From a virus: a DNA stretch of 64,000 nt. The stretch lies in the IMG/VR virus record IMGVR_UViG_3300027906_000009, positions 27,315-91,314 of that record. One strand, 5' to 3'. Positions 1 to 64,000 of the stretch are shown here, piece after piece (position 1 is the first letter of the stretch; every line of letters begins with the position of its first letter). The notes under the pieces are model-generated. The model did not search any database and was not told the origin of the DNA. It saw nothing but the letters and a program-made list of their open reading frames with translations. The position numbers and the translations under genes were made by a program.

Positions 1-424
1 ATGCTTTGATCTGAGATCCATTAGATAATTGGAATGAAGTCCGGTTGTCGATATCAACGTTTGAAATTCTTAACCAAGGTGGCAGGTTTTTGATTATTGC
101 TTTTACTTTTTTTACTAAATTTGCTGCAGTGTTAAATTTAGTAGCTATAACCAAAACGTTCTTTTCCCTGTGAAACATCATCATCCAAGCTACATAGGCT
201 GCTGTGATAGTGGATATCCCTAACTGGCGCGCTTTTAATATAACGTTAAACCTATGATCTTCGAAGTCTTCTAATAATTTTTCTTGAAAGTCATATAAAT
301 GAAAAGGTATTAAGCCTTTTTGAGGGTGTGTTATTTTTGCGTATGTGTGAATGAAATAGTCGGGCTTTTTGCCACAACGGACAATCTCTTTCATTATTTC
401 TCTTTTTGTGAGTTTTATTGCCAC
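1..424 (-). CDS. terL: Terminase large subunit (T4 gp17-type), C-terminus cut by window edge
   Basis: This is the ATPase and nuclease motor that packages DNA into the prohead. Only the first 141 codons are inside the window. Visible features are a PFHLYDFQEKL segment, whose Gln is expected to contact adenine, a Walker A-type KARQLGIST at about residues 64-72, and an LPPWLR stretch near residue 117, all typical of gp17-like ATPase domains. The start is a GTG nine bases after the stop of the preceding gene, with AGGAA six bases ahead of it; there is no in-frame ATG this early. The nuclease domain should lie to the left of the window. Family assignment is strong; phage type follows by inference. 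Confidence 0.9.
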   Translation of the reverse strand, partial: MAIKLTKREIMKEIVRCGKKPDYFIHTYAKITHPQKGLIPFHLYDFQEKLLEDFEDHRFNVILKARQLGISTITAAYVAWMMMFHREKNVLVIATKFNTAANLVKKVKAIIKNLPPWLRISNVDIDNRTSFQLSNGSQIKA

Positions 425-432
425 CGAAGTTC

Positions 433-930
433 CTATTTGAGACCACCAAGTTTAAGCATTTTATCATAAGCTGGGTCTGTGGGTCTTTCTTCTACCTCAC
501 TTGAAACATCTTCCGAGGTGCCGCCAATTTTGTAGCACTTGTGCACCTTGACGCTGCAGCGGATTCGAGATATATATTCAACCAAAACATCTACTTCGCT
601 CGGTTCAGATAAGGTAAGCGCGGACTTTTTAACTTTCTTGTATTCTTTTTGAATAAAGGATTTTACCTTTTCCACCATTGACTCCATTTCACCCTCAAAA
701 TCATTAGAGTGAACCTCTTTAAGAGGTATCTCTGCGTGGTATTTAATGTGAAGCCGGTCGCCAGCTATGGAGGCACCAAACCCGTCCATAACCCTCTGAT
801 CAAGGAGAGGGTTACCTTCCTCTCTTCGAAGTCCTATTTTTATTGGCTCCCCGTTCTCGTCGTGGGCGCCGTCATAGGTGTTGGATAGTACCTGTGAAAT
901 ACAGTCTATAATTTCTAAAGTTGTTGCCAT
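433..930 (-). CDS. Conserved phage protein of unknown function, upstream of terminase
   Basis: A 165-residue acidic-to-neutral protein with no signal peptide or membrane segment. I do not recognise a domain. The middle third (about residues 75-105) is Lys/Glu-rich and probably helical; the C-terminus ends in a short tail rich in Asp and Lys. The start ATG is preceded by GAGGAA at good spacing. It sits immediately before the large terminase gene, the usual place of a small terminase subunit or a head-completion protein, but the sequence alone does not establish either. The 45 bases upstream hold two copies of an AACTATTTATT direct repeat with no clear role. Confidence 0.75.
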   Translation of the reverse strand: MATTLEIIDCISQVLSNTYDGAHDENGEPIKIGLRREEGNPLLDQRVMDGFGASIAGDRLHIKYHAEIPLKEVHSNDFEGEMESMVEKVKSFIQKEYKKVKKSALTLSEPSEVDVLVEYISRIRCSVKVHKCYKIGGTSEDVSSEVEERPTDPAYDKMLKLGGLK

Positions 931-975
931 TGTGTATATTCCTCTTGCAATAAATAGTTTGCTATTAATAAATAG

Positions 976-1347
976 TTAGTCATTTGGCCTCCAGCCAGAT
1001 TTCCACCTTTCTTCCCTGTCTTCGATATACTGAATATAACAATTGAAGCAGCATTGGTATTTTATCATGTATAGATCATCGTACTGGGAAAATGAATAGG
1101 ATGAACAAATGGGACAAATTCTGGGGATTTTTTGTTTCTGGCTTTTGTCCTTTATTGTAAATCCTTCTTTTTCTTCTATTTTTTCATTTTTGTTGCTTTT
1201 AGTGTAAAAATCTTTGAGATCTTGTAGATATTTTTCTTCTTTATCCTTCGTCCAGGATCCTTTTGGGTTTTGTATTGCCTCTGAGCCATACTTGTCTTTT
1301 ATGGCTTTTTCAATTTTTGCTATCTTATTTAAATCTTTTTCTTTCAT
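976..1347 (-). CDS. Small zinc-ribbon-like protein
   Basis: A 123-residue protein in two parts. The first 70 residues are highly charged and helical. The rest carries a Cys-x2-Cys pair (C78, C81) and a second Cys cluster (C99, C100, C103) about 20 residues later, a pattern that fits one zinc ribbon. The C-terminus is rich in Trp and Arg, which would suit nucleic-acid binding. The start follows the stop of the upstream gene by four bases without a clear ribosome binding site, so translation is probably coupled. The function is unknown; zinc binding is inferred from cysteine spacing. Confidence 0.7.
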   Translation of the reverse strand: MKEKDLNKIAKIEKAIKDKYGSEAIQNPKGSWTKDKEEKYLQDLKDFYTKSNKNEKIEEKEGFTIKDKSQKQKIPRICPICSSYSFSQYDDLYMIKYQCCFNCYIQYIEDREERWKSGWRPND

Positions 1348-1351
1348 AGTA

Positions 1352-1849
1352 TCACTTTGCCGCGAATATTATAGCTAAAGTGGTTAATACACCTGCGGCT
1401 ACGCCTCCGGCTGCCCACCAAAGCGAGTTATCGTTTGGTGTCTGCATTGTGACACCTGTGAGTTCACTGATTTGATTGTTTTTTATTTGCAATATTTGTT
1501 CGTGTTCTTTGTTCAAGCTATCAATTTGAATCTGAAGCTGGTCGATCTCAAAAGTATAGCTTGCTCTAATTCTTGCTATATCGTGCTGGCATCTTAGCTG
1601 GCACTTTTCTTTCTCTCTTTCAGCGGAAGAAATCAGTAAAGAGTTAGCTGTACTGTTATAACACCATATGGGATCACCGTCAGGACTAAGATTTAGTTTA
1701 TTAATAATTTCTTCGTCAGTAACATATATCGCTGACGCCGGTGGAGAAAACTCTTTATCTAGTTCCAAATCAGCTAATGCGGAAAATGGGTAACACAATA
1801 TTAATATAATTGCAACTAGTCTAGTTTTTAAATTTAATTCCAAAGTCAT
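1352..1849 (-). CDS. Exported coiled-coil protein with C-terminal membrane anchor
   Basis: A protein of about 165 residues. An N-terminal signal peptide with a hydrophobic core and an SALA-D cleavage site is followed by a Cys-containing region, a helical coiled-coil stretch (about residues 85-130) and a C-terminal transmembrane segment. A cleaved leader, a periplasmic coiled coil and a membrane anchor resemble spanin-like lysis proteins, but the leader lacks a proper lipobox, so this is only a suggestion. I chose ATG at 1849; a TTG two codons earlier (1855) is also open. It overlaps the end of the preceding coiled-coil gene by 29 nt. Neighbours are a holin-like protein and another membrane coiled coil. 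Confidence 0.7.
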   Translation of the reverse strand: MTLELNLKTRLVAIILILCYPFSALADLELDKEFSPPASAIYVTDEEIINKLNLSPDGDPIWCYNSTANSLLISSAEREKEKCQLRCQHDIARIRASYTFEIDQLQIQIDSLNKEHEQILQIKNNQISELTGVTMQTPNDNSLWWAAGGVAAGVLTTLAIIFAAK

Positions 1850-2228
1850 TTTCAATCTTTCTTATAATCTCTTCAGGGTTACCTTTAGATTTTATCACAA
1901 TTTTTCTGACATCTTCAATTTGTTTTTCAGAAAGTTGCTTGTTTTCCTCTTTGAATCTTTCCTCTAACCTTAGAATAGTCTCTTTAAATTGTTTTTGCAA
2001 ATTCCTAAGGTTAATTATTTCTTCATTGTGAATTCGATTTATGGTTTCTATTTCTTCCCTGTGTGCTCTCTTATTAATTTCAATAGTCTTTCTTAAAGCT
2101 TCTGTATTTTTTTTTGAAAAAATATAAATGAATAAAGACCAGCATATCAATAGTGGTATTTTCCAATTATGTTTTAGCCACACCCAGGATTTTTCTAAAC
2201 CCGTTTTAAAAATTAGCCACGTCATCAT
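1821..2228 (-). CDS. Membrane-anchored coiled-coil protein (i-spanin-like topology)
   Basis: About 135 residues. One N-terminal transmembrane helix (around residues 22-40, ending in IYIFSKK) is followed by a long charged coiled coil rich in Lys, Glu and Arg and a short C-terminal domain ending in DFGIKFKN. This topology matches inner-membrane spanin subunits and also a common but uncharacterised membrane protein family of large phages. The open frame extends to 2264, but the ATG at 2228, with GGA seven bases ahead, overlaps the end of the holin-like gene by 23 nt and gives a more usual N-terminus. A role in lysis is inferred from topology and neighbours. Confidence 0.7.
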   Translation of the reverse strand: MMTWLIFKTGLEKSWVWLKHNWKIPLLICWSLFIYIFSKKNTEALRKTIEINKRAHREEIETINRIHNEEIINLRNLQKQFKETILRLEERFKEENKQLSEKQIEDVRKIVIKSKGNPEEIIRKIENDFGIKFKN

Positions 2229-2427
2229 TACTTGGTCCATGTTTCCATTTAACAGCCATGTCAACTAGTGCTTGAGTACCTATATATGCTAGTGTTATAG
2301 CGGTCCAATTATCACTAGTGACTGTGCCATATGCGCAAAGGCCTGTTGCTGTTAGCCATGCTAAAAATTTTCTTGATATAAATTTTTCTGTATGTTTGTC
2401 TGCGAATGCTTTCAATTCTGCCATCAT
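2206..2427 (-). CDS. Small holin-like membrane protein
   Basis: A 73-residue protein with a charged N-terminal helix, then two hydrophobic segments (about residues 20-37 and 42-60) separated by SDNW, and a polar tail with KWKHG. Small size and paired membrane helices fit class II-type phage holins, which permeabilise the inner membrane at lysis. A strong AGGGGGA ribosome binding site precedes a double ATG, so the start is 2427 or 2424. It is followed on the same transcript by two membrane coiled-coil proteins. No endolysin is visible nearby, so the holin call rests on topology alone. Confidence 0.6.
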   Translation of the reverse strand: MMAELKAFADKHTEKFISRKFLAWLTATGLCAYGTVTSDNWTAITLAYIGTQALVDMAVKWKHGPSNDDVANF

Positions 2428-2435
2428 AAATCCCC

Positions 2436-5400
2436 CTATATGTTTACATGTGCATAACCATCTCTTTTCTCAATGTTTATTTGCATATCCACACAATCTT
2501 TTAGATTATCTAGATGTGAAATAAGAAGAAAAGTTTTAAAATAGCCTTTGACCATATCTAAGATACGTACAAAGCCTTCCATGTTCTCTTCATCAAGAGC
2601 AGTTCCCGGCTCGTCAAGTATAAATAGGTCAGACTTTGGTAAACTGGACACAGTTAAAAAAGCCAAACGTATGGCCATGCTTGCAATAGTCTTCTCAGCG
2701 CCGGATCCCATCTCGAGCGGACGTGGGTCGTGGCTAGGATGCTTAATAAAAATATCTAACTTGTCTTCGTTGTTAGAAATGAACACTTCAAACTCCACAA
2801 TATTAGTCAATATCTTAGATATCTCCTGGTTAATGTAAGGCAGTCTTTCTTTAATAATTTCATATGAAACACCATTAGGATGACAACAGACCATAAAAAG
2901 ATGATAAGCTGCAAAGCTTTGTTCTAGTTCTCTAAACTCTTGCTGTTGGTCTTGTGTATGTGATAACTTTTGTTCGGAAGATCCATGTTTTTTGTGTAGT
3001 TGCATAATCTTTTGTTCACACAAATTGATCTCCTGTTCTTTATTTTCAGATTGCTTTTCTAACTTTTCCTTGTCTGATATTAATTGCTTTAAATTCTCAA
3101 TGGCTTCCTTGTTTTCTTCATATTCTGTGGCTTTATTTTTAAGATCATCGAGTGCAACCTGCTCTTTAAATAAAAGACTGTCAGCCCGTTCAATAATTAG
3201 ATTACTAGTCGTTATTGAATTTGCGAGACAATCTCTTTTCTCAACCAAAGCACTATGTTTCTCTATATATTTATCTACTTTTGTCATCTCATCGTGAGAG
3301 ATTTCGGCGCCTATAATATTAATCTTCCGGGTTGTTATAGACATTTCTGATGCTTTTTGTTTAACCGCTTCTCCAATAAGCGGATGACAACTGGCACATA
3401 CTTTGTCCTGTTCTGTTACTAATAGTCTTTTTTGCTCAGACAAGTTCTTCAAAAGTAAAATCAAATTATTTAATTCGTCGCTAACTTTTGTAAAAGACTC
3501 TTTCTTTTTCTTATAATTTTCAATTTCAAAGTCCTTCAAAAAGTCTTCAATCTTTTCATACTTAAGCTTATTATCATCAATATTTTTTTGCGCATTCGTT
3601 TTCTTAGCGTTTATTTGCAAAATGGCTTTCTCCTTTTCCGTTATCTTCTTGGCAGTAATAACAGGATCAATAATTTCTGCTGGAACTGAGGATATTTTAT
3701 TTTGTAGGAGGCCGGCCTCTTGCATTAATTCTAGCATTTCTTCTTTTAGAGATATACAGATTGCTTTATTTTTCTCGATAGCAAGTTCACTTTTAATAAT
3801 TTCTGTCTTAATATTTTTAATATTTGCATCAAAGTCAATACCCTCTAAACGCCTTAGAGCTACTTTTATTTCAGCAGATGCCTCTTTGGCCATCTTAAAT
3901 TTCTTATCAAAAATTTCTAAATCCAAAAACTTTGCAAGAAACTCTTTCCTTTTAGTTGAGCCTTCGTTGATAAACGAAAGGGAATCTAATTGAGAAGCCA
4001 TTGAGGTTGCTAGGAAGTCTGGTAGTGTGCCAAAATACTTTCTTACATTCTTATCAGTGTCTTGTCTGGAAGTACCGTTGAGGCCTGTATGGTTTCCAAT
4101 AGCGTCTTGTGAATAAAACTCCAAGTCAGTTGTTGCCTCTTGAGTTTCAACTCCTTTTGAGCGTTTTGTATATTTGTTGGACTTGCGCTCAATAATATAA
4201 TCTGTTCCATCTACTTTGATTGTTGCTGTTGCGACGCATTCATCTTTATTTTGATTGATAATATTTAGATTCTTACGAATAGATTTGGAAGTAGAGTTGT
4301 ACATAGAATAAAGTAACGTATCAACAATAGAAGACTTGCCAGAGTAATTTTTACCAAATATACCAACAATACCTTCTAGTTTTGTAAAGTCGATGATATT
4401 ACCTTCGCTATAGTTAAATAGATTGTCCCACTCCAAACTCTGAAGTGACCAATTAACATTTCGCATGACATCTTCATTTTCTTCTATCTGCTTATTAAAC
4501 TGTTTATTTAGTTCATATACTTTTTCCAAAACTTCTTGCGTTGCTTCATATTCTTTTAGATACTCAGCCATTAGAGACTCTTGAGTATTCAAATCTCGCA
4601 GGTCTTGTTTTTCCAACCCTTCGGGGGCGGCAACCTTGATTTGTTTACCGGCTGCCCTATTGAGGTAAGTTACTGATTCTGGATTGTATTTATATTTCGC
4701 AATGTCTACAGCCTTGCGAACCTTATCTAAAGATACGTTATTCTCAGAAACTATTCTAAGTCTCGCTCCTTCCGGTGGTTTCTGTCTTGGCAGGTTGCCC
4801 TTTTCTGTCAGAGAAAGAGTAACGAAAGGTCTTGGGTTATTGAAGGTAATGAGTCTATTGGTAAAATCATCTTTACTTTCAATGTCCCAAAGTAAATAAC
4901 CTTTGTCCAGTGACTCACCAAAATTTTGTTGTACTGTGGATCCAGCATACCAGATGCGACCTTCCTTATCTAGCTTCTGTGTTTTGTGGATATCTCCAAG
5001 AAAGGCAAAGTCAAACTCTTCAAAGATTTCGATACTGTGGTCGCCGCCTAGTGTCCAGTTACTGTCTGTTTTGGATTTATCAATAGCACCGTGATATAAT
5101 GCTATGTTAACTAGGTTGTAGTCTGTTGGTTCAGTCCAGTTTTCCTCATCAAATACAGATAAAACATTTAGACAAAACTTATCATTGATTTTAGTCTCTC
5201 CGGCGTTTTTTAACAGGATGAGATTTGGGTCATTGATAGCCTTTGCGATTGGTGAAAGAGCGTCTTGTCTGGAGCCATTTCGAAGGTTACCGTCGTGATT
5301 GCCTAAAATCACATAGGTTGGCGCGATTGCCGCAAGGTTCTGGAAGAAATCTCTACACATATCTACAAACTCTGGTGAGATTTGTGTCTTAGTATGGGCA

Positions 5401-5534
5401 ATATCTCCGCAATGGATAATGCAGTCCACTTTCTCTTCTTTTAGCGATTTGTAAAGTTGTTGAAATATTTCTTTGTATTCAAAATGATATTTTAGGTTTC
5501 GGATATGGGTATCCGCGATATGAGCAAATCTCAT
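2436..5534 (-). CDS. Single-chain Mre11-Rad50-type (SbcD-SbcC / gp47-gp46) nuclease-ATPase
   Basis: A 1032-residue fusion of the two subunits of the DNA end-processing complex. Residues 1 to about 200 form a calcineurin-like phosphoesterase with the metal ligands D8-x-H10, GD44, GNHD (79-81), H148 and GDIH (180-183). The Rad50/SMC-type ATPase begins near residue 380, with Walker A GKNYSGKS at about 394. It continues through a long coiled coil with a CxxC zinc hook (C713, C716) and ends with the MGSGAEK signature, Walker B FILDEP and an H-loop SHLD. In T4 these are separate genes 47 and 46. GGAG lies seven bases before the ATG, and a strong sigma70-type promoter lies just upstream. The expected role is recombination-dependent replication and host DNA processing. 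Confidence 0.93.
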   Translation of the reverse strand: MRFAHIADTHIRNLKYHFEYKEIFQQLYKSLKEEKVDCIIHCGDIAHTKTQISPEFVDMCRDFFQNLAAIAPTYVILGNHDGNLRNGSRQDALSPIAKAINDPNLILLKNAGETKINDKFCLNVLSVFDEENWTEPTDYNLVNIALYHGAIDKSKTDSNWTLGGDHSIEIFEEFDFAFLGDIHKTQKLDKEGRIWYAGSTVQQNFGESLDKGYLLWDIESKDDFTNRLITFNNPRPFVTLSLTEKGNLPRQKPPEGARLRIVSENNVSLDKVRKAVDIAKYKYNPESVTYLNRAAGKQIKVAAPEGLEKQDLRDLNTQESLMAEYLKEYEATQEVLEKVYELNKQFNKQIEENEDVMRNVNWSLQSLEWDNLFNYSEGNIIDFTKLEGIVGIFGKNYSGKSSIVDTLLYSMYNSTSKSIRKNLNIINQNKDECVATATIKVDGTDYIIERKSNKYTKRSKGVETQEATTDLEFYSQDAIGNHTGLNGTSRQDTDKNVRKYFGTLPDFLATSMASQLDSLSFINEGSTKRKEFLAKFLDLEIFDKKFKMAKEASAEIKVALRRLEGIDFDANIKNIKTEIIKSELAIEKNKAICISLKEEMLELMQEAGLLQNKISSVPAEIIDPVITAKKITEKEKAILQINAKKTNAQKNIDDNKLKYEKIEDFLKDFEIENYKKKKESFTKVSDELNNLILLLKNLSEQKRLLVTEQDKVCASCHPLIGEAVKQKASEMSITTRKINIIGAEISHDEMTKVDKYIEKHSALVEKRDCLANSITTSNLIIERADSLLFKEQVALDDLKNKATEYEENKEAIENLKQLISDKEKLEKQSENKEQEINLCEQKIMQLHKKHGSSEQKLSHTQDQQQEFRELEQSFAAYHLFMVCCHPNGVSYEIIKERLPYINQEISKILTNIVEFEVFISNNEDKLDIFIKHPSHDPRPLEMGSGAEKTIASMAIRLAFLTVSSLPKSDLFILDEPGTALDEENMEGFVRILDMVKGYFKTFLLISHLDNLKDCVDMQINIEKRDGYAHVNI

Positions 5535-5564
5535 TTATTCTCCATGAATAATTGTTATGTTCTA

Positions 5565-5593
5565 AGTATAACAGGGATTGGTGTGGGTGTCAA
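5565..5593 (-). promoter_or_regulatory. Consensus sigma70-type promoter for the Mre11-Rad50 gene
   Basis: Read on the minus strand, a perfect -35 TTGACA is followed after exactly 17 bases by -10 TATACT. The -35 begins directly after the TAG stop of the upstream 56-residue gene. Transcription would start about 24 bases before the ATG at 5534, leaving room for its GGAG ribosome binding site. This is the best host-type promoter in the window and suggests early expression of the nuclease independent of the operon above it. Confidence 0.85.
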
Positions 5594-5764
5594 CTAAATT
5601 CTTTTGAGACCAAGCTCTTCTAGCTGATTTGGTGTAAGTTTCTCAAGAATGATAGCGAATGCTTTCTTTTCTGATTCGGTGATCATATTGAGGTCACCTG
5701 TTTCTGCTAAGTGATTCATCTCTTCTGCGATGATTTCTTTTAGTCTTCTTTTTGTAAGTTCCAT
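5594..5764 (-). CDS. Tiny helical protein with N-terminal LKxIIxEE motif
   Basis: A 56-residue protein. Its first 16 residues (MELTKRRLKEIIAEEM) form a basic-to-acidic amphipathic helix with an I-A-E site at residues 12-14. The rest is helical and charged, ending in LEELGLKRI. The start overlaps the stop of the next gene upstream in a TAATG arrangement, so the two are coupled; the stop abuts a sigma70-type promoter. The same N-terminal motif occurs in the adjacent 69-residue protein and in the thioredoxin-like protein. The function is unknown; a capsid-targeting tag is proposed under findings. Confidence 0.75.
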   Translation of the reverse strand: MELTKRRLKEIIAEEMNHLAETGDLNMITESEKKAFAIILEKLTPNQLEELGLKRI

Positions 5765-5973
5765 TATTGTGCTCCTTGTTGGTCTTCTGCGTGTTGAACT
5801 AGTGCTTTTACTGCCGTGTACAGATCAATTATCCTGTGCTGATCTGTATAATTTTGCCCAGCTTTGCTCGATTCCATTTTTTGGATCATTTTCCGTGCTA
5901 CAGGCAAACCTCGACCTTGAATAACTTCATTTATCTCTTCTTTTATTATCTTAATGAGTTCTGATTTTTTCAT
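5764..5973 (-). CDS. Small protein with N-terminal LIKIIKEE motif
   Basis: A 69-residue protein beginning MKKSELIKIIKEEI, with an I-K-E site at residues 10-12, followed by a helical region with two basic patches and a Gln-rich end. I chose the ATG at 5973 because a GAGGAA ribosome binding site lies seven bases before it; the open frame runs to 5994 without such a site. The binding site overlaps the stop codon of the primase gene. No domain is recognised. The shared N-terminal helix with the next gene suggests that both are targeted to the same place. Confidence 0.75.
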   Translation of the reverse strand: MKKSELIKIIKEEINEVIQGRGLPVARKMIQKMESSKAGQNYTDQHRIIDLYTAVKALVQHAEDQQGAQ

Positions 5974-5983
5974 TGTTGTTCCT

Positions 5984-6901
5984 CTAGAAGTCAAGTTTAT
6001 AATGTAAATAGTCTAAATCGGACACAATATCCGCATTTTGTTTTCGCTGTTCTACCACTTTTTGTGGCATCTCTCCGATGTCTGAATAACCGCTGACATC
6101 AATAGACATAACTTTAATACCATATTCTCTTAGTTTCTTTGCTATCCCAAACTCTTTTTCTTTAACATCTTCGTCCAAAGCCAGATATACATCTGGTTTT
6201 CTTTCGCATATCTTTTGGAACAGTCTTGAACCCTCTCTCAAGGTTGAGCCAAGTAAGGGTACAGCGTTCTTGCATTTCATTGCGTCAAATACACCCTCAG
6301 TTAAAACAACATTGTTGTCCCAATCAATATTTAAATCGTTAAAAATAATATCTTTGCTAATTTTTGGATTCTTATATTTCATCCAGTTTCCCGTATATGA
6401 TCTTGCTACAAAAAAATTAACATTACCGTCTTTGTCGAAGCCCGGAACAATAACTCTGTCTTGATATTCGCCGTAGTTACAAAAGCCGATCTTCCATATC
6501 AATATATCTTTGTCTGAAAAGCCTCGAGAGTAAAGATAATTTAGGGCCCGTTTCTTAATCTTGGTCTTTCTACCAGTCAGAGTTTGAAAATTATCTGGTA
6601 GATCTACAATTTGAGATTGTTCTACTAAGCGCTCTTGGAAGATCTCTTCATATTTTGCAAGATTTACTTCACCCGCAAGGTTGCGCCAGTCGGCGTAATA
6701 GACTGGTGAATGCCTTCGAATGAGTGAAGATATCTTTGTACCGGAGTAGTCGCAAATCCAACACTTGAACACATTTTTTTCTATGTTGACCGATAATTTT
6801 AGTTTATGGTGATTACACTTTGGGCAACGAAATTGATGTTCATTGTCGTTAGTCCAGCAACGACCAAGGGCTCTCTTAAGTAATTTCAGCTTCTCTGACA
6901 A
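5984..6901 (-). CDS. DNA primase (zinc finger plus Toprim, no helicase domain)
   Basis: A 305-residue enzyme expected to make RNA primers at the phage fork. A CHC2-type zinc finger is visible as C26, C29, C47 and C50. The Toprim core shows LTEGVFDAMK (E202) and LALDED (D243, D245), the metal-binding acidic residues. The size and layout resemble the primase half of T7 gp4 without the helicase. The start is TTG, with GGAG six bases ahead, and it overlaps the end of the resolvase gene by 26 nt. No ATG alternative would keep the N-terminal helix before the zinc finger. A partner helicase is not in this window. Confidence 0.88.
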   Translation of the reverse strand: MSEKLKLLKRALGRCWTNDNEHQFRCPKCNHHKLKLSVNIEKNVFKCWICDYSGTKISSLIRRHSPVYYADWRNLAGEVNLAKYEEIFQERLVEQSQIVDLPDNFQTLTGRKTKIKKRALNYLYSRGFSDKDILIWKIGFCNYGEYQDRVIVPGFDKDGNVNFFVARSYTGNWMKYKNPKISKDIIFNDLNIDWDNNVVLTEGVFDAMKCKNAVPLLGSTLREGSRLFQKICERKPDVYLALDEDVKEKEFGIAKKLREYGIKVMSIDVSGYSDIGEMPQKVVEQRKQNADIVSDLDYLHYKLDF

Positions 6902-7409
6902 GCTTATCTCCTGCTAATGCGATTATAATACTATCACACATGTCTAGTGTACCAGGTTTTGGGTTTCCGTGTTTTGTATATTGTACCGCAATATGTGAGT
7001 ACTTGTCAAGAATAAATTCAAGAACCTTCTCTTTTGAATTTTCACCCCTTTTAATTTTAAGTCCAGCTAACTTACGGGCGGAGGATGCGGCGAGCATTTG
7101 AGGGTGATTTCCGAAAATATCATAACAGAACCACGATATAATCCCATTAAACCTAGATAAAGTTGACAATGTTTGTGCTGATGAGAAGCCTGATCGGAAC
7201 GTATGTAGAGATTGTTCTATGAACACTTTACTAATATTATGCTTCCTTTTTAAGAGCATTAATTTAATTCTTATATGGTGAGCTTTCTCATATAAAGATG
7301 GAAACTTATTTTTATTTCTAGTATCCCAATAAGTACTTTCCACAATCTTATTATTTTTAATTATTGTGGCTCCTGTAATGGAAGTTGATATATCTAATCC
7401 TAATATCAC
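6876..7409 (-). CDS. RuvC-like Holliday junction resolvase
   Basis: A 177-residue RNase H-fold endonuclease that should cut four-way junctions or branched DNA before packaging. The catalytic acids expected for RuvC can be placed: D6 in GLDIST, E65 in VFIEQS, and D156 with D159 in LDMCDS. Length matches bacterial and phage RuvC (about 160-180 residues). The start is GTG, overlapping the TAG of the J-domain gene by one base, with AAAGG nine bases ahead. It is followed by primase in a 26-nt overlap. In this phage it probably fills the role of T4 endonuclease VII, though that is inference from family function. Confidence 0.85.
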   Translation of the reverse strand: MILGLDISTSITGATIIKNNKIVESTYWDTRNKNKFPSLYEKAHHIRIKLMLLKRKHNISKVFIEQSLHTFRSGFSSAQTLSTLSRFNGIISWFCYDIFGNHPQMLAASSARKLAGLKIKRGENSKEKVLEFILDKYSHIAVQYTKHGNPKPGTLDMCDSIIIALAGDKLVREAEIT

Positions 7410-8020
7410 TATTTTTGCCTTTCATCCAAAAAAGAAAAAATTTTACTTAATATCTTTTCTTTCTCCTGTTCGTCTTCTGTGGCGAACCACTTCCAGACTA
7501 GTTTAGATTCTATATCATTAAGCTGTTTTTTTATATCACTTATTTCTTTTTCAGTTTTTTTAATTTCAATTTTAGAAATATTTGGCAGTTCGATTTCTAA
7601 ATTTATAGCTATATCAGAAAGAATAATTATGTCGTTTTCTAATAGTGCTTTCTGGGCCATTAAGAACATATCTATCTTAATCTGTTTCTCGTTTTTTGAT
7701 AACTCTGATCCTAACTTATCAGGGTGGATTTTTAATGCTATTTTTCGAAATAATTTCTTAACTAAAGTATCTGGTTTGTTATTTTTTAATTTTTGTTCTA
7801 AGGGGCTTTGGGGCGATGCAGTCTTCTGTTGTATATCTTTATTTGTAGGTTCTTCTATTTTTTGTTCTTCTGAAAGAATATTTCTCTCTTTCCTGTAAAT
7901 TTCTTCTATTTTTGATGATGCAAGATGTATTATTTCTTTAGAGATTTGCAACTCTTCTCGAAGTGACTTTAACTTGTTAGCTAAAAAGATAATTTTTTTT
8001 TGCAAAAAGTTGTTTTTCAT
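7409..8020 (-). CDS. J-domain (DnaJ-like) protein
   Basis: A 203-residue protein with an N-terminal coiled coil (residues 1-50), a low-complexity linker and a J-domain core whose helix II is KKLFRKIALKIHPDKLG. HPD sits at 99-101 and is needed to stimulate Hsp70 ATPase activity. The C-terminal third is again helical and charged. No Gly/Phe region or zinc domain is present, so it is a minimal class C J protein. No phage Hsp70 is visible, so it would act on host DnaK, perhaps in folding the giant virion proteins encoded just upstream. The start follows the preceding stop by three bases without a clear ribosome binding site. Confidence 0.78.
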   Translation of the reverse strand: MKNNFLQKKIIFLANKLKSLREELQISKEIIHLASSKIEEIYRKERNILSEEQKIEEPTNKDIQQKTASPQSPLEQKLKNNKPDTLVKKLFRKIALKIHPDKLGSELSKNEKQIKIDMFLMAQKALLENDIIILSDIAINLEIELPNISKIEIKKTEKEISDIKKQLNDIESKLVWKWFATEDEQEKEKILSKIFSFLDERQK

Positions 8021-8023
8021 TAT

Positions 8024-9208
8024 TCAAAGATCTATGCTCATTTTAATCATAAAATCTTTTTTTTCAACTTTTTTTATAGGATTTGCCAAAGAAACAACTG
8101 CTATCAAATTTTTGTTTTTATCATATATTCCTACTTTGGAAATATAGGTTTCTCCATCATATTCTTCTTCATACTCTTTATACAGTGATTTGTTTATTTT
8201 TTTTATATTCCTCCTTCTTTCTACATAATGAGAACCAGAAAAGGAATAATTTGATGATGATAGATATTCTAAATAAGTTGGGTTCAAAGAATAGTTCTCT
8301 TCGCTTTTTTCTGCGTATGCATACATTGTAAGAGAAGGTATTTTATTTACACCATTTGCGGTGATTGTATATGATGAAGAAGCAATATTTTTGTGAGCAA
8401 TGGCTGTACCCACCTGCCTCACTCCTGTCCCAAAATTATTCCAACTTGGAGAAGATAAGGAAGAATTAGAATAAAAATAATCAGTATAACTAGAATGCAA
8501 AGAAGAGCTAGAATGCAACATTATTATTCCCTGATTGTACAAAATAGTTCCCACTGTCTGGCCAGAAGTAGAACCAGAAGTCTGTATTAATCTACCATCC
8601 TTTTTTATATCAGCAGCCTCTGCTAGCAGCGCGCCTGTCAAGTGATATTTTAAATTAATAGTACCTCTCTCTAATTTAGAACCATATACAATACCGGGAA
8701 TACAAATTAAGTTCAGTTCAGATTGTTTAATTTGATCGTAATTATTGTGATAGTTAAAAGGTACCTGGGTTTTCAAGGGATTATTAAGAGCCACTATATA
8801 TTTTTTATTGGAATGGGGTAAGCCCAATGAGGAACTAAAAATGGGCCCGCTTGGTATATATATTCTAGACAAAGAAGAAGTTACAGGATAGGACTGGGTC
8901 ATCGTTGAGCCATATGCAAACATTGATAGGTCGTCGAACTGACTTGTACTAACGGTTCGATAAGCGTGACGCGTACTGGTCTTTTCTATAAAACCATGAA
9001 CCATTGAGCCTGATGGTCGATTTATATTTAATTCATGAAGGCTAACTTCTCCCTGAGATATATGCTTAATAGTATTAGAAAAATCACCTTGTAAATTTTT
9101 TTCTTCTTGATAATATACTGAACCGCTGTGAACTATATAATTAATCTCTGGTTTCGTCAAGACAGTATTATAAACTAGGTCTTTCTTTTCGAAACTTTTA
9201 AAAGACAT
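8024..9208 (-). CDS. Virion structural protein, Ser-rich, with shared C-terminal module
   Basis: A 394-residue protein rich in Ser, Tyr and Asn, with no signal peptide, coiled coil or membrane segment. This composition is typical of beta-rich tail or baseplate components. The last 80 residues (NPTYLEYL, then YISKVGIYDKNKNLIAV, ending MSIDL) align by eye with the end of the next protein upstream (NPTYLTG, YVTTVGLYSADNELLAV, ending VRLDF), so the two share a C-terminal module. The start lies two bases after the preceding stop, with only GGA eight bases ahead. A structural role is inferred from composition and position in the virion block. Confidence 0.72.
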   Translation of the reverse strand: MSFKSFEKKDLVYNTVLTKPEINYIVHSGSVYYQEEKNLQGDFSNTIKHISQGEVSLHELNINRPSGSMVHGFIEKTSTRHAYRTVSTSQFDDLSMFAYGSTMTQSYPVTSSLSRIYIPSGPIFSSSLGLPHSNKKYIVALNNPLKTQVPFNYHNNYDQIKQSELNLICIPGIVYGSKLERGTINLKYHLTGALLAEAADIKKDGRLIQTSGSTSGQTVGTILYNQGIIMLHSSSSLHSSYTDYFYSNSSLSSPSWNNFGTGVRQVGTAIAHKNIASSSYTITANGVNKIPSLTMYAYAEKSEENYSLNPTYLEYLSSSNYSFSGSHYVERRRNIKKINKSLYKEYEEEYDGETYISKVGIYDKNKNLIAVVSLANPIKKVEKKDFMIKMSIDL

Positions 9209-9209
9209 T

Positions 9210-10655
9210 TTAAAAGTCCAAGCGAACGCGGAGGGTCAATTCATTAGTTGGATCTTTTCTGAGGGGTTCTGACAACTTAGCAACGGCTAATAACTCATTA
9301 TCTGCTGAATATAGCCCAACTGTTGTGACATAGGATCTTGGGAGATTAAGAATCTCATTTGTGCCCGGATTAGTTTTAACCCTAATTTTACTTCCTGTTA
9401 AGTATGTTGGGTTGGAACTATAATTAAATTCTGCGTTGTTTGCTCTACAAAAATAAATTGTAGAATTCAATTCAGTTGTGTTGTTAAAAGATATATTTTG
9501 GACCCTTCTCCTTATTCCATCTGCAAAGTTATCAATAGTTGCTTTCTTTAAAACATCGGAAGCAGAAGATGTAGCATTATTCATTATTTGTGCTGCACTT
9601 GGAAAAACTGATGGGTTCAATACTGCGACTCCGGCTTGATAGTAGATCAAACCAACACTTCCAGCGTCAACGCCGCCTATAAATGCTCCATCTGCATCAT
9701 TGGCTCCGCCATTGATACTCATACCTGAGAGTCCATTAGCGATCGCGGTGTTACCGGCGGCACCGGAGTGTTTCTGGGTGATTGTCATCTCGTATGGGCC
9801 CGAGGATCCTCCGGGTCGAGTCACAGCGCTGACTGTTACCAAGTCTTTAATAGTGGCATTTGCTTCTATTCTAGCCTTCAAGTTCGACAGGCCTGCGTCA
9901 GTGCCTCCGCGGGCGAAAGTATTACCAGTATTGGAGGAGTTGTGAGTAGTGAAGACCTCGGCTGCTTGCAGCGTCCCATCTGCTTTGAGTACAATGAAAG
10001 AAATTGTCTGGCCGGCGCCTGAGTCATTTTGAGAAGATAATGTTGCCGACGCGGCCTGAGCGGTGGCTTTTAAAATGCCATATTCGCCGGCAGGGGAGTT
10101 AATTTTATATGAATTAACTGCGTCTGAGTCTGAAATAGTAGAGATTGAATTGAAAGGAGATGCATAAGTTGTGTTCGTTCCAACTTTCATAGAAAAGCTA
10201 CCCTTTTTAATCTCATCTTTTACAAGCAGTCTTGAAAAATTTAAAAATATAACATCATCATGTTTAGTGCCGCCTGTACCAGAAAAGTCTCCATCAGCGT
10301 CAAATCTTCTAATTTTAGAATCAGTATCAAAACCGACTAAAACTTGCGCCATTTGATTATATATATTTACTTTTTTTGATACTTGAGAATTTGCTGAGCT
10401 AGAAACAGATGCTGCATTTGTACTGAATCCTGCTGAAATATCAAAAATATGGTTTGCGGAAGAGCTTTGGTATGGGTAATCATATACTGACTGGAACATT
10501 CCATGAGAAAAACTTTTTATATTGATCTCTCTGCCGGATGATGCTGCTGCATATGTTCCTGCTAGTAACGTTCCTGTAATTGGTATGCTTTCATGCAAAA
10601 GCGTTCTTGATGTTGTTTTGTCTCTTTGTGTTAGTGGTTTAAACGAAACTGCCAT
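9210..10655 (-). CDS. Virion structural protein with GNT-type repeat domain
   Basis: A 481-residue protein, Ala/Ser/Gly/Asn-rich, beginning MAVSFKPLTQRD. The middle (about residues 215-330) contains the module ending in MTITQKHSGAAGNTAI, which recurs in two other virion proteins of this window. The C-terminal 80 residues match those of the downstream 394-residue protein. AGGAG precedes the ATG by seven bases. The gene has a short 25-base gap to its upstream neighbour. Base composition is less AT-rich in the repeat module than in flanking parts, hinting that the module moves between genes. The precise location in the particle is unknown. Confidence 0.75.
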   Translation of the reverse strand: MAVSFKPLTQRDKTTSRTLLHESIPITGTLLAGTYAAASSGREINIKSFSHGMFQSVYDYPYQSSSANHIFDISAGFSTNAASVSSSANSQVSKKVNIYNQMAQVLVGFDTDSKIRRFDADGDFSGTGGTKHDDVIFLNFSRLLVKDEIKKGSFSMKVGTNTTYASPFNSISTISDSDAVNSYKINSPAGEYGILKATAQAASATLSSQNDSGAGQTISFIVLKADGTLQAAEVFTTHNSSNTGNTFARGGTDAGLSNLKARIEANATIKDLVTVSAVTRPGGSSGPYEMTITQKHSGAAGNTAIANGLSGMSINGGANDADGAFIGGVDAGSVGLIYYQAGVAVLNPSVFPSAAQIMNNATSSASDVLKKATIDNFADGIRRRVQNISFNNTTELNSTIYFCRANNAEFNYSSNPTYLTGSKIRVKTNPGTNEILNLPRSYVTTVGLYSADNELLAVAKLSEPLRKDPTNELTLRVRLDF

Positions 10656-10680
10656 TTTTTTCTCCTAAAATTAACTATTA

Positions 10681-11703
10681 TTACGTTGAAAAGGTTTTGC
10701 CCTTTATTATTCTTATTGGTATATCTACAGAATTTCCGGTTGTAGCACCAGTGACTGTGATATTCGTGTCTATGTATTTATAAGTTGCCAGTTTGGCGCC
10801 GCGGAAGCTTAAATTGACCCCAGATGATCCGAATTCATCAAAAAGACTATCTCCCTGGTGTATCAAATCTGAAACCCTTGGCGTAACTCTTAGTATACTG
10901 CCGAGAGGACCGTCAAACATCTCCCGTGATTTGAATTTCTTTATTGCATCAGGCTCAGCGCCTGATGTTATTTTATGACGCATTCTACCTTTTATGTTTT
11001 CTCTTGTTCCGACAATGGCGGATGACTGTTGTGAATCTACAATATAATATGTAGCTATTGAATCGTCATCGATAAATTGCTCTGTCATGGTAATTACGGA
11101 ATCCGTAGCGTTTTTGCCTCCAATAAATCCCTGTAGTCTCAACAATCTATGATCCATTTTCACTATGTAGGATGTTTCCAGAAGGGATCCATCTATGTCT
11201 TGAGTTATAGACATTCCATTTTCGCTCGAATCGATTCCCTGGTCGACGCATATATGTGTGGTTTCCGAAGAGAACTCTCCCGGTAGGCCGTGGAGAAAGC
11301 CTGTTGCCGCGGTTGTTGTTGCATTATTGTCCACTTCAAAGGTCTTTGAGTCTGCAAGCAGATAATATCCACCAGTAGCCGCAATTGGCTTACAATCATC
11401 ATAAGTATTATTGATCTTCAATATTGGCATAAACAAAACATTGTCCGCGGACAATGTTAGCAATCTAGATTTCATAATCGACTGGTCGCTGGTAAAAGCC
11501 TCTAATACTGGGGATTGTAAAATTTCCAGGTCATAAAAGGCACTGCCTCTTGCATCAGATGAATTCCACAGTTCGTAGTTTATCTCTTCATCACCTAACG
11601 CGAATTTTGCAATATTAAATTTACCCGATGCAAGTCTCTTTCTGCCTAAATCTGTTAAGACAGCGTCCAGAATAATATCGCCCGAGTTGTCTAAAAATGC
11701 CAT
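10681..11703 (-). CDS. Conserved virion protein (MAFLDNSGDIILDAVLTD family)
   Basis: A 340-residue protein whose N-terminus (FLDNSGDIILDAVLTDLGRK, then FALGDEEINYELWN) I recognise as a conserved family of large marine-type myophages, always in the structural block and without known function. Composition is polar and beta-rich with no membrane segment. A strong AAGGAG site precedes the ATG. The 90-base gap upstream is one of the larger ones in the operon and contains an ATATAAAATA stretch that could be a late-promoter -10. Tail or baseplate placement is inferred from neighbours. Confidence 0.75.
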   Translation of the reverse strand: MAFLDNSGDIILDAVLTDLGRKRLASGKFNIAKFALGDEEINYELWNSSDARGSAFYDLEILQSPVLEAFTSDQSIMKSRLLTLSADNVLFMPILKINNTYDDCKPIAATGGYYLLADSKTFEVDNNATTTAATGFLHGLPGEFSSETTHICVDQGIDSSENGMSITQDIDGSLLETSYIVKMDHRLLRLQGFIGGKNATDSVITMTEQFIDDDSIATYYIVDSQQSSAIVGTRENIKGRMRHKITSGAEPDAIKKFKSREMFDGPLGSILRVTPRVSDLIHQGDSLFDEFGSSGVNLSFRGAKLATYKYIDTNITVTGATTGNSVDIPIRIIKGKTFST

Positions 11704-11793
11704 TATAATACTCCTTTTAAATACAAAATCATTAGTAATTAGTATTTTATATGTAATAATTCTTTTTTATTTGCGTCTCATTTCCTATATTTT

Positions 11794-14700
11794 TTAATAT
11801 TCCCCAGGATGTCCAGGACCGAATGGTGGCTTCTTACGTTTGCCCGCGCGTCCAGAGGGAGTTTGTTGTTTTTCGCCTTGTCCAGTTCCACCAACGCCGG
11901 AATATATTTTACTTGGAATTCTACCCTGGCCAGAGCCACCAGGGCCGGCGCCGAAGGGCATTTGTCGGTTTCCTTGACCAGAGCCACCAGGGCCTGCGCC
12001 GAAGGGCATTTGTCGGCTTCCTTGACCAGAGCCACCAGGGCCTGCGCCGAAGGGCATTTGTCGGCTTCCTTGACCAGAGCCACCAGGGCCTGCGCCTGGT
12101 GGTGAACCACCCTGATCTTGGGGAATTTCCCCCATTGCTACGCCGAGCCAATATAAGTTACCTAACAGAATATTCGTGTTGTCGCCAAATACGCCCTGCC
12201 TGAATAATGATAGCTGTCTCATAATATTTTCTTTCTCTATTTTTTTATTAACACACGAGTTTACAAACTCCGTTACTATTAAATCATCCCACAGACTACG
12301 TGTAAGATCGCGATAGCCCGCAAATAAGCCAGGATTATTTCTAAGATTAATATGAGAATAGGAGGTTCTGATATCCATTGATTCACCTGTTTCTGTTGAC
12401 GTTACCCTAAATACAAAATCCCTATTCCAAACTGAATCTTCTTGATTAGCCGAGCCCAAAGAAACCCCATCGGTACCCCTAGAGGTTTCAGTCAGACCCT
12501 CTGGGTCGTCTTCGTTTGGATACTCTGAAGATGCACTTAAGTCTATGTAAGTTTGAATATCTGCCAAGTCCACTTCTAAATATCTATCAAATTCTAGACT
12601 ATCTTCTTCAATATTAGGAAAGTTATATATGTCTAACTCCCAATAACCATCTGTGTCTATCATAACCTTCACAACTTTTGATGGATTTGATATACCTGCA
12701 TAATCTCGAGTACGGAATGTCAAATAATATGTTTTATTTTTTCTAAAATACACTGAGAAGTAGGGATACCGCGCAGTTGTCTCCTCGAATCTGCCTTGTG
12801 AAAAGTCTTCATAATCCTGTGGAGGTTCAGATAAAACCAACATCTGATAGTGAGTTGGGTTTGAATCTGAACCATATTGTATATCAGTTTCACCTTCTTC
12901 GATATTTTGCACTCTCGTCATTCTTTCAATTATCTGCCTATCGCCCTCTATAATGGAAATTGGTGTCTCGGTGTATCTGCCGTGATTTTGATCAAAAACT
13001 ATTAAAGACTGCACAAGGTCAATTCCGACATCTCCTCTATAAAATTTTACCTCTGGTGATAATGGAGGGAGATCTGCGACCAAAACATCTTGCGAGAAAT
13101 AAGGTGCTTCGATAATTGAAAAATATGTATTTGTTACGACGGGAATTTTAAGTGAAAAACTCGGGCCATGGACCACATTGTTACCTTCGTCATCGATTGA
13201 GCCCACTGGGTTGCGGACTGTTCCAAGCTTATAGCCCAAATCTCTAGTATACTTATATTTTGACCCTACAACAAAATTTATAGTATATATATTATAAGTG
13301 TATTCTTGACCATATAATATTTGAGTATCTAAAAACTCAAACTGTGACATACCCGGATCATTAAAGAAATAAAATTGTTGTATTACCTCATTAGTTGCTT
13401 TGTTAATTTTCTCTATACGATAAGCCATTACTTCTGAATATGAAAGATTTCCTTTCAAAATCCTATCAAATGTCCTAGTTTTATCTGCTATGAAAGTTAA
13501 CAATTGTTCTCCAAAATCAGCGAGGTTGGAAACCATATTAGCTTTCCAAACACCGCGGGAATCTGGGTTTAAAAAAGTGGCTGTACCGGGGTCCGTTGAA
13601 AAACCTAATGGATAATCATCCGGGTCCATAGCTTCTGCCAAGGATCTAGAATTAAGTGTACCCTCAGTCGAAGTTAAATAAGCTTCAATAAGATTTAATA
13701 TATCTTCCTGTGCGCGGGGTTTGTAATATTTTGATACTTTCTCTCCAGTATTTATATTGGGATAAATAGGAAAATCCACTTTTGTTTCTAGGATTTGTGC
13801 GTAAACCTTTTCCGTTGATATGCTCTCTGGATCCAAAATTCCTATCATCAGAGAGTCTAAATCATGATCTCTCAATAATTTAGTTATCTCCCCCTTATCT
13901 TGATCCGGTGTTGGGAAGGCAATTCTGGTATGGATCTGCGCTAGTGGTTGTGCTATATTAAAAAAGCTTGCAAAATCTGTGTTGGCTGCCGGGTCCATCG
14001 CGGACTCATTTATATTTAACATTTTCACTGTTTCTTCTGCCGGAAACTTTTGCACCATTTCGTCTTCAGCACAAGGAAATGGGACACTGTCAGTCCCTTC
14101 ACCATGTCCATATTCATAAGAAAATCTCCTATAAATACTTTGCTTTGTTAGTTCTGGCGGAATGGCCATTTCTGGTCTTCTTGATGCATAATCATATTCT
14201 CCTCCTAGCCAGGTAGGAACTTCATCTTCATATATGAGTTGATTTGGTATCCTAACTTGTATATCTACCAAGTGTGGGAAAACTTCAGATCTTTGATCTG
14301 CTTCTTGTGCAAAATAAGCAGCAGGTGCTTTGAAGGAATTATCACTAAATTGTCTCTGTTTATCTGGCACCATACTCTCCATGAGTGCTCTTGCGTCGTC
14401 AGAATCGAAGTTTGCTATTTGAGAAATAACTGTATGGTCCAAATTCAATGAAACGAGTTCTCTATTTCTTATATTTATCTGACTCGCTATTGGATTAGGA
14501 TCGTCCGGATCTTGTATTAAAGCTTCGGGACCGTTATTTTCAGTATTATTAATATGAAAGGGTACCCCCATTATCATTTCTGCAGATTCAAAGCCTAAAT
14601 ATTGATTAAAGTTACCTGAAGCCTCATAGAATTCACTGTAAACTCTCCCTGTGCAAAACCGAAATTCGTCTACTAAATCATCCGATAACAATCGTAGATC

Positions 14701-15018
14701 CGATGCTTGGCTTCCCTGTAGTGCCTGGGATGCGTCGTTAACGGCAAAAATTGGACTTCGAGGTAACCAGGTGAATATGTATGGCGCATAATAAAACTGC
14801 CTAGGGACTATAATGGAATATCTATAGTTTGGAGGCTCTGGAATATCATTTTGCGCAGATGGAAATTGTGGTAAGGTACTTGAAAGATCGTAATCTCTAG
14901 CTGGACCTGGCGGGTCCGAGGAGGGGGAGGGGGATGATCCGTCACCCGAGGAGGCCCCGGGGGTACTAGAACCTTCTTCAATTTCTAACTCTCGACACGG
15001 GTCTTCAAATTCTGACAT
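11794..15018 (-). CDS. Large virion protein with Gly-rich tandem repeat tail
   Basis: A 1074-residue protein. The first 45 residues are a Ser/Pro/Gly-rich, acidic low-complexity leader. The body is beta-rich with many aromatic residues. Around residues 770-810 there is an extracellular Ig/fibronectin-like stretch (TYYLTFRTRDYAGISNPSKV). The C-terminus holds a 16-residue repeat, PFGAGPGGSGQGSRQM, in about three and a half copies, then a basic KRKKPPFGPG tail. The repeats look like flexible collagen- or silk-like linkers. GGAG lies 11 bases before the ATG. The protein is probably a tail or baseplate component; no catalytic motif was found. Confidence 0.75.
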   Translation of the reverse strand: MSEFEDPCRELEIEEGSSTPGASSGDGSSPSPSSDPPGPARDYDLSSTLPQFPSAQNDIPEPPNYRYSIIVPRQFYYAPYIFTWLPRSPIFAVNDASQALQGSQASDLRLLSDDLVDEFRFCTGRVYSEFYEASGNFNQYLGFESAEMIMGVPFHINNTENNGPEALIQDPDDPNPIASQINIRNRELVSLNLDHTVISQIANFDSDDARALMESMVPDKQRQFSDNSFKAPAAYFAQEADQRSEVFPHLVDIQVRIPNQLIYEDEVPTWLGGEYDYASRRPEMAIPPELTKQSIYRRFSYEYGHGEGTDSVPFPCAEDEMVQKFPAEETVKMLNINESAMDPAANTDFASFFNIAQPLAQIHTRIAFPTPDQDKGEITKLLRDHDLDSLMIGILDPESISTEKVYAQILETKVDFPIYPNINTGEKVSKYYKPRAQEDILNLIEAYLTSTEGTLNSRSLAEAMDPDDYPLGFSTDPGTATFLNPDSRGVWKANMVSNLADFGEQLLTFIADKTRTFDRILKGNLSYSEVMAYRIEKINKATNEVIQQFYFFNDPGMSQFEFLDTQILYGQEYTYNIYTINFVVGSKYKYTRDLGYKLGTVRNPVGSIDDEGNNVVHGPSFSLKIPVVTNTYFSIIEAPYFSQDVLVADLPPLSPEVKFYRGDVGIDLVQSLIVFDQNHGRYTETPISIIEGDRQIIERMTRVQNIEEGETDIQYGSDSNPTHYQMLVLSEPPQDYEDFSQGRFEETTARYPYFSVYFRKNKTYYLTFRTRDYAGISNPSKVVKVMIDTDGYWELDIYNFPNIEEDSLEFDRYLEVDLADIQTYIDLSASSEYPNEDDPEGLTETSRGTDGVSLGSANQEDSVWNRDFVFRVTSTETGESMDIRTSYSHINLRNNPGLFAGYRDLTRSLWDDLIVTEFVNSCVNKKIEKENIMRQLSLFRQGVFGDNTNILLGNLYWLGVAMGEIPQDQGGSPPGAGPGGSGQGSRQMPFGAGPGGSGQGSRQMPFGAGPGGSGQGNRQMPFGAGPGGSGQGRIPSKIYSGVGGTGQGEKQQTPSGRAGKRKKPPFGPGHPGEY
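11935..12096 (-). repeat. 48-bp coding tandem repeat, about 3.4 copies
   Basis: Three consecutive 48-bp units start at 11935, 11983 and 12031, followed by 18 bases of a fourth. Units differ by only a few bases. Each encodes sixteen residues of the Gly-rich tail of the 1074-residue virion protein, in frame. The tract is much richer in G and C than its surroundings and is open in several frames on both strands for that reason. Such arrays change copy number readily by slippage or recombination. Confidence 0.9.
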
Positions 15019-15023
15019 TTTCT

Positions 15024-18000
15024 TTATATCTCCAAAAATATTGAGTTGTTTACTGCTATGGCCTGACCCTCGTCAACCATGGGATCAAGTTTTACAAAAA
15101 TAATACCAGGGGATAACATAGGTTGGTTTTCTATCTCTATATCACTAATATCAATTGGCTGCGGGTCTAAACCCGGAGTATAAATTTTAAGCTGTCTGCC
15201 ATGGTCCTCAAATGGATTATTTTCCAGCGACACGCCTGGGCGAGGTTGGTCAAATATTTTTTTTGTTTTTCCTTCATTCAAAAAATTAGTCTTATAGCTT
15301 TTATTATTGATAATATCATCAGATAATACCCTGTAATTGCTAAACATCTTTAATAACATATCATAAATGCTTGATACCTTTTCTTTTGTTAGGGATAAAT
15401 CTTTATAACTTTTTTCAACTTCGTCTAAGAAAAAGTTCTTTTTGTCCCCCCTATACGCGGCTCTACAGATTGCTTCTCTGAAGCCGGCTGATGTGTCAGG
15501 TAATATAAAGTTAAAAAGCTCATTGTCTCGAAAGTTTGGCAAATTAGAAAACAATTCTGTCCCCCCTTTGGATAATCCGAATGATATGCCTTTATAAAAT
15601 TTCTTAAGAGCAGAAGAATAAAAACTAAACTCTGGCTTTTCCGAGAAACCCAGATCTCTAAGAGAAGGATCCTGAAGTAAAATTATTTTCTTGTCAATTT
15701 GAGATTTCTTTTCTTTTTTTGCAGATCGATATTCTTCTGAACTAATAACAGTCTTTACCGACCCATGTGTTTTGTTATCTGGGTGGATATGTTTTGTACT
15801 CTTTCCTCGCGAGGAGGCAGATTTCTGATTGTTGGTGCTTTCTTTTGAAAGTTTCTTTTCCTTTGTATCATTTCTCGTTTTTTTAACTAAACAAAATCTA
15901 TATGGAGAGACCATAGTGGATCCTGATTTCGTTTTTTTTAAAAATTTCGTAGTGTCCCTTTTTGTCAACTCTTTTTTATAATTTTCAAATTTTTTAGATG
16001 GCTGATAGTTTGTCTCCTCTTTTGAGAAGTCTGCTAATAAAGAGGTTGGTTTAAAGGATTCTATAACTATGCCCGTTTTAGTACTTACAGATATTATTTT
16101 AGCAGGGTATCGGGAGGACATACTAGGAATTGTATATTCAGTATTTGCAATACCATAATCTATAATTTTTTCCTCTCCTGAGAGGATGACATTTTTTAAA
16201 GATTTATAAGAGTTATCCAGTATAATCAACAACTCCCTTAGTCTATTTATTTTTATAAATGACAAATTAAACGCAGATTGTAAATTTACAGTGCTTTCCG
16301 CTACTAAGTCTTGCCTTGTCTTTCCAGATAATAATGATTGTGTATTATATAAATAATTAATTGCTTGGGTTACTATACTTTGGTTACTTGCGTCTTCTAG
16401 AAAAGAAGAAGTGAATTGTTGCTTGTTATAATTGTAACTTCCAGAATGGCCATCAAGGGACAAGACATTATGTGGTACAGATGCTTTATTTATAAATGAT
16501 TCAAACTGTTTTAAAAATTCCTTTAATTGTTTGGTTTCTTGTTCTAAAACCATACTTATTCCATCACAAACTTCTAGTTCAATTTTGTAGGTATATTTTC
16601 CTGTATCAATATTATTAAATATGTCGTAATCTCTTATAATAAATTGTCTGGAATGTGGACTTCCAGGTACAAAAATATAGGTATTTTTTTTTGTTCTATT
16701 TAGAGTATGAATTCGCGATTCGAAAATAGAGCCGCGGTTGTTTCTTGTTTTATATAGATTATCTTTTAACATATCATCTGTTATTAAAAAAGCCGGTTTC
16801 TTAGTATTTTTTTTATCGCTGGATGATATAATTTCAAAACTTGGCTCATTCTTGTCGTATTCTACGTATTTTAAAGAAGATTGTTTATTAGGTTGAGATG
16901 CTTTATTTTCTAATCTTTTTCTAAAAACTCTTAGATTTAAAATGTTGCTATAATATAACATTTTTCTTATCATCTGTTGATTATCATACTTTTCATATAG
17001 AGAAATTAAAAATCCAAATCTCGAAAAATATTTTGCTAATCTTTTAAAGTTTACACTTGCGATGAACCCATAGTGGCTATCACTCAGGGCGCCCGATTCA
17101 GAAGAGGGATCATAGACCATATTTATATGAGAAGTTAGGTTTGTGCCATAGTCCAGTATATTAATATTATTAACTGACTCTATATTTTTATATTTTTCGA
17201 ATGATTTTTCTGCATCTCTCAATGTGTTTGACATATCGAAGAAAGAGTGTATCTGTTGTGTTATTTCTTGATCATAACTGGGGTCGAAACCGTCTAAAGA
17301 AAACGCCATGTTTGGGTTTTGTCTTTGTTTCGTAGAAGTAGCGGCGAGAGGAAGATCTGATGTTATCTTATAATTTAATACTTCTCTAACTTCTAGCTTT
17401 TCACCCATCAGTCCTTTTTCGTGGCCGGCCATCCAACCAATATAGCCATTGGGGCCAGGGTTTGTTTCTCCGTGATAGTGTGCTGCTCCGTAATATGGCT
17501 GCAAGTGATTTGACTTTCCAGGGTTCGTTATATAAAAAACATCTCTAAATTCAGGGACCCTCAATATGCCGGTTTGGGTTTTAGATAATAAGAGATCATA
17601 CGACGCGCTGGTTCCGAAACTAATTTTTGTTGATTTTAGTGAATCATCAATCTCATTATTGATGAAGCACAATAGATGCAATTTTTCTAAATTTCTATTT
17701 TCTTGGATCTTGGAGATCCTATTGTGACTTATGCTGGTTTCATACATTATCTCAAAGTTATTCCTACCTTGTATATCTGATTGGTTAAATTCTATAGAAT
17801 TATGATTTTGTAAAACTTCAGTCATTGGTATCTTTGTATATATTATATTTCCTTTATCTTTTCTATTAATGGAGTCCCACTTATTTAACAGACCCAATCT
17901 TGTATGTGCATTTAGAAATTGTGGTAAATATTTTTCTGCTTCAGAATCCACAAGTACCATATATAAAAAAGATTTATCCACAAAAGAACTTTGAGAAAAA

Positions 18001-18125
18001 GAATTAAATGATATTTGATCCCCCTGGTTATATAATAAAATTGTAATGTCAACTTTATTAGTGTCTGACGAGACATGTACTCTTTTAGTTTGTACAGCCG
18101 GGAAAAGATTAGAGTTGTATTTCAT
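15024..18125 (-). CDS. Large virion structural protein, unknown fold
   Basis: A 1033-residue protein with no recognised domain. It is rich in Ser, Asn, Tyr and Lys, has no membrane segment, and contains a strongly basic, Lys/Ser-rich stretch (about residues 740-830) that separates an N-terminal beta-rich part from a helical C-terminal part. The start ATG overlaps the stop of the upstream gene (ATGA) and is preceded by GGGGAG. It lies between two other large proteins in a run of coupled genes, so they are probably made in fixed ratio and assembled together in the tail or baseplate. Confidence 0.72.
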   Translation of the reverse strand: MKYNSNLFPAVQTKRVHVSSDTNKVDITILLYNQGDQISFNSFSQSSFVDKSFLYMVLVDSEAEKYLPQFLNAHTRLGLLNKWDSINRKDKGNIIYTKIPMTEVLQNHNSIEFNQSDIQGRNNFEIMYETSISHNRISKIQENRNLEKLHLLCFINNEIDDSLKSTKISFGTSASYDLLLSKTQTGILRVPEFRDVFYITNPGKSNHLQPYYGAAHYHGETNPGPNGYIGWMAGHEKGLMGEKLEVREVLNYKITSDLPLAATSTKQRQNPNMAFSLDGFDPSYDQEITQQIHSFFDMSNTLRDAEKSFEKYKNIESVNNINILDYGTNLTSHINMVYDPSSESGALSDSHYGFIASVNFKRLAKYFSRFGFLISLYEKYDNQQMIRKMLYYSNILNLRVFRKRLENKASQPNKQSSLKYVEYDKNEPSFEIISSSDKKNTKKPAFLITDDMLKDNLYKTRNNRGSIFESRIHTLNRTKKNTYIFVPGSPHSRQFIIRDYDIFNNIDTGKYTYKIELEVCDGISMVLEQETKQLKEFLKQFESFINKASVPHNVLSLDGHSGSYNYNKQQFTSSFLEDASNQSIVTQAINYLYNTQSLLSGKTRQDLVAESTVNLQSAFNLSFIKINRLRELLIILDNSYKSLKNVILSGEEKIIDYGIANTEYTIPSMSSRYPAKIISVSTKTGIVIESFKPTSLLADFSKEETNYQPSKKFENYKKELTKRDTTKFLKKTKSGSTMVSPYRFCLVKKTRNDTKEKKLSKESTNNQKSASSRGKSTKHIHPDNKTHGSVKTVISSEEYRSAKKEKKSQIDKKIILLQDPSLRDLGFSEKPEFSFYSSALKKFYKGISFGLSKGGTELFSNLPNFRDNELFNFILPDTSAGFREAICRAAYRGDKKNFFLDEVEKSYKDLSLTKEKVSSIYDMLLKMFSNYRVLSDDIINNKSYKTNFLNEGKTKKIFDQPRPGVSLENNPFEDHGRQLKIYTPGLDPQPIDISDIEIENQPMLSPGIIFVKLDPMVDEGQAIAVNNSIFLEI

Positions 18126-18961
18126 ACATCTTCTCCCCTCTTGTAGTATCCGTTCTGCTTTTCTGTTTCTTCTTTCATTATCACATCTTTGTCAGTTTTT
18201 ATTTTAAATAATTTATTAATCTCTTTTAGTTTTTTAATTTTTCGCAGCACATCGTCGCCAGAATCGGTCTTTTCTACTTCAAAGACCTCTATCTTAAAAT
18301 TCTTAAAAGCTGAGTCTGCATTAAGTTGTTGTAAATCTAGCACTATTTTTTCTCTTAAAAGTTTAATTTTTGAGTTGTCCCTGAAGATTATTTCGTCTGA
18401 GGCTAAGTCCACAAACTTTTCTGCGGAATACATGCTGGGATTCTCTATGTCTCCTCTCTCTTCCTTTAGGTTAAATTCTGGTATTATATGGATTGTTGGC
18501 CTTTTTCTTGGCACACCTGAGCCTGTGATCTCTGAAAAGGTTATTTTTTCAAATTCTTTACCAAAATTGCGAAGATCAAATCGTGGTGCTTGTTGCACTC
18601 CTATATTCTTATTATTTAAAGGGTATAATAATATTTTTTCTTGTATTTTTTCTGCCACCTCTTTTATGATTGGTTCAAAAATATCTCTTTCTTTGCTTTC
18701 TATTTTCCTAGACTCCAAATCAAAACGTTCTTCTACGGGGCTTGTTAAATATTGTGTCTTTAATTTTGGAGTATTTTTCAAGATCCTGTCTTTGACATCG
18801 TTCTGGTGCTCGACAAAACCTGCACACTGAGAATTATATAATATATCATCATCAAAAAATTGATAAAACTGCGGCTTAAAAGACCCTATTGAATATAAAT
18901 ATTTGCCATATTGAGTAAGCTGTATATCCATAACTTCTTGTTGTTTGTCAAAAAATACCAT
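18122..18961 (-). CDS. Conserved virion protein (FFDKQQEVMDIQLTQYGK family)
   Basis: A 279-residue protein. The first 75 residues (FFDKQQEVMDIQLTQYGKYL, FFDDDILY, LKTQYLTSP) match my memory of a conserved protein of marine T4-like phages found in structural gene blocks. The remainder is charged and helical, ending in a Lys/Glu-rich tail. AAAAGGA precedes the ATG at good spacing, 12 bases after the stop of the giant gene. It overlaps the next gene by four bases. Its biochemical role is unknown; N-terminal conservation next to giant tail genes suggests a structural or adaptor part. Confidence 0.75.
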   Translation of the reverse strand: MVFFDKQQEVMDIQLTQYGKYLYSIGSFKPQFYQFFDDDILYNSQCAGFVEHQNDVKDRILKNTPKLKTQYLTSPVEERFDLESRKIESKERDIFEPIIKEVAEKIQEKILLYPLNNKNIGVQQAPRFDLRNFGKEFEKITFSEITGSGVPRKRPTIHIIPEFNLKEERGDIENPSMYSAEKFVDLASDEIIFRDNSKIKLLREKIVLDLQQLNADSAFKNFKIEVFEVEKTDSGDDVLRKIKKLKEINKLFKIKTDKDVIMKEETEKQNGYYKRGEDV

Positions 18962-18973
18962 TTACTTGTCCTT

Positions 18974-21900
18974 TTAACTTTCTTTCTCTTTAATATATGT
19001 AACGCTTATTGCGTCGCTGGTGCCGATCGAATCCACAAAAGTCACAGTGTTTCCGGAAATGGTATAATCGTTTCCGGTACCTGAGGTTTGTAAAACTCCG
19101 TTAAGATAAATAGATTCTGTTCCACTTTTTATTCTAAAACCGGTTCCAGGGTTGACTGTGATTGCATTGCCAGATGGTGCTGCGGCGCCGGATGCCTTCA
19201 TTTGATGTCTAAATATCATATTGTCGAGTGCTAAAAATTTAGTCGCATCAACTTCAGATTGACCAGTTTGGATATTATCAAGAGCTTTGGGCGATAATTT
19301 GATTTTATTCTGTATGTCGTCTAATAAACTTAACTCAAATTGTGGCGCTATAGGCTCAGGCGCCTCCTGAATATCTCTTGAGAAATAATCAACTTTAGAG
19401 TCTATCTTTATCATCTCAATTATAGAGAAGAAATCATAAGGCCAATTGTATGAATATTTCGAAAATATCTCTCTATCTCTTCTGATTGTTGACTGTACAG
19501 TTTTACCTCCAAGTTCTTGGGCCCCCGAAAGGTCAAGTATATCTTCCCTATTTTTTGAAATAGAATCTTTTATAACATTGACGTAATCCGACTCTGCCCT
19601 ATATTTAACTTTAAAGACTAACCATCTTACTTCTTTTTCTAGAAAAAGTTCGGGATTTTTATATATTGAACCTTTTCCTTTGAACAGATTATCAACATCT
19701 GGCAATACTATGCTAGAAATATATTCTACATCTGTATCTATTTCACTCTGGAGAACTCTAGAATGTTGTGCAACTGAAATACTCTTTCCACTTTCTGGGT
19801 AGAGATTCTGCCACAAGTGGGAAAGATCTTCTTGTCCTATTTCAGCTTTAAATTGAAAAATATATGATACAAAAGGATCTACATCATCGTTTTTTATAAA
19901 GTCAAATTGTGGCGGAAACACATATTTGTCCATCATTCTTAACTGATAGGCTATATTTTCTTGTGCTAAAATTCCAGGATTTTCATAAAATGATTCATAC
20001 GATTCTTCTACTAATTCTGTTTCTTGGTCATTTGATGACAATCTTAAAGCATCAAGAAATTGCTGCTTTTTAAATGAGTTGTAATTTCTAGATTCTGCTA
20101 AAGATGACGGATCCATATCGAAAAACCTCAGTTCACATTCGTCTTCAAGGTAATACGGTATTGCCACTACGGCCTCACAAACTCTTTTCTTAGATGCTAG
20201 TCTTCCTAATTTATATTTTCTAGAAGGGTTTGCCTCCTGTGGGACTGAATATGCATAATTGTAAGTGTCTCTAACAAAACCAACTGCTGAAGCTAAGTCT
20301 CCCACACTAGTCTTTCCGTCGTCTCTGGCGCCTAAAATAGTTAGATAGTAACCTTTTCCTTCGTTTGTGGGCAGCTTTTCGCCATATTGGTGCCACATTC
20401 CCCTTGATGCTGTTAAATAAGGAGTACTTGAACTGTTGAATTCTTGATAATAGTTTGTTTGGTTTCGGGTTTTCCATGGGGACCCTGAAACTTGATCTAC
20501 CTGGTTGGTGGTTAAATTTAACGCGGAGACCTTATTATTTGAAAAATCCATAACTGGCGTTTCCCATCTTGGGTGTATTACCCATCTGTAATTAGCCGGG
20601 CCGTCTTGTTGGGAGGAGGTAGTTTTGCCCGGGGATCCTTGAAAATTATAATTATCTGCCGCTAGGCTTACATATCTTGTTAGATTTAGACTGGCTGAAA
20701 CCACCATCGATTCTTTAAAATTAGTATTAGTTGAGGCATTATTTGGTGATTGCATATTTGTATATGTAACACTCATTCCGTTAATAATTTCTGGTATTGT
20801 ATACCTTCTTGTTTCCGAAGGAGTAAAAGAAATCTCCGCATATGGATCTGTGTTTGGGTCTAAATATGGTGGCACATATGGCAAAAATCCATGTGAGCCC
20901 GACGTTGCGGCCTTTGTCTCCGTTAAAAAATCGACCTTTGATGGCAATACTGAGGCGCCGCCTGCAAAACCTGTTTTTCGGTTGGTCGAGTCCGTGGTGC
21001 CAAACTGACCACCAGTGCCTGATATTGTAGTATTTCCCGCATCTCCTGATTCAACTTGTGTTAAAGTTATTATATCTGTAGAGGTTGAGTAATTAGCTGT
21101 AATTAAGTTTTGGTGGCCATTTGCATGCCCTATGGCTGTTGCAAGTGAAGTACCTATTTGGTCAGGCGTATTACCAGAGGAATAGGATCCTAATGCCACT
21201 AAAATGTTACCTGAACTATCTGTGTTTCCTGTTCCGAAAGTTGTACCTGATGTGCCATTTGAAAATCCTGCGATACTTAAACCTGCTGAAAAATTTGTTG
21301 CTATAGCATTGTTGCCTGCTGTGCCGGCTGTTGCCTGGGTTAGTGTCAACTTTCTGGATCCATCATTTGAAACATTAATTGTGTTGTTATGGCCATTTGT
21401 ACTCTCTATTACAGTTTCAGCTTGGGCAATGACTGAATGCATTCCAGTTGACATACCAAAAACTTGTATTTTAACCCTGCCGCTGCTGTCTGTTTGTCCA
21501 CTGGTACTAAAGGTGTCATGTACAAAAATATATGTTTTTTCAGTTGGAGAAGACTGTGCGTCCTTCAAAGTAAAGGTTGCGCCGTTTAGATCACTAGCTT
21601 TACTTACTGCGGTTGCTATTTCTATAGTAGCAGTGGCAGCGACTGCTGCGGTGTCTAAGACAAACTTATAAGTTTTTGTTTGACTGTTTGTTGACTGTAG
21701 AGTTACTGTATTATTGTTAAGCGCGTTTCGCCAGTCTGGGTCATTTCCAGAAAGAGATGATGGTACAGACATGTCGAGCGAGCCTGATGCTGGAGTCCCA
21801 GGAACAGTTGTTGTTTCTGGTGTATATGTAGCTATTTCCGGGGTGCTTTCATCCACCGGTGGCCCGAAAGCAGAGTGCCTGTCATACATCACTACATCAT

Positions 21901-24900
21901 TATTAGTAATATAAACCCTCATTTTGTAGACAACTCCATTGTTTAATAGTGGACTAACTGGTTGTGATATAGCAGTCTGTAATTTTTCATCTTCTAAGAA
22001 AAATTTAACTGTTTCCGAAGCAAAATTACCAATTGCGCTCTTATACGGTAACATTGAGTTTACAAAACCTTGATATGTACTAGAAAAATTTATTGCGTTA
22101 TTTGTGATAGTTTTTTGCCTATTCAAGGTGCCAAATGTAGGAGGATACTCATTAACCTTTAAATATTCCCTTGTGCCATAAAAAATACTGGCGCTTGGGT
22201 GTGGTTCATTATCAGGAACTATCTGGTTGTATAGCCTCTCGGGATATAAAAGATCATCAAAATTTACTCTCCTGGATGTTTCCCCTTTTAATCTTGGTAT
22301 ACCTGAATCAACAGTATTATTTATCAGAGAGCCCGTATAGCAAACACTTGATCCCAAACTCGCTCCATCAAAATTTCCAATAGGTATATAAACTTTACTG
22401 TTGACCAAATAATTTTCAAAAGCTCCGTCAGTCGAGGAAAATAGAGGATAATCAACTGCAAGGCCAGATTTAATAGAATTAAATAAAACACCTGGTGCTA
22501 GGAGCGGCTTTGAAACTTTAGATTTTGTATTCTCTATCTTCAAATCTAACAGAGCCAGTGCAGTACCCTCTGTTATTTGTGTGTTAGATATATAACTGGC
22601 GTTATAAGAGCCTGATTTTAAATAATTTCTGTGGAAAATTTCTGATACTTGGACTGCACGTTCTGCAGGATACATTCCCCTATATGGCAAAAATCTTTTT
22701 GCTGCAGAGCATTTTAGTGTTAATTTGCCAGCGAATAAATCTACATTTTGATTATCTAAATTTTCCTGAAATGGTTGAAAATATTTCATAAAATCAGAAG
22801 TAGAATATGTTTTAAAAAATTGAGTCCCTATCGATATATCACCCGATGATGAGTGATAAATCGCTCCTGTCAAATGTAAAAAGTCGTCTGTAATGGTAGG
22901 ATTATCCAAATCCGAAGAAGCATATATATCTTCTATATATTTACTTATTGTAAATTCTGGTATTATAGAATAGTTTTGACCTACAAGTCTAATTTCTTCT
23001 GCATATTTGTCGTAAGAATCGTAAAACGGTCCGATTTTGTTGCTTGAGGTTGCTTCCCACAATGATTCTCCTGCCAAGAATTCGTCGGATCCGAAAATTT
23101 GCGGGATTCTTCTGTTATAGATAGGTGCAAATGGGGGGGCGCCTCGCAAGAAATTATTTCCAAGTGGAAAAATACTATAATCATTTTGTAAAATTCCTTC
23201 GTTTCTTGTAGCCTGATCTCGATTGTTCGAGAATTGGGTCCCATCATTAAAGAAAGATGATGTAATGCTGATTGGTTTAGTAGAGAAATCACTTCTAGAA
23301 TCCAAAACCCATTTACTTGTTTTAATCATGGACCTACTATTTTCAGAAGCAAACGGATTATAAGTCATCTTATGGCTCATGAGGTCGACCATTTCATAGG
23401 TTCCAAAATAATCTTTTTGAAACTCTTTGTGGTTAATTATTTGGGTTGGCTGTAAAAATAACTTTTGATCATAAGCTGATTGGCTTACTAAATAATCTGA
23501 ATAATTTAAATTTCCTGTTAAAGCTAGAGATCTGTTTGCAAGTTTAGAGTCCCATCCAAAAAACTTAAATTTTTCTCTAGTTCTTGCATTTTTTGTATAT
23601 GTATTTATTTCTCTTGGATATATCGTTTCTAAATAATTTAGTTCTGTTTTGTTATATTGTCCCCTGATTAGGTCTAATCTACCTATCGTGTTATTTAGTA
23701 TTTTTAAATTTTCGTGATCTAAAAATGGCTCTTCTTCAAACCTTATCAGGTCTGACATCTCTTGATTTGCGAATCCTGTAATGTTATTTTGTAATGGCAA
23801 ACTAAGTGTGAAACTTGGCATTAATTGTATATTTTCTCGAGATGAAGCCCTGTACGCTTCTAGTACAATCTCATGAAAAAACTGGTCGAAATTCCACATC
23901 GACTCAAGTTGACGCTGGTTTAAGTTCCTAGCTTGATTGTCTCCTAGAAACCCAAACAACTGGCCGGATTCATAAGTATGTATACTTAAACTAAGCGGCT
24001 TGTATTTTGAAGTGGCCATAACTTCTTTAAAGTTAGTAATGCTCCTAGGCTTTGCAAAAGTTCGATTGTCTTCTTCTGTCCTGGAGTAATCAAATTGATA
24101 CCCCTGCCTGTGTGATGTAAATGGCACCTTTGATGTGAACACCGCTGAAAATATATTGTTTTTCTTGTGAGCCCTGGATATGGCGTGCTGGGATCCTCTT
24201 ATTTGTTTCCACGATGGCCAGCCGTATGGGCCTTGGCGGTTTAATATTATAGAATTTAATGTTGATGCATCCCCAAAGAAACCAGATGCTGTTCGAATTG
24301 AATTTTCCGGGTTACCGCGGTGCATAGTATCAGGATTAATAAGGTTATTTACAAAATCTTGTTTGGTACCAGTAAAAATCTGATCCGTGCCGAGTGTGTT
24401 TGTATTTATAGACAAGGGTTCCAAAACAATTGTATTTAAATTCACAAAGTCAACAGGCGTGAACGTGCCGGCTGTGAATGAAGCATCCTCTGCGCCGTAA
24501 ATTTGTGTTGCACCTCCGAAGGTGCCGGCGCCGAGTTCACTAGATGCCAAAAAAGTTATACTTGACTCTGATTTTATACCGGCAGCATGCTCATAGGTGT
24601 GTTGATGTCCTGAATTGCCATTAAGTCTTGTAAAGTTCAACGGCAGGAGCGCAGAAGCGGTGATCCACAGGTATCCAATATCAGTTTGAGGTATCTCATG
24701 TTGTACGAATAAATTATCTGGCTTGTAATAAATATCTCCCGTCATGCTCGGACTCAATGGGCCGGACATAAACCTTCTATAATTTCTATTAGTTTTATGT
24801 ATTGACGCTTGAGTTGTAGAACCCGAACGGTACCCAAACCGTTCAGAATATTCTGAAGATAAATTATTAAGAACCCCTCTAACCAGAGTGTTTCTGTAAT

Positions 24901-27900
24901 TTATTGTACTGTATACTGAAAATTCCTCTGCTTCTCTATCCAAACCATACTTTCCGGATGTTTCGGGGCCGCCCGGTGGGGAAAATCTATTTACGAAAAC
25001 ATGTTCTCTTCTTGTTCTATCTGGTACGAAATGGTTTACTGTGCCTATTATATATTCTGATTTATTAAGAGATCCTGTTAAATTTTTACCTTCTTGTTCT
25101 ACTAAATAATTATTATTATTTGTTCTGCCGGCTGTTTGCACTATTTCATAATCTTTGTGATAATTTCCTTGCTTAATTGGGTCTGTGGAAGCTTTTATGT
25201 TGGCCATGCTATAAAGTCTACTAGATTCTATAGGACTATGAAACATGGTACTATACCTATCTGAAGTTTCGATAGTAAGTGAACTGGTAGTTTCTGATAT
25301 TTTATATGCTTCGATTCTTTCTAAAGTTTGCCCTATTTTGTTTTTTCTGTGAGGGGGCCTAACATCAAGAAAATCAGGCTTATTTATTTTTAGCGAATCT
25401 CCCATAAAGTGGTTATTCGTTATTTTTAATTGTGTTTTAAACTTGCTAAAGTCTGTGCCGACTGAAGAACTGTATAAAGAAAAAGGTAATACAAAGTCTG
25501 CATCTGCATTATTATAATCCTGAATGCCAGAAACATTAGTTTTTGATGTATATCTTTCTTTTTGAATTGGTCTCGTGATGTCATCGCATTGTTTAAACTC
25601 ATATATATCATCTGATGATATTGTTATATTTGTGTTATTTTGATATATTATCTTGTAGAGATCTTCAACTTTATTGGTGTCTTTATTATGCCCTATATTT
25701 AAAATCTTCTGCTTTGTAATTGTGTGTTTGTAGGGCCTAACTAGGTTTCTTAAAGCGTACTTTCTAAAATTGTTTCCTGGGTATGAATTTGAGATTTTAG
25801 TGGTCAATGTATCTTTAATCTCTTTTCTCCCTGTGCTGGTGGGTACCTCTTTTCTATCCTTTTGCCATAAACAATTTTTATTTTCCTGTTGGTCGTGATG
25901 GCCATGCTCCCAATCATATAGCAGTTCATTTATTGACAACATATTAGTTTCAAGTTTTGGTGGCTTAGTATCTATTATCGCGTATTTATGGTGATATTTA
26001 TTTCTTTCAAGTGCATGACTTTCAACTACATTGTGCATGCCTGTGTTGTAAATTGTCGATGCGGCCAGTGTATGCTCCACAAGATTTCCAAACGAGGCGC
26101 CTATCCATTTATAATAATTAACAAATTTTTCAAAACTAATCTCATTCTGTACATTTTCAAAATATTTTTCTTTCAAATATTGCAATAATTTATAATTTGC
26201 TCGATATCTGTTAACTGGTTCACCTATAGCGTTATTAAGCAATTCAACTCCAGAAAAGAAACTTATCATATCTTTAGAAATCACCTCATACATGCTTTTT
26301 TCAAAAGATAGAATATTTGTTTCTGGAGTTAAAGAAAAATCAAATTTATCTACTGGGTTTTCTTTTAACTGTACTTGGTCTAAACCCTTAATGCTTGCTA
26401 ATGGAGTATTTTTAATTTGGTTTATGTAATCCACATACACTATATCTGTCAACTTATTGTCAAAACCATGAGATTTAAAATCATAATTGGTCGACAGGTC
26501 AGAATCATATATTGGAGATGTAATATCTTGTCCGGATGTTTCATCCTCAATAGTGAAATTTGCCGTGTTATTATTAGAAACTTTACTAAAATTTATTCTA
26601 AAAAGTTTTGTGTTTTCTGATTTTATAGTTTGATCTGTGTTAATTTGTTTTGGTCTTAATTTTTGTCTTCCCCTGTGAGTGAAAGTCTTACTTCTTAATT
26701 GCAATTCTTCGTCTGTTAATTGATCCTTCCAAGCACTAAAATTGAGTATTCTTATATCGGTCTTATCTATAACTGAACCTGTAATGTTAGTCTTATTTGC
26801 TCCAATAAAAATAGTTTTATTCGCAGAGTTAAACAGATTGTAATTTGCCCTAGACAATTCTGATGTCAATGAAAAACTATCCATCAATTTATCATCAATA
26901 TAGTTGTATCCTGAAAATATAATTTCATATTTTTCAGTTCCGTGATCAATGAGTGGGCTGCTTGTCTTCTTTCTTATTCTTAGTGATACGTTCCACCTTG
27001 AATCATCGTAGACCTTTTTCAGAAATGGTGTCTTCAAATCTTGTGATAAAAATTTACTAGATTTTAAGACAAAACGCGCTTTGGGATCTACAAGATTTTG
27101 CTTCTCAACAATCACAGTAAAATTGGCATTGTCCGGCGAAGGTGTTACAAAATTATTTTGTACCCCAGATACCTGTTTTATACCGAAAACACTAGATGTA
27201 GATATTTCGTGCTGAGCTTCGACTCTTTTTGCAAAAATAAATGAGCCTTCAAAAGTATACTCGTTTGGCACAGTTGAAGTCGGTATAAAACTTGAGTCGC
27301 CGGCTGATGTGTAGAATTGGTGTAAATTTGCGGAGCTATTATCTCGAAAATTTATTATTTGAACTCTTTCTGCCTTTTTTTCAGTCTTATTGTCTTTAAA
27401 CGGGATTTCACCGCCCACTAGAGAATAAACATCACTAATAACGTCAGTTGAGACGCCGGCTAATTTATATATTGCAGCATACCCAGCTTCAGTGCCTTTT
27501 TTATTGAATATCGCCCTTCGATAATTTTTAATATTTTGATGTATAGTCCTTGCACTGACTTGCGTTGGTTTAGTATATCTAAGGTGGCCGGAAATTTGCT
27601 CCATCTGGTCTAGTAAGGGCTCCTCTTCCTGCAAAATCATTGATGTCATATCTGTGTCAATACCTTCATCCTCTGCTTGTTCTAGCGGTAGCCTTCCAGT
27701 ATTCTGGTTTGATAATCCTGTTTGTATATACTCATCAACACAACCTACAAAGTATTTGTCCCCGTAATCTAAATAATTTTCGTCATAGGATCCTGTAGTG
27801 TTTGTTCCCGCTTGAATCACACCGTCCCAATTGGGGCCTCTAGAGCGAAGAGTAGCATCGAGTTTATTTCTTACTTCATCAAATTGCACTGCCATCATTT

Positions 27901-29332
27901 GCAGGAGTATTTGAAATTCTCGCTTACTTTCACTGTCTTGTTCAACAAAATCCTGGCGCGCCCATTCCGGTATAAATCTTTCTAAATTATTATTGTTCAA
28001 CCTATCGTAAGCTTCTCCAATCTTTCTGGTTTTTGATATTAGTTTTTGAACTGTCTGATCTGAATTTTCTAATATCGGAGTCTGGACTTCTGTATTTTTT
28101 GTTGCTTGTGATTGATTGATCGCTGATTCTGGTATTAGAGTATTTTCATCATATTCTCTTATTCTTCCTGTTATTTCGTTTCCAGAATAATCAAAAACCA
28201 AACTATCTTTTTTTGTCTTGCCAATTGGTGGCTTATTGAAATTGTAATATAGGCCCATTCTAGACGTATATTCCTTATTAGAAAAATCATTTGCAAACAC
28301 TTTTTTATCAAAGTAGCGGCCGATTTCTCTATTGTTCCTAAGTCCCTTCCAATATTTGAAGTCGTCCAAAGAACCCGAAAACGAACCGGGTGATGAGGTT
28401 GCAGTATTATCTTTTCCTATTTTTCCACAAATATAGGATTTTACTTCTGGCATTTCTCCTATTCCAGACTGCGTTACAGTCTGGTTTATCTGGCCATCTA
28501 CATAAAGTTTAAATTTTAAATTATTATTTATTTTAATAGCAGAGACAGCATAATGGTGCCACTTGCCATCACCGACACTAGCAGTAGTAATTGGCTGTAC
28601 TGGGTCTGCAGGGTCTCCTATTTGAATGTCTGTAGAGCCGGTTGTTGCCGTTGTATATGTGACGCGGAATGGTGAGCCGGCGGAGGCCGACAAATGAAGC
28701 TTAAACTTAGCTTGATTTTCTGGTTGAGTACTTCCTGGTAATGTACCAATATCAAAGACAACTTCTTGTTGTTTTGAAGCATTAAACCCATCCTTTTTCA
28801 TCCAAAACTCTACAGTATTTCCCTTTGAAGGACTTAATAAAACCCCTGGTTCGTCATTGCTAAGTTGTCCCAAGAATTCAATTTGGGGTATTTTTCCCGC
28901 TCCTCCATTAAATTCTATGTACTGTTTGTAATTAAATCTAACGCTGCCGACTGCGCCTGGCCATTTTTGATTGAAAAGAGCAGTATCTAGACTTGGTGAG
29001 GTCATATACCAATCATAGTGTTCCTCTTGGGTGCCATCAAAGGGATAGTAATTAATTATGTTGTATATTGCATCTACATAATATTGTTGCGCGCTGCCAT
29101 AAAACGCAAAAGTAGAAGGATCAAAAGAATTGATTGGTGGTCGAAAAGCATCCATAAAAGATTGTTGCTTTGATATCAGCGAATCTGATTCTGCCTCATT
29201 TGATAATTTATTATTTTTCTGATTTAGGTGGGCCCTATTTGATCTTTTAAAATACTCTTCTTTTCTTTTATCCGCGGCAGTAGCTATAGTAATTTCCTGG
29301 CTATTTCCGTCTTTGCTGCTAAAATCTGTCAT
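18974..29332 (-). CDS. Giant virion protein (3452 residues) with LamG and GNT-repeat modules
   Basis: The largest gene in the window. Residues about 175-345 form a LamG/concanavalin-like domain (NTVEFWMKK, GKWHHYAVSA, LYVDGQ, GSLDDFKYW), which usually binds carbohydrate or acts as a structural jellyroll. After it come more than 2000 residues of polar, beta-rich sequence with no domain that I recognise. Around residues 2620-2800 are two GNT-type modules (LTLTQATAGTAGNNAI and ITLTQVESGDAGNTTI). The C-terminal 65 residues form a tail-fibre-like beta module (SIYLNGVLQTSGTGNDYT). The start is a TAATG overlap with the upstream stop. It probably contributes to a tail or baseplate appendage and receptor contact; location is inferred. 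Confidence 0.82.
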   Translation of the reverse strand: MTDFSSKDGNSQEITIATAADKRKEEYFKRSNRAHLNQKNNKLSNEAESDSLISKQQSFMDAFRPPINSFDPSTFAFYGSAQQYYVDAIYNIINYYPFDGTQEEHYDWYMTSPSLDTALFNQKWPGAVGSVRFNYKQYIEFNGGAGKIPQIEFLGQLSNDEPGVLLSPSKGNTVEFWMKKDGFNASKQQEVVFDIGTLPGSTQPENQAKFKLHLSASAGSPFRVTYTTATTGSTDIQIGDPADPVQPITTASVGDGKWHHYAVSAIKINNNLKFKLYVDGQINQTVTQSGIGEMPEVKSYICGKIGKDNTATSSPGSFSGSLDDFKYWKGLRNNREIGRYFDKKVFANDFSNKEYTSRMGLYYNFNKPPIGKTKKDSLVFDYSGNEITGRIREYDENTLIPESAINQSQATKNTEVQTPILENSDQTVQKLISKTRKIGEAYDRLNNNNLERFIPEWARQDFVEQDSESKREFQILLQMMAVQFDEVRNKLDATLRSRGPNWDGVIQAGTNTTGSYDENYLDYGDKYFVGCVDEYIQTGLSNQNTGRLPLEQAEDEGIDTDMTSMILQEEEPLLDQMEQISGHLRYTKPTQVSARTIHQNIKNYRRAIFNKKGTEAGYAAIYKLAGVSTDVISDVYSLVGGEIPFKDNKTEKKAERVQIINFRDNSSANLHQFYTSAGDSSFIPTSTVPNEYTFEGSFIFAKRVEAQHEISTSSVFGIKQVSGVQNNFVTPSPDNANFTVIVEKQNLVDPKARFVLKSSKFLSQDLKTPFLKKVYDDSRWNVSLRIRKKTSSPLIDHGTEKYEIIFSGYNYIDDKLMDSFSLTSELSRANYNLFNSANKTIFIGANKTNITGSVIDKTDIRILNFSAWKDQLTDEELQLRSKTFTHRGRQKLRPKQINTDQTIKSENTKLFRINFSKVSNNNTANFTIEDETSGQDITSPIYDSDLSTNYDFKSHGFDNKLTDIVYVDYINQIKNTPLASIKGLDQVQLKENPVDKFDFSLTPETNILSFEKSMYEVISKDMISFFSGVELLNNAIGEPVNRYRANYKLLQYLKEKYFENVQNEISFEKFVNYYKWIGASFGNLVEHTLAASTIYNTGMHNVVESHALERNKYHHKYAIIDTKPPKLETNMLSINELLYDWEHGHHDQQENKNCLWQKDRKEVPTSTGRKEIKDTLTTKISNSYPGNNFRKYALRNLVRPYKHTITKQKILNIGHNKDTNKVEDLYKIIYQNNTNITISSDDIYEFKQCDDITRPIQKERYTSKTNVSGIQDYNNADADFVLPFSLYSSSVGTDFSKFKTQLKITNNHFMGDSLKINKPDFLDVRPPHRKNKIGQTLERIEAYKISETTSSLTIETSDRYSTMFHSPIESSRLYSMANIKASTDPIKQGNYHKDYEIVQTAGRTNNNNYLVEQEGKNLTGSLNKSEYIIGTVNHFVPDRTRREHVFVNRFSPPGGPETSGKYGLDREAEEFSVYSTINYRNTLVRGVLNNLSSEYSERFGYRSGSTTQASIHKTNRNYRRFMSGPLSPSMTGDIYYKPDNLFVQHEIPQTDIGYLWITASALLPLNFTRLNGNSGHQHTYEHAAGIKSESSITFLASSELGAGTFGGATQIYGAEDASFTAGTFTPVDFVNLNTIVLEPLSINTNTLGTDQIFTGTKQDFVNNLINPDTMHRGNPENSIRTASGFFGDASTLNSIILNRQGPYGWPSWKQIRGSQHAISRAHKKNNIFSAVFTSKVPFTSHRQGYQFDYSRTEEDNRTFAKPRSITNFKEVMATSKYKPLSLSIHTYESGQLFGFLGDNQARNLNQRQLESMWNFDQFFHEIVLEAYRASSRENIQLMPSFTLSLPLQNNITGFANQEMSDLIRFEEEPFLDHENLKILNNTIGRLDLIRGQYNKTELNYLETIYPREINTYTKNARTREKFKFFGWDSKLANRSLALTGNLNYSDYLVSQSAYDQKLFLQPTQIINHKEFQKDYFGTYEMVDLMSHKMTYNPFASENSRSMIKTSKWVLDSRSDFSTKPISITSSFFNDGTQFSNNRDQATRNEGILQNDYSIFPLGNNFLRGAPPFAPIYNRRIPQIFGSDEFLAGESLWEATSSNKIGPFYDSYDKYAEEIRLVGQNYSIIPEFTISKYIEDIYASSDLDNPTITDDFLHLTGAIYHSSSGDISIGTQFFKTYSTSDFMKYFQPFQENLDNQNVDLFAGKLTLKCSAAKRFLPYRGMYPAERAVQVSEIFHRNYLKSGSYNASYISNTQITEGTALALLDLKIENTKSKVSKPLLAPGVLFNSIKSGLAVDYPLFSSTDGAFENYLVNSKVYIPIGNFDGASLGSSVCYTGSLINNTVDSGIPRLKGETSRRVNFDDLLYPERLYNQIVPDNEPHPSASIFYGTREYLKVNEYPPTFGTLNRQKTITNNAINFSSTYQGFVNSMLPYKSAIGNFASETVKFFLEDEKLQTAISQPVSPLLNNGVVYKMRVYITNNDVVMYDRHSAFGPPVDESTPEIATYTPETTTVPGTPASGSLDMSVPSSLSGNDPDWRNALNNNTVTLQSTNSQTKTYKFVLDTAAVAATATIEIATAVSKASDLNGATFTLKDAQSSPTEKTYIFVHDTFSTSGQTDSSGRVKIQVFGMSTGMHSVIAQAETVIESTNGHNNTINVSNDGSRKLTLTQATAGTAGNNAIATNFSAGLSIAGFSNGTSGTTFGTGNTDSSGNILVALGSYSSGNTPDQIGTSLATAIGHANGHQNLITANYSTSTDIITLTQVESGDAGNTTISGTGGQFGTTDSTNRKTGFAGGASVLPSKVDFLTETKAATSGSHGFLPYVPPYLDPNTDPYAEISFTPSETRRYTIPEIINGMSVTYTNMQSPNNASTNTNFKESMVVSASLNLTRYVSLAADNYNFQGSPGKTTSSQQDGPANYRWVIHPRWETPVMDFSNNKVSALNLTTNQVDQVSGSPWKTRNQTNYYQEFNSSSTPYLTASRGMWHQYGEKLPTNEGKGYYLTILGARDDGKTSVGDLASAVGFVRDTYNYAYSVPQEANPSRKYKLGRLASKKRVCEAVVAIPYYLEDECELRFFDMDPSSLAESRNYNSFKKQQFLDALRLSSNDQETELVEESYESFYENPGILAQENIAYQLRMMDKYVFPPQFDFIKNDDVDPFVSYIFQFKAEIGQEDLSHLWQNLYPESGKSISVAQHSRVLQSEIDTDVEYISSIVLPDVDNLFKGKGSIYKNPELFLEKEVRWLVFKVKYRAESDYVNVIKDSISKNREDILDLSGAQELGGKTVQSTIRRDREIFSKYSYNWPYDFFSIIEMIKIDSKVDYFSRDIQEAPEPIAPQFELSLLDDIQNKIKLSPKALDNIQTGQSEVDATKFLALDNMIFRHQMKASGAAAPSGNAITVNPGTGFRIKSGTESIYLNGVLQTSGTGNDYTISGNTVTFVDSIGTSDAISVTYIKEKES

Positions 29333-31926
29333 TATTCCACTCTAAACCTAAATTTTTCATTTAAAATTGATTTTTGATCGCCATGAATACAACAAAAAGA
29401 GATTTCATAAAGGTACCTTTGTTGTAAATAACTAGTGTCTAAAAGAAAGTTACAACCCCGTTCGTTATACCCAAGTCCAGAAAAATTTACTGCACTCCCG
29501 GTTGAAAATGGCACAATCACTAAATCATCTGCAACTCTTTTTATTTGGTAATATACGTTATCGAAATAATCAGGTGATGCATATCCTGTTACTTTTGAAT
29601 ATACATTAGGATTACTTAGTTTATTTTTTATAGTTACATTTAATTGAGACTTTTCTCCTGATTTGTAGCTTGGTTTCAAATTTTGTATAGATGCAATCTT
29701 GTCTATATTCACGCTTTCGCCAGAATATATATCTCTATATGATTTAACCTTAACAGGAGAATTACCACCAAAACCTCTTATATTGCCGGTATTCGAATCT
29801 AATGCTTTGGAATTACTTCCTGTTGGTATAGTCCATTTCTCATACAATGTGTCTTGAGCTATATTGTTTGATATGATGAAAGATGCTTTATAGACTCCCG
29901 TCGATTGTTTAACGCAAGTGACGTCAACTCCTGAAACTGCTTCTGAAGAGTTTCCTCTAAAATTTCTTTTTATTATTTGCAAGTCTAAGGCCGCTTTAGG
30001 AAGAGGCCATTTTACGTCAGGATCCGAATCAAATACTGATCCACTTAGTGGTAAAGATTTTAAATAAGTTATAATGTCACCACCATTAGTGGGATCTGTT
30101 TTAGTGGTTAATGTGTCGTGTGTGTTCGATGCATTGAAAGATCCAAAATCGCCAAAGAATTTTGGAGGCTGCAGTGATGTAGTTATGGGATTTCCCGATG
30201 CATCTGCAGTTCGGTGTAACGTAACAGAAGAATTCCAGCCATGATTGTTACCCCCTACAACTCGAGTATAAATTCTGATTTTATTGAAGCCATAATTGAT
30301 TGCCCGGAAAAGATTCGAGAACCCTGGATGTCTGTTCATTGTCTCAACTAAACTTTCCGCCGTCTTAACAATATTTTCCATACCATCAGGAGAATATGCC
30401 GGATATGCCTGGGGGTGTCGTTGGATATGCCTCATTGCTCTTGCTCTACTTGCAAAGTTACGCTGTTTCAAGCCGATGGGATAAAAATAAAAAGAAGTAG
30501 TTTCCAGCGTTAAGGGATTATAGTAAGATACTATGACTATACCAGAACCAGTATTTTGACTATTACCTCCAGTTGCCTGATCGTATGCTGATGTCTCTAA
30601 AAGAGTTAGCATCTCGAATTCAGCATAAGCATTTTTTAAATCATCAGCCTCACTGTTGGATGTTGTATATACCGTATTATCTAGTACTATTGAGACGTGT
30701 TCTGACAAGCCTTTATCTGTCGTCAATGCAAATTTTGGAATTGATGGTAGGTCCACTAGTTTCCCATTTATATAATTGTGATAGTAAAGGTTGTTTGTGT
30801 TTTGTGCATTTGTAAGCTTAGGGTCAGCAGTAACAAGTTTTCCTCTATCATCAGTAATCCTAGAATCCCACTGTGCCTCTATTACGGGCCTCTGGAAATA
30901 ATATTCCGATTCTCTTGCCGAAAACTTCTTTGTGAAATATGATTTTTTTAAACTTCCGTCTTCGAAAGATCCAGAAAGCTTAATTAAAAAGCCATTGTTT
31001 TGAATCCCTGCGCCGCCTGAAAAGTTAACAACAACAGATGCCATATTTTTTGTTATTGTCGTGTTTCCGTAATACCCTTTATGCTTCTGGGTTATATTTA
31101 CCTTTAATGGGTCGCTTCCATCAATTGCTCCGGAAAATATAGTGTTGAATGCTGAACTATCGAATAAACCTTTAAATTTTCCCACCACTGTTGATATATT
31201 GTTACTACTAACATCTAACAAATGTGTTTTGTCAGTTGATCCAGAAGTGTTAGCAGTTTGTACTATTCTGTAGTCGCCATTAGTGGCGCGGAATTTCAGT
31301 GTTTCACCAACGGGTGGCACGGTACCAAATTTTACAGATCCGGATGCTGCAGAAAAATAAGAGCTTTCTTGTGATTTGATATACTCTTCAATTATTGGCG
31401 TCACATTGATGCTCAAATCTTCTAAACCGGTATCGAAAGTTTGATTAAATTCTACTGGAATTGTAGCGCTATTCATCTCTTGTTTTATAGGTATCGATGC
31501 GCCTTCGGTCGCCCAAGAGAGGCCGGTATCTCTATATTGCCAGTTACAAGTGTCCAAGTCCGAAAACTCTTCCATATCTAAGCCTAATCCCTCCCTCCAA
31601 GATTCAAGAATCGGAATGGCTGAAATGGTAAAATTTTTAGGTATTGTATTCCCATGTTTTACATTAAACAAATTTAAATTAAATTGAACTGAAGATGATG
31701 CTGGTATCAAGTTTGAGGTTCTATTTGCGGTTATTTCAGTTATAGGAAATTGTACTAAAATTCTGGTTTTTTCTATTGATGAAGTAGTGGCTTGACCATA
31801 GACAGAATAAATTTCTAGAACGTCAGATGCGCCCATGTTCGATAATTTACCAGTCTGGGACATACCGCTTTTGAATGCTGTTGTGATAGTGTTATCTTTA
31901 TTTGCTGTGTATCTTTTTATGGCCAT
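29332..31926 (-). CDS. Virion protein, DNRLRE-like N-terminus plus GNT-type module
   Basis: An 864-residue protein. The N-terminal 200 residues (MAIKRYTANKDNTITTAF, SNMGASDVLEIYSVYGQ, then ILVQFPI and SWREGLGLDM) resemble DNRLRE-type beta domains found in surface and structural proteins of large phages. Around residues 215-320 is another copy of the module ending NITQKHKGYYGNTTI. The C-terminal part is beta-rich. GGGAAA precedes the start, which overlaps the gp6-like stop by one base; the end overlaps the giant gene in the same way. Its position after gp25 and gp6 suggests baseplate or tail-fibre attachment. Confidence 0.75.
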   Translation of the reverse strand: MAIKRYTANKDNTITTAFKSGMSQTGKLSNMGASDVLEIYSVYGQATTSSIEKTRILVQFPITEITANRTSNLIPASSSVQFNLNLFNVKHGNTIPKNFTISAIPILESWREGLGLDMEEFSDLDTCNWQYRDTGLSWATEGASIPIKQEMNSATIPVEFNQTFDTGLEDLSINVTPIIEEYIKSQESSYFSAASGSVKFGTVPPVGETLKFRATNGDYRIVQTANTSGSTDKTHLLDVSSNNISTVVGKFKGLFDSSAFNTIFSGAIDGSDPLKVNITQKHKGYYGNTTITKNMASVVVNFSGGAGIQNNGFLIKLSGSFEDGSLKKSYFTKKFSARESEYYFQRPVIEAQWDSRITDDRGKLVTADPKLTNAQNTNNLYYHNYINGKLVDLPSIPKFALTTDKGLSEHVSIVLDNTVYTTSNSEADDLKNAYAEFEMLTLLETSAYDQATGGNSQNTGSGIVIVSYYNPLTLETTSFYFYPIGLKQRNFASRARAMRHIQRHPQAYPAYSPDGMENIVKTAESLVETMNRHPGFSNLFRAINYGFNKIRIYTRVVGGNNHGWNSSVTLHRTADASGNPITTSLQPPKFFGDFGSFNASNTHDTLTTKTDPTNGGDIITYLKSLPLSGSVFDSDPDVKWPLPKAALDLQIIKRNFRGNSSEAVSGVDVTCVKQSTGVYKASFIISNNIAQDTLYEKWTIPTGSNSKALDSNTGNIRGFGGNSPVKVKSYRDIYSGESVNIDKIASIQNLKPSYKSGEKSQLNVTIKNKLSNPNVYSKVTGYASPDYFDNVYYQIKRVADDLVIVPFSTGSAVNFSGLGYNERGCNFLLDTSYLQQRYLYEISFCCIHGDQKSILNEKFRFRVE

Positions 31927-33752
31927 TAGAATATTTTCCCTGTAATGTCTTGTATATTTTTAACTTCCCAAATATAATTTTCAGGCATGAAAATTTCTGA
32001 TCCATCTGGCAAGGTATTTCCAGGGATGTCCCAAGATGTGTCTGAATAACCTTCTCCTGTTTTTACAATAATTTTTATTCTATTGATATTTTCAATTTTA
32101 GGAGATGTTATTTCATTTAGTTTTTGTGTTATCCTACCTATTGAAAATGGAGTTCCTATTGTGGGAGGATCTAATTGTAATTTTTCGTAAAGCTTTTCTT
32201 TTATTATGGACAAAGCTGTGTTTTTATTCTCTAAGCGAGACAACTTTAAATCAAGCTCAATCCCTAAATTTAAGATGCTGGCATCATATATATCATATTC
32301 ATCATGAATCATTTTAACCCTGTTTAAATATGTTCGGACATTCGATCTGAGTGCGGAGCCTGCAGGAGCTAGTGTACCATCTGAAGTTTCCGAAACTAAA
32401 TAAATATTTATTCTCTTTCTCAGCCCAGCGAGATTTTGTGTAACATTTACTTTCTTTATCTTACCATATTTTTCAGGCATTCTATATATTTGCGCTTTTA
32501 AGTCACGGTGAGTGACCGCTCTACCTTGAGAGCCTCTCGAAGCTCTTAGGATTTGCGAGATCTCTTGAGTTGAACCAAAAGATACATGGCCGCTAAAAGG
32601 CTCCGGATTATTACAAGATATATTGTTTTTAATTTCACTCATCAAAGAATCTGATAATGTATTTTTATCAAATTCTACTATTGCTGCAGTTACAGTATTT
32701 ATAGTCCCTGCTGAAGCTCCAGTATTCACCCCATCGTTTGACCTATAAGTTATTGTAAGAGTTGTATCTTGAGGCGCTATACCAAAAGATTCGGAATCTG
32801 AAAACATTTCCGGTATAGTATCAACTTCCTCTGCAGCTATATTCCCCCTTGATTGTACAACGTTTGCTGAGGGTTCTGCTGGGATATCTGAGTTGTCCTG
32901 CCCTACCATCAATTGTTTATCTGAACCCTTGCCAAATAACATGTAGAATCTGCCACTCTCTTTTATTATCTGAAATCTTCTTGGGACCTGTTTTGTTGTA
33001 TATGTTGACATGCCTTGAGAATATTCTTGTGCATTTCGTGGTTTGGTCTCTACCTCTATTGTGTCTAGCAGTAAATTTGCTACTTGAAAATATTCGCGGC
33101 CGCGGCTGTCGATACAACTAATGATTTCAGAAAAAGATTGGTCCGATATTAATATTTTTGAAAAGTGTGGCGTCTCTTGTTTTCCCACATCTACTGAAAA
33201 ACTTCTTCTTTGGCCAAGTTTTGCAAGTTTTGTAATCTTTGCCAACTTCATCGCGGATGTGGATCCATCTACACTATACTGTGAATTTATAATTTCCATT
33301 GTATTTGGGTGAAAATATGCTGATTCCGCCAACTCCACTACTTGACCTTCTGCGCCGGAAAAAAGACTTTCAGCCTCAATTTCAAAAGCGGCATCTATAT
33401 CGGGGGCACCTAATGCATCTTGTGGGTATGGTGCAATTATATCTAAAAACCCATATAAAACTGGTTGGGCTCCGAGGATCCAGCCGTCGTTAAGAGCTAG
33501 TTGGTCTAGAGAATCTTGGCCTCTTGCTGTATTGACATGGCACTCATTGGCCACAAAATGAGCATAAAAGTTTAATTGCTCGCCCATCATGGCCATTAAG
33601 TCAAACATCAATGCGCCAAAACTAGAGTCACTAAAATCCCTATAAGTATCAGGATATCTTGTTTTTGCTCTGTTTATTAAATCCGACCTTATCTCATCAA
33701 AAGTAACATTTGTGTAATCAGTCGTGTTACCACTTCTTCTATTTTCTGACAT
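31926..33752 (-). CDS. Baseplate wedge protein, gp6/J-type
   Basis: A 608-residue protein of the T4 gp6 / phage P2 gpJ family, which forms the core ring of the baseplate. The diagnostic N-terminus is present: a KTRYPDTYRDFSDSSFG stretch, then MFDLMAMMGEQLNFYAHFVANE and ARGQDSLDQLAL. The C-terminal part (about residues 420-600) carries the HRDLKAQIYRMP and RVKMIHDEYDIYDASI elements of the family. Length is close to T4 gp6 (about 660). The start shares one base with the stop of the gp25-like gene, with GAGGGAA ahead of it, matching the close pairing of these genes in other contractile systems. Confidence 0.88.
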   Translation of the reverse strand: MSENRRSGNTTDYTNVTFDEIRSDLINRAKTRYPDTYRDFSDSSFGALMFDLMAMMGEQLNFYAHFVANECHVNTARGQDSLDQLALNDGWILGAQPVLYGFLDIIAPYPQDALGAPDIDAAFEIEAESLFSGAEGQVVELAESAYFHPNTMEIINSQYSVDGSTSAMKLAKITKLAKLGQRRSFSVDVGKQETPHFSKILISDQSFSEIISCIDSRGREYFQVANLLLDTIEVETKPRNAQEYSQGMSTYTTKQVPRRFQIIKESGRFYMLFGKGSDKQLMVGQDNSDIPAEPSANVVQSRGNIAAEEVDTIPEMFSDSESFGIAPQDTTLTITYRSNDGVNTGASAGTINTVTAAIVEFDKNTLSDSLMSEIKNNISCNNPEPFSGHVSFGSTQEISQILRASRGSQGRAVTHRDLKAQIYRMPEKYGKIKKVNVTQNLAGLRKRINIYLVSETSDGTLAPAGSALRSNVRTYLNRVKMIHDEYDIYDASILNLGIELDLKLSRLENKNTALSIIKEKLYEKLQLDPPTIGTPFSIGRITQKLNEITSPKIENINRIKIIVKTGEGYSDTSWDIPGNTLPDGSEIFMPENYIWEVKNIQDITGKIF

Positions 33753-34279
33753 TATAATTCCCTCTCGTCGCTTGTATAAGAGATCCCCTTTCTGAAAAAT
33801 TCTGGCTTTTCTGATTCAAATTTATCTAACTCTTCTATAAATATTTGGTTTTGCGAGTTTAATGAAAAAGAAGATGCAAAAACAACAGTATTGCGGATGG
33901 CGTAGATTAAAACAATTTTCATCCTATTGTTATCTATATCGTTGCTTTCTGAATTGAATTTAAGATCCATTAATTTTATCTGTGGCAAATATCTTTGAAG
34001 TTGCCCTACTATTTTTGATCTTAATCCCATAAATTGCTCAGATGTTGAAAAATCGAAAAGACATCTTCGCAGACCAATTCCAAGATTTGGTTTCATTGGC
34101 CACTCTCCGGGGTTTGTCAATAATAAATTTATAAAATTTCTTTGATACGATTTTTCTTTTGATGTTATCGGCCTATATGGACCATAAATATGATCATAGA
34201 CCAACGGAAAATCAGGTTGCTGTTGCTTTTCTATAAAAGAGTTTCTTACTCTTGATTTTGTATCACTTATAAACGACAT
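33752..34279 (-). CDS. Baseplate wedge protein, gp25/GPW-type
   Basis: A 175-residue protein of the GPW/gp25 family, which joins the baseplate wedge to the first sheath ring. The key stretch is LLLTNPGEWPMKPNLGIGLR followed by RCLFDF, where the Pro-Gly-Glu and Leu-Phe-Asp residues typical of gp25 can be seen. The N-terminus has an IYGPYRPITSKEKSYQRN segment, and the C-terminus carries extra acidic residues. Family members are usually about 130 residues, so this one has a longer N-terminus. GTGGAA lies upstream of the ATG. Its direct linkage to gp6 supports the call. Confidence 0.87.
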   Translation of the reverse strand: MSFISDTKSRVRNSFIEKQQQPDFPLVYDHIYGPYRPITSKEKSYQRNFINLLLTNPGEWPMKPNLGIGLRRCLFDFSTSEQFMGLRSKIVGQLQRYLPQIKLMDLKFNSESNDIDNNRMKIVLIYAIRNTVVFASSFSLNSQNQIFIEELDKFESEKPEFFRKGISYTSDEREL

Positions 34280-34311
34280 AATTTTTGTTCCACTTATTAA
34301 ATAGTTTTAAT

Positions 34312-37300
34312 CTAATAATCTTCGCATTCTTCAGAAGGTATTTCTTCGTTATTAATTACTCTGCAGTTTGCCTTTTTTAGTATCATATCTGATTTAAGTG
34401 CAGGAGTCGAAAGCGCTAAGGCAGTCCAAAGCGACAGGGCATGCCCGTATCTGCCGTATTTTCCAACATCATATTTGTTGCCTTTCTTCCAATCATCAGC
34501 ATCTTCAGGATTTAAACAAGGTATATTAAAACCCCTGGACATATCTAAAAATGGAAGATTACCACCGTAAATATACGCGAGGGTCTTTAGTGTAGTTTTC
34601 CCAAGGCGCGCCGGTAATTTTCGCCATGAAGAAGTAACGGCGTATACAACATCCAGCGCGGCTATCGGTGTTATCGGTGCATAGGCCCCTTTTTCTTTGT
34701 TTCGTTGATCAGGCGTATCTCCCCTTGGCAAGAGAAGGCCGGCAGTCGTTGTGTCATCCATGGTACCCTCCCACGCAATCGATTTCCAACCAAAATCTCC
34801 GTATGGGTTGTCCTCGTGTGCGGATTCTATCCTTCTTAAATCACAATTCAAATAATGTTCTCTCATTTCTTGATAAGCAGGATCTAACACTCGAGCAATC
34901 CCTCTAAATATTATAGATGGAAATTGCAGCGCTAATTTTGCAAGGTCTTCAAGCATTTGCAAAAAGAATTCCCCGCCGGGGAAACCAAAACAAGAAGCTT
35001 TTGTTGGGTCTGCTGGAAACTGATCCGTTAAAGTCTTTTGATATTGGTCTGGCTTTAAGGGTATCAAACCCCATTGTTCTCGGGCTGAGGTTGAACAAAG
35101 TTTCATCAAAAAACTTATTGATTGTTTGCAAGATTCAAAAGTTGTAGGTAACTTATTATATCCTCCTAAAATTGATGAAGACATAATAGAGTACATGCCC
35201 ATATATCTTTTTATGGGAAAAATTGTTTCGAACAGATCTCTATATTCTTGCTTTTCTTTTAGTTTCTGAACAATAAAATTTCTAGAAATTTCTCTGTCCA
35301 TGCCATCCTTTAGGATTGATTCGCACGATTCTAGGTCTATTACTCTTTCATGCTTTACCAAAGGTATAGACAGTGCTAGATTATCCTCTAGATAGCCGGT
35401 AGACCGCACCCAGACCCTATATGCTCTTTGGGTTCTAGATATATCACCGCTGCGTATATCTTCAATATTGCATATTTCCCTCATAGCATTATCACTAAAA
35501 ACATCATTTGGCCAGGGCCCAGAAATATTAAAAGTCCCAGATTGATCTTCCCCAGTTGGAATTAGACTTGAATCAAAATTAGATACCGCTAACAGATTTA
35601 GTCTACTGCCATGTTTTATAGTTGAATTTTCAAAAATATCGCGAAGTACTTCTGTGTCAAAAACGTTATTTATTCTTTCTATTAGCATGTTGAAACTTGC
35701 AGTACTTACAATCATTTCACCAGTTTCTTCAGAATTTTGATTAAACTTATCACTAAGTCGTAATCCTAAACCATTAGTATTAGTATTGGCTCGAATATTT
35801 GGGTCTTCTATAATCTCCTTCGTTATAATTTTACCTGATAGTGAAACGTATGTTTCTATGATAAAGTTAGAAGTATTTTTTTCATATACCTTTGATTGGG
35901 TCCTTCCAGGGCCGATAACTTCTTGTGCGGCAGAATATAACAATCCTGGGGCCCCCTGAATCGTCGTAGGGCCGAGAAAGGAAGAGGGTTCGCAAACTGG
36001 TATGTAATTTTTAGTATACCAATCAATACCATCTTCATCTGAAGTGTTGGGGTTAAATACTTGTTTTGAATAATCCGGGAGCTTTATAAGTTCCTCTTCT
36101 ATTAGAGATTTTAAAGCCAAGTCTGTATTTGTTATACCTGTGGTTCTCTCTAAAATATCTCTCCACAAATGTTTACAATTTCGGTTTCGATCCAACTCTA
36201 ATTTTACATGATATATTATATAATCTTTATATAAAGGTTCAGTTATAACCGGTTCTATATCCCAATCTGAAAATGCCAAACCTCCTTTTAGCAGCGTATC
36301 GATAAGACACACTCTAACGAAAGCAACTAACGCTAAATTTTGCAGTGATTTTTCTAGGGGACCTACTGAATCTATTGTCTGATTAAATGCTGAGTTTTCC
36401 GGCTTGCTAGCTTCTTTATAATATTCTTTTTTTGCATCTGATAATATAATTTTATTAAAATCTAAAACGGAATCACTAGTAAGTCCATATCTATTTCTGA
36501 TACATTTATTCTCTTCGTCGATGTTTACTTCCGCTGCGAGTCTATTATGAAGTTGCCCTGCATACTCCTCATCAAAAAGAGGCGACTCTCTAAAACTATT
36601 TCCCATATTTTGAAAAACAGTTTCTGTCACATCTTTGTAAACATCAGTATATAAACCAGAATGTGCGGCTGAAGTAAGAGTATCCGTGGAAATCCCGTTG
36701 TTTTTTAAACTATTGGTTACTATCTTAGAAAAAGCTTCATTTTTGGAAAAATATTTATCTTCACCTCTTTCATTAAATTTTGTTATTCTATCTGGGATGG
36801 ACTCACAGTATTTAAATTGTTTAAAATATCTAGAATTAATCTTTCCTGCAGGGTTTTTTCTTGATTGTAAAATGTGAAAATCACTCTCTACTGAAATATC
36901 AAACCTATCTTGATTTTTTTTCGCGGGTTTCTGGGTAAATACAATGCTTGGAGAATACGAATCCGTAACATTAAATTCTAATTTAATTTTTAAATCGCTT
37001 GGTCTAGGGACATGATCTCTTATTTGCAAACCGGAAAGCTCAGGGGCTATAAATTTTTCTGTTCTTATAAACTTTTGCATCATTAGCAAATGCTTCTCTG
37101 ATATTTGACTTGGCCTATTTTCTAGCGCTGTCTCCAAATCGCCGGATAAAAGGCGTACGCGGTCTGAAATTGCCTTTAATAGGTCTGGGTTATTAATCGC
37201 TGTCTTTTCTACAAAGCCGTGCATTCGATCATAAATGTTCTCTCCACCATAATGCATCCCGATAGCTTTGGTTAAGTCCGCTCTCTGCTCGGCTGTTATT

Positions 37301-40300
37301 AATCCCTGTAGGTATGCTATTTCTTTTACCACCTCTTCTGTCATAGCAGTAAATGGTCCCCCCGCGTAGTCGGTCGTGGCTATTGGCCAATCGATCTCTG
37401 CTGTCGAGTTCAAACCTAAAACATGTGGATGCCAAGGGTAAGAGGATCGAGACCCCGGGTCCTGCGCGGGCCCGATTCCGTCTGGATCGTTGGCGCATGC
37501 AATCGTACTCAGAACAAACATATCTTCATTCTCCGGGTCATTAACTTTTCTCACATACTCTTCGTAACTTAATTTCCTTGGGTGATATTGATCTCCTTCA
37601 GAAGTTTTAGAAAAGACACTATAAGTTAATTTTGTTATACCTTGACTGTCTGTGATATTGAAATAGTTACTCTCTCGACCAGCTTGTGAATGCTGAGCGC
37701 ATATGAAAGGAATATATTTTTCTCCTGTTTGAGGGTCTGTCGTTGGAGTAACTGCATATTTTACATGTACTTTTCTTTTTTGTACACCTCCGGTGTCTGG
37801 GTCTACATATTCAATTTCCTCTGTTTCAAACATTGTATATAACATCTTTGCTTGAAAGGCGGTAATCTCTATTTTTCCATATTCTTTAAGTTTTTCTATC
37901 CGAGTAGATGCATCTTCACGCATCTTTTCCCATGTCTTTTTTAAACTACCCAATGGCTTTGTTTCATTTATAACAATTCCATCAGCGACGCCAAAATCCT
38001 CTGACTGATTAAGTAAAACTTTTATATTCTGGTCTGTGATAATTTTTTGCTGCAATCCTGACTCTGTTGGGTTTTTAATGCCTTCAAGCGCTGAGCGTTT
38101 ATTTCTATATGGCCGCCAGTGCGCAGTGCCCAAATATACTGCGTATTGTTCCCTTATAAGCTTTATATAGTTATTTACCATATGGAGGTTTAAATTTACA
38201 ATAAAACTGCTATGTCGTTTATTTTTATGATCAAGATCAAAATACTCTTCATCACTGTATGTGTGCATTCGGTTGGATTCTCTACCAAAATTAAATTGCT
38301 CAGTTGTGTATGGCTCATCACGAATTTCGTAGGCGAAGTGGCCATTGTGTTCCCTTGGGTCGATTGAAGGGTCACCGATTCGGTCTTCTTCAAGTCTCGA
38401 ACTGATGAGTACTCCTTCTTTGGTTCGTGCTTCATACTGCCATTTTTCTTCTTGGTTACCGTACAACATCGCGCCGACCCTACGCCATGGACCGGTCCAT
38501 GGTTCCGGATAAAGCAATTGAAATATTTTCCCATCGTCATCTTGTTTAAACGTATTCATCCATTTTTTAAATCTTTCTACATTATATCTTATTTTAAATT
38601 TCTCTATATCTCTTAAAATACTTCCTTCTGCGGATAATTTAACAAGATCTGGCACATCACTATCATAAAGGTTTATATATCTATCAGATATTGTTAAACC
38701 GTCCAGATCTAGATCGGATATATAAAATTCAGGCCGATATATGTCGAGAGTATAGTCTCTCTGAAGTGTCTTAATACTGGCGTCACGTGGTCGGCCGGCG
38801 ATGCCGTAAATTTCTTCTCTCTGTTCATATGGAAGAAAAAGTTCTAGGGCGAGATCCGCAGAAGTGTCAAATATAATTGATGGATCTGATTTGGCATTCG
38901 TGACAAATGAATTGCGTTGTGCCTGTGTTACATCCAAATTCAGTACGCCGGCGTTTTGATACATCTGATCATCCGACTCAAGAATTTCTTTATAGTTTTC
39001 TATTTCCAAGATTCCGATATCAATATCTTCTTTAAGTTTTTCGTCTCTAAGAATAAATTGTTGAACTTCTTGAGGTGTCAGCATATATTCCTCGTAGTCA
39101 GATGCACTCCCTATCAAATCATCGTACTCTTGTTTAGTTAGTTCTTGTTTTAATACCTCTGCCTTGGACATAAAGGATGATTGTTCTAAAGCTGTTCCAT
39201 ACAGGGCCAGACGCGTTGAATTAGCTTCCATTATTAGTTCGTTATCTGTAAAATATGTAGCTTCCTTGGTAGCGTCAGGGTGGTCCGCGGTTGAGATTGA
39301 CATGTAAGGCACATAGGTGGATAAAGTTCCTTGGTATGCCAATTTGGCGGACATAAAGACATTTTCTGCAGTGGTCTGTAATTCTCTTTCTAAGAAGTCT
39401 GGAAGGGTATTGATGATCGCATTTGGGTTACCAATTCCGAATCCTGGTGGGACCATGCTACCTATCTCCATTCCTGAAAACTCTCTTAAGGAATTTTCAG
39501 TATTTTTCAGGTCTCTTTCGGCCTTATCTAACACTCTTTGTAACTCTTCTGAAGTTACGCAGTCCCCATCTCCAGCCTGTAGTCTGTTCCTTATTGACTG
39601 TAGCTCTGATGCGATATCTGAACAATCTGGTGCCTGAGATGTTTCAAAGGCTGTAATCTGAGAAATTTGTTCGCAAAGATTGTCTGGAACATATGAGCCC
39701 AAAACTTGGAAAAAGTTAGCGACTTCATCGTCGGTCATCTCTGTCTGCATTCCTTCAGATGTCACTCTTCTTACCATAGACATCCCGGCCGCGTCCAAAG
39801 TTTGGCCGGCCATGAGGCCGCACAATTCATTTCCGGTTACAATTTTTGCTACGTCTCCGAAAGCCTTTTTAGCACTCTCTGCCTTATCTTTTTCCACTGC
39901 GTCGCCTAAATTAGTCAAGGATTGCGCTAACGCTTGGTCAAATATTGGGCCGCCGGCGGAGGATCCTGCGGCGATAAACTCTCTCAATTGTTCTTCACAA
40001 AAAGGAGATACCAAACTATCAATCAATGTAGATATAAAGTTCAATAATAATTGATACAATAATTTCGCTAGCTGTTCTTTAAGAAATTTCCACTGATTAG
40101 GGTATTGGCCCCAAATTGGAACTTTCGGGAATGGCGGCAAATAAAGATCTGGAAGCTTTAGATTGACAGTTGGCATCTTTATACATTTCAAGTAATCACA
40201 AAGAAGTGATGCTAAATCTATTTTATCCAAAAATTGATCATACAAATCCCCGACGGTCTGTACTTTACCAGCCAATTTAAAGGCGTCATTCTCATTACCT

Positions 40301-43300
40301 TCAAAAGTTTGTCCATCCTTGTGGAGGCCGGTAGACTGTTTCCACCACTGGCTTGCAGGGTCTTCAAAATTTCTTTGCCACCAATTTTTTTTGTAAGAAT
40401 TCCCTTCAGATTTGCCTTTTTTGGTTACTGGCTTTAGCCCTGAAGTGTACTTTGATAAGTATTTAGAGGACAAATGCTTGTCCATATTAATGCCTATATC
40501 TTTACAGGCGCCGCGGCCGTCGTCAAGTAAACTGCCAAAAGCTTGAGTCCATGGTCCGTCGCCAATTGGAAGCCGGTCTCCTGATTTGTTAGTCATCTTT
40601 AGAATATTACTTATGTAATTAACAGTTCTTGGCCTAGTGAATGTTTTTGAAATTCTTCCGTTGTTCCGGATCTGTGCTTCGTCAATAAACATTTTTGCCG
40701 TTATGGCGGCGGGCGCGCTGGCGCCGGGGGCGTTGGCGGTGCCTTTGAATGGTGCTTCGACTACTAGTTTTGTAATTTTTTTTCCTATTAGGGGTCCAAA
40801 TCCAGCGCTGGACTCATCATAAACAAATTGAAATGAAAAATTTAACATAATATCATTTGGTCTGTTTTCAAGTGCGCCGGCGATGAATTTTTGCATCCCG
40901 CCGCGTTTAGTTTTTATCAGAGTTTCAACATCAGAGACAAATTCACTAAGCAAAGATCCTTCGTTGTTTGGTTCAAAATTACTTCGAGGGTCTATATCTA
41001 ACCCTTCTGAAAGGGCTATATCATATGATTCTGATAAGTCTTTTTTTACTATTTTTATACGTTCTTTTAAATTTACAAGAGGAATCTTTAGGGTGTTACT
41101 TTGTTGTAATTCTCTATATTTTTTCTTATCCTTATCACTCAAGGTGCCTGATATAGTTCCATCATCAAATGCGGCCATCTGCTTAAACTGTTCATCGGTT
41201 GCAGAAGTTATATCATTCATATCTCCCATAGTGGCACCTAGGACAGAATCGACGCCCAAACCAGGCAGAGACATCACAGCTTTAGTATATGTATAATCAT
41301 CTCCGCCTAAAGTATTCACACCTAAAAATTCCGAACCTGCAGAAGAGGCCGCGGCGTTCATATCAAATGGCCCTAAGGAGCCTAAATTCACCTCGCCCGG
41401 GCCAGTGCCCATATCTTGCTCTTTATATCCGTCCTTTAGGCGCCTGACAATCTCTCTTCTTCTTTTCCTTGCATGCATACGCCAGTCGTCAAGAGTACGC
41501 TGAGAATCCCCCGAAAGGTCTGCGCAAAAGAGATCTGCAGGAGACGGGGAATCTCCTGCGGGATCTCCTTCTCCAGATTCCTCTCTGATAACTTCCCCGT
41601 CTAATATAAAATTTAATTTTTCTGCATTTATGTGAAAAAGGGCCCTATATGTTTGCCCTGTTCTTAAGGACGGCGTCCTATATTCTATAAATTTTATTAA
41701 AGGATCAGTTCGACCAATATTACTTATGTCCCTCCATGATTGATAATTGTTTTTATCTTCATCAGAACTGCTTTGTAATATATCATCTGTGGTGAGTACC
41801 CAAAAGTTTCTGGACTTTTCAGATTGAGTTGGCTCTTTCTCAAACTCTTGTTTTAAGTATTTTATTTGTTCTTTAAGTGTTTCATATTTTTCTAAACACG
41901 CCACTTCCTCGTTGTTAAGCTGTAGATGTTCTGACCCTTTGATATCCACTGTTGGTAAAAGCATCTGAACAGACTGATCATTGATGTTTTCCTCGTAATA
42001 TACTCCGTCGTATGATACCGTGCGACCCTTTATTCTACCTTCGTCATCATAGTCTATATACTTTTTTATATATTCTATATCACAACCATTTGGCATTTCG
42101 TCTGAAAGTCCCCAATTAAATAATTGATCGACTTGTGGATTGCGATCGCCGCCTGAAAAGTCATTATTAAGCTGTATTTGCTTAATTTCAATATCTTGCT
42201 GTATTTTTACGAATCTTGGTATAGCCATCTTCATGGCTTTGTTGGTAGATGATGGATATATTCCTGAATGTTCTGGTTCCGGTGTTGGTCTGACATTGCC
42301 AAACTGGGCTGATTGAAATGATGATAAGTATTGTTCGTTTGCAGGAATACACCAAATGTCTGGTTTTTCATAAAAGTCTAAAACTTGTCTTAGGGCCCTG
42401 TTTTCCAGATTAACAATTGTCTGCTCATCATACTGTGGGAATGGACCGCATTGCTCTAAAACAAAATCAGTTTCCGTGAAATGTCCAGTTGTAAATTTAT
42501 CGATATAAAATGGTTCTGGATTTGTAAACGGATCTGGGTAAAAGAAGCGTTTTAATGATTGTTCTCTTTGGTCCGAGGTTGGCATCAAAGAGTCCAATAA
42601 TTCTGAATTATTTAATACTTTAATTGCAGATGAATATAAAATACTCTTTTGGTCGTAAATCACATTATATTCTAAAGATGCATACCTGTAATCGAAATTA
42701 GTCGCGGAGTCGTCAGCACGTACCCAATTTCTACGTTCATCGACATGAGCCTTATATCTAGCCAAATCATATTCATTATTATATTCTAATGCATATCGCT
42801 CTAACTGGTCGGCATGCTGCGGATCGGTCGCTAAATATCCAGATGTTTTTAAATCATCAATAGTTTGACCGTAGGAGCCTCTTTGGGCTTCTTTTGCTAG
42901 AACTTCGGGGATTATATCTACGACCGGGCCGTTTTTATGAACTGCTGGTATATGATTATACCCTTGAAGACCGATAATGGTATGGGGCCTCCAGCCATGC
43001 ATAACCGCCAAAGTGGCTTCGAATAAGTTACCAACCTCTTGGTTGAAAAGATCTAACATTGCTGTCAAAACGCGGAGTATGACGCGGTCGTATCTTTCTC
43101 CATCGCGCATTTCAGGAAAATATTCCTGCTGATCATATTCTTCTCCTAAGGGGTCCGGCTCGTACCACGCCGCGTCTTGTCTCTCATCCAATCGCTGACC
43201 CTCGTATGTAGTATCCTTACCTTCCGGCGCATAAGCAATGTCCTTCCAAGTGCCGCGGCTTGCTGGGTCTTTTTCTACGTCTTCTGCAGTTTTTCTTCTA

Positions 43301-43665
43301 TTTGCTAATATTCCTCCTATACCATATTTCTCGAACAAATAACAAGTTATTAAAAACTGATTTTTAATTTGAAAGGCTAGTAGTGCTGATTTAAGTGAAT
43401 CATCAAAAGTAGCAGCCTGCATTAAAGAAATTGGGCGCCCTGTATTACAATCAAACCAACGCTGTGAATCTAACGGGATTGAAGGGTCAAGAGGAGTATT
43501 CATAGGATCCAAATCTGGCCTTGAGGCCTCTAAACCATCAAGATCTTTTATTATATTTAAAGCTATTTTTATAGCTATTATATCTTTGCCGACTTGTCCA
43601 AATACTCTCGGCCCGAATGGTAAAGTTCCGTTCTCATTTATTATTTCTATTCTATATGGTCCCAT
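34312..43665 (-). CDS. Giant virion protein (3117 residues), probable baseplate/tail component
   Basis: A second giant gene. No enzyme motif was found. The first 130 residues (FGQVGKDIIAIKIALNII, then FDDSLKSALLAFQIKNQF) have the rhythm of a peptidoglycan-binding helical bundle, a weak suggestion only. A Pro-rich hydrophobic stretch (LPDLYLPPFPKVPIWGQYP) near residue 1180 is followed by hydrophobic helices that could sit at or cross a membrane during infection. Acidic helical segments dominate the rest. AGGTGA precedes the ATG. It lies between a gp25-like gene and smaller baseplate-type genes, so tail or baseplate assembly is likely, but whether it is a tape-measure, hub or wedge part cannot be told from this sequence. 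Confidence 0.75.
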   Translation of the reverse strand: MGPYRIEIINENGTLPFGPRVFGQVGKDIIAIKIALNIIKDLDGLEASRPDLDPMNTPLDPSIPLDSQRWFDCNTGRPISLMQAATFDDSLKSALLAFQIKNQFLITCYLFEKYGIGGILANRRKTAEDVEKDPASRGTWKDIAYAPEGKDTTYEGQRLDERQDAAWYEPDPLGEEYDQQEYFPEMRDGERYDRVILRVLTAMLDLFNQEVGNLFEATLAVMHGWRPHTIIGLQGYNHIPAVHKNGPVVDIIPEVLAKEAQRGSYGQTIDDLKTSGYLATDPQHADQLERYALEYNNEYDLARYKAHVDERRNWVRADDSATNFDYRYASLEYNVIYDQKSILYSSAIKVLNNSELLDSLMPTSDQREQSLKRFFYPDPFTNPEPFYIDKFTTGHFTETDFVLEQCGPFPQYDEQTIVNLENRALRQVLDFYEKPDIWCIPANEQYLSSFQSAQFGNVRPTPEPEHSGIYPSSTNKAMKMAIPRFVKIQQDIEIKQIQLNNDFSGGDRNPQVDQLFNWGLSDEMPNGCDIEYIKKYIDYDDEGRIKGRTVSYDGVYYEENINDQSVQMLLPTVDIKGSEHLQLNNEEVACLEKYETLKEQIKYLKQEFEKEPTQSEKSRNFWVLTTDDILQSSSDEDKNNYQSWRDISNIGRTDPLIKFIEYRTPSLRTGQTYRALFHINAEKLNFILDGEVIREESGEGDPAGDSPSPADLFCADLSGDSQRTLDDWRMHARKRRREIVRRLKDGYKEQDMGTGPGEVNLGSLGPFDMNAAASSAGSEFLGVNTLGGDDYTYTKAVMSLPGLGVDSVLGATMGDMNDITSATDEQFKQMAAFDDGTISGTLSDKDKKKYRELQQSNTLKIPLVNLKERIKIVKKDLSESYDIALSEGLDIDPRSNFEPNNEGSLLSEFVSDVETLIKTKRGGMQKFIAGALENRPNDIMLNFSFQFVYDESSAGFGPLIGKKITKLVVEAPFKGTANAPGASAPAAITAKMFIDEAQIRNNGRISKTFTRPRTVNYISNILKMTNKSGDRLPIGDGPWTQAFGSLLDDGRGACKDIGINMDKHLSSKYLSKYTSGLKPVTKKGKSEGNSYKKNWWQRNFEDPASQWWKQSTGLHKDGQTFEGNENDAFKLAGKVQTVGDLYDQFLDKIDLASLLCDYLKCIKMPTVNLKLPDLYLPPFPKVPIWGQYPNQWKFLKEQLAKLLYQLLLNFISTLIDSLVSPFCEEQLREFIAAGSSAGGPIFDQALAQSLTNLGDAVEKDKAESAKKAFGDVAKIVTGNELCGLMAGQTLDAAGMSMVRRVTSEGMQTEMTDDEVANFFQVLGSYVPDNLCEQISQITAFETSQAPDCSDIASELQSIRNRLQAGDGDCVTSEELQRVLDKAERDLKNTENSLREFSGMEIGSMVPPGFGIGNPNAIINTLPDFLERELQTTAENVFMSAKLAYQGTLSTYVPYMSISTADHPDATKEATYFTDNELIMEANSTRLALYGTALEQSSFMSKAEVLKQELTKQEYDDLIGSASDYEEYMLTPQEVQQFILRDEKLKEDIDIGILEIENYKEILESDDQMYQNAGVLNLDVTQAQRNSFVTNAKSDPSIIFDTSADLALELFLPYEQREEIYGIAGRPRDASIKTLQRDYTLDIYRPEFYISDLDLDGLTISDRYINLYDSDVPDLVKLSAEGSILRDIEKFKIRYNVERFKKWMNTFKQDDDGKIFQLLYPEPWTGPWRRVGAMLYGNQEEKWQYEARTKEGVLISSRLEEDRIGDPSIDPREHNGHFAYEIRDEPYTTEQFNFGRESNRMHTYSDEEYFDLDHKNKRHSSFIVNLNLHMVNNYIKLIREQYAVYLGTAHWRPYRNKRSALEGIKNPTESGLQQKIITDQNIKVLLNQSEDFGVADGIVINETKPLGSLKKTWEKMREDASTRIEKLKEYGKIEITAFQAKMLYTMFETEEIEYVDPDTGGVQKRKVHVKYAVTPTTDPQTGEKYIPFICAQHSQAGRESNYFNITDSQGITKLTYSVFSKTSEGDQYHPRKLSYEEYVRKVNDPENEDMFVLSTIACANDPDGIGPAQDPGSRSSYPWHPHVLGLNSTAEIDWPIATTDYAGGPFTAMTEEVVKEIAYLQGLITAEQRADLTKAIGMHYGGENIYDRMHGFVEKTAINNPDLLKAISDRVRLLSGDLETALENRPSQISEKHLLMMQKFIRTEKFIAPELSGLQIRDHVPRPSDLKIKLEFNVTDSYSPSIVFTQKPAKKNQDRFDISVESDFHILQSRKNPAGKINSRYFKQFKYCESIPDRITKFNERGEDKYFSKNEAFSKIVTNSLKNNGISTDTLTSAAHSGLYTDVYKDVTETVFQNMGNSFRESPLFDEEYAGQLHNRLAAEVNIDEENKCIRNRYGLTSDSVLDFNKIILSDAKKEYYKEASKPENSAFNQTIDSVGPLEKSLQNLALVAFVRVCLIDTLLKGGLAFSDWDIEPVITEPLYKDYIIYHVKLELDRNRNCKHLWRDILERTTGITNTDLALKSLIEEELIKLPDYSKQVFNPNTSDEDGIDWYTKNYIPVCEPSSFLGPTTIQGAPGLLYSAAQEVIGPGRTQSKVYEKNTSNFIIETYVSLSGKIITKEIIEDPNIRANTNTNGLGLRLSDKFNQNSEETGEMIVSTASFNMLIERINNVFDTEVLRDIFENSTIKHGSRLNLLAVSNFDSSLIPTGEDQSGTFNISGPWPNDVFSDNAMREICNIEDIRSGDISRTQRAYRVWVRSTGYLEDNLALSIPLVKHERVIDLESCESILKDGMDREISRNFIVQKLKEKQEYRDLFETIFPIKRYMGMYSIMSSSILGGYNKLPTTFESCKQSISFLMKLCSTSAREQWGLIPLKPDQYQKTLTDQFPADPTKASCFGFPGGEFFLQMLEDLAKLALQFPSIIFRGIARVLDPAYQEMREHYLNCDLRRIESAHEDNPYGDFGWKSIAWEGTMDDTTTAGLLLPRGDTPDQRNKEKGAYAPITPIAALDVVYAVTSSWRKLPARLGKTTLKTLAYIYGGNLPFLDMSRGFNIPCLNPEDADDWKKGNKYDVGKYGRYGHALSLWTALALSTPALKSDMILKKANCRVINNEEIPSEECEDY

Positions 43666-43693
43666 TTTTTGTCACCTATGTCTATATTAATAA

Positions 43694-44743
43694 TTATGTT
43701 ATAGTAACATATTTGCTAAATATACAATCCTGATGGTATTGATTTAAGTAAGTTGTTTCCAAAGTTGGTACATTATATACTTTGGAAGCGTTGACTAGAA
43801 TTAATTTAGCCATGTCTTGTATCTGTTTTATTTGATTCGCTGCTTGATTAATCGGGTTACATGTAGATGCGCCAAAGGGGCCGACATATATCTCGTTTGC
43901 AAACATATGATTTATAGCTTTTTGTTCAGTAATATAACTATTCATCAATTGGAGTATATCTTGAATATATTGGACCACATCTTGCATCATCTTTGAAACC
44001 TTGTCTCCGCGGAGAGCATAAGTTTGCCCTCTGGTTCCTACTCCATTTTTAGCTACAAGGTGTATCTTCCCAGAATCATTGATTGGATATCCATTTGAAT
44101 CTAATCTAGTTTCAACATCCCCTCCGGCCACAAGATAAATATCTCTTCTGGAGTGTGCTCTGATCCTGTCTGCTTTTAATACGATTGCGCTGCAAGGGTT
44201 TTTATCATCCATAAAGCCAGAAAATTGTTTTTTTATTTTAAAATAATCATCTACTTTGCACATTTGTGAAATATAGATTCTGGCCGCGTCCATCACAAAC
44301 CCAAGATGTGGATGATCATGAGTAAGTGTGACATTGCTTTTTAAATTTTGGTCGTGTCTCGTAGTGTAATGAGGCATGAGCTTTTCTGGAAATTTATCAT
44401 ATATTCTCTTGTCAATTGCGTATGGAGCGCCTCGGCCGACTATAATGTCGATGGCGCCGGCGCCCATGTGTGTTGAGTAGCCCGATTCTTCTGAATCTGA
44501 AAAATCTTGATTTGGATCTTCTTTCGAATTCGGACCGAAGGGGTACCTATCTCTACCCATTACAATTATTGTATTATTATTAACTTCTCCTGTTCCAAGC
44601 GACGCGTCGGGTTCGATTATTTTATCACCCGCTCTTTTCGCGAATATTGGTACAGGCTCTGATAATGATGATTTACCCAGCCCATTCCAACCTTTCATGT
44701 ACCTTTCATCTTCTATGTGATATTTAATCTTTTCTTTTTTCAC
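43694..44743 (-). CDS. Probable baseplate/spike-region virion protein
   Basis: A 349-residue protein with Gly/Asp-rich loops (MGRDRYPFGPNSKEDPNQD, HMGAGAIDIIVGRGAPYAID) and a beta-prism-like stretch (ADRIRAHSRRDIYLVAGG) that recalls repetitive spike or hub proteins. The last 100 residues are helical. The start is GTG with a strong AGGAG seven bases upstream. It follows the 222-residue gene by 17 bases and precedes the 3117-residue gene. I recognise the general type from large marine phages, but no biochemical role is known; a gp5-like hub/spike function is a guess from position. Confidence 0.7.
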   Translation of the reverse strand: MKKEKIKYHIEDERYMKGWNGLGKSSLSEPVPIFAKRAGDKIIEPDASLGTGEVNNNTIIVMGRDRYPFGPNSKEDPNQDFSDSEESGYSTHMGAGAIDIIVGRGAPYAIDKRIYDKFPEKLMPHYTTRHDQNLKSNVTLTHDHPHLGFVMDAARIYISQMCKVDDYFKIKKQFSGFMDDKNPCSAIVLKADRIRAHSRRDIYLVAGGDVETRLDSNGYPINDSGKIHLVAKNGVGTRGQTYALRGDKVSKMMQDVVQYIQDILQLMNSYITEQKAINHMFANEIYVGPFGASTCNPINQAANQIKQIQDMAKLILVNASKVYNVPTLETTYLNQYHQDCIFSKYVTIT

Positions 44744-44760
44744 TTTTTCTCCTGTCTATT

Positions 44761-45429
44761 TCAACCTGACTTTGGTTTTGAGGCTGCTTGAGAATATATC
44801 TTGTCAATTCTTGCTATAAATTTAGTTACCGAATTTTTTTGAACTGAAATTTTTACAACATCGTTAAATCTCGGTTCAGTATTTGCCGATGCAAAGAAGG
44901 CAACTGGATGCATAGAGATTTTTGCTGCTTCTAACCGTGCTGCATCAATGTTTTTTTGATCTGTAGACTTCTTCTCCGCGGCTTTGTCTCTTTCTGGCTT
45001 GGGCGTATTTGCTGAAGTTTCTGATGCTGCTTTTGTTAAGGCTGAGGTGAAATCTTGTAATTTATTAATATCAATATCTGGCAGTATTGAACTAAACTCT
45101 TCCACCCAGACATGACATTCATAATATGTAATGCCGGACCGGCTGGTTTGACCCGCCTTGACACCCTGAACTTCTTGATTAATTGTTTTATGAAGCCACG
45201 TTTCTGAATGTATTCTGTCGAAAGCTGTTGAGTCCATTGGGCGGACGGAAAGGATCACTCCCAGTAAACGATCTTCTACCGCGTTACCATCTAAGTCCTT
45301 CTTCACCGTTTTTAACATATGCTGGAGTTTCAACGATGGTGAAGTATATACTGGTGGGGTAGTAGCGGCGTTTGGTCCCGGGGCATGAGTTACTGATGTT
45401 GGGGTTTTTGAACTGTCTCCGTTTGCCAT
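44761..45429 (-). CDS. Virion-associated protein, unknown
   Basis: A 222-residue protein. It starts with a low-complexity Thr/Pro/Ala stretch, has a central beta-rich part (LLGVILSVRPMD, SGITYYECHVWVEEF), then a Lys/Ala/Asp-rich linker and a C-terminal segment (MHPVAFFASANTEPRFNDVV) that could be a small OB-like barrel. A strong AAAAGGAG precedes the ATG. It sits between the 98-residue helical gene and the spike-region gene in a tight operon, so a baseplate hub role is possible but unproven. No enzyme motif is visible. Confidence 0.65.
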   Translation of the reverse strand: MANGDSSKTPTSVTHAPGPNAATTPPVYTSPSLKLQHMLKTVKKDLDGNAVEDRLLGVILSVRPMDSTAFDRIHSETWLHKTINQEVQGVKAGQTSRSGITYYECHVWVEEFSSILPDIDINKLQDFTSALTKAASETSANTPKPERDKAAEKKSTDQKNIDAARLEAAKISMHPVAFFASANTEPRFNDVVKISVQKNSVTKFIARIDKIYSQAASKPKSG

Positions 45430-45431
45430 GA

Positions 45432-45728
45432 TTATTTCTCCTTTTCGTTGATTAGATCAAAAAGGTCTTGCCTCTCTTCCTCTGAGATTTTTTCATCTTT
45501 TGAGTTTCTTTTTTGCATCAATGAGGCTAATTTAACCAATTGTTCATTGGATCTTTGCAAGGTCTCAAGGTACTTTGCAGCTATTATTCCAAATTCCCTA
45601 TGTCGATCCTCTCCGACTTGCATGTGTTTCATCAAACTCATTAACAAAGTTTTTGTAGCCGCTCGGTCATCAACAATATTTTGTGTCGCATCATCGATAA
45701 ACGACTCTAATGATTTTTTACCACTCAT
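45432..45728 (-). CDS. Small helical protein, unknown
   Basis: A 98-residue protein that appears fully helical and strongly charged (ATKTLLMSLMKHMQVGEDRH, then LQRSNEQLVKLASLMQKRN and an acidic end). No cysteine, membrane segment or known motif. The start follows the sigma-factor gene by nine bases, with AGGT about 11 bases ahead, a weak binding site. It could be a scaffold, chaperone or regulator; size and helical content resemble small tail-assembly proteins, but this is not evidence of function. Confidence 0.65.
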   Translation of the reverse strand: MSGKKSLESFIDDATQNIVDDRAATKTLLMSLMKHMQVGEDRHREFGIIAAKYLETLQRSNEQLVKLASLMQKRNSKDEKISEEERQDLFDLINEKEK

Positions 45729-45737
45729 AATAATATA

Positions 45738-46421
45738 CTACCTGTTCCACTTTGTTTTAAATGTTCTATATTTTTCTCTGAGTTTATTCAAATTATTAAC
45801 CACTTGCTTTGTATTTAAACCTGTCAACTCTCTTAAATATAGATAGACTGCTTTTTTATTAAATATTTCTATATCTTCAATATTATGAAGAAGTACTTTG
45901 ACGGCCTCTAATACTGCTTTTTCATTTTCTTTTAAATTTCCCGTATCCCATTTATCAACTTGTTTCAAAAGACAAAGCCAAAATTCAGCCTCTGCTCTGT
46001 CACTTAAATAATCTTGAGCTTTTCCCGCGGCGCCTAGGGCATCTGGGCCTCCAGTTTGTACTATATTTTCGTAAGAAACTTCTTTTCTAATTTTTTTTGA
46101 ATTTTGCTTTACTTTGTGAATAAACCAATTTTTAGTTACAACTGAAAAGTAAGAGAATGCTTTTGATCCTTTGTTCGGGTCGTATTTATCTAATATTGTT
46201 GTTAACCATATTTTACAATCATCTCTTAAATAGTCTATATTTGGTAAATTATTGAATTTATAAGTGAAGATTATTTTGTTTACCATTTCATCAAAAGCAG
46301 GTTGAATAAGTGTCATATAAAGTTTTGATTTTTCCTGTCTGCTTGAGGAAAGTGCGTATCTCACGATTGCATCTTCATGAACTTTTGTAAAATAATTATT
46401 TTTTGTTCTCTTTTTCCTCAT
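45738..46421 (-). CDS. Late-transcription sigma factor, T4 gp55-like
   Basis: A 227-residue protein related to the minimal sigma factors of T4-type phages. The central stretch YDPNKGSKAFSYFSVVTKNW followed by FIHKVKQ is the conserved region 2-like core that recognises the late -10 box and contacts RNA polymerase. Basic N-terminal residues and a helical C-terminal part complete it. Length (T4 gp55 is 185) is slightly greater. AGGA lies five bases before the ATG, inside the end of the upstream gene (26-nt overlap). It should redirect host polymerase to structural genes; T4 late promoters are TATAAATA, which also occurs here but not more often than base composition predicts. Confidence 0.83.
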   Translation of the reverse strand: MRKKRTKNNYFTKVHEDAIVRYALSSSRQEKSKLYMTLIQPAFDEMVNKIIFTYKFNNLPNIDYLRDDCKIWLTTILDKYDPNKGSKAFSYFSVVTKNWFIHKVKQNSKKIRKEVSYENIVQTGGPDALGAAGKAQDYLSDRAEAEFWLCLLKQVDKWDTGNLKENEKAVLEAVKVLLHNIEDIEIFNKKAVYLYLRELTGLNTKQVVNNLNKLREKYRTFKTKWNR

Positions 46422-46710
46422 CTATTCCTATATTATCTTTCAACTCCTCATTTAAAACGAGGTCTAAATTTTCTAACTTATCGATAAGCTCTGAAGTGTG
46501 TTGTAGTAGAGCCCTAAGTGTCTCATCTCCATAAAATGTTTCTAAACCATAAATTGTCTCAAGGTGTGCACGAAATTCTTCTATTAAATCACTAACTGAA
46601 AATATGTCTTCGTTTATCACTTTTATTGTTTTTAAAAGCCACCTAACATAAAATAAAGATAAACCACTAAAAATTAATGAAAACAAAAATAAATAAAACC
46701 ATATACTCAT
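46396..46710 (-). CDS. Membrane-anchored small protein, conserved in T4-like marine phages
   Basis: A 104-residue protein with one N-terminal transmembrane helix (residues 4-24, ending FYVRWLLK), then an acidic helical domain with the stretch HLETIYGLETFYGDETL. I recognise this as a family commonly seen in marine T4-like phages, often near the late sigma gene; no function is known. The ATG has only a weak GAG nine bases ahead. It overlaps the sigma gene by 26 nt, suggesting coupled expression. The topology would place the acidic domain in the cytoplasm. Confidence 0.72.
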   Translation of the reverse strand: MSIWFYLFLFSLIFSGLSLFYVRWLLKTIKVINEDIFSVSDLIEEFRAHLETIYGLETFYGDETLRALLQHTSELIDKLENLDLVLNEELKDNIGIDEEKENKK

Positions 46711-46712
46711 AT

Positions 46713-46964
46713 CTAAAACTCTTTTTCTTTCAATAAAATCTTTTCTTTTTTCATTTCTTCTTTTGCATCATTTATATATTTATTTACTATTGACCCGGGC
46801 TTGGGAACACCAAAGGAAGGAGTTTTATCGACAATTGATAATGAAGGAACTTTAAAAATATTATCAGAATCACAAAATAAGCATGTTTGTTCTTCAAAGG
46901 ACATAGGGTGTTTTATTTCGAACTCTTCACAACAATCATTGCATTTGTAGCAATAAATAGGCAT
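46713..46964 (-). CDS. FmdB-type zinc ribbon protein
   Basis: An 83-residue protein beginning MPIYCYKCNDC, the signature of FmdB-family putative regulators. Zinc ligands are the N-terminal Cys pair (C8, C11) and a CLFC pair about 16 residues later. The C-terminal half is a charged helix. ATG at 46964 is chosen over an upstream TTG because it overlaps the previous stop as TGATG and fits the family's MPxY start. Such proteins are frequent in large phages near late genes; a role in transcription is presumed from the family name but has not been demonstrated. Confidence 0.75.
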   Translation of the reverse strand: MPIYCYKCNDCCEEFEIKHPMSFEEQTCLFCDSDNIFKVPSLSIVDKTPSFGVPKPGSIVNKYINDAKEEMKKEKILLKEKEF

Positions 46965-47170
46965 CAATCAGTATCCAAATTTTCCGATATTTCAGGGTTG
47001 AAAGATTGATTTCCTACCTTAAAAGTTGGCGGGTTTTGAACCGTGAGTTCTTCATTTTCATTCTGTTTAAACACAAAATCCTTCAATGTTGGCACTATAT
47101 CACTTTGTTCTAGCAATGATTTTTGCAATGCCATCATGATGGCCCCCATTGCCTGATTAGATAATTTCAT
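46964..47170 (-). CDS. Small conserved phage protein of unknown function
   Basis: A 68-residue protein (MKLSNQAMGAIMMALQKSLL, then SDIVPTLKDFVF and a short NPPTFKV stretch), which matches my memory of a small family recurrent in marine T4-like phages with no assigned function. Its first 20 residues form an amphipathic helix. A strong AAGGAG site lies ahead of the ATG, and an extended -10 promoter lies just upstream, so this gene probably heads the operon that continues through the FmdB-like protein, sigma factor and virion genes. Confidence 0.75.
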   Translation of the reverse strand: MKLSNQAMGAIMMALQKSLLEQSDIVPTLKDFVFKQNENEELTVQNPPTFKVGNQSFNPEISENLDTD

Positions 47171-47192
47171 TATAACTTCTCCTTTTTAAATA

Positions 47193-47203
47193 ATTGTATC
47201 ACA
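47193..47203 (-). promoter_or_regulatory. Probable extended -10 promoter heading the sigma/virion operon
   Basis: Read on the minus strand, TGA precedes TACAAT, giving an extended -10 element in the 53-base gap after the pyruvyltransferase gene. The -35 region 17 bases upstream is TTTAAA, a weak match. The start of transcription would be about 16 bases before the AAGGAG-ATG of the 68-residue gene. The gap has no hairpin, so the upstream glycan operon may also read through. Confidence 0.5.
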
Positions 47204-47223
47204 ATAAGTTCTTAATTTAAACA

Positions 47224-48138
47224 TTATTTAAAGTTAATAGCTTTACCGAAGATAGGTTCCAATTGTTGCAAATACATTGGTAACCATTTTTTTCTAATAT
47301 CTATAATATTTTTTGAGTTTTCAGCGCAATTAAATTTTTCAAAAATATCATATAATTCGTCATGTGTGCACACAACGGACCCAAATTTTGAAGCGGTTGA
47401 GGCCCGGGCATCGTGTGCTATTGTTATACTTGGGATTCCGAAGGTGGCTGCCCAGCCTGAGCCGTGGATTCTAGTTCCCACAACTAAATCAAAATTCTTA
47501 TAAAACTCAAAATAGTCATTCATATCGGATGAATATAAAACATCCCAACCATTGTTTATTGCCTCTGCATAATCCACATAACTATGGCATATAACTGTAG
47601 GGTTATATTTATTTATAAACTCCTTACTTATTCTATTAACTTGTTCTGCCGGCGAACAGATATACCTAGAGTTTGCCTGGTAGCAGAAAGCTATTTTTTC
47701 TTTTTTTGTTACAATACTGGGGTCCATTTCAGTAACTGCATATATAGAAGGGCAAGGCGCTACGATCGAATTGGGAATCATACCAGCAGCGTTGTCTCTT
47801 GCAAATGCGATTGTGGCTGAAGAGTAAGGCCGGTCGCTTCGATATGGAAGGCCTCCGACACCTATATAAGAAAAAGGGACCCCATGAGATGATATAAGTC
47901 TGTATAAGTCGTCGTTAGGGCTTTCATAATATTCTGGTGAGCCTGCAAATACTATATGATCGATAATTTCATCTCCCACACCAAAGGTGTAACTGTTGTC
48001 TCCTTTCCTGTCCGGTTTAAAGTGTGGGTGTCTATTAAACATAATAAAGGTATGTGCTCCTAATAAGTTTCTGACCCCTTTTAGTATTAATTCGTCTCCC
48101 GGGTTCCACTGTTTTGTCGTTGAGAATGCTATTTTCAT
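47224..48138 (-). CDS. Polysaccharide pyruvyltransferase-like protein
   Basis: A 304-residue member of the pyruvyltransferase/GT-B-like family that ketal-links pyruvate to sugars or acts as a related transferase. Visible are an N-terminal NPGDELILKGVRNLLG nucleotide-fold loop, central YIGVGGLPYRSD, and the C-terminal signature TRIHGSGWAATFGIPSI, typical of PF04230 members. AGAGGAGT precedes the ATG. It is the last gene of the glycan cassette and follows the oxygenase gene by 17 bases. The donor and acceptor cannot be read from the sequence; pyruvate-modified surface sugar or virion glycan is the likeliest product. Confidence 0.75.
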   Translation of the reverse strand: MKIAFSTTKQWNPGDELILKGVRNLLGAHTFIMFNRHPHFKPDRKGDNSYTFGVGDEIIDHIVFAGSPEYYESPNDDLYRLISSHGVPFSYIGVGGLPYRSDRPYSSATIAFARDNAAGMIPNSIVAPCPSIYAVTEMDPSIVTKKEKIAFCYQANSRYICSPAEQVNRISKEFINKYNPTVICHSYVDYAEAINNGWDVLYSSDMNDYFEFYKNFDLVVGTRIHGSGWAATFGIPSITIAHDARASTASKFGSVVCTHDELYDIFEKFNCAENSKNIIDIRKKWLPMYLQQLEPIFGKAINFK

Positions 48139-48155
48139 GTTATATTACTCCTCTC

Positions 48156-48914
48156 TTAGCTTCCAGTATACCATAAATTTCCATATAATTGTGTTCTTTG
48201 TAATTTGTAGTGATCATAATAAATTTTAGCTGCATGTAATGTTCTGTCATTCGGAGAAAAAATTACAATGCTGTTATTTTCATTAATAGATTTTTCTTCT
48301 TTGCACCAATCCCAAGGAACCCACTCTCTTTGGGTGTTGGGATTTTTTTCCCACTCTTCATATTTCCATTCATATTCTTTTTTGAAGGACATTATTTTTG
48401 TATGTATATCCAAAAGCTCTGCTCCGGGCTTGTTGATATTCAATAAATATGTCATAGCTTTTTCTCTCATATCCGGATGTGGACTTATTTGATATCTAGA
48501 TAAATACTTTCTAATATCCGTATGTAACCTTGTTGGGCGCGAAAGATTAAACTTGCTTTTCAAACAATTATGAAATTTATCACTTCTAAAAAAATTCAAC
48601 AAATTTATAAGAATCGGGTTTTCTGGCTTATCTAGTCTGAATCCCATCCCTAGAATACCTTTTTTATCTTTCACCATTTCGAGATATTCATTTAAATTAG
48701 TGGTCACACCTGCGCCGGCGAAGGGGGTATATTGCTTTTGTATAAGGTTTTGAAATAACTCCAAGTCGTTCTCACACTCATCAAAGTGGAGTTGCTTGTC
48801 CTGCAAAAGATTACTAAGGTGTTCTTCTTTTAATAAATCTTTTATTTCTAAGTGTTTGTATGGTTTTTCTATTATTTTTTCATTATTTATTTTTTCTAAA
48901 ATATATTCAAACAT
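48156..48914 (-). CDS. 2-oxoglutarate/Fe(II)-dependent oxygenase-like protein
   Basis: A 252-residue protein with a C-terminal double-stranded beta-helix pattern. A PHPDMREKAMTYLLNIN stretch has the H-x-D iron ligands, and NSIVIFSPNDRTLHAAK supplies the distal His, followed by QRTQLYGNLWY with the Arg expected to hold 2-oxoglutarate. The N-terminal half is helical and unassigned. AAAGGAG lies seven bases before the ATG. It resembles prolyl-hydroxylase-type enzymes found in phage sugar clusters. The substrate could be a sugar or protein side chain; the neighbouring cupin and transferases favour a glycan intermediate. Confidence 0.72.
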   Translation of the reverse strand: MFEYILEKINNEKIIEKPYKHLEIKDLLKEEHLSNLLQDKQLHFDECENDLELFQNLIQKQYTPFAGAGVTTNLNEYLEMVKDKKGILGMGFRLDKPENPILINLLNFFRSDKFHNCLKSKFNLSRPTRLHTDIRKYLSRYQISPHPDMREKAMTYLLNINKPGAELLDIHTKIMSFKKEYEWKYEEWEKNPNTQREWVPWDWCKEEKSINENNSIVIFSPNDRTLHAAKIYYDHYKLQRTQLYGNLWYTGS

Positions 48915-48917
48915 TTT

Positions 48918-49289
48918 TTAATCTCCTTTAATTATGCGATATGAATCTTCATCCATGTGTGTGGTCGAAAATTCAAATAGTTCTGTATCTTCTATAGCTA
49001 TCATTTGATGTCTAAGGCCTCGATAAACATGAAAATTATCCCCACGAGTGAGGATTTTCTCCTTTGCGTTCAATATATCATCTGAATCTGAATATTTGAC
49101 CAGGATTCTTCCAGACTGTATATAAAACACTTCATCCTTTAATATGTGATAATGCCAAGAACACCTCTTCCCCTTTACAAAATAAAGAAGTTTTCCACAA
49201 TACTCTTCATTATTTACTATCCATTTCTCAAAACCCCAGCCTTTTGGGACAAACTTCATCTGTATATTTATACTGTTTTCAGATTTCAT
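48918..49289 (-). CDS. Cupin-fold protein (sugar-cluster type)
   Basis: A 123-residue single-domain cupin. The metal-binding motif is visible as SWHYHILKDEVFYIQSG, with two His and one Glu in the first box and the RHQM His in the second. These small cupins often sit in lipopolysaccharide clusters beside sugar-nucleotide enzymes and may act as isomerases or epimerases. The ATG at 49289 overlaps the HAD gene stop. An alternative ATG at 49259 (MKFVPKGWGF) lies exactly five bases after a TATAAATA, so a shorter leaderless product is possible. No substrate can be assigned. Confidence 0.75.
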   Translation of the reverse strand: MKSENSINIQMKFVPKGWGFEKWIVNNEEYCGKLLYFVKGKRCSWHYHILKDEVFYIQSGRILVKYSDSDDILNAKEKILTRGDNFHVYRGLRHQMIAIEDTELFEFSTTHMDEDSYRIIKGD

Positions 49290-49620
49290 TACTTATCTCG
49301 GAAGTAAAAAATAGAATGTCTTGACACCCTTTGTCATCCACATAAATGTCGCCTTGTGGCTTTCCTAAAAACAATCTATGATATTTCAGGCCCCACAGAT
49401 CAAGTTGATTCTTAGTCAATTCATAAAATTCTTTATTTGCGGCGGAGGCGTCATTGTTGTGGCGACCCATACCTCTCGCAGTTAAGAAAAAGATTTGATT
49501 TCCTGACTCGAAAAGGCTGTTAATTAATGCTATTCTTTCTGGAAAAGGTTCCGCTTTTTCATACTCTCCATTTGTAATTGTACAAATTGTACCATCTATA
49601 TCAAATACATAATTTTTCAA
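49279..49620 (-). CDS. HAD-family phosphatase (capsule/LPS cluster type)
   Basis: A 113-residue compact HAD hydrolase. Catalytic aspartates lie in FDIDGTIC (D7, D9), followed by the FFLTARGMGR motif II region, a GKP Lys and a DDKG motif IV. There is no cap domain, as in small phosphatases of capsule and lipopolysaccharide clusters. The start is TTG with GGAG seven bases ahead, inside the end of the kinase gene (20-nt overlap). In a heptose pathway a phosphatase acts between the kinase and nucleotidyltransferase steps (the GmhB role), and this gene could supply it; that is inference from context. Confidence 0.78.
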   Translation of the reverse strand: MKNYVFDIDGTICTITNGEYEKAEPFPERIALINSLFESGNQIFFLTARGMGRHNNDASAANKEFYELTKNQLDLWGLKYHRLFLGKPQGDIYVDDKGCQDILFFTSEISNEI

Positions 49621-50407
49621 TATCTTTCTCCGTTAAAGAATATGTGCCACTTTTTTGTACAACATAAGAAGCTGCTTTATTTGCCTTAATTATTGCTTCT
49701 TCTAATTGTCTGTTGTTTTTCACATAATTAATAGCAAGCACAGACAAAAAAGTATCTCCGGCTCCAGATACATCGAAAACGTCAACGCGGGTTACAGGGT
49801 ATGTTTTCTTTTCCCACTTTGCACCTGCTGGGCCGAGGGTTACAACTAAATGCTGTGAAGGGAAATTGCACTCTAATTCTTTCTCTTCTCTCTCATTTAA
49901 CTTTACTATTGCGCCTTCATAACAACTAATATCTCTTTTTTTAGAGTCAACAAAGACGGGAATATCACACAATAAACAAAATTTACATATTACTTTTGCT
50001 GCCTGCTCTGTGATGAAGCCTTTTTCATAATCAGAAATTATCACTAAATCATAAGAAGATATTGAATTTATTTCTGAGCAATTTAAATTTACTTGATTTA
50101 ATTTCGAACTCTCTCCTGTATCAAGCCTCATTATGTGCTGGCCTGAGTCTAAGTCTACAAACCTTTCTTTAGTTATCTGTTCTTCGTTTGTAACTATATC
50201 AACGTCTACGACACTATTATAAGCTAATAAATTATTGTATATGTTCAAAGCCATTCCGCCCATAGTATCTGTATATTTATGAGACAAGACTGGAACTGGA
50301 GCTTCTGGGGATATCCTGTTGCAATGTCCATAGTGGAATTTATCTCTGCAAGAATCACCTATTAGTAATACTTTCAATCGTTTTTGTTGTTGAATATCCG
50401 TTAACAT
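49601..50407 (-). CDS. PfkB-type heptose-phosphate kinase, HldE domain I-like
   Basis: A 268-residue sugar kinase. The N-terminal RISPEAPVPV stretch is the hallmark of HldE/RfaE heptose 7-phosphate kinases; SDYEKG and the catalytic loop VSGAGDTF (D218) complete the fold. The domain is shorter than the roughly 318 residues of bacterial HldE-N. The first ATG overlaps the nucleotidyltransferase gene by 53 nt and lacks a ribosome binding site; a TTG at 50377 would begin nearer the first strand. It should make a heptose 1,7-bisphosphate if the substrate is conserved, but another sugar phosphate is possible. Confidence 0.8.
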   Translation of the reverse strand: MLTDIQQQKRLKVLLIGDSCRDKFHYGHCNRISPEAPVPVLSHKYTDTMGGMALNIYNNLLAYNSVVDVDIVTNEEQITKERFVDLDSGQHIMRLDTGESSKLNQVNLNCSEINSISSYDLVIISDYEKGFITEQAAKVICKFCLLCDIPVFVDSKKRDISCYEGAIVKLNEREEKELECNFPSQHLVVTLGPAGAKWEKKTYPVTRVDVFDVSGAGDTFLSVLAINYVKNNRQLEEAIIKANKAASYVVQKSGTYSLTEKDIEKLCI

Positions 50408-50753
50408 AATTAAAAATTTTCACCTTTGCATGATTTCGGCCGGCCACCTCTTCTTCATTATAGTCCCCTCCCTTAACGATAAAGTCTGGTTTTAAAGATT
50501 CTATTAATTTAAGCGGCTCTAGTTCGTTAAATATAACCACTTTATCCACATATTTTAAACTTTCTAATAAAAATTTTCTATCACTTTGTTTATTTATCGG
50601 ACGTGACGATCCTTTTAACTTTAGAACTGATTCATCAGAGTTTAGACCTACAACCACTTGGCCTTCGCCGGCTAAATCTCTGCAGTATTGCAAAAGCAAA
50701 ACATGGGCAGAATGTAGTATATCAAAACATCCATTTGTGAAAACTACATTCAT
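50355..50753 (-). CDS. Nucleotidyltransferase, HldE domain II-like (ADP-heptose synthase type)
   Basis: A 132-residue cytidylyltransferase-fold enzyme. The nucleotide-binding signature is FTNGCFDILHSAHVLLL, in which the usual HxGH reads HSAH (H14, H17, with Ala for Gly). Family elements KGSSRPIN, KGGDY and YSTTKTIE follow. It corresponds to the C-terminal half of bacterial HldE, which adenylylates heptose 1-phosphate. Here it stands alone and precedes the kinase, the reverse of the bacterial fusion order. The ATG overlaps the GT9 stop by four bases (ATGA). The Gly-to-Ala change could alter activity or nucleotide choice. Confidence 0.8.
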   Translation of the reverse strand: MNVVFTNGCFDILHSAHVLLLQYCRDLAGEGQVVVGLNSDESVLKLKGSSRPINKQSDRKFLLESLKYVDKVVIFNELEPLKLIESLKPDFIVKGGDYNEEEVAGRNHAKVKIFNYVNGYSTTKTIESITNR

Positions 50754-51616
50754 AATATTTTTTTTATTACTTCCTCATAACCCATAGGTGTCGGGTTCAA
50801 TGATTCATCAATCCAATTATTCTGCAATATATTTCTCATATATCCGCTATAGTGACTTTCTTCTGACCCTAAATATATTTTTTTCTTATTTTGTAAAGAT
50901 GGAATTACTTCTATAAAATTACATAAACTAGAATCTACACAAGATATTGATTCTGATTCGTGTAGAACTTTAAACCAATCATATATTTGATAGTCTGCAA
51001 TCGGCTCGAATACAATTGGGTTCTCAACAGCATTAATGTGACCAGCTAGTGGATGGTTCTTATAAATATGAACGATACTATATTTATCAGAATTATATTT
51101 TTTAATTGCTCTTTCTTTTATTATGGACAATAGCTCATCTTCTTTTTTTTCGTTTCTGTTCCAATTGAAATTCCATCTTTTCTCTAGGGGGACTTCAGCT
51201 AAAGTATATCTCATATCTATCCAATTTCGGTCTTTTTTTCGAAAGCTTTCTATTTTAGATAAATTGGATTTCAAATTGCCGGGAAAACCCCAAGAAATAT
51301 CAAGCAATTTTGCATCGACTAATTGAGCGTACCTTCTAGCGTGCAAATATAGCTTAGCGCTTTTCTGAGCGTTTTCTAAATTCTCAGCATAAGGGTTCCT
51401 CCTATTATATGGATCCTGTAAATAAGAATTTTGTGATAATGATAATCCTGAAAATGTAATACATTTGCTATATGGTATTTCTCTAAAAAAATCTTCAAAT
51501 TCGGAATATACTACCCACTCAACTTCATAGCCTAGGTCCGCATAATATTCTGCTATTGGAGAACATATAATTAGATCTCCGAGTTTTCCGGGCTGCAGCA
51601 AGACAAGTTTTTTCAT
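50750..51616 (-). CDS. GT9-like (heptosyltransferase-type) glycosyltransferase
   Basis: A 288-residue protein with a GT-B fold. The N-terminus LLQPGKLGDLIICSPIAEYY matches the donor-domain start of ADP-heptose:LPS heptosyltransferases. The C-terminal part shows ISCVDSSLCNFIEV, the usual nucleotide-sugar-binding turn. It is shorter than WaaC/WaaF (about 320-350). Coupled by four-base overlaps to both neighbours and next to HldE-like genes, it could use an ADP-heptose made by them. The acceptor is unknown: host lipopolysaccharide core, a phage protein, or a soluble glycan are all possible. Confidence 0.75.
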   Translation of the reverse strand: MKKLVLLQPGKLGDLIICSPIAEYYADLGYEVEWVVYSEFEDFFREIPYSKCITFSGLSLSQNSYLQDPYNRRNPYAENLENAQKSAKLYLHARRYAQLVDAKLLDISWGFPGNLKSNLSKIESFRKKDRNWIDMRYTLAEVPLEKRWNFNWNRNEKKEDELLSIIKERAIKKYNSDKYSIVHIYKNHPLAGHINAVENPIVFEPIADYQIYDWFKVLHESESISCVDSSLCNFIEVIPSLQNKKKIYLGSEESHYSGYMRNILQNNWIDESLNPTPMGYEEVIKKIL

Positions 51617-52920
51617 GATATTTTAAATCCAGTTTTTGCTTTGAATTCTTCTAATATAGCTGGTTTATCTTCTGTTGTTGAGCGGAAATGCAAATAATCT
51701 TCTATTACCTCTTTTCTGAAAAGGTTCATAACTTTATCCTCTGTAAAATGTCGTAGGACATGTTCTTGTAATTTTTTTGCTTTCTTTTTATATAAGCCAT
51801 AGTTGCTGTAAACCTTTCTTATTTGATCCTTGAATGAGGACTCTTTTGGATATGCCCATTGAGAATTTTCTTCAATTATATCTTCCCATGCTACGTGATC
51901 TGGTATTTTTGCCAGACTATAATCAACTTCTGCGAAAAAACTCTTTTTTGAAAAAACGTTATCTCTCGGGTCGGAAATCGTCAAAAAATCTAAATGGCCT
52001 GACCAATTAGTCGCGACAACTGGGAGTTGGTTATAAGCTGCTTCAAAGATGGGTAGGCCAAAACCCTCACCGTGCGATGCAGAAACTAAACACTTTACTT
52101 TTTCTAAAGAATATAAAGAGTGTATTTGTTCTTCGGACATATCGCCATGGACCAAATAGATACTACACTTGTAAGTACCCACAGTAGATTCTATAATATT
52201 TTTAATATAATTCTCTGTTTTTTCGAAATCAATAATACTATTTGAGGCACTGCCTGTTTTTAAAATTAGACCAACGTTCTCTTCTTCTCTGAACTCCTCT
52301 ACAAACCATTTGATAGTGTTTTCCAAATTCTTCCTGGGGCCTAGCATGGCTACAGATAAAAAATTAAAATCTGTTTTTAAATTTAAATTGATTTTTTTAT
52401 TTTTAACATCTTTTACCGGATATGGGATTACTGACACTGGGCAGCCACAATCTAATATGTAAGTATCTTTAGAGTGAGGATTCATCATCTTATAACTTGT
52501 ATTGTTAAAACCGAATTTGGCGTGCTCTGAAGGTACTATAATTTTATCTATTTGTGCTGTTGTCTTTTCTAGCCATTTTGGATGGACCCGATCAGTTTCT
52601 ATTCCTGCTGTGATGCAAACTGCGTATGGGGCCTTTTTTACAAATTCATTTGGCAGACCAACTAAAACATGCAAATCACAATGAAACGGTTCGTTAGCCA
52701 ATCTATGAATTTCAAGAGAATCTGAAAAATTTTCTATATCTCTATCTATTTCTGATCTTTCTCTATTCATCTCCCAAGACCATGAAGTTTGTCCCCAGTT
52801 TAAAGGATTCACTAGTAAATCGACTTCTTTACATTCTTTTAATGCGCGATATACAAGTCGCGCATGCTCTCCATATCCAGAATTTGTTAAAATTGGAGCC
52901 TCTAATAAAACTTTTATCAT
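51613..52920 (-). CDS. Glycosyltransferase, GT4-type, first of two
   Basis: A 435-residue GT-B enzyme. The N-terminus has a SGYGEHARLVYRALKE acceptor-domain loop; the C-terminal nucleotide-sugar domain shows AMLGPRKNLENTIKWF and the SHGEGFGLPIFEAAYN stretch with the E-x7-E pattern of GT4. A GGAGG is 12 bases before the ATG, which overlaps the upstream transferase by four bases. No signal peptide or membrane anchor, so it acts in the cytoplasm. It probably extends a glycan begun elsewhere; the sugar used is unknown. Confidence 0.82.
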   Translation of the reverse strand: MIKVLLEAPILTNSGYGEHARLVYRALKECKEVDLLVNPLNWGQTSWSWEMNRERSEIDRDIENFSDSLEIHRLANEPFHCDLHVLVGLPNEFVKKAPYAVCITAGIETDRVHPKWLEKTTAQIDKIIVPSEHAKFGFNNTSYKMMNPHSKDTYILDCGCPVSVIPYPVKDVKNKKINLNLKTDFNFLSVAMLGPRKNLENTIKWFVEEFREEENVGLILKTGSASNSIIDFEKTENYIKNIIESTVGTYKCSIYLVHGDMSEEQIHSLYSLEKVKCLVSASHGEGFGLPIFEAAYNQLPVVATNWSGHLDFLTISDPRDNVFSKKSFFAEVDYSLAKIPDHVAWEDIIEENSQWAYPKESSFKDQIRKVYSNYGLYKKKAKKLQEHVLRHFTEDKVMNLFRKEVIEDYLHFRSTTEDKPAILEEFKAKTGFKIS

Positions 52921-54176
52921 ATTTTTTTAAACCTCCAGTTTTTATATCCCTCTCTTGAAGACCAAGAGCCATATTTTTCCTCAACATGTTGCATGGCTTT
53001 TATCCACAAATCTTTGTATTGTTCAAATCCATAATTTTCCATTACATGTTTTCTGCCTAGTGAGCCTATTTCTTGTCTTTTGGCACTTGATAAATTATGA
53101 ATTTTTTTTAATGCTGCTATGAAATCTTGTTTATTTATCCTATCCTCTCTTATGTATGGCACCTCTTGAGACCCTATGATTGCTTTTGAGCTAGGCTCAA
53201 TACCAATTCCAAACCAATCTGTACCGTTAGTCACTTGTTCCTGTAATCCTCCTGTCATGTTTACAATAATTGGGACCTCGCAAGCTAAAGATTCTAATGT
53301 AGAGAGTCCAAACCCTTCTGCGTCTGAAATGTTGATAGTACAGTCGCATGCGGAATAGATGTTAGATAATGCTTCTGGTGGGAATTTTTCAGTAGAAAAA
53401 AGAACCTGATTGTGACTGGAAAGGTTCAATCGTTCTGCGATGGCATACAAATCTTGACCGTGTGGGTCTTTAGGATCTGTGTGCATCAATAAAGTAGCCT
53501 TGTCGTGCCCCACTTCATCTAAGAATTCTTTAAACCACCATATTAAGGTTCCGGATTGTTTTCTTCTTGCATTTCGGTTATTCCAAAAGAAGACAGTTTT
53601 TTCTTTGTTATCTCCGACAATATTTTTTCTATATTCTAAAACGTCTTTGGAATTTTTATTGTTTTTGAATATATCAGTATTTACAGTATGGGGTATTCTC
53701 ATACAATCAACAGAGGGAGATACATTCCTTACAATATCATCTGTAACTTTACTGATTGTACATACTAGGTCGTTTGAATCATAGAATGATTTATTAAAAT
53801 TGGGGTAAGGATAATTATCCCAGACATGGTAATATACCATGGGGACATTGACTCTAATCTCGTTCTCCATCTCCCATAGCCATATATAAAATCTAGGATC
53901 TGTCATAAACCATAAAATGTCTGGCTTGTAATCTTTCAGAGTTTGCCTTATTATATCTTTATTCCCGTAACCGTCTACTGGCTTGATTACCCAGTCTTCC
54001 AAATAACCCTCCACCATGAATGGTTCATAATTTTCATGCTTTATAGCTCCGGCTAAACACAAAAATTTATACTTTTTGGTAGACAATAAAGCCTCTATCA
54101 TATATTTTGTTTGTGTTCCAACACCAGAAGGCACCAAGGGTGAATCTGATATTACTAATATTTTCTTCTTTTTCAT
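52917..54176 (-). CDS. Glycosyltransferase, GT4-type, second
   Basis: A 419-residue GT-B enzyme related in layout to its neighbour. It starts with ILVISDSPLVPSGVGTQT, the acceptor-side loop, and has a C-terminal SDAEGFGLSTLESLA with both Glu of the E-x7-E motif, followed by CEVPIIVNMTGGLQE. FFWNNRNARRKQSG lies at the hinge. It overlaps both neighbouring genes by four bases. Being the first transferase read in the cassette, it may act early in glycan building; this is inference. No membrane segment is present. Confidence 0.82.
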   Translation of the reverse strand: MKKKKILVISDSPLVPSGVGTQTKYMIEALLSTKKYKFLCLAGAIKHENYEPFMVEGYLEDWVIKPVDGYGNKDIIRQTLKDYKPDILWFMTDPRFYIWLWEMENEIRVNVPMVYYHVWDNYPYPNFNKSFYDSNDLVCTISKVTDDIVRNVSPSVDCMRIPHTVNTDIFKNNKNSKDVLEYRKNIVGDNKEKTVFFWNNRNARRKQSGTLIWWFKEFLDEVGHDKATLLMHTDPKDPHGQDLYAIAERLNLSSHNQVLFSTEKFPPEALSNIYSACDCTINISDAEGFGLSTLESLACEVPIIVNMTGGLQEQVTNGTDWFGIGIEPSSKAIIGSQEVPYIREDRINKQDFIAALKKIHNLSSAKRQEIGSLGRKHVMENYGFEQYKDLWIKAMQHVEEKYGSWSSREGYKNWRFKKI

Positions 54177-55006
54177 GTGCAGTGCTCTGTTTTGTAAAAT
54201 TTACAATACTTACAATTAAGTTTATTTTTAATTGCAGTTTCTCTTTCTATATTTATAACAGCATTTTCTAAAACTTTTAATGCATTTGATGTTTTTTTGG
54301 GGCCCGAAGTTGTTCTCACAACTTCTACCACATTTTTTTTTGCTGTTCTTTTGAGTAATACAAAGTAGGTCTCAATATTCTTGGGCGTGATATTGTGTTT
54401 TTTAGCGAAAAAATTCTTGTAATATGTTAATTGATAATTAATGATCGGGTCGCTTTTTTTATCTCTCGACCATCCCCAAGAACATGTTTTCCAATCTACT
54501 ATATGATATTTGTCATCCGGCGTTTTTAAAACTAAATCTATAAATCCTTTAAATTTTTTATCATATGAATCAAATTCAGTTATTTCTTCCAACAACGGCT
54601 CTTCAATTGCATGTATTTTAAAATCTCCAAAATGTTCTCTCATCTTAGGTAACACATGATCACAAATTGGTTTAGCTTGCTCTACCATCTCTAATACAAG
54701 TTTTTTATTAGTTTTGTGACCGTTTAAAGCAAGAGATTTTATTTCTTCTATAAATTTTTTTTTGAAAATGCTGTATATATTTCCAGTGGATAAAGACTCG
54801 CAAGCTTCGTGAATTGCTGTTCCAAATATAGAATATTCATTACTAGAATAATAAGGTAGCTTATCGACATAAATCAATTTATGTCGATATGAACACTCCT
54901 TCCAATTCTTTAGTTCTGAAAAACTAATCCTCTTTATTTGCTTTTCTTGTTCTTCTAGTTCTTGTCTGTTTTGGCTTTGTTGTTTTTGTTGTTTTTTTAA
55001 TTTCAT
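54173..55006 (-). CDS. Cas4/RecB-like PD-(D/E)XK nuclease with four-Cys (Fe-S-type) cluster
   Basis: About 277 residues. The RecB-family motifs are in order: FGTAIHEA (His), the Glu of EEPLLEE, KGFIDLVL (Asp), IVDWKTC (D-x-K) and NYQLTYY (Gln). A Cys near the N-terminus (C38) and three near the C-terminus (C265, C268, C276) make the four-Cys set that holds a 4Fe-4S cluster in Cas4 and AddB. It probably trims DNA ends. The open frame begins at 55045; ATG at 55006 with GGAAC upstream is chosen. The first 83 nt overlap the preceding gene in another frame and encode a Gln/Lys-rich leader. No CRISPR array or Cas1/Cas2 is present. Confidence 0.8.
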   Translation of the reverse strand: MKLKKQQKQQSQNRQELEEQEKQIKRISFSELKNWKECSYRHKLIYVDKLPYYSSNEYSIFGTAIHEACESLSTGNIYSIFKKKFIEEIKSLALNGHKTNKKLVLEMVEQAKPICDHVLPKMREHFGDFKIHAIEEPLLEEITEFDSYDKKFKGFIDLVLKTPDDKYHIVDWKTCSWGWSRDKKSDPIINYQLTYYKNFFAKKHNITPKNIETYFVLLKRTAKKNVVEVVRTTSGPKKTSNALKVLENAVINIERETAIKNKLNCKYCKFYKTEHCT

Positions 55007-55229
55007 AGACCCAAGTTCCGGTAGTGGTATAGTTAGAATCACCAACTATATTAGATACAATCTTATCAGGTTTTGAAACTAAAGTCAAGTTATTTTTATA
55101 TTCTTCTGGAATGAGTAATAGAGGATCCAGGCACCATCTTAATCGTTCTTCCGTTGCATATTCTCTCTTTTTGCAAGATATCCTCACTGTTATCTTGTCC
55201 TCTTGTATATCTATTTCTTCTTTAAACAC
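54924..55229 (-). CDS. Small protein with basic tail, unknown
   Basis: A 101-residue protein. The first 75 residues alternate strands and helices (ITVRISCKKREYATEERLRW) and include a LLLIPEEYKNNL segment; the last 25 are a Lys/Arg/Thr-rich tail (TKPKQTRTRRTRKANKED) suited to binding nucleic acid. The start is GTG with a strong AGGAGG six bases ahead, overlapping the metallopeptidase stop. The basic tail is encoded by the same 83 bases that encode the leader of the nuclease, read in a different frame. No domain is recognised. Confidence 0.7.
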   Translation of the reverse strand: MFKEEIDIQEDKITVRISCKKREYATEERLRWCLDPLLLIPEEYKNNLTLVSKPDKIVSNIVGDSNYTTTGTWVYEIKKTTKTTKPKQTRTRRTRKANKED

Positions 55230-55926
55230 TGCTTTCCTCCTGGTTTTTTAATGTGTGTTTTTCTTTTAAAGACAATATTCTCTTTAAAATTTTAAATAAT
55301 AATGGTGAAACCTTTTTTAATCGGCCGATGTCTTCTTTCATAAAAAATGCTTCAAAACCATTTGCAAAATATTCTCTAATTGAAGTTGCGCCGTATGGAG
55401 AATAAAATAAATCAGAGGTGATCATCCTTAGAGAATCGTAACCCACATAGTCATACAAAAACTTATCGAAAGTTTCGTCAAAATTTAAATTAGTGAAGTG
55501 CTTTTTATCTAAATCTAAATCCCTATTCCTACTCAACCTATTATATAATTCAACTCTTTTAGAATAAAATTCTTTTCTTAAAAGTTTGTCTCCATAAATT
55601 TCATTATGAAATATTTCTTCGACAGAATGCGCAAATTCATGAATCACATCATCCACTATATCTTCTTCGTTTTTATGTGTGTTCGAAAGAAAAATGTTTC
55701 CATTTTCATACATAGCCTCATAATCTCTCTCTTTCAGTCTATCAAAATCTCCAATAAAAATATTTTTTACATTCCTTCTTAAATGTTTGGGTAATAGCAG
55801 TAGGGCTCTTCTTATTGCATTTTTTATTGAAATGTTGTTTATTGGTTGATCTCGGACGCTTACTGCAATTCCAAAAATTGAAAAATGATCTTTTGTTTTT
55901 TGAAAGTGTTCTTCTCTGTATTTCAT
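55222..55926 (-). CDS. Zinc metallopeptidase (HExxH), phage anthrax-LF-like fold
   Basis: A 234-residue protein with zincin motif VIHEFAHSVEE (H96, E97, H100) and a downstream REYFANGFEAFF, whose Glu is a likely third zinc ligand, as in the lethal-factor-like peptidase clan. No signal peptide, so it acts inside the cell. It lies directly after PhoH in a four-base overlap. Substrate is unknown; processing of virion precursors or host proteins is possible. Such peptidases are seen in other large phages, but few have been studied. Confidence 0.78.
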   Translation of the reverse strand: MKYREEHFQKTKDHFSIFGIAVSVRDQPINNISIKNAIRRALLLLPKHLRRNVKNIFIGDFDRLKERDYEAMYENGNIFLSNTHKNEEDIVDDVIHEFAHSVEEIFHNEIYGDKLLRKEFYSKRVELYNRLSRNRDLDLDKKHFTNLNFDETFDKFLYDYVGYDSLRMITSDLFYSPYGATSIREYFANGFEAFFMKEDIGRLKKVSPLLFKILKRILSLKEKHTLKNQEESSV

Positions 55927-57239
55927 AATTTTAAAGCTGCCATTGATGCAACCTTAGATCTTTCTCCTTTTAAGAGAGTTATATGGCCGGTAATTGATTC
56001 TTCTTTTAATCTCTCTACCACGTAGGAAAGGCCGTTGTTGGTAGCATCTATATAGACATTATCTATTTGGTCTATATCTCCTGTTAATATTATCTTAGTG
56101 CCCTCACCCACTCTTGTTAGTACTGTTTTTATTTCATGTTGTGTCATATTCTGAACCTCATCGATAATGATAAATGCATTTGATATCGATCTACCTCTGA
56201 TAAAAGTCATAGCTTCTATTTCTATTTGTCCCTGGTCTATATACATTTCCAAAGTAGCGCGGTCGTCGCCCATCAAATATTGCAAATTATCTTGTATTGG
56301 GGCTAGCCATGGCAACATCTTCTCTTGCATTGTGCCCGGTAAAAAACCTATATCTTTACCTACTGGTTCGACTGGTTTTGTTACTACTATTTTTCTATAG
56401 CTTGATTCCGAAGAGAATGTTTGTTCGAGGCCCGATGCTAGGGCCAACAGAGTCTTTCCAGAGCCGGCTTTACCCACCAGGGTTACTACCGGTACCATAG
56501 GGTCCATAAGAAGCTCTAGAGCGAACTGTTGCTCCTTATTGCGCGGCGCAGTATTCCAGACCTTCTTCGTTGCGCTGATAATTTTTTTCAGTGGAACATT
56601 GTAATTTACAAATCTAGCTAGGGCGGTCTTTTTTTCGTTACTGTTTGATATTAACATAATAAATTGATTTGGAGATAATTGATAGGTGTTTTGGTCTATC
56701 CATATATCCTCGCCTTTATAAAACTTATCTATGTCTTGTTCATCTACTAATATTTCAGCGCGGCCGGTAAAGAGACCTTCTGAATTTTCTACTACCTGCT
56801 CTGCCTGATAATCTTCTGTTAAGAGGCCTAAGGCGTCACATTTTACTCTCATATTTATGTCACGAGAGACAACAACTACTTTTCTGCTTTTTGGCGCTAT
56901 GTCCTGTTCAGATAAGGCAGTAGCAATAATCTGGTTGTCGGAGTCCTCCGTGTCCAAATCATCCGGGAGGCATAGTGGATTATAAGAGCTAACCCTAACT
57001 ATGCCTAAACCCTTTTCTATCCTGACCCCTTTCGATAAACTTCCTTTATCTCTAAGATTATCTAACTTTCTTATTGTTGAGCGCGCTTGTGATCCTACTG
57101 AATCTTGTCTTTTCTTATGTTTATCTATTTCTTCCAACACCTTCAGGGGTATAACAATATCATTATTAGTAAATGAATTTATACAATTAGAGTCTGTTAA
57201 ATAGACACTCGTATCTAAGACATATGTTTTCTTAGCCAA
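55923..57239 (-). CDS. phoH: PIN-PhoH (PhoH2-type) RNase/ATPase
   Basis: A 438-residue protein of two parts. An N-terminal PIN nuclease domain (VLDTSVYL at D9, further acids such as DLDTEDSDNQI) is followed by a PhoH-type helicase-like ATPase with Walker A GKAGSGKT near residue 257 and Walker B FIIIDEVQNM. This matches PhoH2 proteins, which combine RNA cleavage and unwinding; PhoH alone is common in marine phages. The start is TTG with AAGG ahead. It opens an operon that runs through the metallopeptidase, nuclease and glycan genes. Confidence 0.88.
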   Translation of the reverse strand: MAKKTYVLDTSVYLTDSNCINSFTNNDIVIPLKVLEEIDKHKKRQDSVGSQARSTIRKLDNLRDKGSLSKGVRIEKGLGIVRVSSYNPLCLPDDLDTEDSDNQIIATALSEQDIAPKSRKVVVVSRDINMRVKCDALGLLTEDYQAEQVVENSEGLFTGRAEILVDEQDIDKFYKGEDIWIDQNTYQLSPNQFIMLISNSNEKKTALARFVNYNVPLKKIISATKKVWNTAPRNKEQQFALELLMDPMVPVVTLVGKAGSGKTLLALASGLEQTFSSESSYRKIVVTKPVEPVGKDIGFLPGTMQEKMLPWLAPIQDNLQYLMGDDRATLEMYIDQGQIEIEAMTFIRGRSISNAFIIIDEVQNMTQHEIKTVLTRVGEGTKIILTGDIDQIDNVYIDATNNGLSYVVERLKEESITGHITLLKGERSKVASMAALKL

Positions 57240-57257
57240 AATATTTCCTTTTTTATA

Positions 57258-57263
57258 ATTATA
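57258..57263 (-). promoter_or_regulatory. Possible -10 box for the phoH-glycan operon
   Basis: On the minus strand TATAAT lies 18 bases before the TTG start of phoH, within the 30-base gap. The -35 position (CTAAAA, 17 bases upstream) is poor, so this is a candidate only. Transcription would begin about 12 bases before the start and include the AAGG ribosome binding site. It could drive about 10 kb of overlapping genes. Confidence 0.4.
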
Positions 57264-57269
57264 TCTAAA

Positions 57270-57455
57270 TTAATTAGAAATTTTAGTCTTTTTTATTGCT
57301 TTGGTCGGAATCTTATTGAAAAATACTGGCCTATTTGCACTAAGTGTCTGTTTTATTTGCACTCTATTTAAATTTTGAAAGTATTTATTTTTTTCGTTTT
57401 CTACTTCACAAGCAGGTGAATAAGATAAAAATATACTAAAAAACACTTGTAACAT
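57270..57455 (-). CDS. Small exported peptide, unknown
   Basis: A 61-residue product starting MLQVFFSIFLSYSPAC, a short hydrophobic leader ending in a Cys that is not a proper lipobox, then a charged region rich in Lys and Asn. The open frame reaches 57509, but the ATG at 57455 has AGGAGA six bases ahead and is preferred. A TATAAATA on the minus strand (57490-57497) lies at a useful distance upstream. Its 5' region is shared with the divergent plus-strand protease gene. It could be a small envelope protein; an antitoxin role for PIN-PhoH was considered and is not supported. Confidence 0.5.
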   Translation of the reverse strand: MLQVFFSIFLSYSPACEVENEKNKYFQNLNRVQIKQTLSANRPVFFNKIPTKAIKKTKISN

Positions 57456-57489
57456 TATTTTCTCCTGTAAATAAATATATTTTACAGTA

Positions 57490-57497
57490 TATTTATA
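57490..57497 (-). promoter_or_regulatory. TATAAATA, possible T4-type late -10 box
   Basis: An exact T4 late-promoter octamer in the 47-base divergent gap, 35 bases before the 61-residue gene, with an AGGAGA site in between. The phage has a gp55-like sigma factor, so late promoters of this kind are expected. In DNA this AT-rich the octamer also occurs by chance, so the call is tentative. On the plus strand the same bases give TATATT/TATAAT sequences that could be the -10 of the protease gene. Confidence 0.35.
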
Positions 57498-57502
57498 ATA
57501 GA

Positions 57503-58249
57503 ATGACAATAAAAGCCAACATTTTATTAGGATTTTTAATTTTATTATTATCTGGGTGCTCTGTTAGTACTTCTTATGGGCATATAAGGAACCCCCCTAC
57601 TAAAAGTTTTGTAAAAATACTGCACACCATAGAAGTTAAATCTTGTTCTGACCCGAAAGATAAAAATTGTCCTCTTGGTGTGCATGCCAGATCTGGGAGT
57701 GGTATGGCTATAAAACTAATTAATGGACATATGACAGTTTTAACTGCTGGTCATGTTTGTGATGCTGGGCCCACGAAAGCTTTGAAAGAATACAATCAAA
57801 CAGTGATGGTTGTTGATCACAACTCCGATATACATCAAGCTTGGCCAATCCTAATATCTCAAAACAATAGCAAGGGCGCCCCAGATGCATGCATTCTTTA
57901 TGTTCCAACCTTGAATGTTAAACAAGTAATCTTTAGCCGAAAGAAACCCAATATAGGTGAAGAGCTTTATTATATTGGCGCGCCATTGGGCATTTACCAT
58001 CCGCCAAACGCTTTGATATTCAAAGGAATTTATAGTGGAAAAGCAAATGCTTCTACTGCATTAATTACTGCTCCAGCTATTGGAGGATCTAGCGGCTCTG
58101 CAGTAATTAATATGAAAAACGAAATTGTTGGCCTGATTTGGGGTTCAAATCTTAGGTTTCCGCATGCTAGTGTGATGACTAATCATAGGGCTTTTATATT
58201 GTTTTTAGATGCAGCCAAGAAGAAGTTACTAAAAGATTTGAAAAAATAA
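57503..58249 (+). CDS. Secreted trypsin-like (S1/V8-type) serine protease lipoprotein
   Basis: The only plus-strand gene. A 248-residue protein with a lipoprotein signal (MTIKANILLGFLILLLSGCS, lipobox LSGC, Cys19). The chymotrypsin-fold catalytic triad is visible: H84 in TAGH, D128 in APDACILYV and S197 in GGSSGSAV. Four further Cys in the first 90 residues may form disulfides in the periplasm. The start ATG has no ribosome binding site and sits 3-9 bases after AT-rich -10-like hexamers, so the message may be almost leaderless. It ends tail-to-tail with the next minus-strand gene two bases away. It is probably a self-contained accessory (moron-type) gene acting at the host envelope; the target is unknown. 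Confidence 0.85.
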   Translation: MTIKANILLGFLILLLSGCSVSTSYGHIRNPPTKSFVKILHTIEVKSCSDPKDKNCPLGVHARSGSGMAIKLINGHMTVLTAGHVCDAGPTKALKEYNQTVMVVDHNSDIHQAWPILISQNNSKGAPDACILYVPTLNVKQVIFSRKKPNIGEELYYIGAPLGIYHPPNALIFKGIYSGKANASTALITAPAIGGSSGSAVINMKNEIVGLIWGSNLRFPHASVMTNHRAFILFLDAAKKKLLKDLKK

Positions 58250-58251
58250 TA

Positions 58252-58578
58252 TTAATTATATTCGATGTATATCTTGTATCTCATAGAAATACTGTCGAGG
58301 GCCCCACCGGGTGGGGGTGATGATGGACTAAAAAGCACATTTTTAACTCTCTTGTCTTTCGCTAATTTACTTAAAAATTCTAATGATATTATTTTTAAAG
58401 TAAATCTATATGTATTTGGTCGGTTCAATCCATTAAAAAGTTTATGATTTTTAAAATCAACAACATCTTTATAATCCTTTAAATATCCTTCGATTAAATT
58501 AAAAGAGTCTTTTCGTGTCCTAATTTTATCCTCTTCTTTGAGGTTTGTAGATAATCCAATACTTTCTAAAAAACTCAT
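58252..58578 (-). CDS. Small protein after ClpP, unknown
   Basis: A 108-residue protein (MSFLESIGLSTNLKEEDKIR) with a helical N-terminus and a beta-rich second half (YRFTLKIISLEFLSKL, then SPSSPPPGGALDS and YKIYIEYN). I do not recognise a domain. The ATG follows the clpP stop (TAGATG) with no clear binding site, indicating coupling to the protease. The Pro/Gly loop is encoded by a GC-rich inverted repeat. Its partner could be ClpP, but only the order supports this. Confidence 0.65.
   Translation of the reverse strand: MSFLESIGLSTNLKEEDKIRTRKDSFNLIEGYLKDYKDVVDFKNHKLFNGLNRPNTYRFTLKIISLEFLSKLAKDKRVKNVLFSPSSPPPGGALDSISMRYKIYIEYN
58302..58316. repeat. GC-rich 7-bp inverted repeat inside the 58252-58578 gene
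   Basis: CCCCACC and GGTGGGG are separated by one base, an unusual GC-rich palindrome in AT-rich DNA. A folded form would have a five-base stem with a five-base loop. It lies about 53 bases past the plus-strand protease stop, but no run of T follows on either strand. Confidence 0.7.
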
Positions 58579-59217
58579 CTATATAATCTCATCAACTAAT
58601 CCATATTGCAGGCACTTTTCAGCTTCCCACCAAAGATCATGTTTCAAAAGTTTATCCATTTCTCTTTTTGGTATCTTTGTGTGTTCACTATAAATGGATT
58701 TTATTTTTTGCATCAACATTTTAGAATTTTCAAAGTCATCTTCCATTTCTTGAAACTTGCCCCACATAGCCCCAGATAGCTGGTGGACGAGCATGCACGA
58801 GTTTCTATGTATTTGTCGATGGGCGCCGACGCAAGACATAAGTGTGGCCGCAGAAGCGGCACATCCATCAATTATTGTGTGCACTGGTATTTTTGAATTT
58901 CTTATATAGTCTAAAGCTGCTAAACCTGCAAATACGGATCCTCCATAACTATTGATATGCAATTTAATTGGTGGGGGCTCATATTCTAAGGGGCCTGTTT
59001 TAGACAACATGCTTATATTTAAATTAAATAAATATTTATTTAATTTTAAGATCTTAGGTCGGGTCACTCCAGAATAAAAATATATTCTGTTGTGACTTGT
59101 ATCAACCACATTGAAATCGGTAGAGGCATGACCTCTAGACTCTGTACTAAAATCGTGAATTGTAATTGGATTCTCTATTTGAGAATCTTCTATTGAGCCC
59201 CAAAATTGATCTTTCAT
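58579..59217 (-). CDS. clpP: ClpP-like serine protease
   Basis: A 212-residue ClpP-fold protease. The triad is S122 (GCAASAATL), H145 (MLVHQLSG) and D194 (HDLWWEAE), with the INSYGG turn before it. Length matches bacterial ClpP (about 200); the first 80 residues are longer and divergent, so its ring and adaptor contacts may differ from the host enzyme. No ClpX or ClpA is visible, so it would use a host unfoldase, act alone, or serve as a head-maturation protease as in some phages. It overlaps the upstream small gene by four bases (ATGA) and lacks its own ribosome binding site. Confidence 0.85.
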   Translation of the reverse strand: MKDQFWGSIEDSQIENPITIHDFSTESRGHASTDFNVVDTSHNRIYFYSGVTRPKILKLNKYLFNLNISMLSKTGPLEYEPPPIKLHINSYGGSVFAGLAALDYIRNSKIPVHTIIDGCAASAATLMSCVGAHRQIHRNSCMLVHQLSGAMWGKFQEMEDDFENSKMLMQKIKSIYSEHTKIPKREMDKLLKHDLWWEAEKCLQYGLVDEII

Positions 59218-59390
59218 TTTTTAAGAATCTCCAATATTAAAGATCTTAACTCCTTAAGATCTTTTGTCGCTTCCATACAAGTCTTTCTAGCTCTTCTTCC
59301 TGCTGATGCGTTGCCACTTTGGCATTTGATAACATCATCTTCTGCTGCGCACAAATTTTGTACTATTTGTTTTAATTTTTCCTCTAACAT
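59214..59390 (-). CDS. Small Hc1-histone-like protein
   Basis: About 58 residues, helical. The stretch SGNASAGRRARKTCMEATKD resembles the GNxxAGxRARK motif of bacterial Hc1-type histone-like proteins, which bind DNA. ATG at 59390 is chosen because AAAGGAG lies six bases ahead; an upstream in-frame start at 59426 would run into the tRNA gene. It follows the tRNA and precedes clpP in a four-base overlap. It could bind phage or host DNA; the family match is by motif only. Confidence 0.6.
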   Translation of the reverse strand: MLEEKLKQIVQNLCAAEDDVIKCQSGNASAGRRARKTCMEATKDLKELRSLILEILKK

Positions 59391-59414
59391 ATTTTCTCCT
59401 TTTAAAGCAAAATT

Positions 59415-59491
59415 TGGTGGGCCCACCTGGACTTGAACCAGGAACCACCGGTTTATGAGACCGACGCTCTAACCAATTGAGCTATGAGCCC
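59415..59491 (-). tRNA. tRNA with CAU anticodon, predicted tRNA-Ile2 (AUA-reading after lysidine modification)
   Basis: A complete 77-nt cloverleaf with encoded CCA. The acceptor pairs GGGCTCA with TGGGCCC, including C4-G69 and a U5-G68 wobble; D arm GCTC/GAGC; anticodon loop CTCATAA; T arm CCTGG-TTCAAGT-CCAGG. CAU could be Met or Ile2. The T-loop TTCAAGT matches E. coli Ile2 rather than elongator Met (TTCGAAT), C4-G69 is a known TilS determinant, and a tilS-like gene lies just upstream. It lacks the initiator-tRNA C1/A72 mismatch. The isotype is inferred; the tRNA itself is certain. Confidence 0.95.
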
Positions 59492-59516
59492 GTTAATATT
59501 TATTTTATAACATATT

Positions 59517-60119
59517 TCATAAGTAAGTTTCAACTATTTTTTTTCTAATAGTAGTTCTAATGCCTGGATTGATTTTCAAAATCCCGGGCATGAGATTGTG
59601 CCTAACATGGTTTCTAATGTATTCTGTTTTTAAATTAGTGGGATCCTCTACCCATTTGACACTCTTCCTTTCTGCATATTTTTTAATTGTATTTCTAGAT
59701 GTCATTAAAAAAGGACGATAAATGTTCTCACCTCTTCTGTATGGTATGAGTTTAGAGTTTCCGTGCATGGAGGACATTACCCAAGTTTCCACAACATCAT
59801 CAAGGTGATGACACGTTATTAGGAAGTTTGTTTTTATTCTTCCAAAGAAAGAATATCTTTCATTCCGCCAGAATTCCTCCATAGACCTCTTACCTTTAAT
59901 TCCTTTAATTTTGCCAATAAATAGATCTAAGTTATTATTATTAGCATAATCCTCAACAAACTGTTGGGATTTGTGGGAGTGAATAGTGTCATGATTAAAG
60001 TATGCTAATCTCACTTTTCTTCTACCCTGCAGCAGAAAATGAGCAATCACCATACTATCAACACCGCCCGAGCAAGCTATCATCACGTTATGAGGAATTT
60101 TTCCTATAATTCTAATCAT
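59517..60119 (-). CDS. tilS: TilS-like tRNA(Ile)-lysidine synthetase, N-terminal catalytic domain only
   Basis: A 200-residue PP-loop ATPase. SGGVDS (17-22) binds ATP; HHLDDVVET and the RPFL...WVEDPTN...IRNHVRHNLMP region match the TilS N-terminal domain, which converts C34 of tRNA-Ile2(CAU) to lysidine so that it decodes AUA. Bacterial TilS usually has extra C-terminal domains; here only the catalytic core is present, as in the smallest family members. Its gene ends 25 bases before the phage CAU tRNA. A sigma70-type promoter is placed so that transcription should start at the ATG, and there is no ribosome binding site. Confidence 0.88.
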   Translation of the reverse strand: MIRIIGKIPHNVMIACSGGVDSMVIAHFLLQGRRKVRLAYFNHDTIHSHKSQQFVEDYANNNNLDLFIGKIKGIKGKRSMEEFWRNERYSFFGRIKTNFLITCHHLDDVVETWVMSSMHGNSKLIPYRRGENIYRPFLMTSRNTIKKYAERKSVKWVEDPTNLKTEYIRNHVRHNLMPGILKINPGIRTTIRKKIVETYL

Positions 60120-60125
60120 ACTTAT

Positions 60126-60153
60126 ATATTACCAAAAAATTTAGATTTGTCAA
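60126..60153 (-). promoter_or_regulatory. Sigma70-type promoter giving a leaderless tilS message
   Basis: On the minus strand TTGACA is followed after 16 bases by TAATAT and then six bases to the ATG of tilS. With the usual -7 to +1 distance the transcript should begin at or very near the A of the start codon. No ribosome binding site is present. An overlapping TATAAATA (60157-60164) comes from the last codons of cysK and is probably coincidental. Confidence 0.65.
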
Positions 60154-60155
60154 GT

Positions 60156-61025
60156 TTATTTATATAAAGACATATATCTTTCGCCGCGGTCGCATAATAT
60201 AGTAACAACTATACCACTTGGATTCATTTGCTCACAATATCTTTCTGATGCCAACAAATTTGCGCCCGATGAGATTCCGACCAAGATACCTGTGTTTTTT
60301 GTGAACTCTTGGGCTCTGGAGATTGCTTCGTCTGTTTTTATTTCTATAATTCTATCTGCCTTATTTGGATTAAAAAGAAAGTCTGCTCCGTCGCCGATGC
60401 CTTGTATACCATGATTTTTCTCATGGGGTCGCACTAGACACATCTTGGTCCTAAGATTGTTGCTCTCCTTATATCTCCTTATTCCCTCCATTGTGCCGCC
60501 GGTGCCGGCGCCGTGCACAAATGCTGACCATTGGTGTTTTGTATCTATAACCTGTTTGTGAATTTCTGGTGCTATATTTGCCTGATGGCATATTATATTG
60601 TAATTGTTTGTAAATTGCTTTGGAGACCAAGCGTTTTCATTTGCTAGTAAGTATTGATCACGCATTGCGATCGCGCCTTGGAAATCATTATCTGGAGCTT
60701 CAATGATCTTTGCTCCGTAAGCCAACATCATATCCCTTCTTTCTTGGGACATATTTTTTGGCATAAATATTAAACACTCGAGACCCAGTGCTGCGGAAAT
60801 GGACGCGAGTGCAATCCCAGTATTACCAGAAGTTGCCTCGCAAAGAACAGTATCTTTTCGGATTCTTCCGAACATTTTCTCTCTCTCCACAATATAAAAT
60901 ATTACTCGATCTTTTATAGAACCAGTTGGATTGTAGGTCTCCAGCTTAGCGTATATATGTGATGTGATTTTTATAAGAGGTGTGTTTCCTATAAGTTGTT
61001 TTATTGTATTTAAATTATTTATCAT
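60156..61025 (-). CDS. cysK: Cysteine synthase (O-acetylserine sulfhydrylase, CysK/CysM type)
   Basis: A 289-residue PLP enzyme that makes cysteine from O-acetylserine and sulfide (or thiosulfate in CysM). The PLP Lys is K38 in NPTGSIKDR; the substrate loop is EATSGNTGIAL; the phosphate loop is GAGTGGTMEG; IQGIGDGADFL follows. Length is near bacterial CysM/CysK (about 300). The ATG overlaps the upstream gene by 11 nt. Near it are an A-type Fe-S carrier, a thioredoxin-like protein and ThyX, so a boost to cysteine, Fe-S and redox supply in the infected cell is plausible. Which sulfur donor is used cannot be told. Confidence 0.9.
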   Translation of the reverse strand: MINNLNTIKQLIGNTPLIKITSHIYAKLETYNPTGSIKDRVIFYIVEREKMFGRIRKDTVLCEATSGNTGIALASISAALGLECLIFMPKNMSQERRDMMLAYGAKIIEAPDNDFQGAIAMRDQYLLANENAWSPKQFTNNYNIICHQANIAPEIHKQVIDTKHQWSAFVHGAGTGGTMEGIRRYKESNNLRTKMCLVRPHEKNHGIQGIGDGADFLFNPNKADRIIEIKTDEAISRAQEFTKNTGILVGISSGANLLASERYCEQMNPSGIVVTILCDRGERYMSLYK

Positions 61026-61701
61026 CTCTTATTGTCATTAAATTGCGGTCTGTTGCTTTTTGAATTGTCCACATTTTATTTGGAGCATGCACAAAATCTA
61101 GGCCTGGTACTATATAATTTCCGTATTCCTCTAATACGTCTTTTATTGTATTTCCTTGTAAACCCCAATTGTTATTTAGCCAAGGGATTAGTATATCATA
61201 ATATTGTCTTGATTTTGACAACATAGATATTTTTTTTGTTTGGTTTTTTATTGATTTTTGTCTAACCATGGAAATTTCGCTTGGAGATTCTATAACCCAA
61301 ACTAAAGGAAAATTCCTAATTCCTTCATCATTTACATCTTGTTCTACCAATCCATCCTCAAGGCCTTGGTGAATGACATCTATATCTAAGCGAGAGAAAA
61401 TATTATTTTTTCTATCTTTTCGAAATGTATTAGAAATTTCTTTTGCTTTTTTTATTGCTTTAGATTCCCATTCTGAATCTTCTTCTCTTTTACTTTTCAA
61501 ATATTGCGCTATATCTGGGTCTGTAGGAGTGGTTTTTTTTAAAATCTCTTTTTCTATACTTGATAATTGATTGTATTTTTGCTTTCCTGATTGTGGTGTA
61601 TAATTTTTTTTAACCTTAAGATGATTTGGCCAATAATTTTGTTCTTCTATAAAATTATTCCATCTTTCAAAGATTAATTTTATATTGTTTTTCTTGTCCA
61701 T
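61015..61701 (-). CDS. Unknown protein with N-terminal IxE-type helix
   Basis: A 228-residue charged, helical protein. Its N-terminus NIKLIFERWNNFIEEQNYW resembles the WxxFLxE type of N-terminal helix seen on many marine phage proteins and has an I-E-E site at residues 18-20. The rest has no recognised domain; a LVWVIESPSEISMVRQKS stretch near residue 135 could be a buried core. No ribosome binding site precedes the ATG, but TCTAAT lies six bases before it, compatible with a leaderless message. A 10-bp direct repeat overlaps that region. The gene is followed by cysK with an 11-nt overlap. Confidence 0.65.
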   Translation of the reverse strand: MDKKNNIKLIFERWNNFIEEQNYWPNHLKVKKNYTPQSGKQKYNQLSSIEKEILKKTTPTDPDIAQYLKSKREEDSEWESKAIKKAKEISNTFRKDRKNNIFSRLDIDVIHQGLEDGLVEQDVNDEGIRNFPLVWVIESPSEISMVRQKSIKNQTKKISMLSKSRQYYDILIPWLNNNWGLQGNTIKDVLEEYGNYIVPGLDFVHAPNKMWTIQKATDRNLMTIRDDK

Positions 61702-61708
61702 GTATTAA

Positions 61709-61728
61709 TTAGATGAATTTAGATGAAT
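61709..61728. repeat. Tandem 10-bp direct repeat before the 61015-61701 gene
   Basis: Two adjacent copies of ATTCATCTAA (minus-strand reading) lie just upstream of the ATG; the second forms the TCTAAT that may act as its -10. It could be a regulatory site or a slippage duplication. Confidence 0.6.
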
Positions 61729-61744
61729 TGTTGGCTAAATTTGC

Positions 61745-62473
61745 CTATTTTTTAATATTACCAGGATTCGCAGGGTCATCAGATAATTCTATAGGATCCG
61801 GCATAGAACTATCTAAAGATATCTTATTCATGGTCATCCATTGTTTTAGCTTTTCTTGGTCCCCTGACATATTAAGGAAAATATTATTCTTTAATATTAC
61901 CCCTTTAGGATTTTCAGGAGTCAAAAGAAGCAATATCGGTATAGATTTTATAGGGCCCTGTAACTTTTCAATCATTTTAATATATTTTCTGTTCTGGTTT
62001 ATTTGTGATTGAGAATCCAGATCTACATAAATCCATTGTTTTGCTGAGACTCCTGCAAGAGTAAACATTTTTTTTATTTCTTTGCAGGGCGGGCACCAAG
62101 AGGTACTAAGTTGTACTAAAATTGCCTGTTTGGATTCACTTTCCGTCAACTGTCGGCGCGTGAAAATTCGGGATATTGATGTATCTATTTCTTCCCTTAT
62201 TATCGATTTTAACTTTTCTTTTGTTATTTTCATAATATTTATATTTCCCTTATTAAGTATTACTTGTTCTTTTAGATTTATTGTTTGTTTCTTGGTTTCA
62301 GGGGGCCCAAAAGTTATGCATGGGTCTTGTCCGCAGCCGCAATTATTATTCTTCGCTATTTTTATTTTGATCATTTCTTCTTCTGGTTCTGTGTTTATTT
62401 CATCATCAGAACTAGGATCACACATCTTGTGAGTCTTGAACTCTGATTCTTTTATTAAGATTTTTATACTCAT
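61745..62473 (-). CDS. Thioredoxin-like protein with N-terminal extension
   Basis: A 242-residue frame. Residues 115-235 form a thioredoxin fold with active site STSWCPPCKE (C127, C130) and a SIPILLLL segment giving the cis-Pro. The first 80 residues contain a Cys-rich CGCGQDPC and an acidic run. At residue 81 an internal ATG (62233) begins MKITKEKLKSIIREEI, the same helical motif as the two tiny proteins near 5.7 kb, with AAGGGA about 13 bases ahead. The protein may start there, giving a 162-residue product, or at 62473, where TACTAT lies seven bases before the ATG. It probably reduces disulfides; the substrate is unknown. Confidence 0.8.
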   Translation of the reverse strand: MSIKILIKESEFKTHKMCDPSSDDEINTEPEEEMIKIKIAKNNNCGCGQDPCITFGPPETKKQTINLKEQVILNKGNINIMKITKEKLKSIIREEIDTSISRIFTRRQLTESESKQAILVQLSTSWCPPCKEIKKMFTLAGVSAKQWIYVDLDSQSQINQNRKYIKMIEKLQGPIKSIPILLLLTPENPKGVILKNNIFLNMSGDQEKLKQWMTMNKISLDSSMPDPIELSDDPANPGNIKK

Positions 62474-62529
62474 ATTTTAAATAGTATCTTTCTACTTAAA
62501 ATGATAAATCTTAATTTTGTATAATAAAT

Positions 62530-63216
62530 CTATTTGCTGTTTTTTTGGTAGGAACTGACAGTTACCGGAAAAAGTTCGTTTGCAATCGACAAACATGCCC
62601 GGGCAACTTGTTGTATTTCCCACTGGGCTCCTGAGTGGATTCTGAGGTTAATAAACTTTAATAAATTACCTAGGTTACAAGTGCCATAATATTCGGTATA
62701 TAAATTTTGTGGCAAAACGCCTCTTGCCTGCTCTCTGCAGACGCCAGACTTTATCAAAGAATTGTATAGGTATAAACTAGATCGATTATGAGCAACAACA
62801 GCGTCAGATGCTGACAAAGTGGTTGAATCTAATTCGGGATTCACCAATTCATCATTACTAGCTTGCCTATTAGATTTATGTTGTGTTCTGAATACATCTG
62901 GAGAATAAAATTTCATATCTACATCTGTATATCTTCTACTTATCTCATTGTATGACCAAGTTCTGTGTCTATGATGTTGAGATCTTATGAATAGGGGAAC
63001 TGTAAACTTGAATGTAATTACATTATGTTCTAATGTTGAGGTATGTTTATGTTTGATGAGGTAATTTATGAGTTTTTTATCTCTGTCATCTAAATTGTCC
63101 TTGTTAATACCGAATGAAACGCGAGCGGAATTAACGACAGTTAGATCGCTACCCATGTGGTCAACATATTCAACTGCTCCAATATTATCATGAAATATTT
63201 CTATTCTTTTGTTCAT
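62530..63216 (-). CDS. thyX: Flavin-dependent thymidylate synthase
   Basis: A 228-residue ThyX, which makes dTMP from dUMP with methylene-tetrahydrofolate and FAD. The signature RHRTWSYNEISRR (residues 83-95) is complete. Length is normal for the family. It supplies thymidine nucleotides for phage replication and is common in phages. The ATG has no ribosome binding site, but a strong promoter is positioned so that the transcript should begin at the start codon. It is followed by the thioredoxin-like gene after a 56-base gap. Confidence 0.93.
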   Translation of the reverse strand: MNKRIEIFHDNIGAVEYVDHMGSDLTVVNSARVSFGINKDNLDDRDKKLINYLIKHKHTSTLEHNVITFKFTVPLFIRSQHHRHRTWSYNEISRRYTDVDMKFYSPDVFRTQHKSNRQASNDELVNPELDSTTLSASDAVVAHNRSSLYLYNSLIKSGVCREQARGVLPQNLYTEYYGTCNLGNLLKFINLRIHSGAQWEIQQVARACLSIANELFPVTVSSYQKNSK

Positions 63217-63222
63217 GGACTT

Positions 63223-63251
63223 ATTATATCAAAAAGTAAATAATATTTCAA
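63223..63251 (-). promoter_or_regulatory. Extended -10 sigma70-type promoter giving a leaderless thyX message
   Basis: On the minus strand TTGAAA, then 17 bases ending in TGA, then a perfect TATAAT, then six bases to the thyX ATG. The TG extension and exact spacing make a strong promoter whose expected +1 is the A of the start codon. No ribosome binding site can fit between. Confidence 0.8.
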
Positions 63252-63252
63252 A

Positions 63253-63567
63253 CTAAATTGAAAAACTTTCTCCGCAGCCGCACGTCCTTTTTGCATTTGG
63301 GTTTACGAATTTGAAGCCAGATTGGTTTAATTCATCGATGAAGTCTATCTGTGTGCCCATTAGATATAAATAACTCTTTGGGTCTACATAGATTTTCACT
63401 CCATGGCTCTCCAAGACTTTGTCTTTTTCTTTTTCAGTATCGAATTTCAACTGGTAAGTAAAACCGGAGCAACCTCCTCCTTGAACGGCAGCCCTTATTC
63501 CAGTTTCTTTTTTTTCTGCTAGGAGTGTTTTAATTTTGTTTGCAGCAAATTCAGTTAACGTAACCAT
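63253..63567 (-). CDS. A-type iron-sulfur carrier (IscA/ErpA/HesB-like)
   Basis: A 104-residue protein with the three ligand cysteines of A-type carriers: GGGCSGFTY (C33) and CGCGESF (C96, C98). It carries Fe-S clusters from the assembly system to target enzymes. The ATG at 63567 (MVTLTEFAANKI) overlaps the end of the preceding gene region; the frame is open to 63594, but those residues precede the family's usual start. No ribosome binding site, so translation is probably coupled to the virion-like gene before it. Marine phages often carry such genes; targets here could include the Cas4-like nuclease. Confidence 0.88.
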   Translation of the reverse strand: MVTLTEFAANKIKTLLAEKKETGIRAAVQGGGCSGFTYQLKFDTEKEKDKVLESHGVKIYVDPKSYLYLMGTQIDFIDELNQSGFKFVNPNAKRTCGCGESFSI

Positions 63568-63568
63568 A

Positions 63569-64000
63569 TTAGAAAGGCTGCAATTCAAAAACAACTGTTA
63601 TATTTACTCTGCCATGATTGTTTGTCGGATTAACAGATATCCCAATTACGTCATTAGCACTGAATGTGGCAGAATTTGAAAATGTTGCCTTAACCACTGT
63701 ATTAGCTGTAGACAGATCTATAGTCTGAGTCTCTGTTGCTGTTGAATTTAACTGTTCTGTGCCGTCAGAGGACTTGTGAAAACCAACCTCCGTGCTTCCC
63801 GGTGTTGAGTCAGACCTAATCAATACATATTTTAATGTTCCATTTGAGGGCACAATAAATTTATTATTAACGCCTGGTGATGAGGTTGATCCAGTATCAA
63901 CGGGTCTGATAAATACTTTATCACTGCTGCTGTTTGCAGTGTATTTTGCATTAAAAAAATGTTTCAGCACCAATGTGCTTTCATCTATATCATCGCCGGT
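63569..64000 (-). CDS. Fibre-like virion protein, 5' end beyond the window
   Basis: About 143 codons are visible and the frame stays open to the edge, so the start is outside. The sequence is Ser/Thr/Asn-rich and beta-strand-like (KFIVPSNGTLKYVLIRS, then TFSANDVIGISVNPTNN), similar to a domain repeated in tail-fibre and surface proteins of marine phages. It ends FELQPF, two bases before the Fe-S carrier start. It shows that a structural gene lies to the right of the auxiliary block. Confidence 0.7.
   Translation of the reverse strand, partial: TGDDIDESTLVLKHFFNAKYTANSSSDKVFIRPVDTGSTSSPGVNNKFIVPSNGTLKYVLIRSDSTPGSTEVGFHKSSDGTEQLNSTATETQTIDLSTANTVVKATFSNSATFSANDVIGISVNPTNNHGRVNITVVFELQPF

Follow-up and report, generated by a model that had tools for sequence, protein, structure and literature searches.

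Two types of promoter abutting start codons point to leaderless mRNAs in a group of T4-like marine phages

Four neighbouring genes in the genome of an uncultivated T4-like marine myovirus are probably expressed from short, self-contained promoters of two types that abut the start codon and give leaderless mRNA, a reading to which we assign a probability of roughly 0.8. The genes lie on the minus strand of a 64,000-nucleotide part of that genome (hereafter the window), and in the window genome either promoter arrangement occurs only at these four. For thyX and tilS, a host-type sigma70 promoter, consisting of a TTGACA-like -35 box, a 16-17 nt spacer, an extended TGnTATAAT and 6 nt to the ATG, would set the transcription start at the A of the ATG or within one base of it. 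For the genes starting at 61701 and 62473, the same placement would be reached by NCTANTTA-nnnY-ATG, presumably a late promoter served by a gp55-like sigma factor that the phage itself encodes. Ribosomes would recognise the AUG at the 5' terminus directly and start translation there, and the likely gain would be compactness, as an accessory gene in a packed row could keep its own promoter even where the gap is no longer than about 36 nt. We infer from the sequences the polymerase and sigma factor serving each class, as well as their timing and advantage.

The thyX gene (62530-63216) encodes a FAD-dependent thymidylate synthase of 228 aa (Pfam Thy1, E 2e-47; PHROG 85, E 9e-67) and is preceded by TTGAAA (63246-63251), a 17-nt spacer and TATAAT (63223-63228), which ends 6 nt from the ATG at 63216. 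The layout is closely matched at tilS (59517-60119), where TTGACA (60148-60153), 16 nt and TAATAT (60126-60131) are likewise followed by 6 nt and the ATG at 60119. The predicted mRNA 5' ends are thus 63216, the A of the thyX start codon, and 60119. Both -10 boxes are of the extended type, with TG one base ahead, and no other site between 58 and 64 kb combines the TG with 10 or more matches to the 12 consensus positions. They score 12.6 and 10.7 on a sigma70 matrix based on what is generally known of E. coli promoters. For both genes the gap to the upstream gene is 36 nt and is almost filled by the promoter, and no GGAG, GAGG or AGGA is present upstream. Re-reading the letters returned the boxes and spacings that the first-pass annotation had given for both promoters.

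The two remaining starts had been described in that annotation as similar sites with poor -35 boxes (TCTAAT six bases before the ATG at 61701 and TACTAT seven bases before that at 62473). The letters were read correctly, yet weak sigma70 promoters, which score only 5.4 and 4.7 here, were rejected as an account of them, since a different motif, NCTANTTA, explains both. It is found as TCTAATTA (61706-61713) in the context TCTAATTA-ATAC-ATG ahead of a gene of 228 aa (61015-61701) without a Pfam or PHROG match, and as ACTATTTA (62478-62485) in the context ACTATTTA-AAAT-ATG ahead of a thioredoxin-like gene of 242 aa (61745-62473; PHROG 22 thioredoxin domain, E 1.5e-7), in each case ending 4 nt from the ATG. 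Both genes are predicted to be leaderless from a late-type promoter, with 5' ends at 61701 and 62473, respectively. No relatives of the 61015-61701 gene were found among viral contigs. As the motif at these two starts differs from sigma70 promoters and is probably read by a late sigma factor, the proposal that the block is transcribed early throughout does not hold for two of its four genes.

A further gene of the block, for a PLP-dependent, cysteine synthase-like enzyme (60156-61025, minus strand; Pfam PALP, E 8e-56), overlaps the end of the preceding gene by 11 nt, has no promoter at distance 6 and looks translationally coupled rather than leaderless, while its orthologue in one relative (G048) has a late motif 4 nt ahead of the ATG. 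The suggestion that a whole block of metabolism genes is leaderless therefore survives in part: the four genes do form one block of neighbours, but the PLP-enzyme gene is an exception and the relatives add non-metabolic genes, their leaderless-type set including polymerase-like, RuvC-like, membrane and virion-type proteins.

To place these four starts in a wider frame, we examined 22 related genomes with 2,919 gene starts, called with a simple ORF caller and divided into a discovery set (1504 starts), genomes found later through a tmRNA tag (648) and more distant relatives found through the portal protein (767). Controls comprised other distances, shuffles, internal ATGs and 1,423 genes from other marine viruses. 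Of the 2,919 starts, 33 have a strong sigma70 promoter whose distance is 6: 15/1504, 5/648 and 13/767 in the three sets. Averaged over the remaining distances up to 12 nt, the corresponding counts are 1.1, 0.5 and 1.0, and shuffles give 0-2. The score cut-off was set by hand, and the peak appears alike at cut-offs of 8, 9.5 and 11. The same register is found at 1.1% of gene starts versus 0.02% of 45,716 internal ATGs. In the other marine viruses, 142 sigma70 promoters lie 14-36 nt upstream of genes, while distance 6 is occupied in just 2 of 1423; the leaderless peak is also absent from two cultivated relatives, Flavobacterium phage immuto and Microcystis phage Mel-JY01 (100 kb), and from 50 kb of T4, all small samples.

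Three features that played no part in choosing the 33 genes set them apart. A Shine-Dalgarno site is present in 1/33 versus 50% (p 7e-9), extending to the class the lack of a ribosome binding site already noted for thyX and tilS; a pyrimidine precedes the ATG in 28/33 versus 40% (p 2e-7); and TG stands ahead of the -10 box in 18/33 versus 6% (p 1e-13). The pyrimidine lends indirect support to a start site at the A.

The late class shows the same pattern with a different promoter. NCTANTTA is the most frequent upstream element of the phage group, and in 43 genes it ends exactly 4 nt from the ATG (20, 17 and 6 by genome set; shuffles 0-4), a count made in the same genomes in which the motif was discovered; a smaller second peak lies at 5 nt (11 genes). 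All 43 genes start with ATG and have a pyrimidine before it (p 9e-18), and only 5/43 have a Shine-Dalgarno site versus 50%. The motif also occurs, strand-specifically, 15-60 nt upstream in hundreds of regions, and there a Shine-Dalgarno site is present in 79%. For either promoter type, then, a promoter farther upstream goes together with the site and a promoter at the start codon with its absence. At internal ATGs the two registers occur 57-112 times less often. Leaderless-looking starts of both classes number 76 of about 2,920, or about 2.6%; as the 22 genomes are mutually related, the counted genes, which fall into 22 sigma70-class and 25 late-class families, are only partly independent. Taken with the held-out genomes and the controls, these class statistics back the leaderless placement first proposed from the letters for all four genes.

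The candidate reader of NCTANTTA is a gp55-like late sigma factor of 227 aa (45738-46421, minus strand). Its match to the PHROG 234 late sigma profile is weak (E 8.5e-4; E 6.5e-6 for the relative in G006), and homologues occur in nearly all genomes at 57-80% identity. The candidate came via gp55, a search for sigma factors with the Pfam Sigma70_r2 profile having returned no match. Linked to this protein by presence only, NCTANTTA is probably its promoter. T4 and cyanophage late promoters, TATAAATA and NATAAATA, are read by gp55 (PMC2984593), and the arrangement here resembles them in its single short AT-rich element near -10, its gp55-type sigma and its absent -35 box. It differs in the consensus, (A)CTANTTA, and in the subset that sits at the start codon; TATAAATA itself is rare here and shows no peak or enrichment near gene starts.

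The tilS locus offers a view of how such a promoter is retained. The protein, of 200 aa, is tRNA(Ile)-lysidine synthase-like and has the PP-loop TilS catalytic domain (Pfam ATP_bind_3, E 2.5e-36, and the SGGVDS motif). Among orthologues 61-71% identical to it, the promoter lies 6 nt from the ATG in G036, G046, G048 and G049, 7 nt in G005, 9 nt in G003 and 12 nt in G001 and G002, and the -35 box is retained in several. The short-distance promoter is missing in 5 of 13 distinct orthologues, and its state fits the tilS tree more closely than do permuted labels. Leaderless-type genes also cluster near tilS. The comparison of upstream regions, proposed as a check in the first-pass annotation, has a mixed outcome, since the tilS promoter is retained in several orthologues and the thyX promoter in none: the latter is absent at 80 related loci and in 6 relatives of the phage group, in which thyX occupies another genomic position. 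With no orthologous counterpart, the thyX case rests on the class enrichment.

A tRNA with a CAU anticodon (59415-59491, minus strand; called tRNA-Met(cat) by ARAGORN) lies 26 nt past tilS, and such a tRNA follows tilS in 14/14 records that have the gene, versus its presence in 1/9 without. Its G1-C72 pair argues against an initiator, and its C4-G69 pair is as in known Ile2, making it from sequence a probable tRNA-Ile2 and TilS substrate. Short TilS proteins are described in jumbo phages MIJ3 and PA5oct (passages of PMC6892783), and the window protein is 42% identical to phage proteins so annotated; unlike here, those passages name no paired substrate tRNA.

Very short leaders of 1-12 nt, with ribosomes binding near the 5' end and a loose register, would suit the tilS promoters of G003 and of G001 and G002, with predicted leader lengths near 3 and 6 nt, and also the late-motif peak at 5 nt. 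We consider this unlikely, given that the main peak of each class occupies a single position and that the pyrimidine found ahead of the ATG is what a start at the A would lead one to expect. The placement could also be a by-product of compact genomes, in which short gaps put promoters near the ATG, starts vary and translation relies on read-through and coupling. The 36-nt gaps before tilS and thyX, the arrangement of most genes in rows on one strand and the orthologues of leaderless-type genes that stand in rows without a promoter of their own all fit, but compactness predicts neither a register fixed at 6 (or 4) and not spread over 3-9, nor the pyrimidine (43/43 and 28/33), nor a loss of Shine-Dalgarno sites confined to genes with the promoter at the start codon, and we find this account improbable. 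Even less credible is a role of NCTANTTA near the ATG in translation, as an AT-rich start context and not a promoter: such genes do lack Shine-Dalgarno sites and keep an exact NCTANTTA-ATG register, yet the hundreds of copies at 15-60 nt accompanied by those sites are promoter-like, and a late sigma is encoded.

There is, finally, the question of the ribosome, since the first-pass annotation suggested that leaderless transcripts might favour translation by a particular ribosome state. The leaderless set could be a regulon of an altered ribosome, for instance one in which a phage bS21 replaces the host's, the host-sigma and late-sigma promoters together serving a dedicated set favoured by a phage-induced translation state. 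If true, accessory genes would be translated when Shine-Dalgarno messages are not, or vice versa. The ribosomal protein bS21 is encoded in 15/19 of these phages, but it is common in marine phages (PMC6375957), Mel-JY01 has a phage bS21 and no leaderless peak, and G036 has the leaderless class without a bS21 match in a possibly incomplete record; we regard such a regulon as doubtful at best. For the idea that leaderless messages escape a GGAG-cutting, RegB-like nuclease, no match to such an enzyme was found in 19 records or in any control genome.

Searches bearing on the host and on cultivated relatives gave little. The tmRNA-tag pattern had no match in 84,980 genomes, portal protein matches (56-59%) were confined to two metagenome-assembled genomes from unrelated groups, and a DNA search with one relative's stretch against cultivated phages found no match.

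Among known systems, the promoters reported here are most readily compared with the TA-led leaderless genes of bacteria, in which a TANNNT -10 box has its centre some 10-12 nt ahead of the start codon and the Shine-Dalgarno site is lacking; such genes are frequent in Actinobacteria and Deinococcus-Thermus (Zheng et al. 2011, PMC3160421). The -10 box close to the start codon and the missing Shine-Dalgarno site are shared. The phages differ in being virulent-type and T4-like, with about 1% of genes so arranged, a clear -35 box and extended -10, a Shine-Dalgarno-using majority alongside and an additional promoter class that is not of the sigma70 type. For phages, discussion of leaderless mRNAs usually turns on single examples such as lambda cI, cited as leaderless in PMC3160421 and PMC9031893. 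The inferred transcription start at the AUG of a phage gene is as in cI; unlike that well-known single case, the starts inferred here belong to dozens of genes, accessory and other, throughout a phage group. We found no earlier report of such two-class placement in the open-licence papers searched. An uncultivated phage group thereby gains a promoter motif and two transcription classes, and starts of this kind may be misplaced by automatic callers tuned to Shine-Dalgarno sites. As an abundant marine group, these phages offer natural material for studying under what conditions, and to what end, phages dispense with leaders.

The promoters of thyX (62530-63216) and tilS (59517-60119), both on the minus strand, read TTGAAA-17-TATAAT-6-ATG and TTGACA-16-TAATAT-6-ATG, respectively, each with a TG one base 5' of the -10 box. 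Re-reading of that strand upheld the first-pass annotation in placing both -10 boxes 6 nt before the ATG and both genes without a ribosome binding site, as no GGAG, GAGG or AGGA lies upstream of either. If the -10 box is taken as -12 to -7, following sigma70 convention, +1 falls on the A of each ATG, and the promoter almost exactly fills the 36-nt gap to the upstream gene.

All gene starts of 12 related records, taken from simple gene calling in possibly incomplete records and excluding G002 (whose sequence is in part the same as that of G001), were scored with a -35/-10 matrix for every spacing between -10 box and ATG. Strong promoters peaked at 6 nt and at no other short distance (15/1504 starts), with agreeing results when the hand-set score cut-off was 8, 9.5 or 11. 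Six records found later via tmRNA tags and four more distant portal relatives, used as repeat sets, gave 5/648 and 13/767; the remaining spacings up to 12 nt averaged 1.08, 0.5 and 1.0 in the three sets, and dinucleotide shuffles yielded 0-2 strong promoters at distance 6. In other marine viruses (1,423 gene starts), 142 promoters stand 14-36 nt from the start and 2 stand at 6 nt; the 6-nt count is 0 for T4 (50 kb), 1 for immuto (100 kb) and 0 for Mel-JY01 (100 kb). The distance-6 rate is 0.02% at 45,716 ATGs inside genes versus 1.1% at starts. Three marks outside the scoring also distinguish the 33 genes of this class, which come from related genomes and represent 22 families: a Shine-Dalgarno site in 1/33 versus 50% elsewhere (p 7e-9), a pyrimidine before the ATG in 28/33 versus 40% (p 2e-7), and an extended -10 TG in 18/33 versus 6% (p 1e-13). 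RNA polymerase prefers a pyrimidine immediately 5' of a purine start.

The genes at 61015-61701 and 61745-62473 (minus strand) had been read as sigma70 cases with poor -35 boxes, which was not borne out; both belong to a second class, NCTANTTA-4-ATG. The top-enriched 8-mer upstream of genes is ACTATTTA (168 versus 9.8 expected), an enrichment confined to the strand of the gene, and ACTANTTA, the most frequent strand-specific motif upstream of genes in the window and its relatives, is probably the group's late promoter. Counted in the very genomes that yielded it, NCTANTTA ends precisely 4 nt upstream of the ATG in 43 genes from 25 families (20, 17 and 6 per genome set; 0-4 in shuffles) and 5 nt before it in 11 more. 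All 43 start with ATG preceded by a pyrimidine (p 9e-18), and 5/43 have a Shine-Dalgarno site, compared with 79% of genes with the motif 15-60 nt upstream. A protein encoded at 45738-46421 (minus strand), present in nearly all genomes at 57-80% identity, weakly matches PHROG 234 (T4-type late sigma factors) and is a gp55-like late sigma candidate; we therefore infer that NCTANTTA is the late promoter of this phage group. It differs from the late promoters of T4, TATAAATA, and cyanophages, NATAAATA (PMC2984593), neither of which peaks in these genomes.

The source virus record, of 91,314 bases with the window at positions 27315-91314, matches T4-like myovirus families by its portal, terminase, sheath and head proteins; portal identity is 80% to many marine virus contigs and only ~40% to cultivated phages. 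Two giant ORFs lie on the minus strand, 18974-29332 (3,452 aa) and 34312-43665 (3,117 aa), the second without a PHROG match. The sole convincing plus-strand gene in the window, at 57503-58249, encodes a trypsin-like peptidase (Pfam Trypsin_2), and the related record L167 carries a related gene at the equivalent position, likewise on the opposite strand. Many relatives, including L195, L198, L207 and L222, have tmRNA genes with tags ANDD[VI]E.....ALAA, a pattern with 0 matches among bacterial genomes of the GTDB set. A bS21 ribosomal protein gene is found in 15/19 of these phages, including the record holding the window (G000:21174-21326, minus strand, outside the window).

The predicted leaderless genes of this genome are only thyX, tilS and the two late-motif genes, all neighbours. 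Across 13 tilS records, 26/44 other leaderless-type genes are no more than 15 kb from tilS versus 12.5 expected, a value reached in 0/20,000 simulations. For the proposed leaderless block of metabolism genes, leaderless placement is supported at the four neighbours, and the proposed extent is not: the block's PLP-enzyme gene overlaps the preceding gene and is not leaderless (its G048 orthologue carries the late motif at the start codon), and non-metabolic genes are included across genomes. Leaderless-type genes there encode IscA, IscU, NeuB, cytidylyltransferases, and polymerase-like, RuvC-like, virion-type and small membrane proteins; judged by sequence, the predicted set is mostly accessory, with metabolism not its sole category. 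An IscA-like Fe-S protein gene at 63253-63567 (minus strand) sits in a gene row without its own promoter in the window; in G001, G003 and G018 it is predicted to be leaderless, transcribed from a sigma70 promoter.

Among orthologues, the tilS promoter lies at 6 nt in G000, G036, G046, G048 and G049, and spacings of 7, 9 and 12 nt occur in G005, G003 and G001/G002, respectively; the remaining tilS genes stand in gene rows without a short-distance promoter, and in G021 a leaderless-type promoter serves the gene immediately before tilS. Promoter state tracks the tilS tree (2 changes versus 5 in shuffles). Orthologue support is absent for thyX, whose orthologues are located elsewhere and have no such promoter.

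Directly downstream of tilS, at 59415-59491 (minus strand), lies a tRNA(CAU), probably tRNA-Ile2, the substrate of TilS. This tRNA is present in 14/14 tilS records, 10-26 nt 3' of tilS in 13 of them, and in 1/9 records without tilS, where its sequence is different. Because TilS converts the CAU anticodon of tRNA-Ile2 to an AUA-reading form, tilS and tRNA(CAU) together probably make up a self-contained AUA-decoding kit, which in this phage would be expressed from the predicted leaderless tilS promoter.
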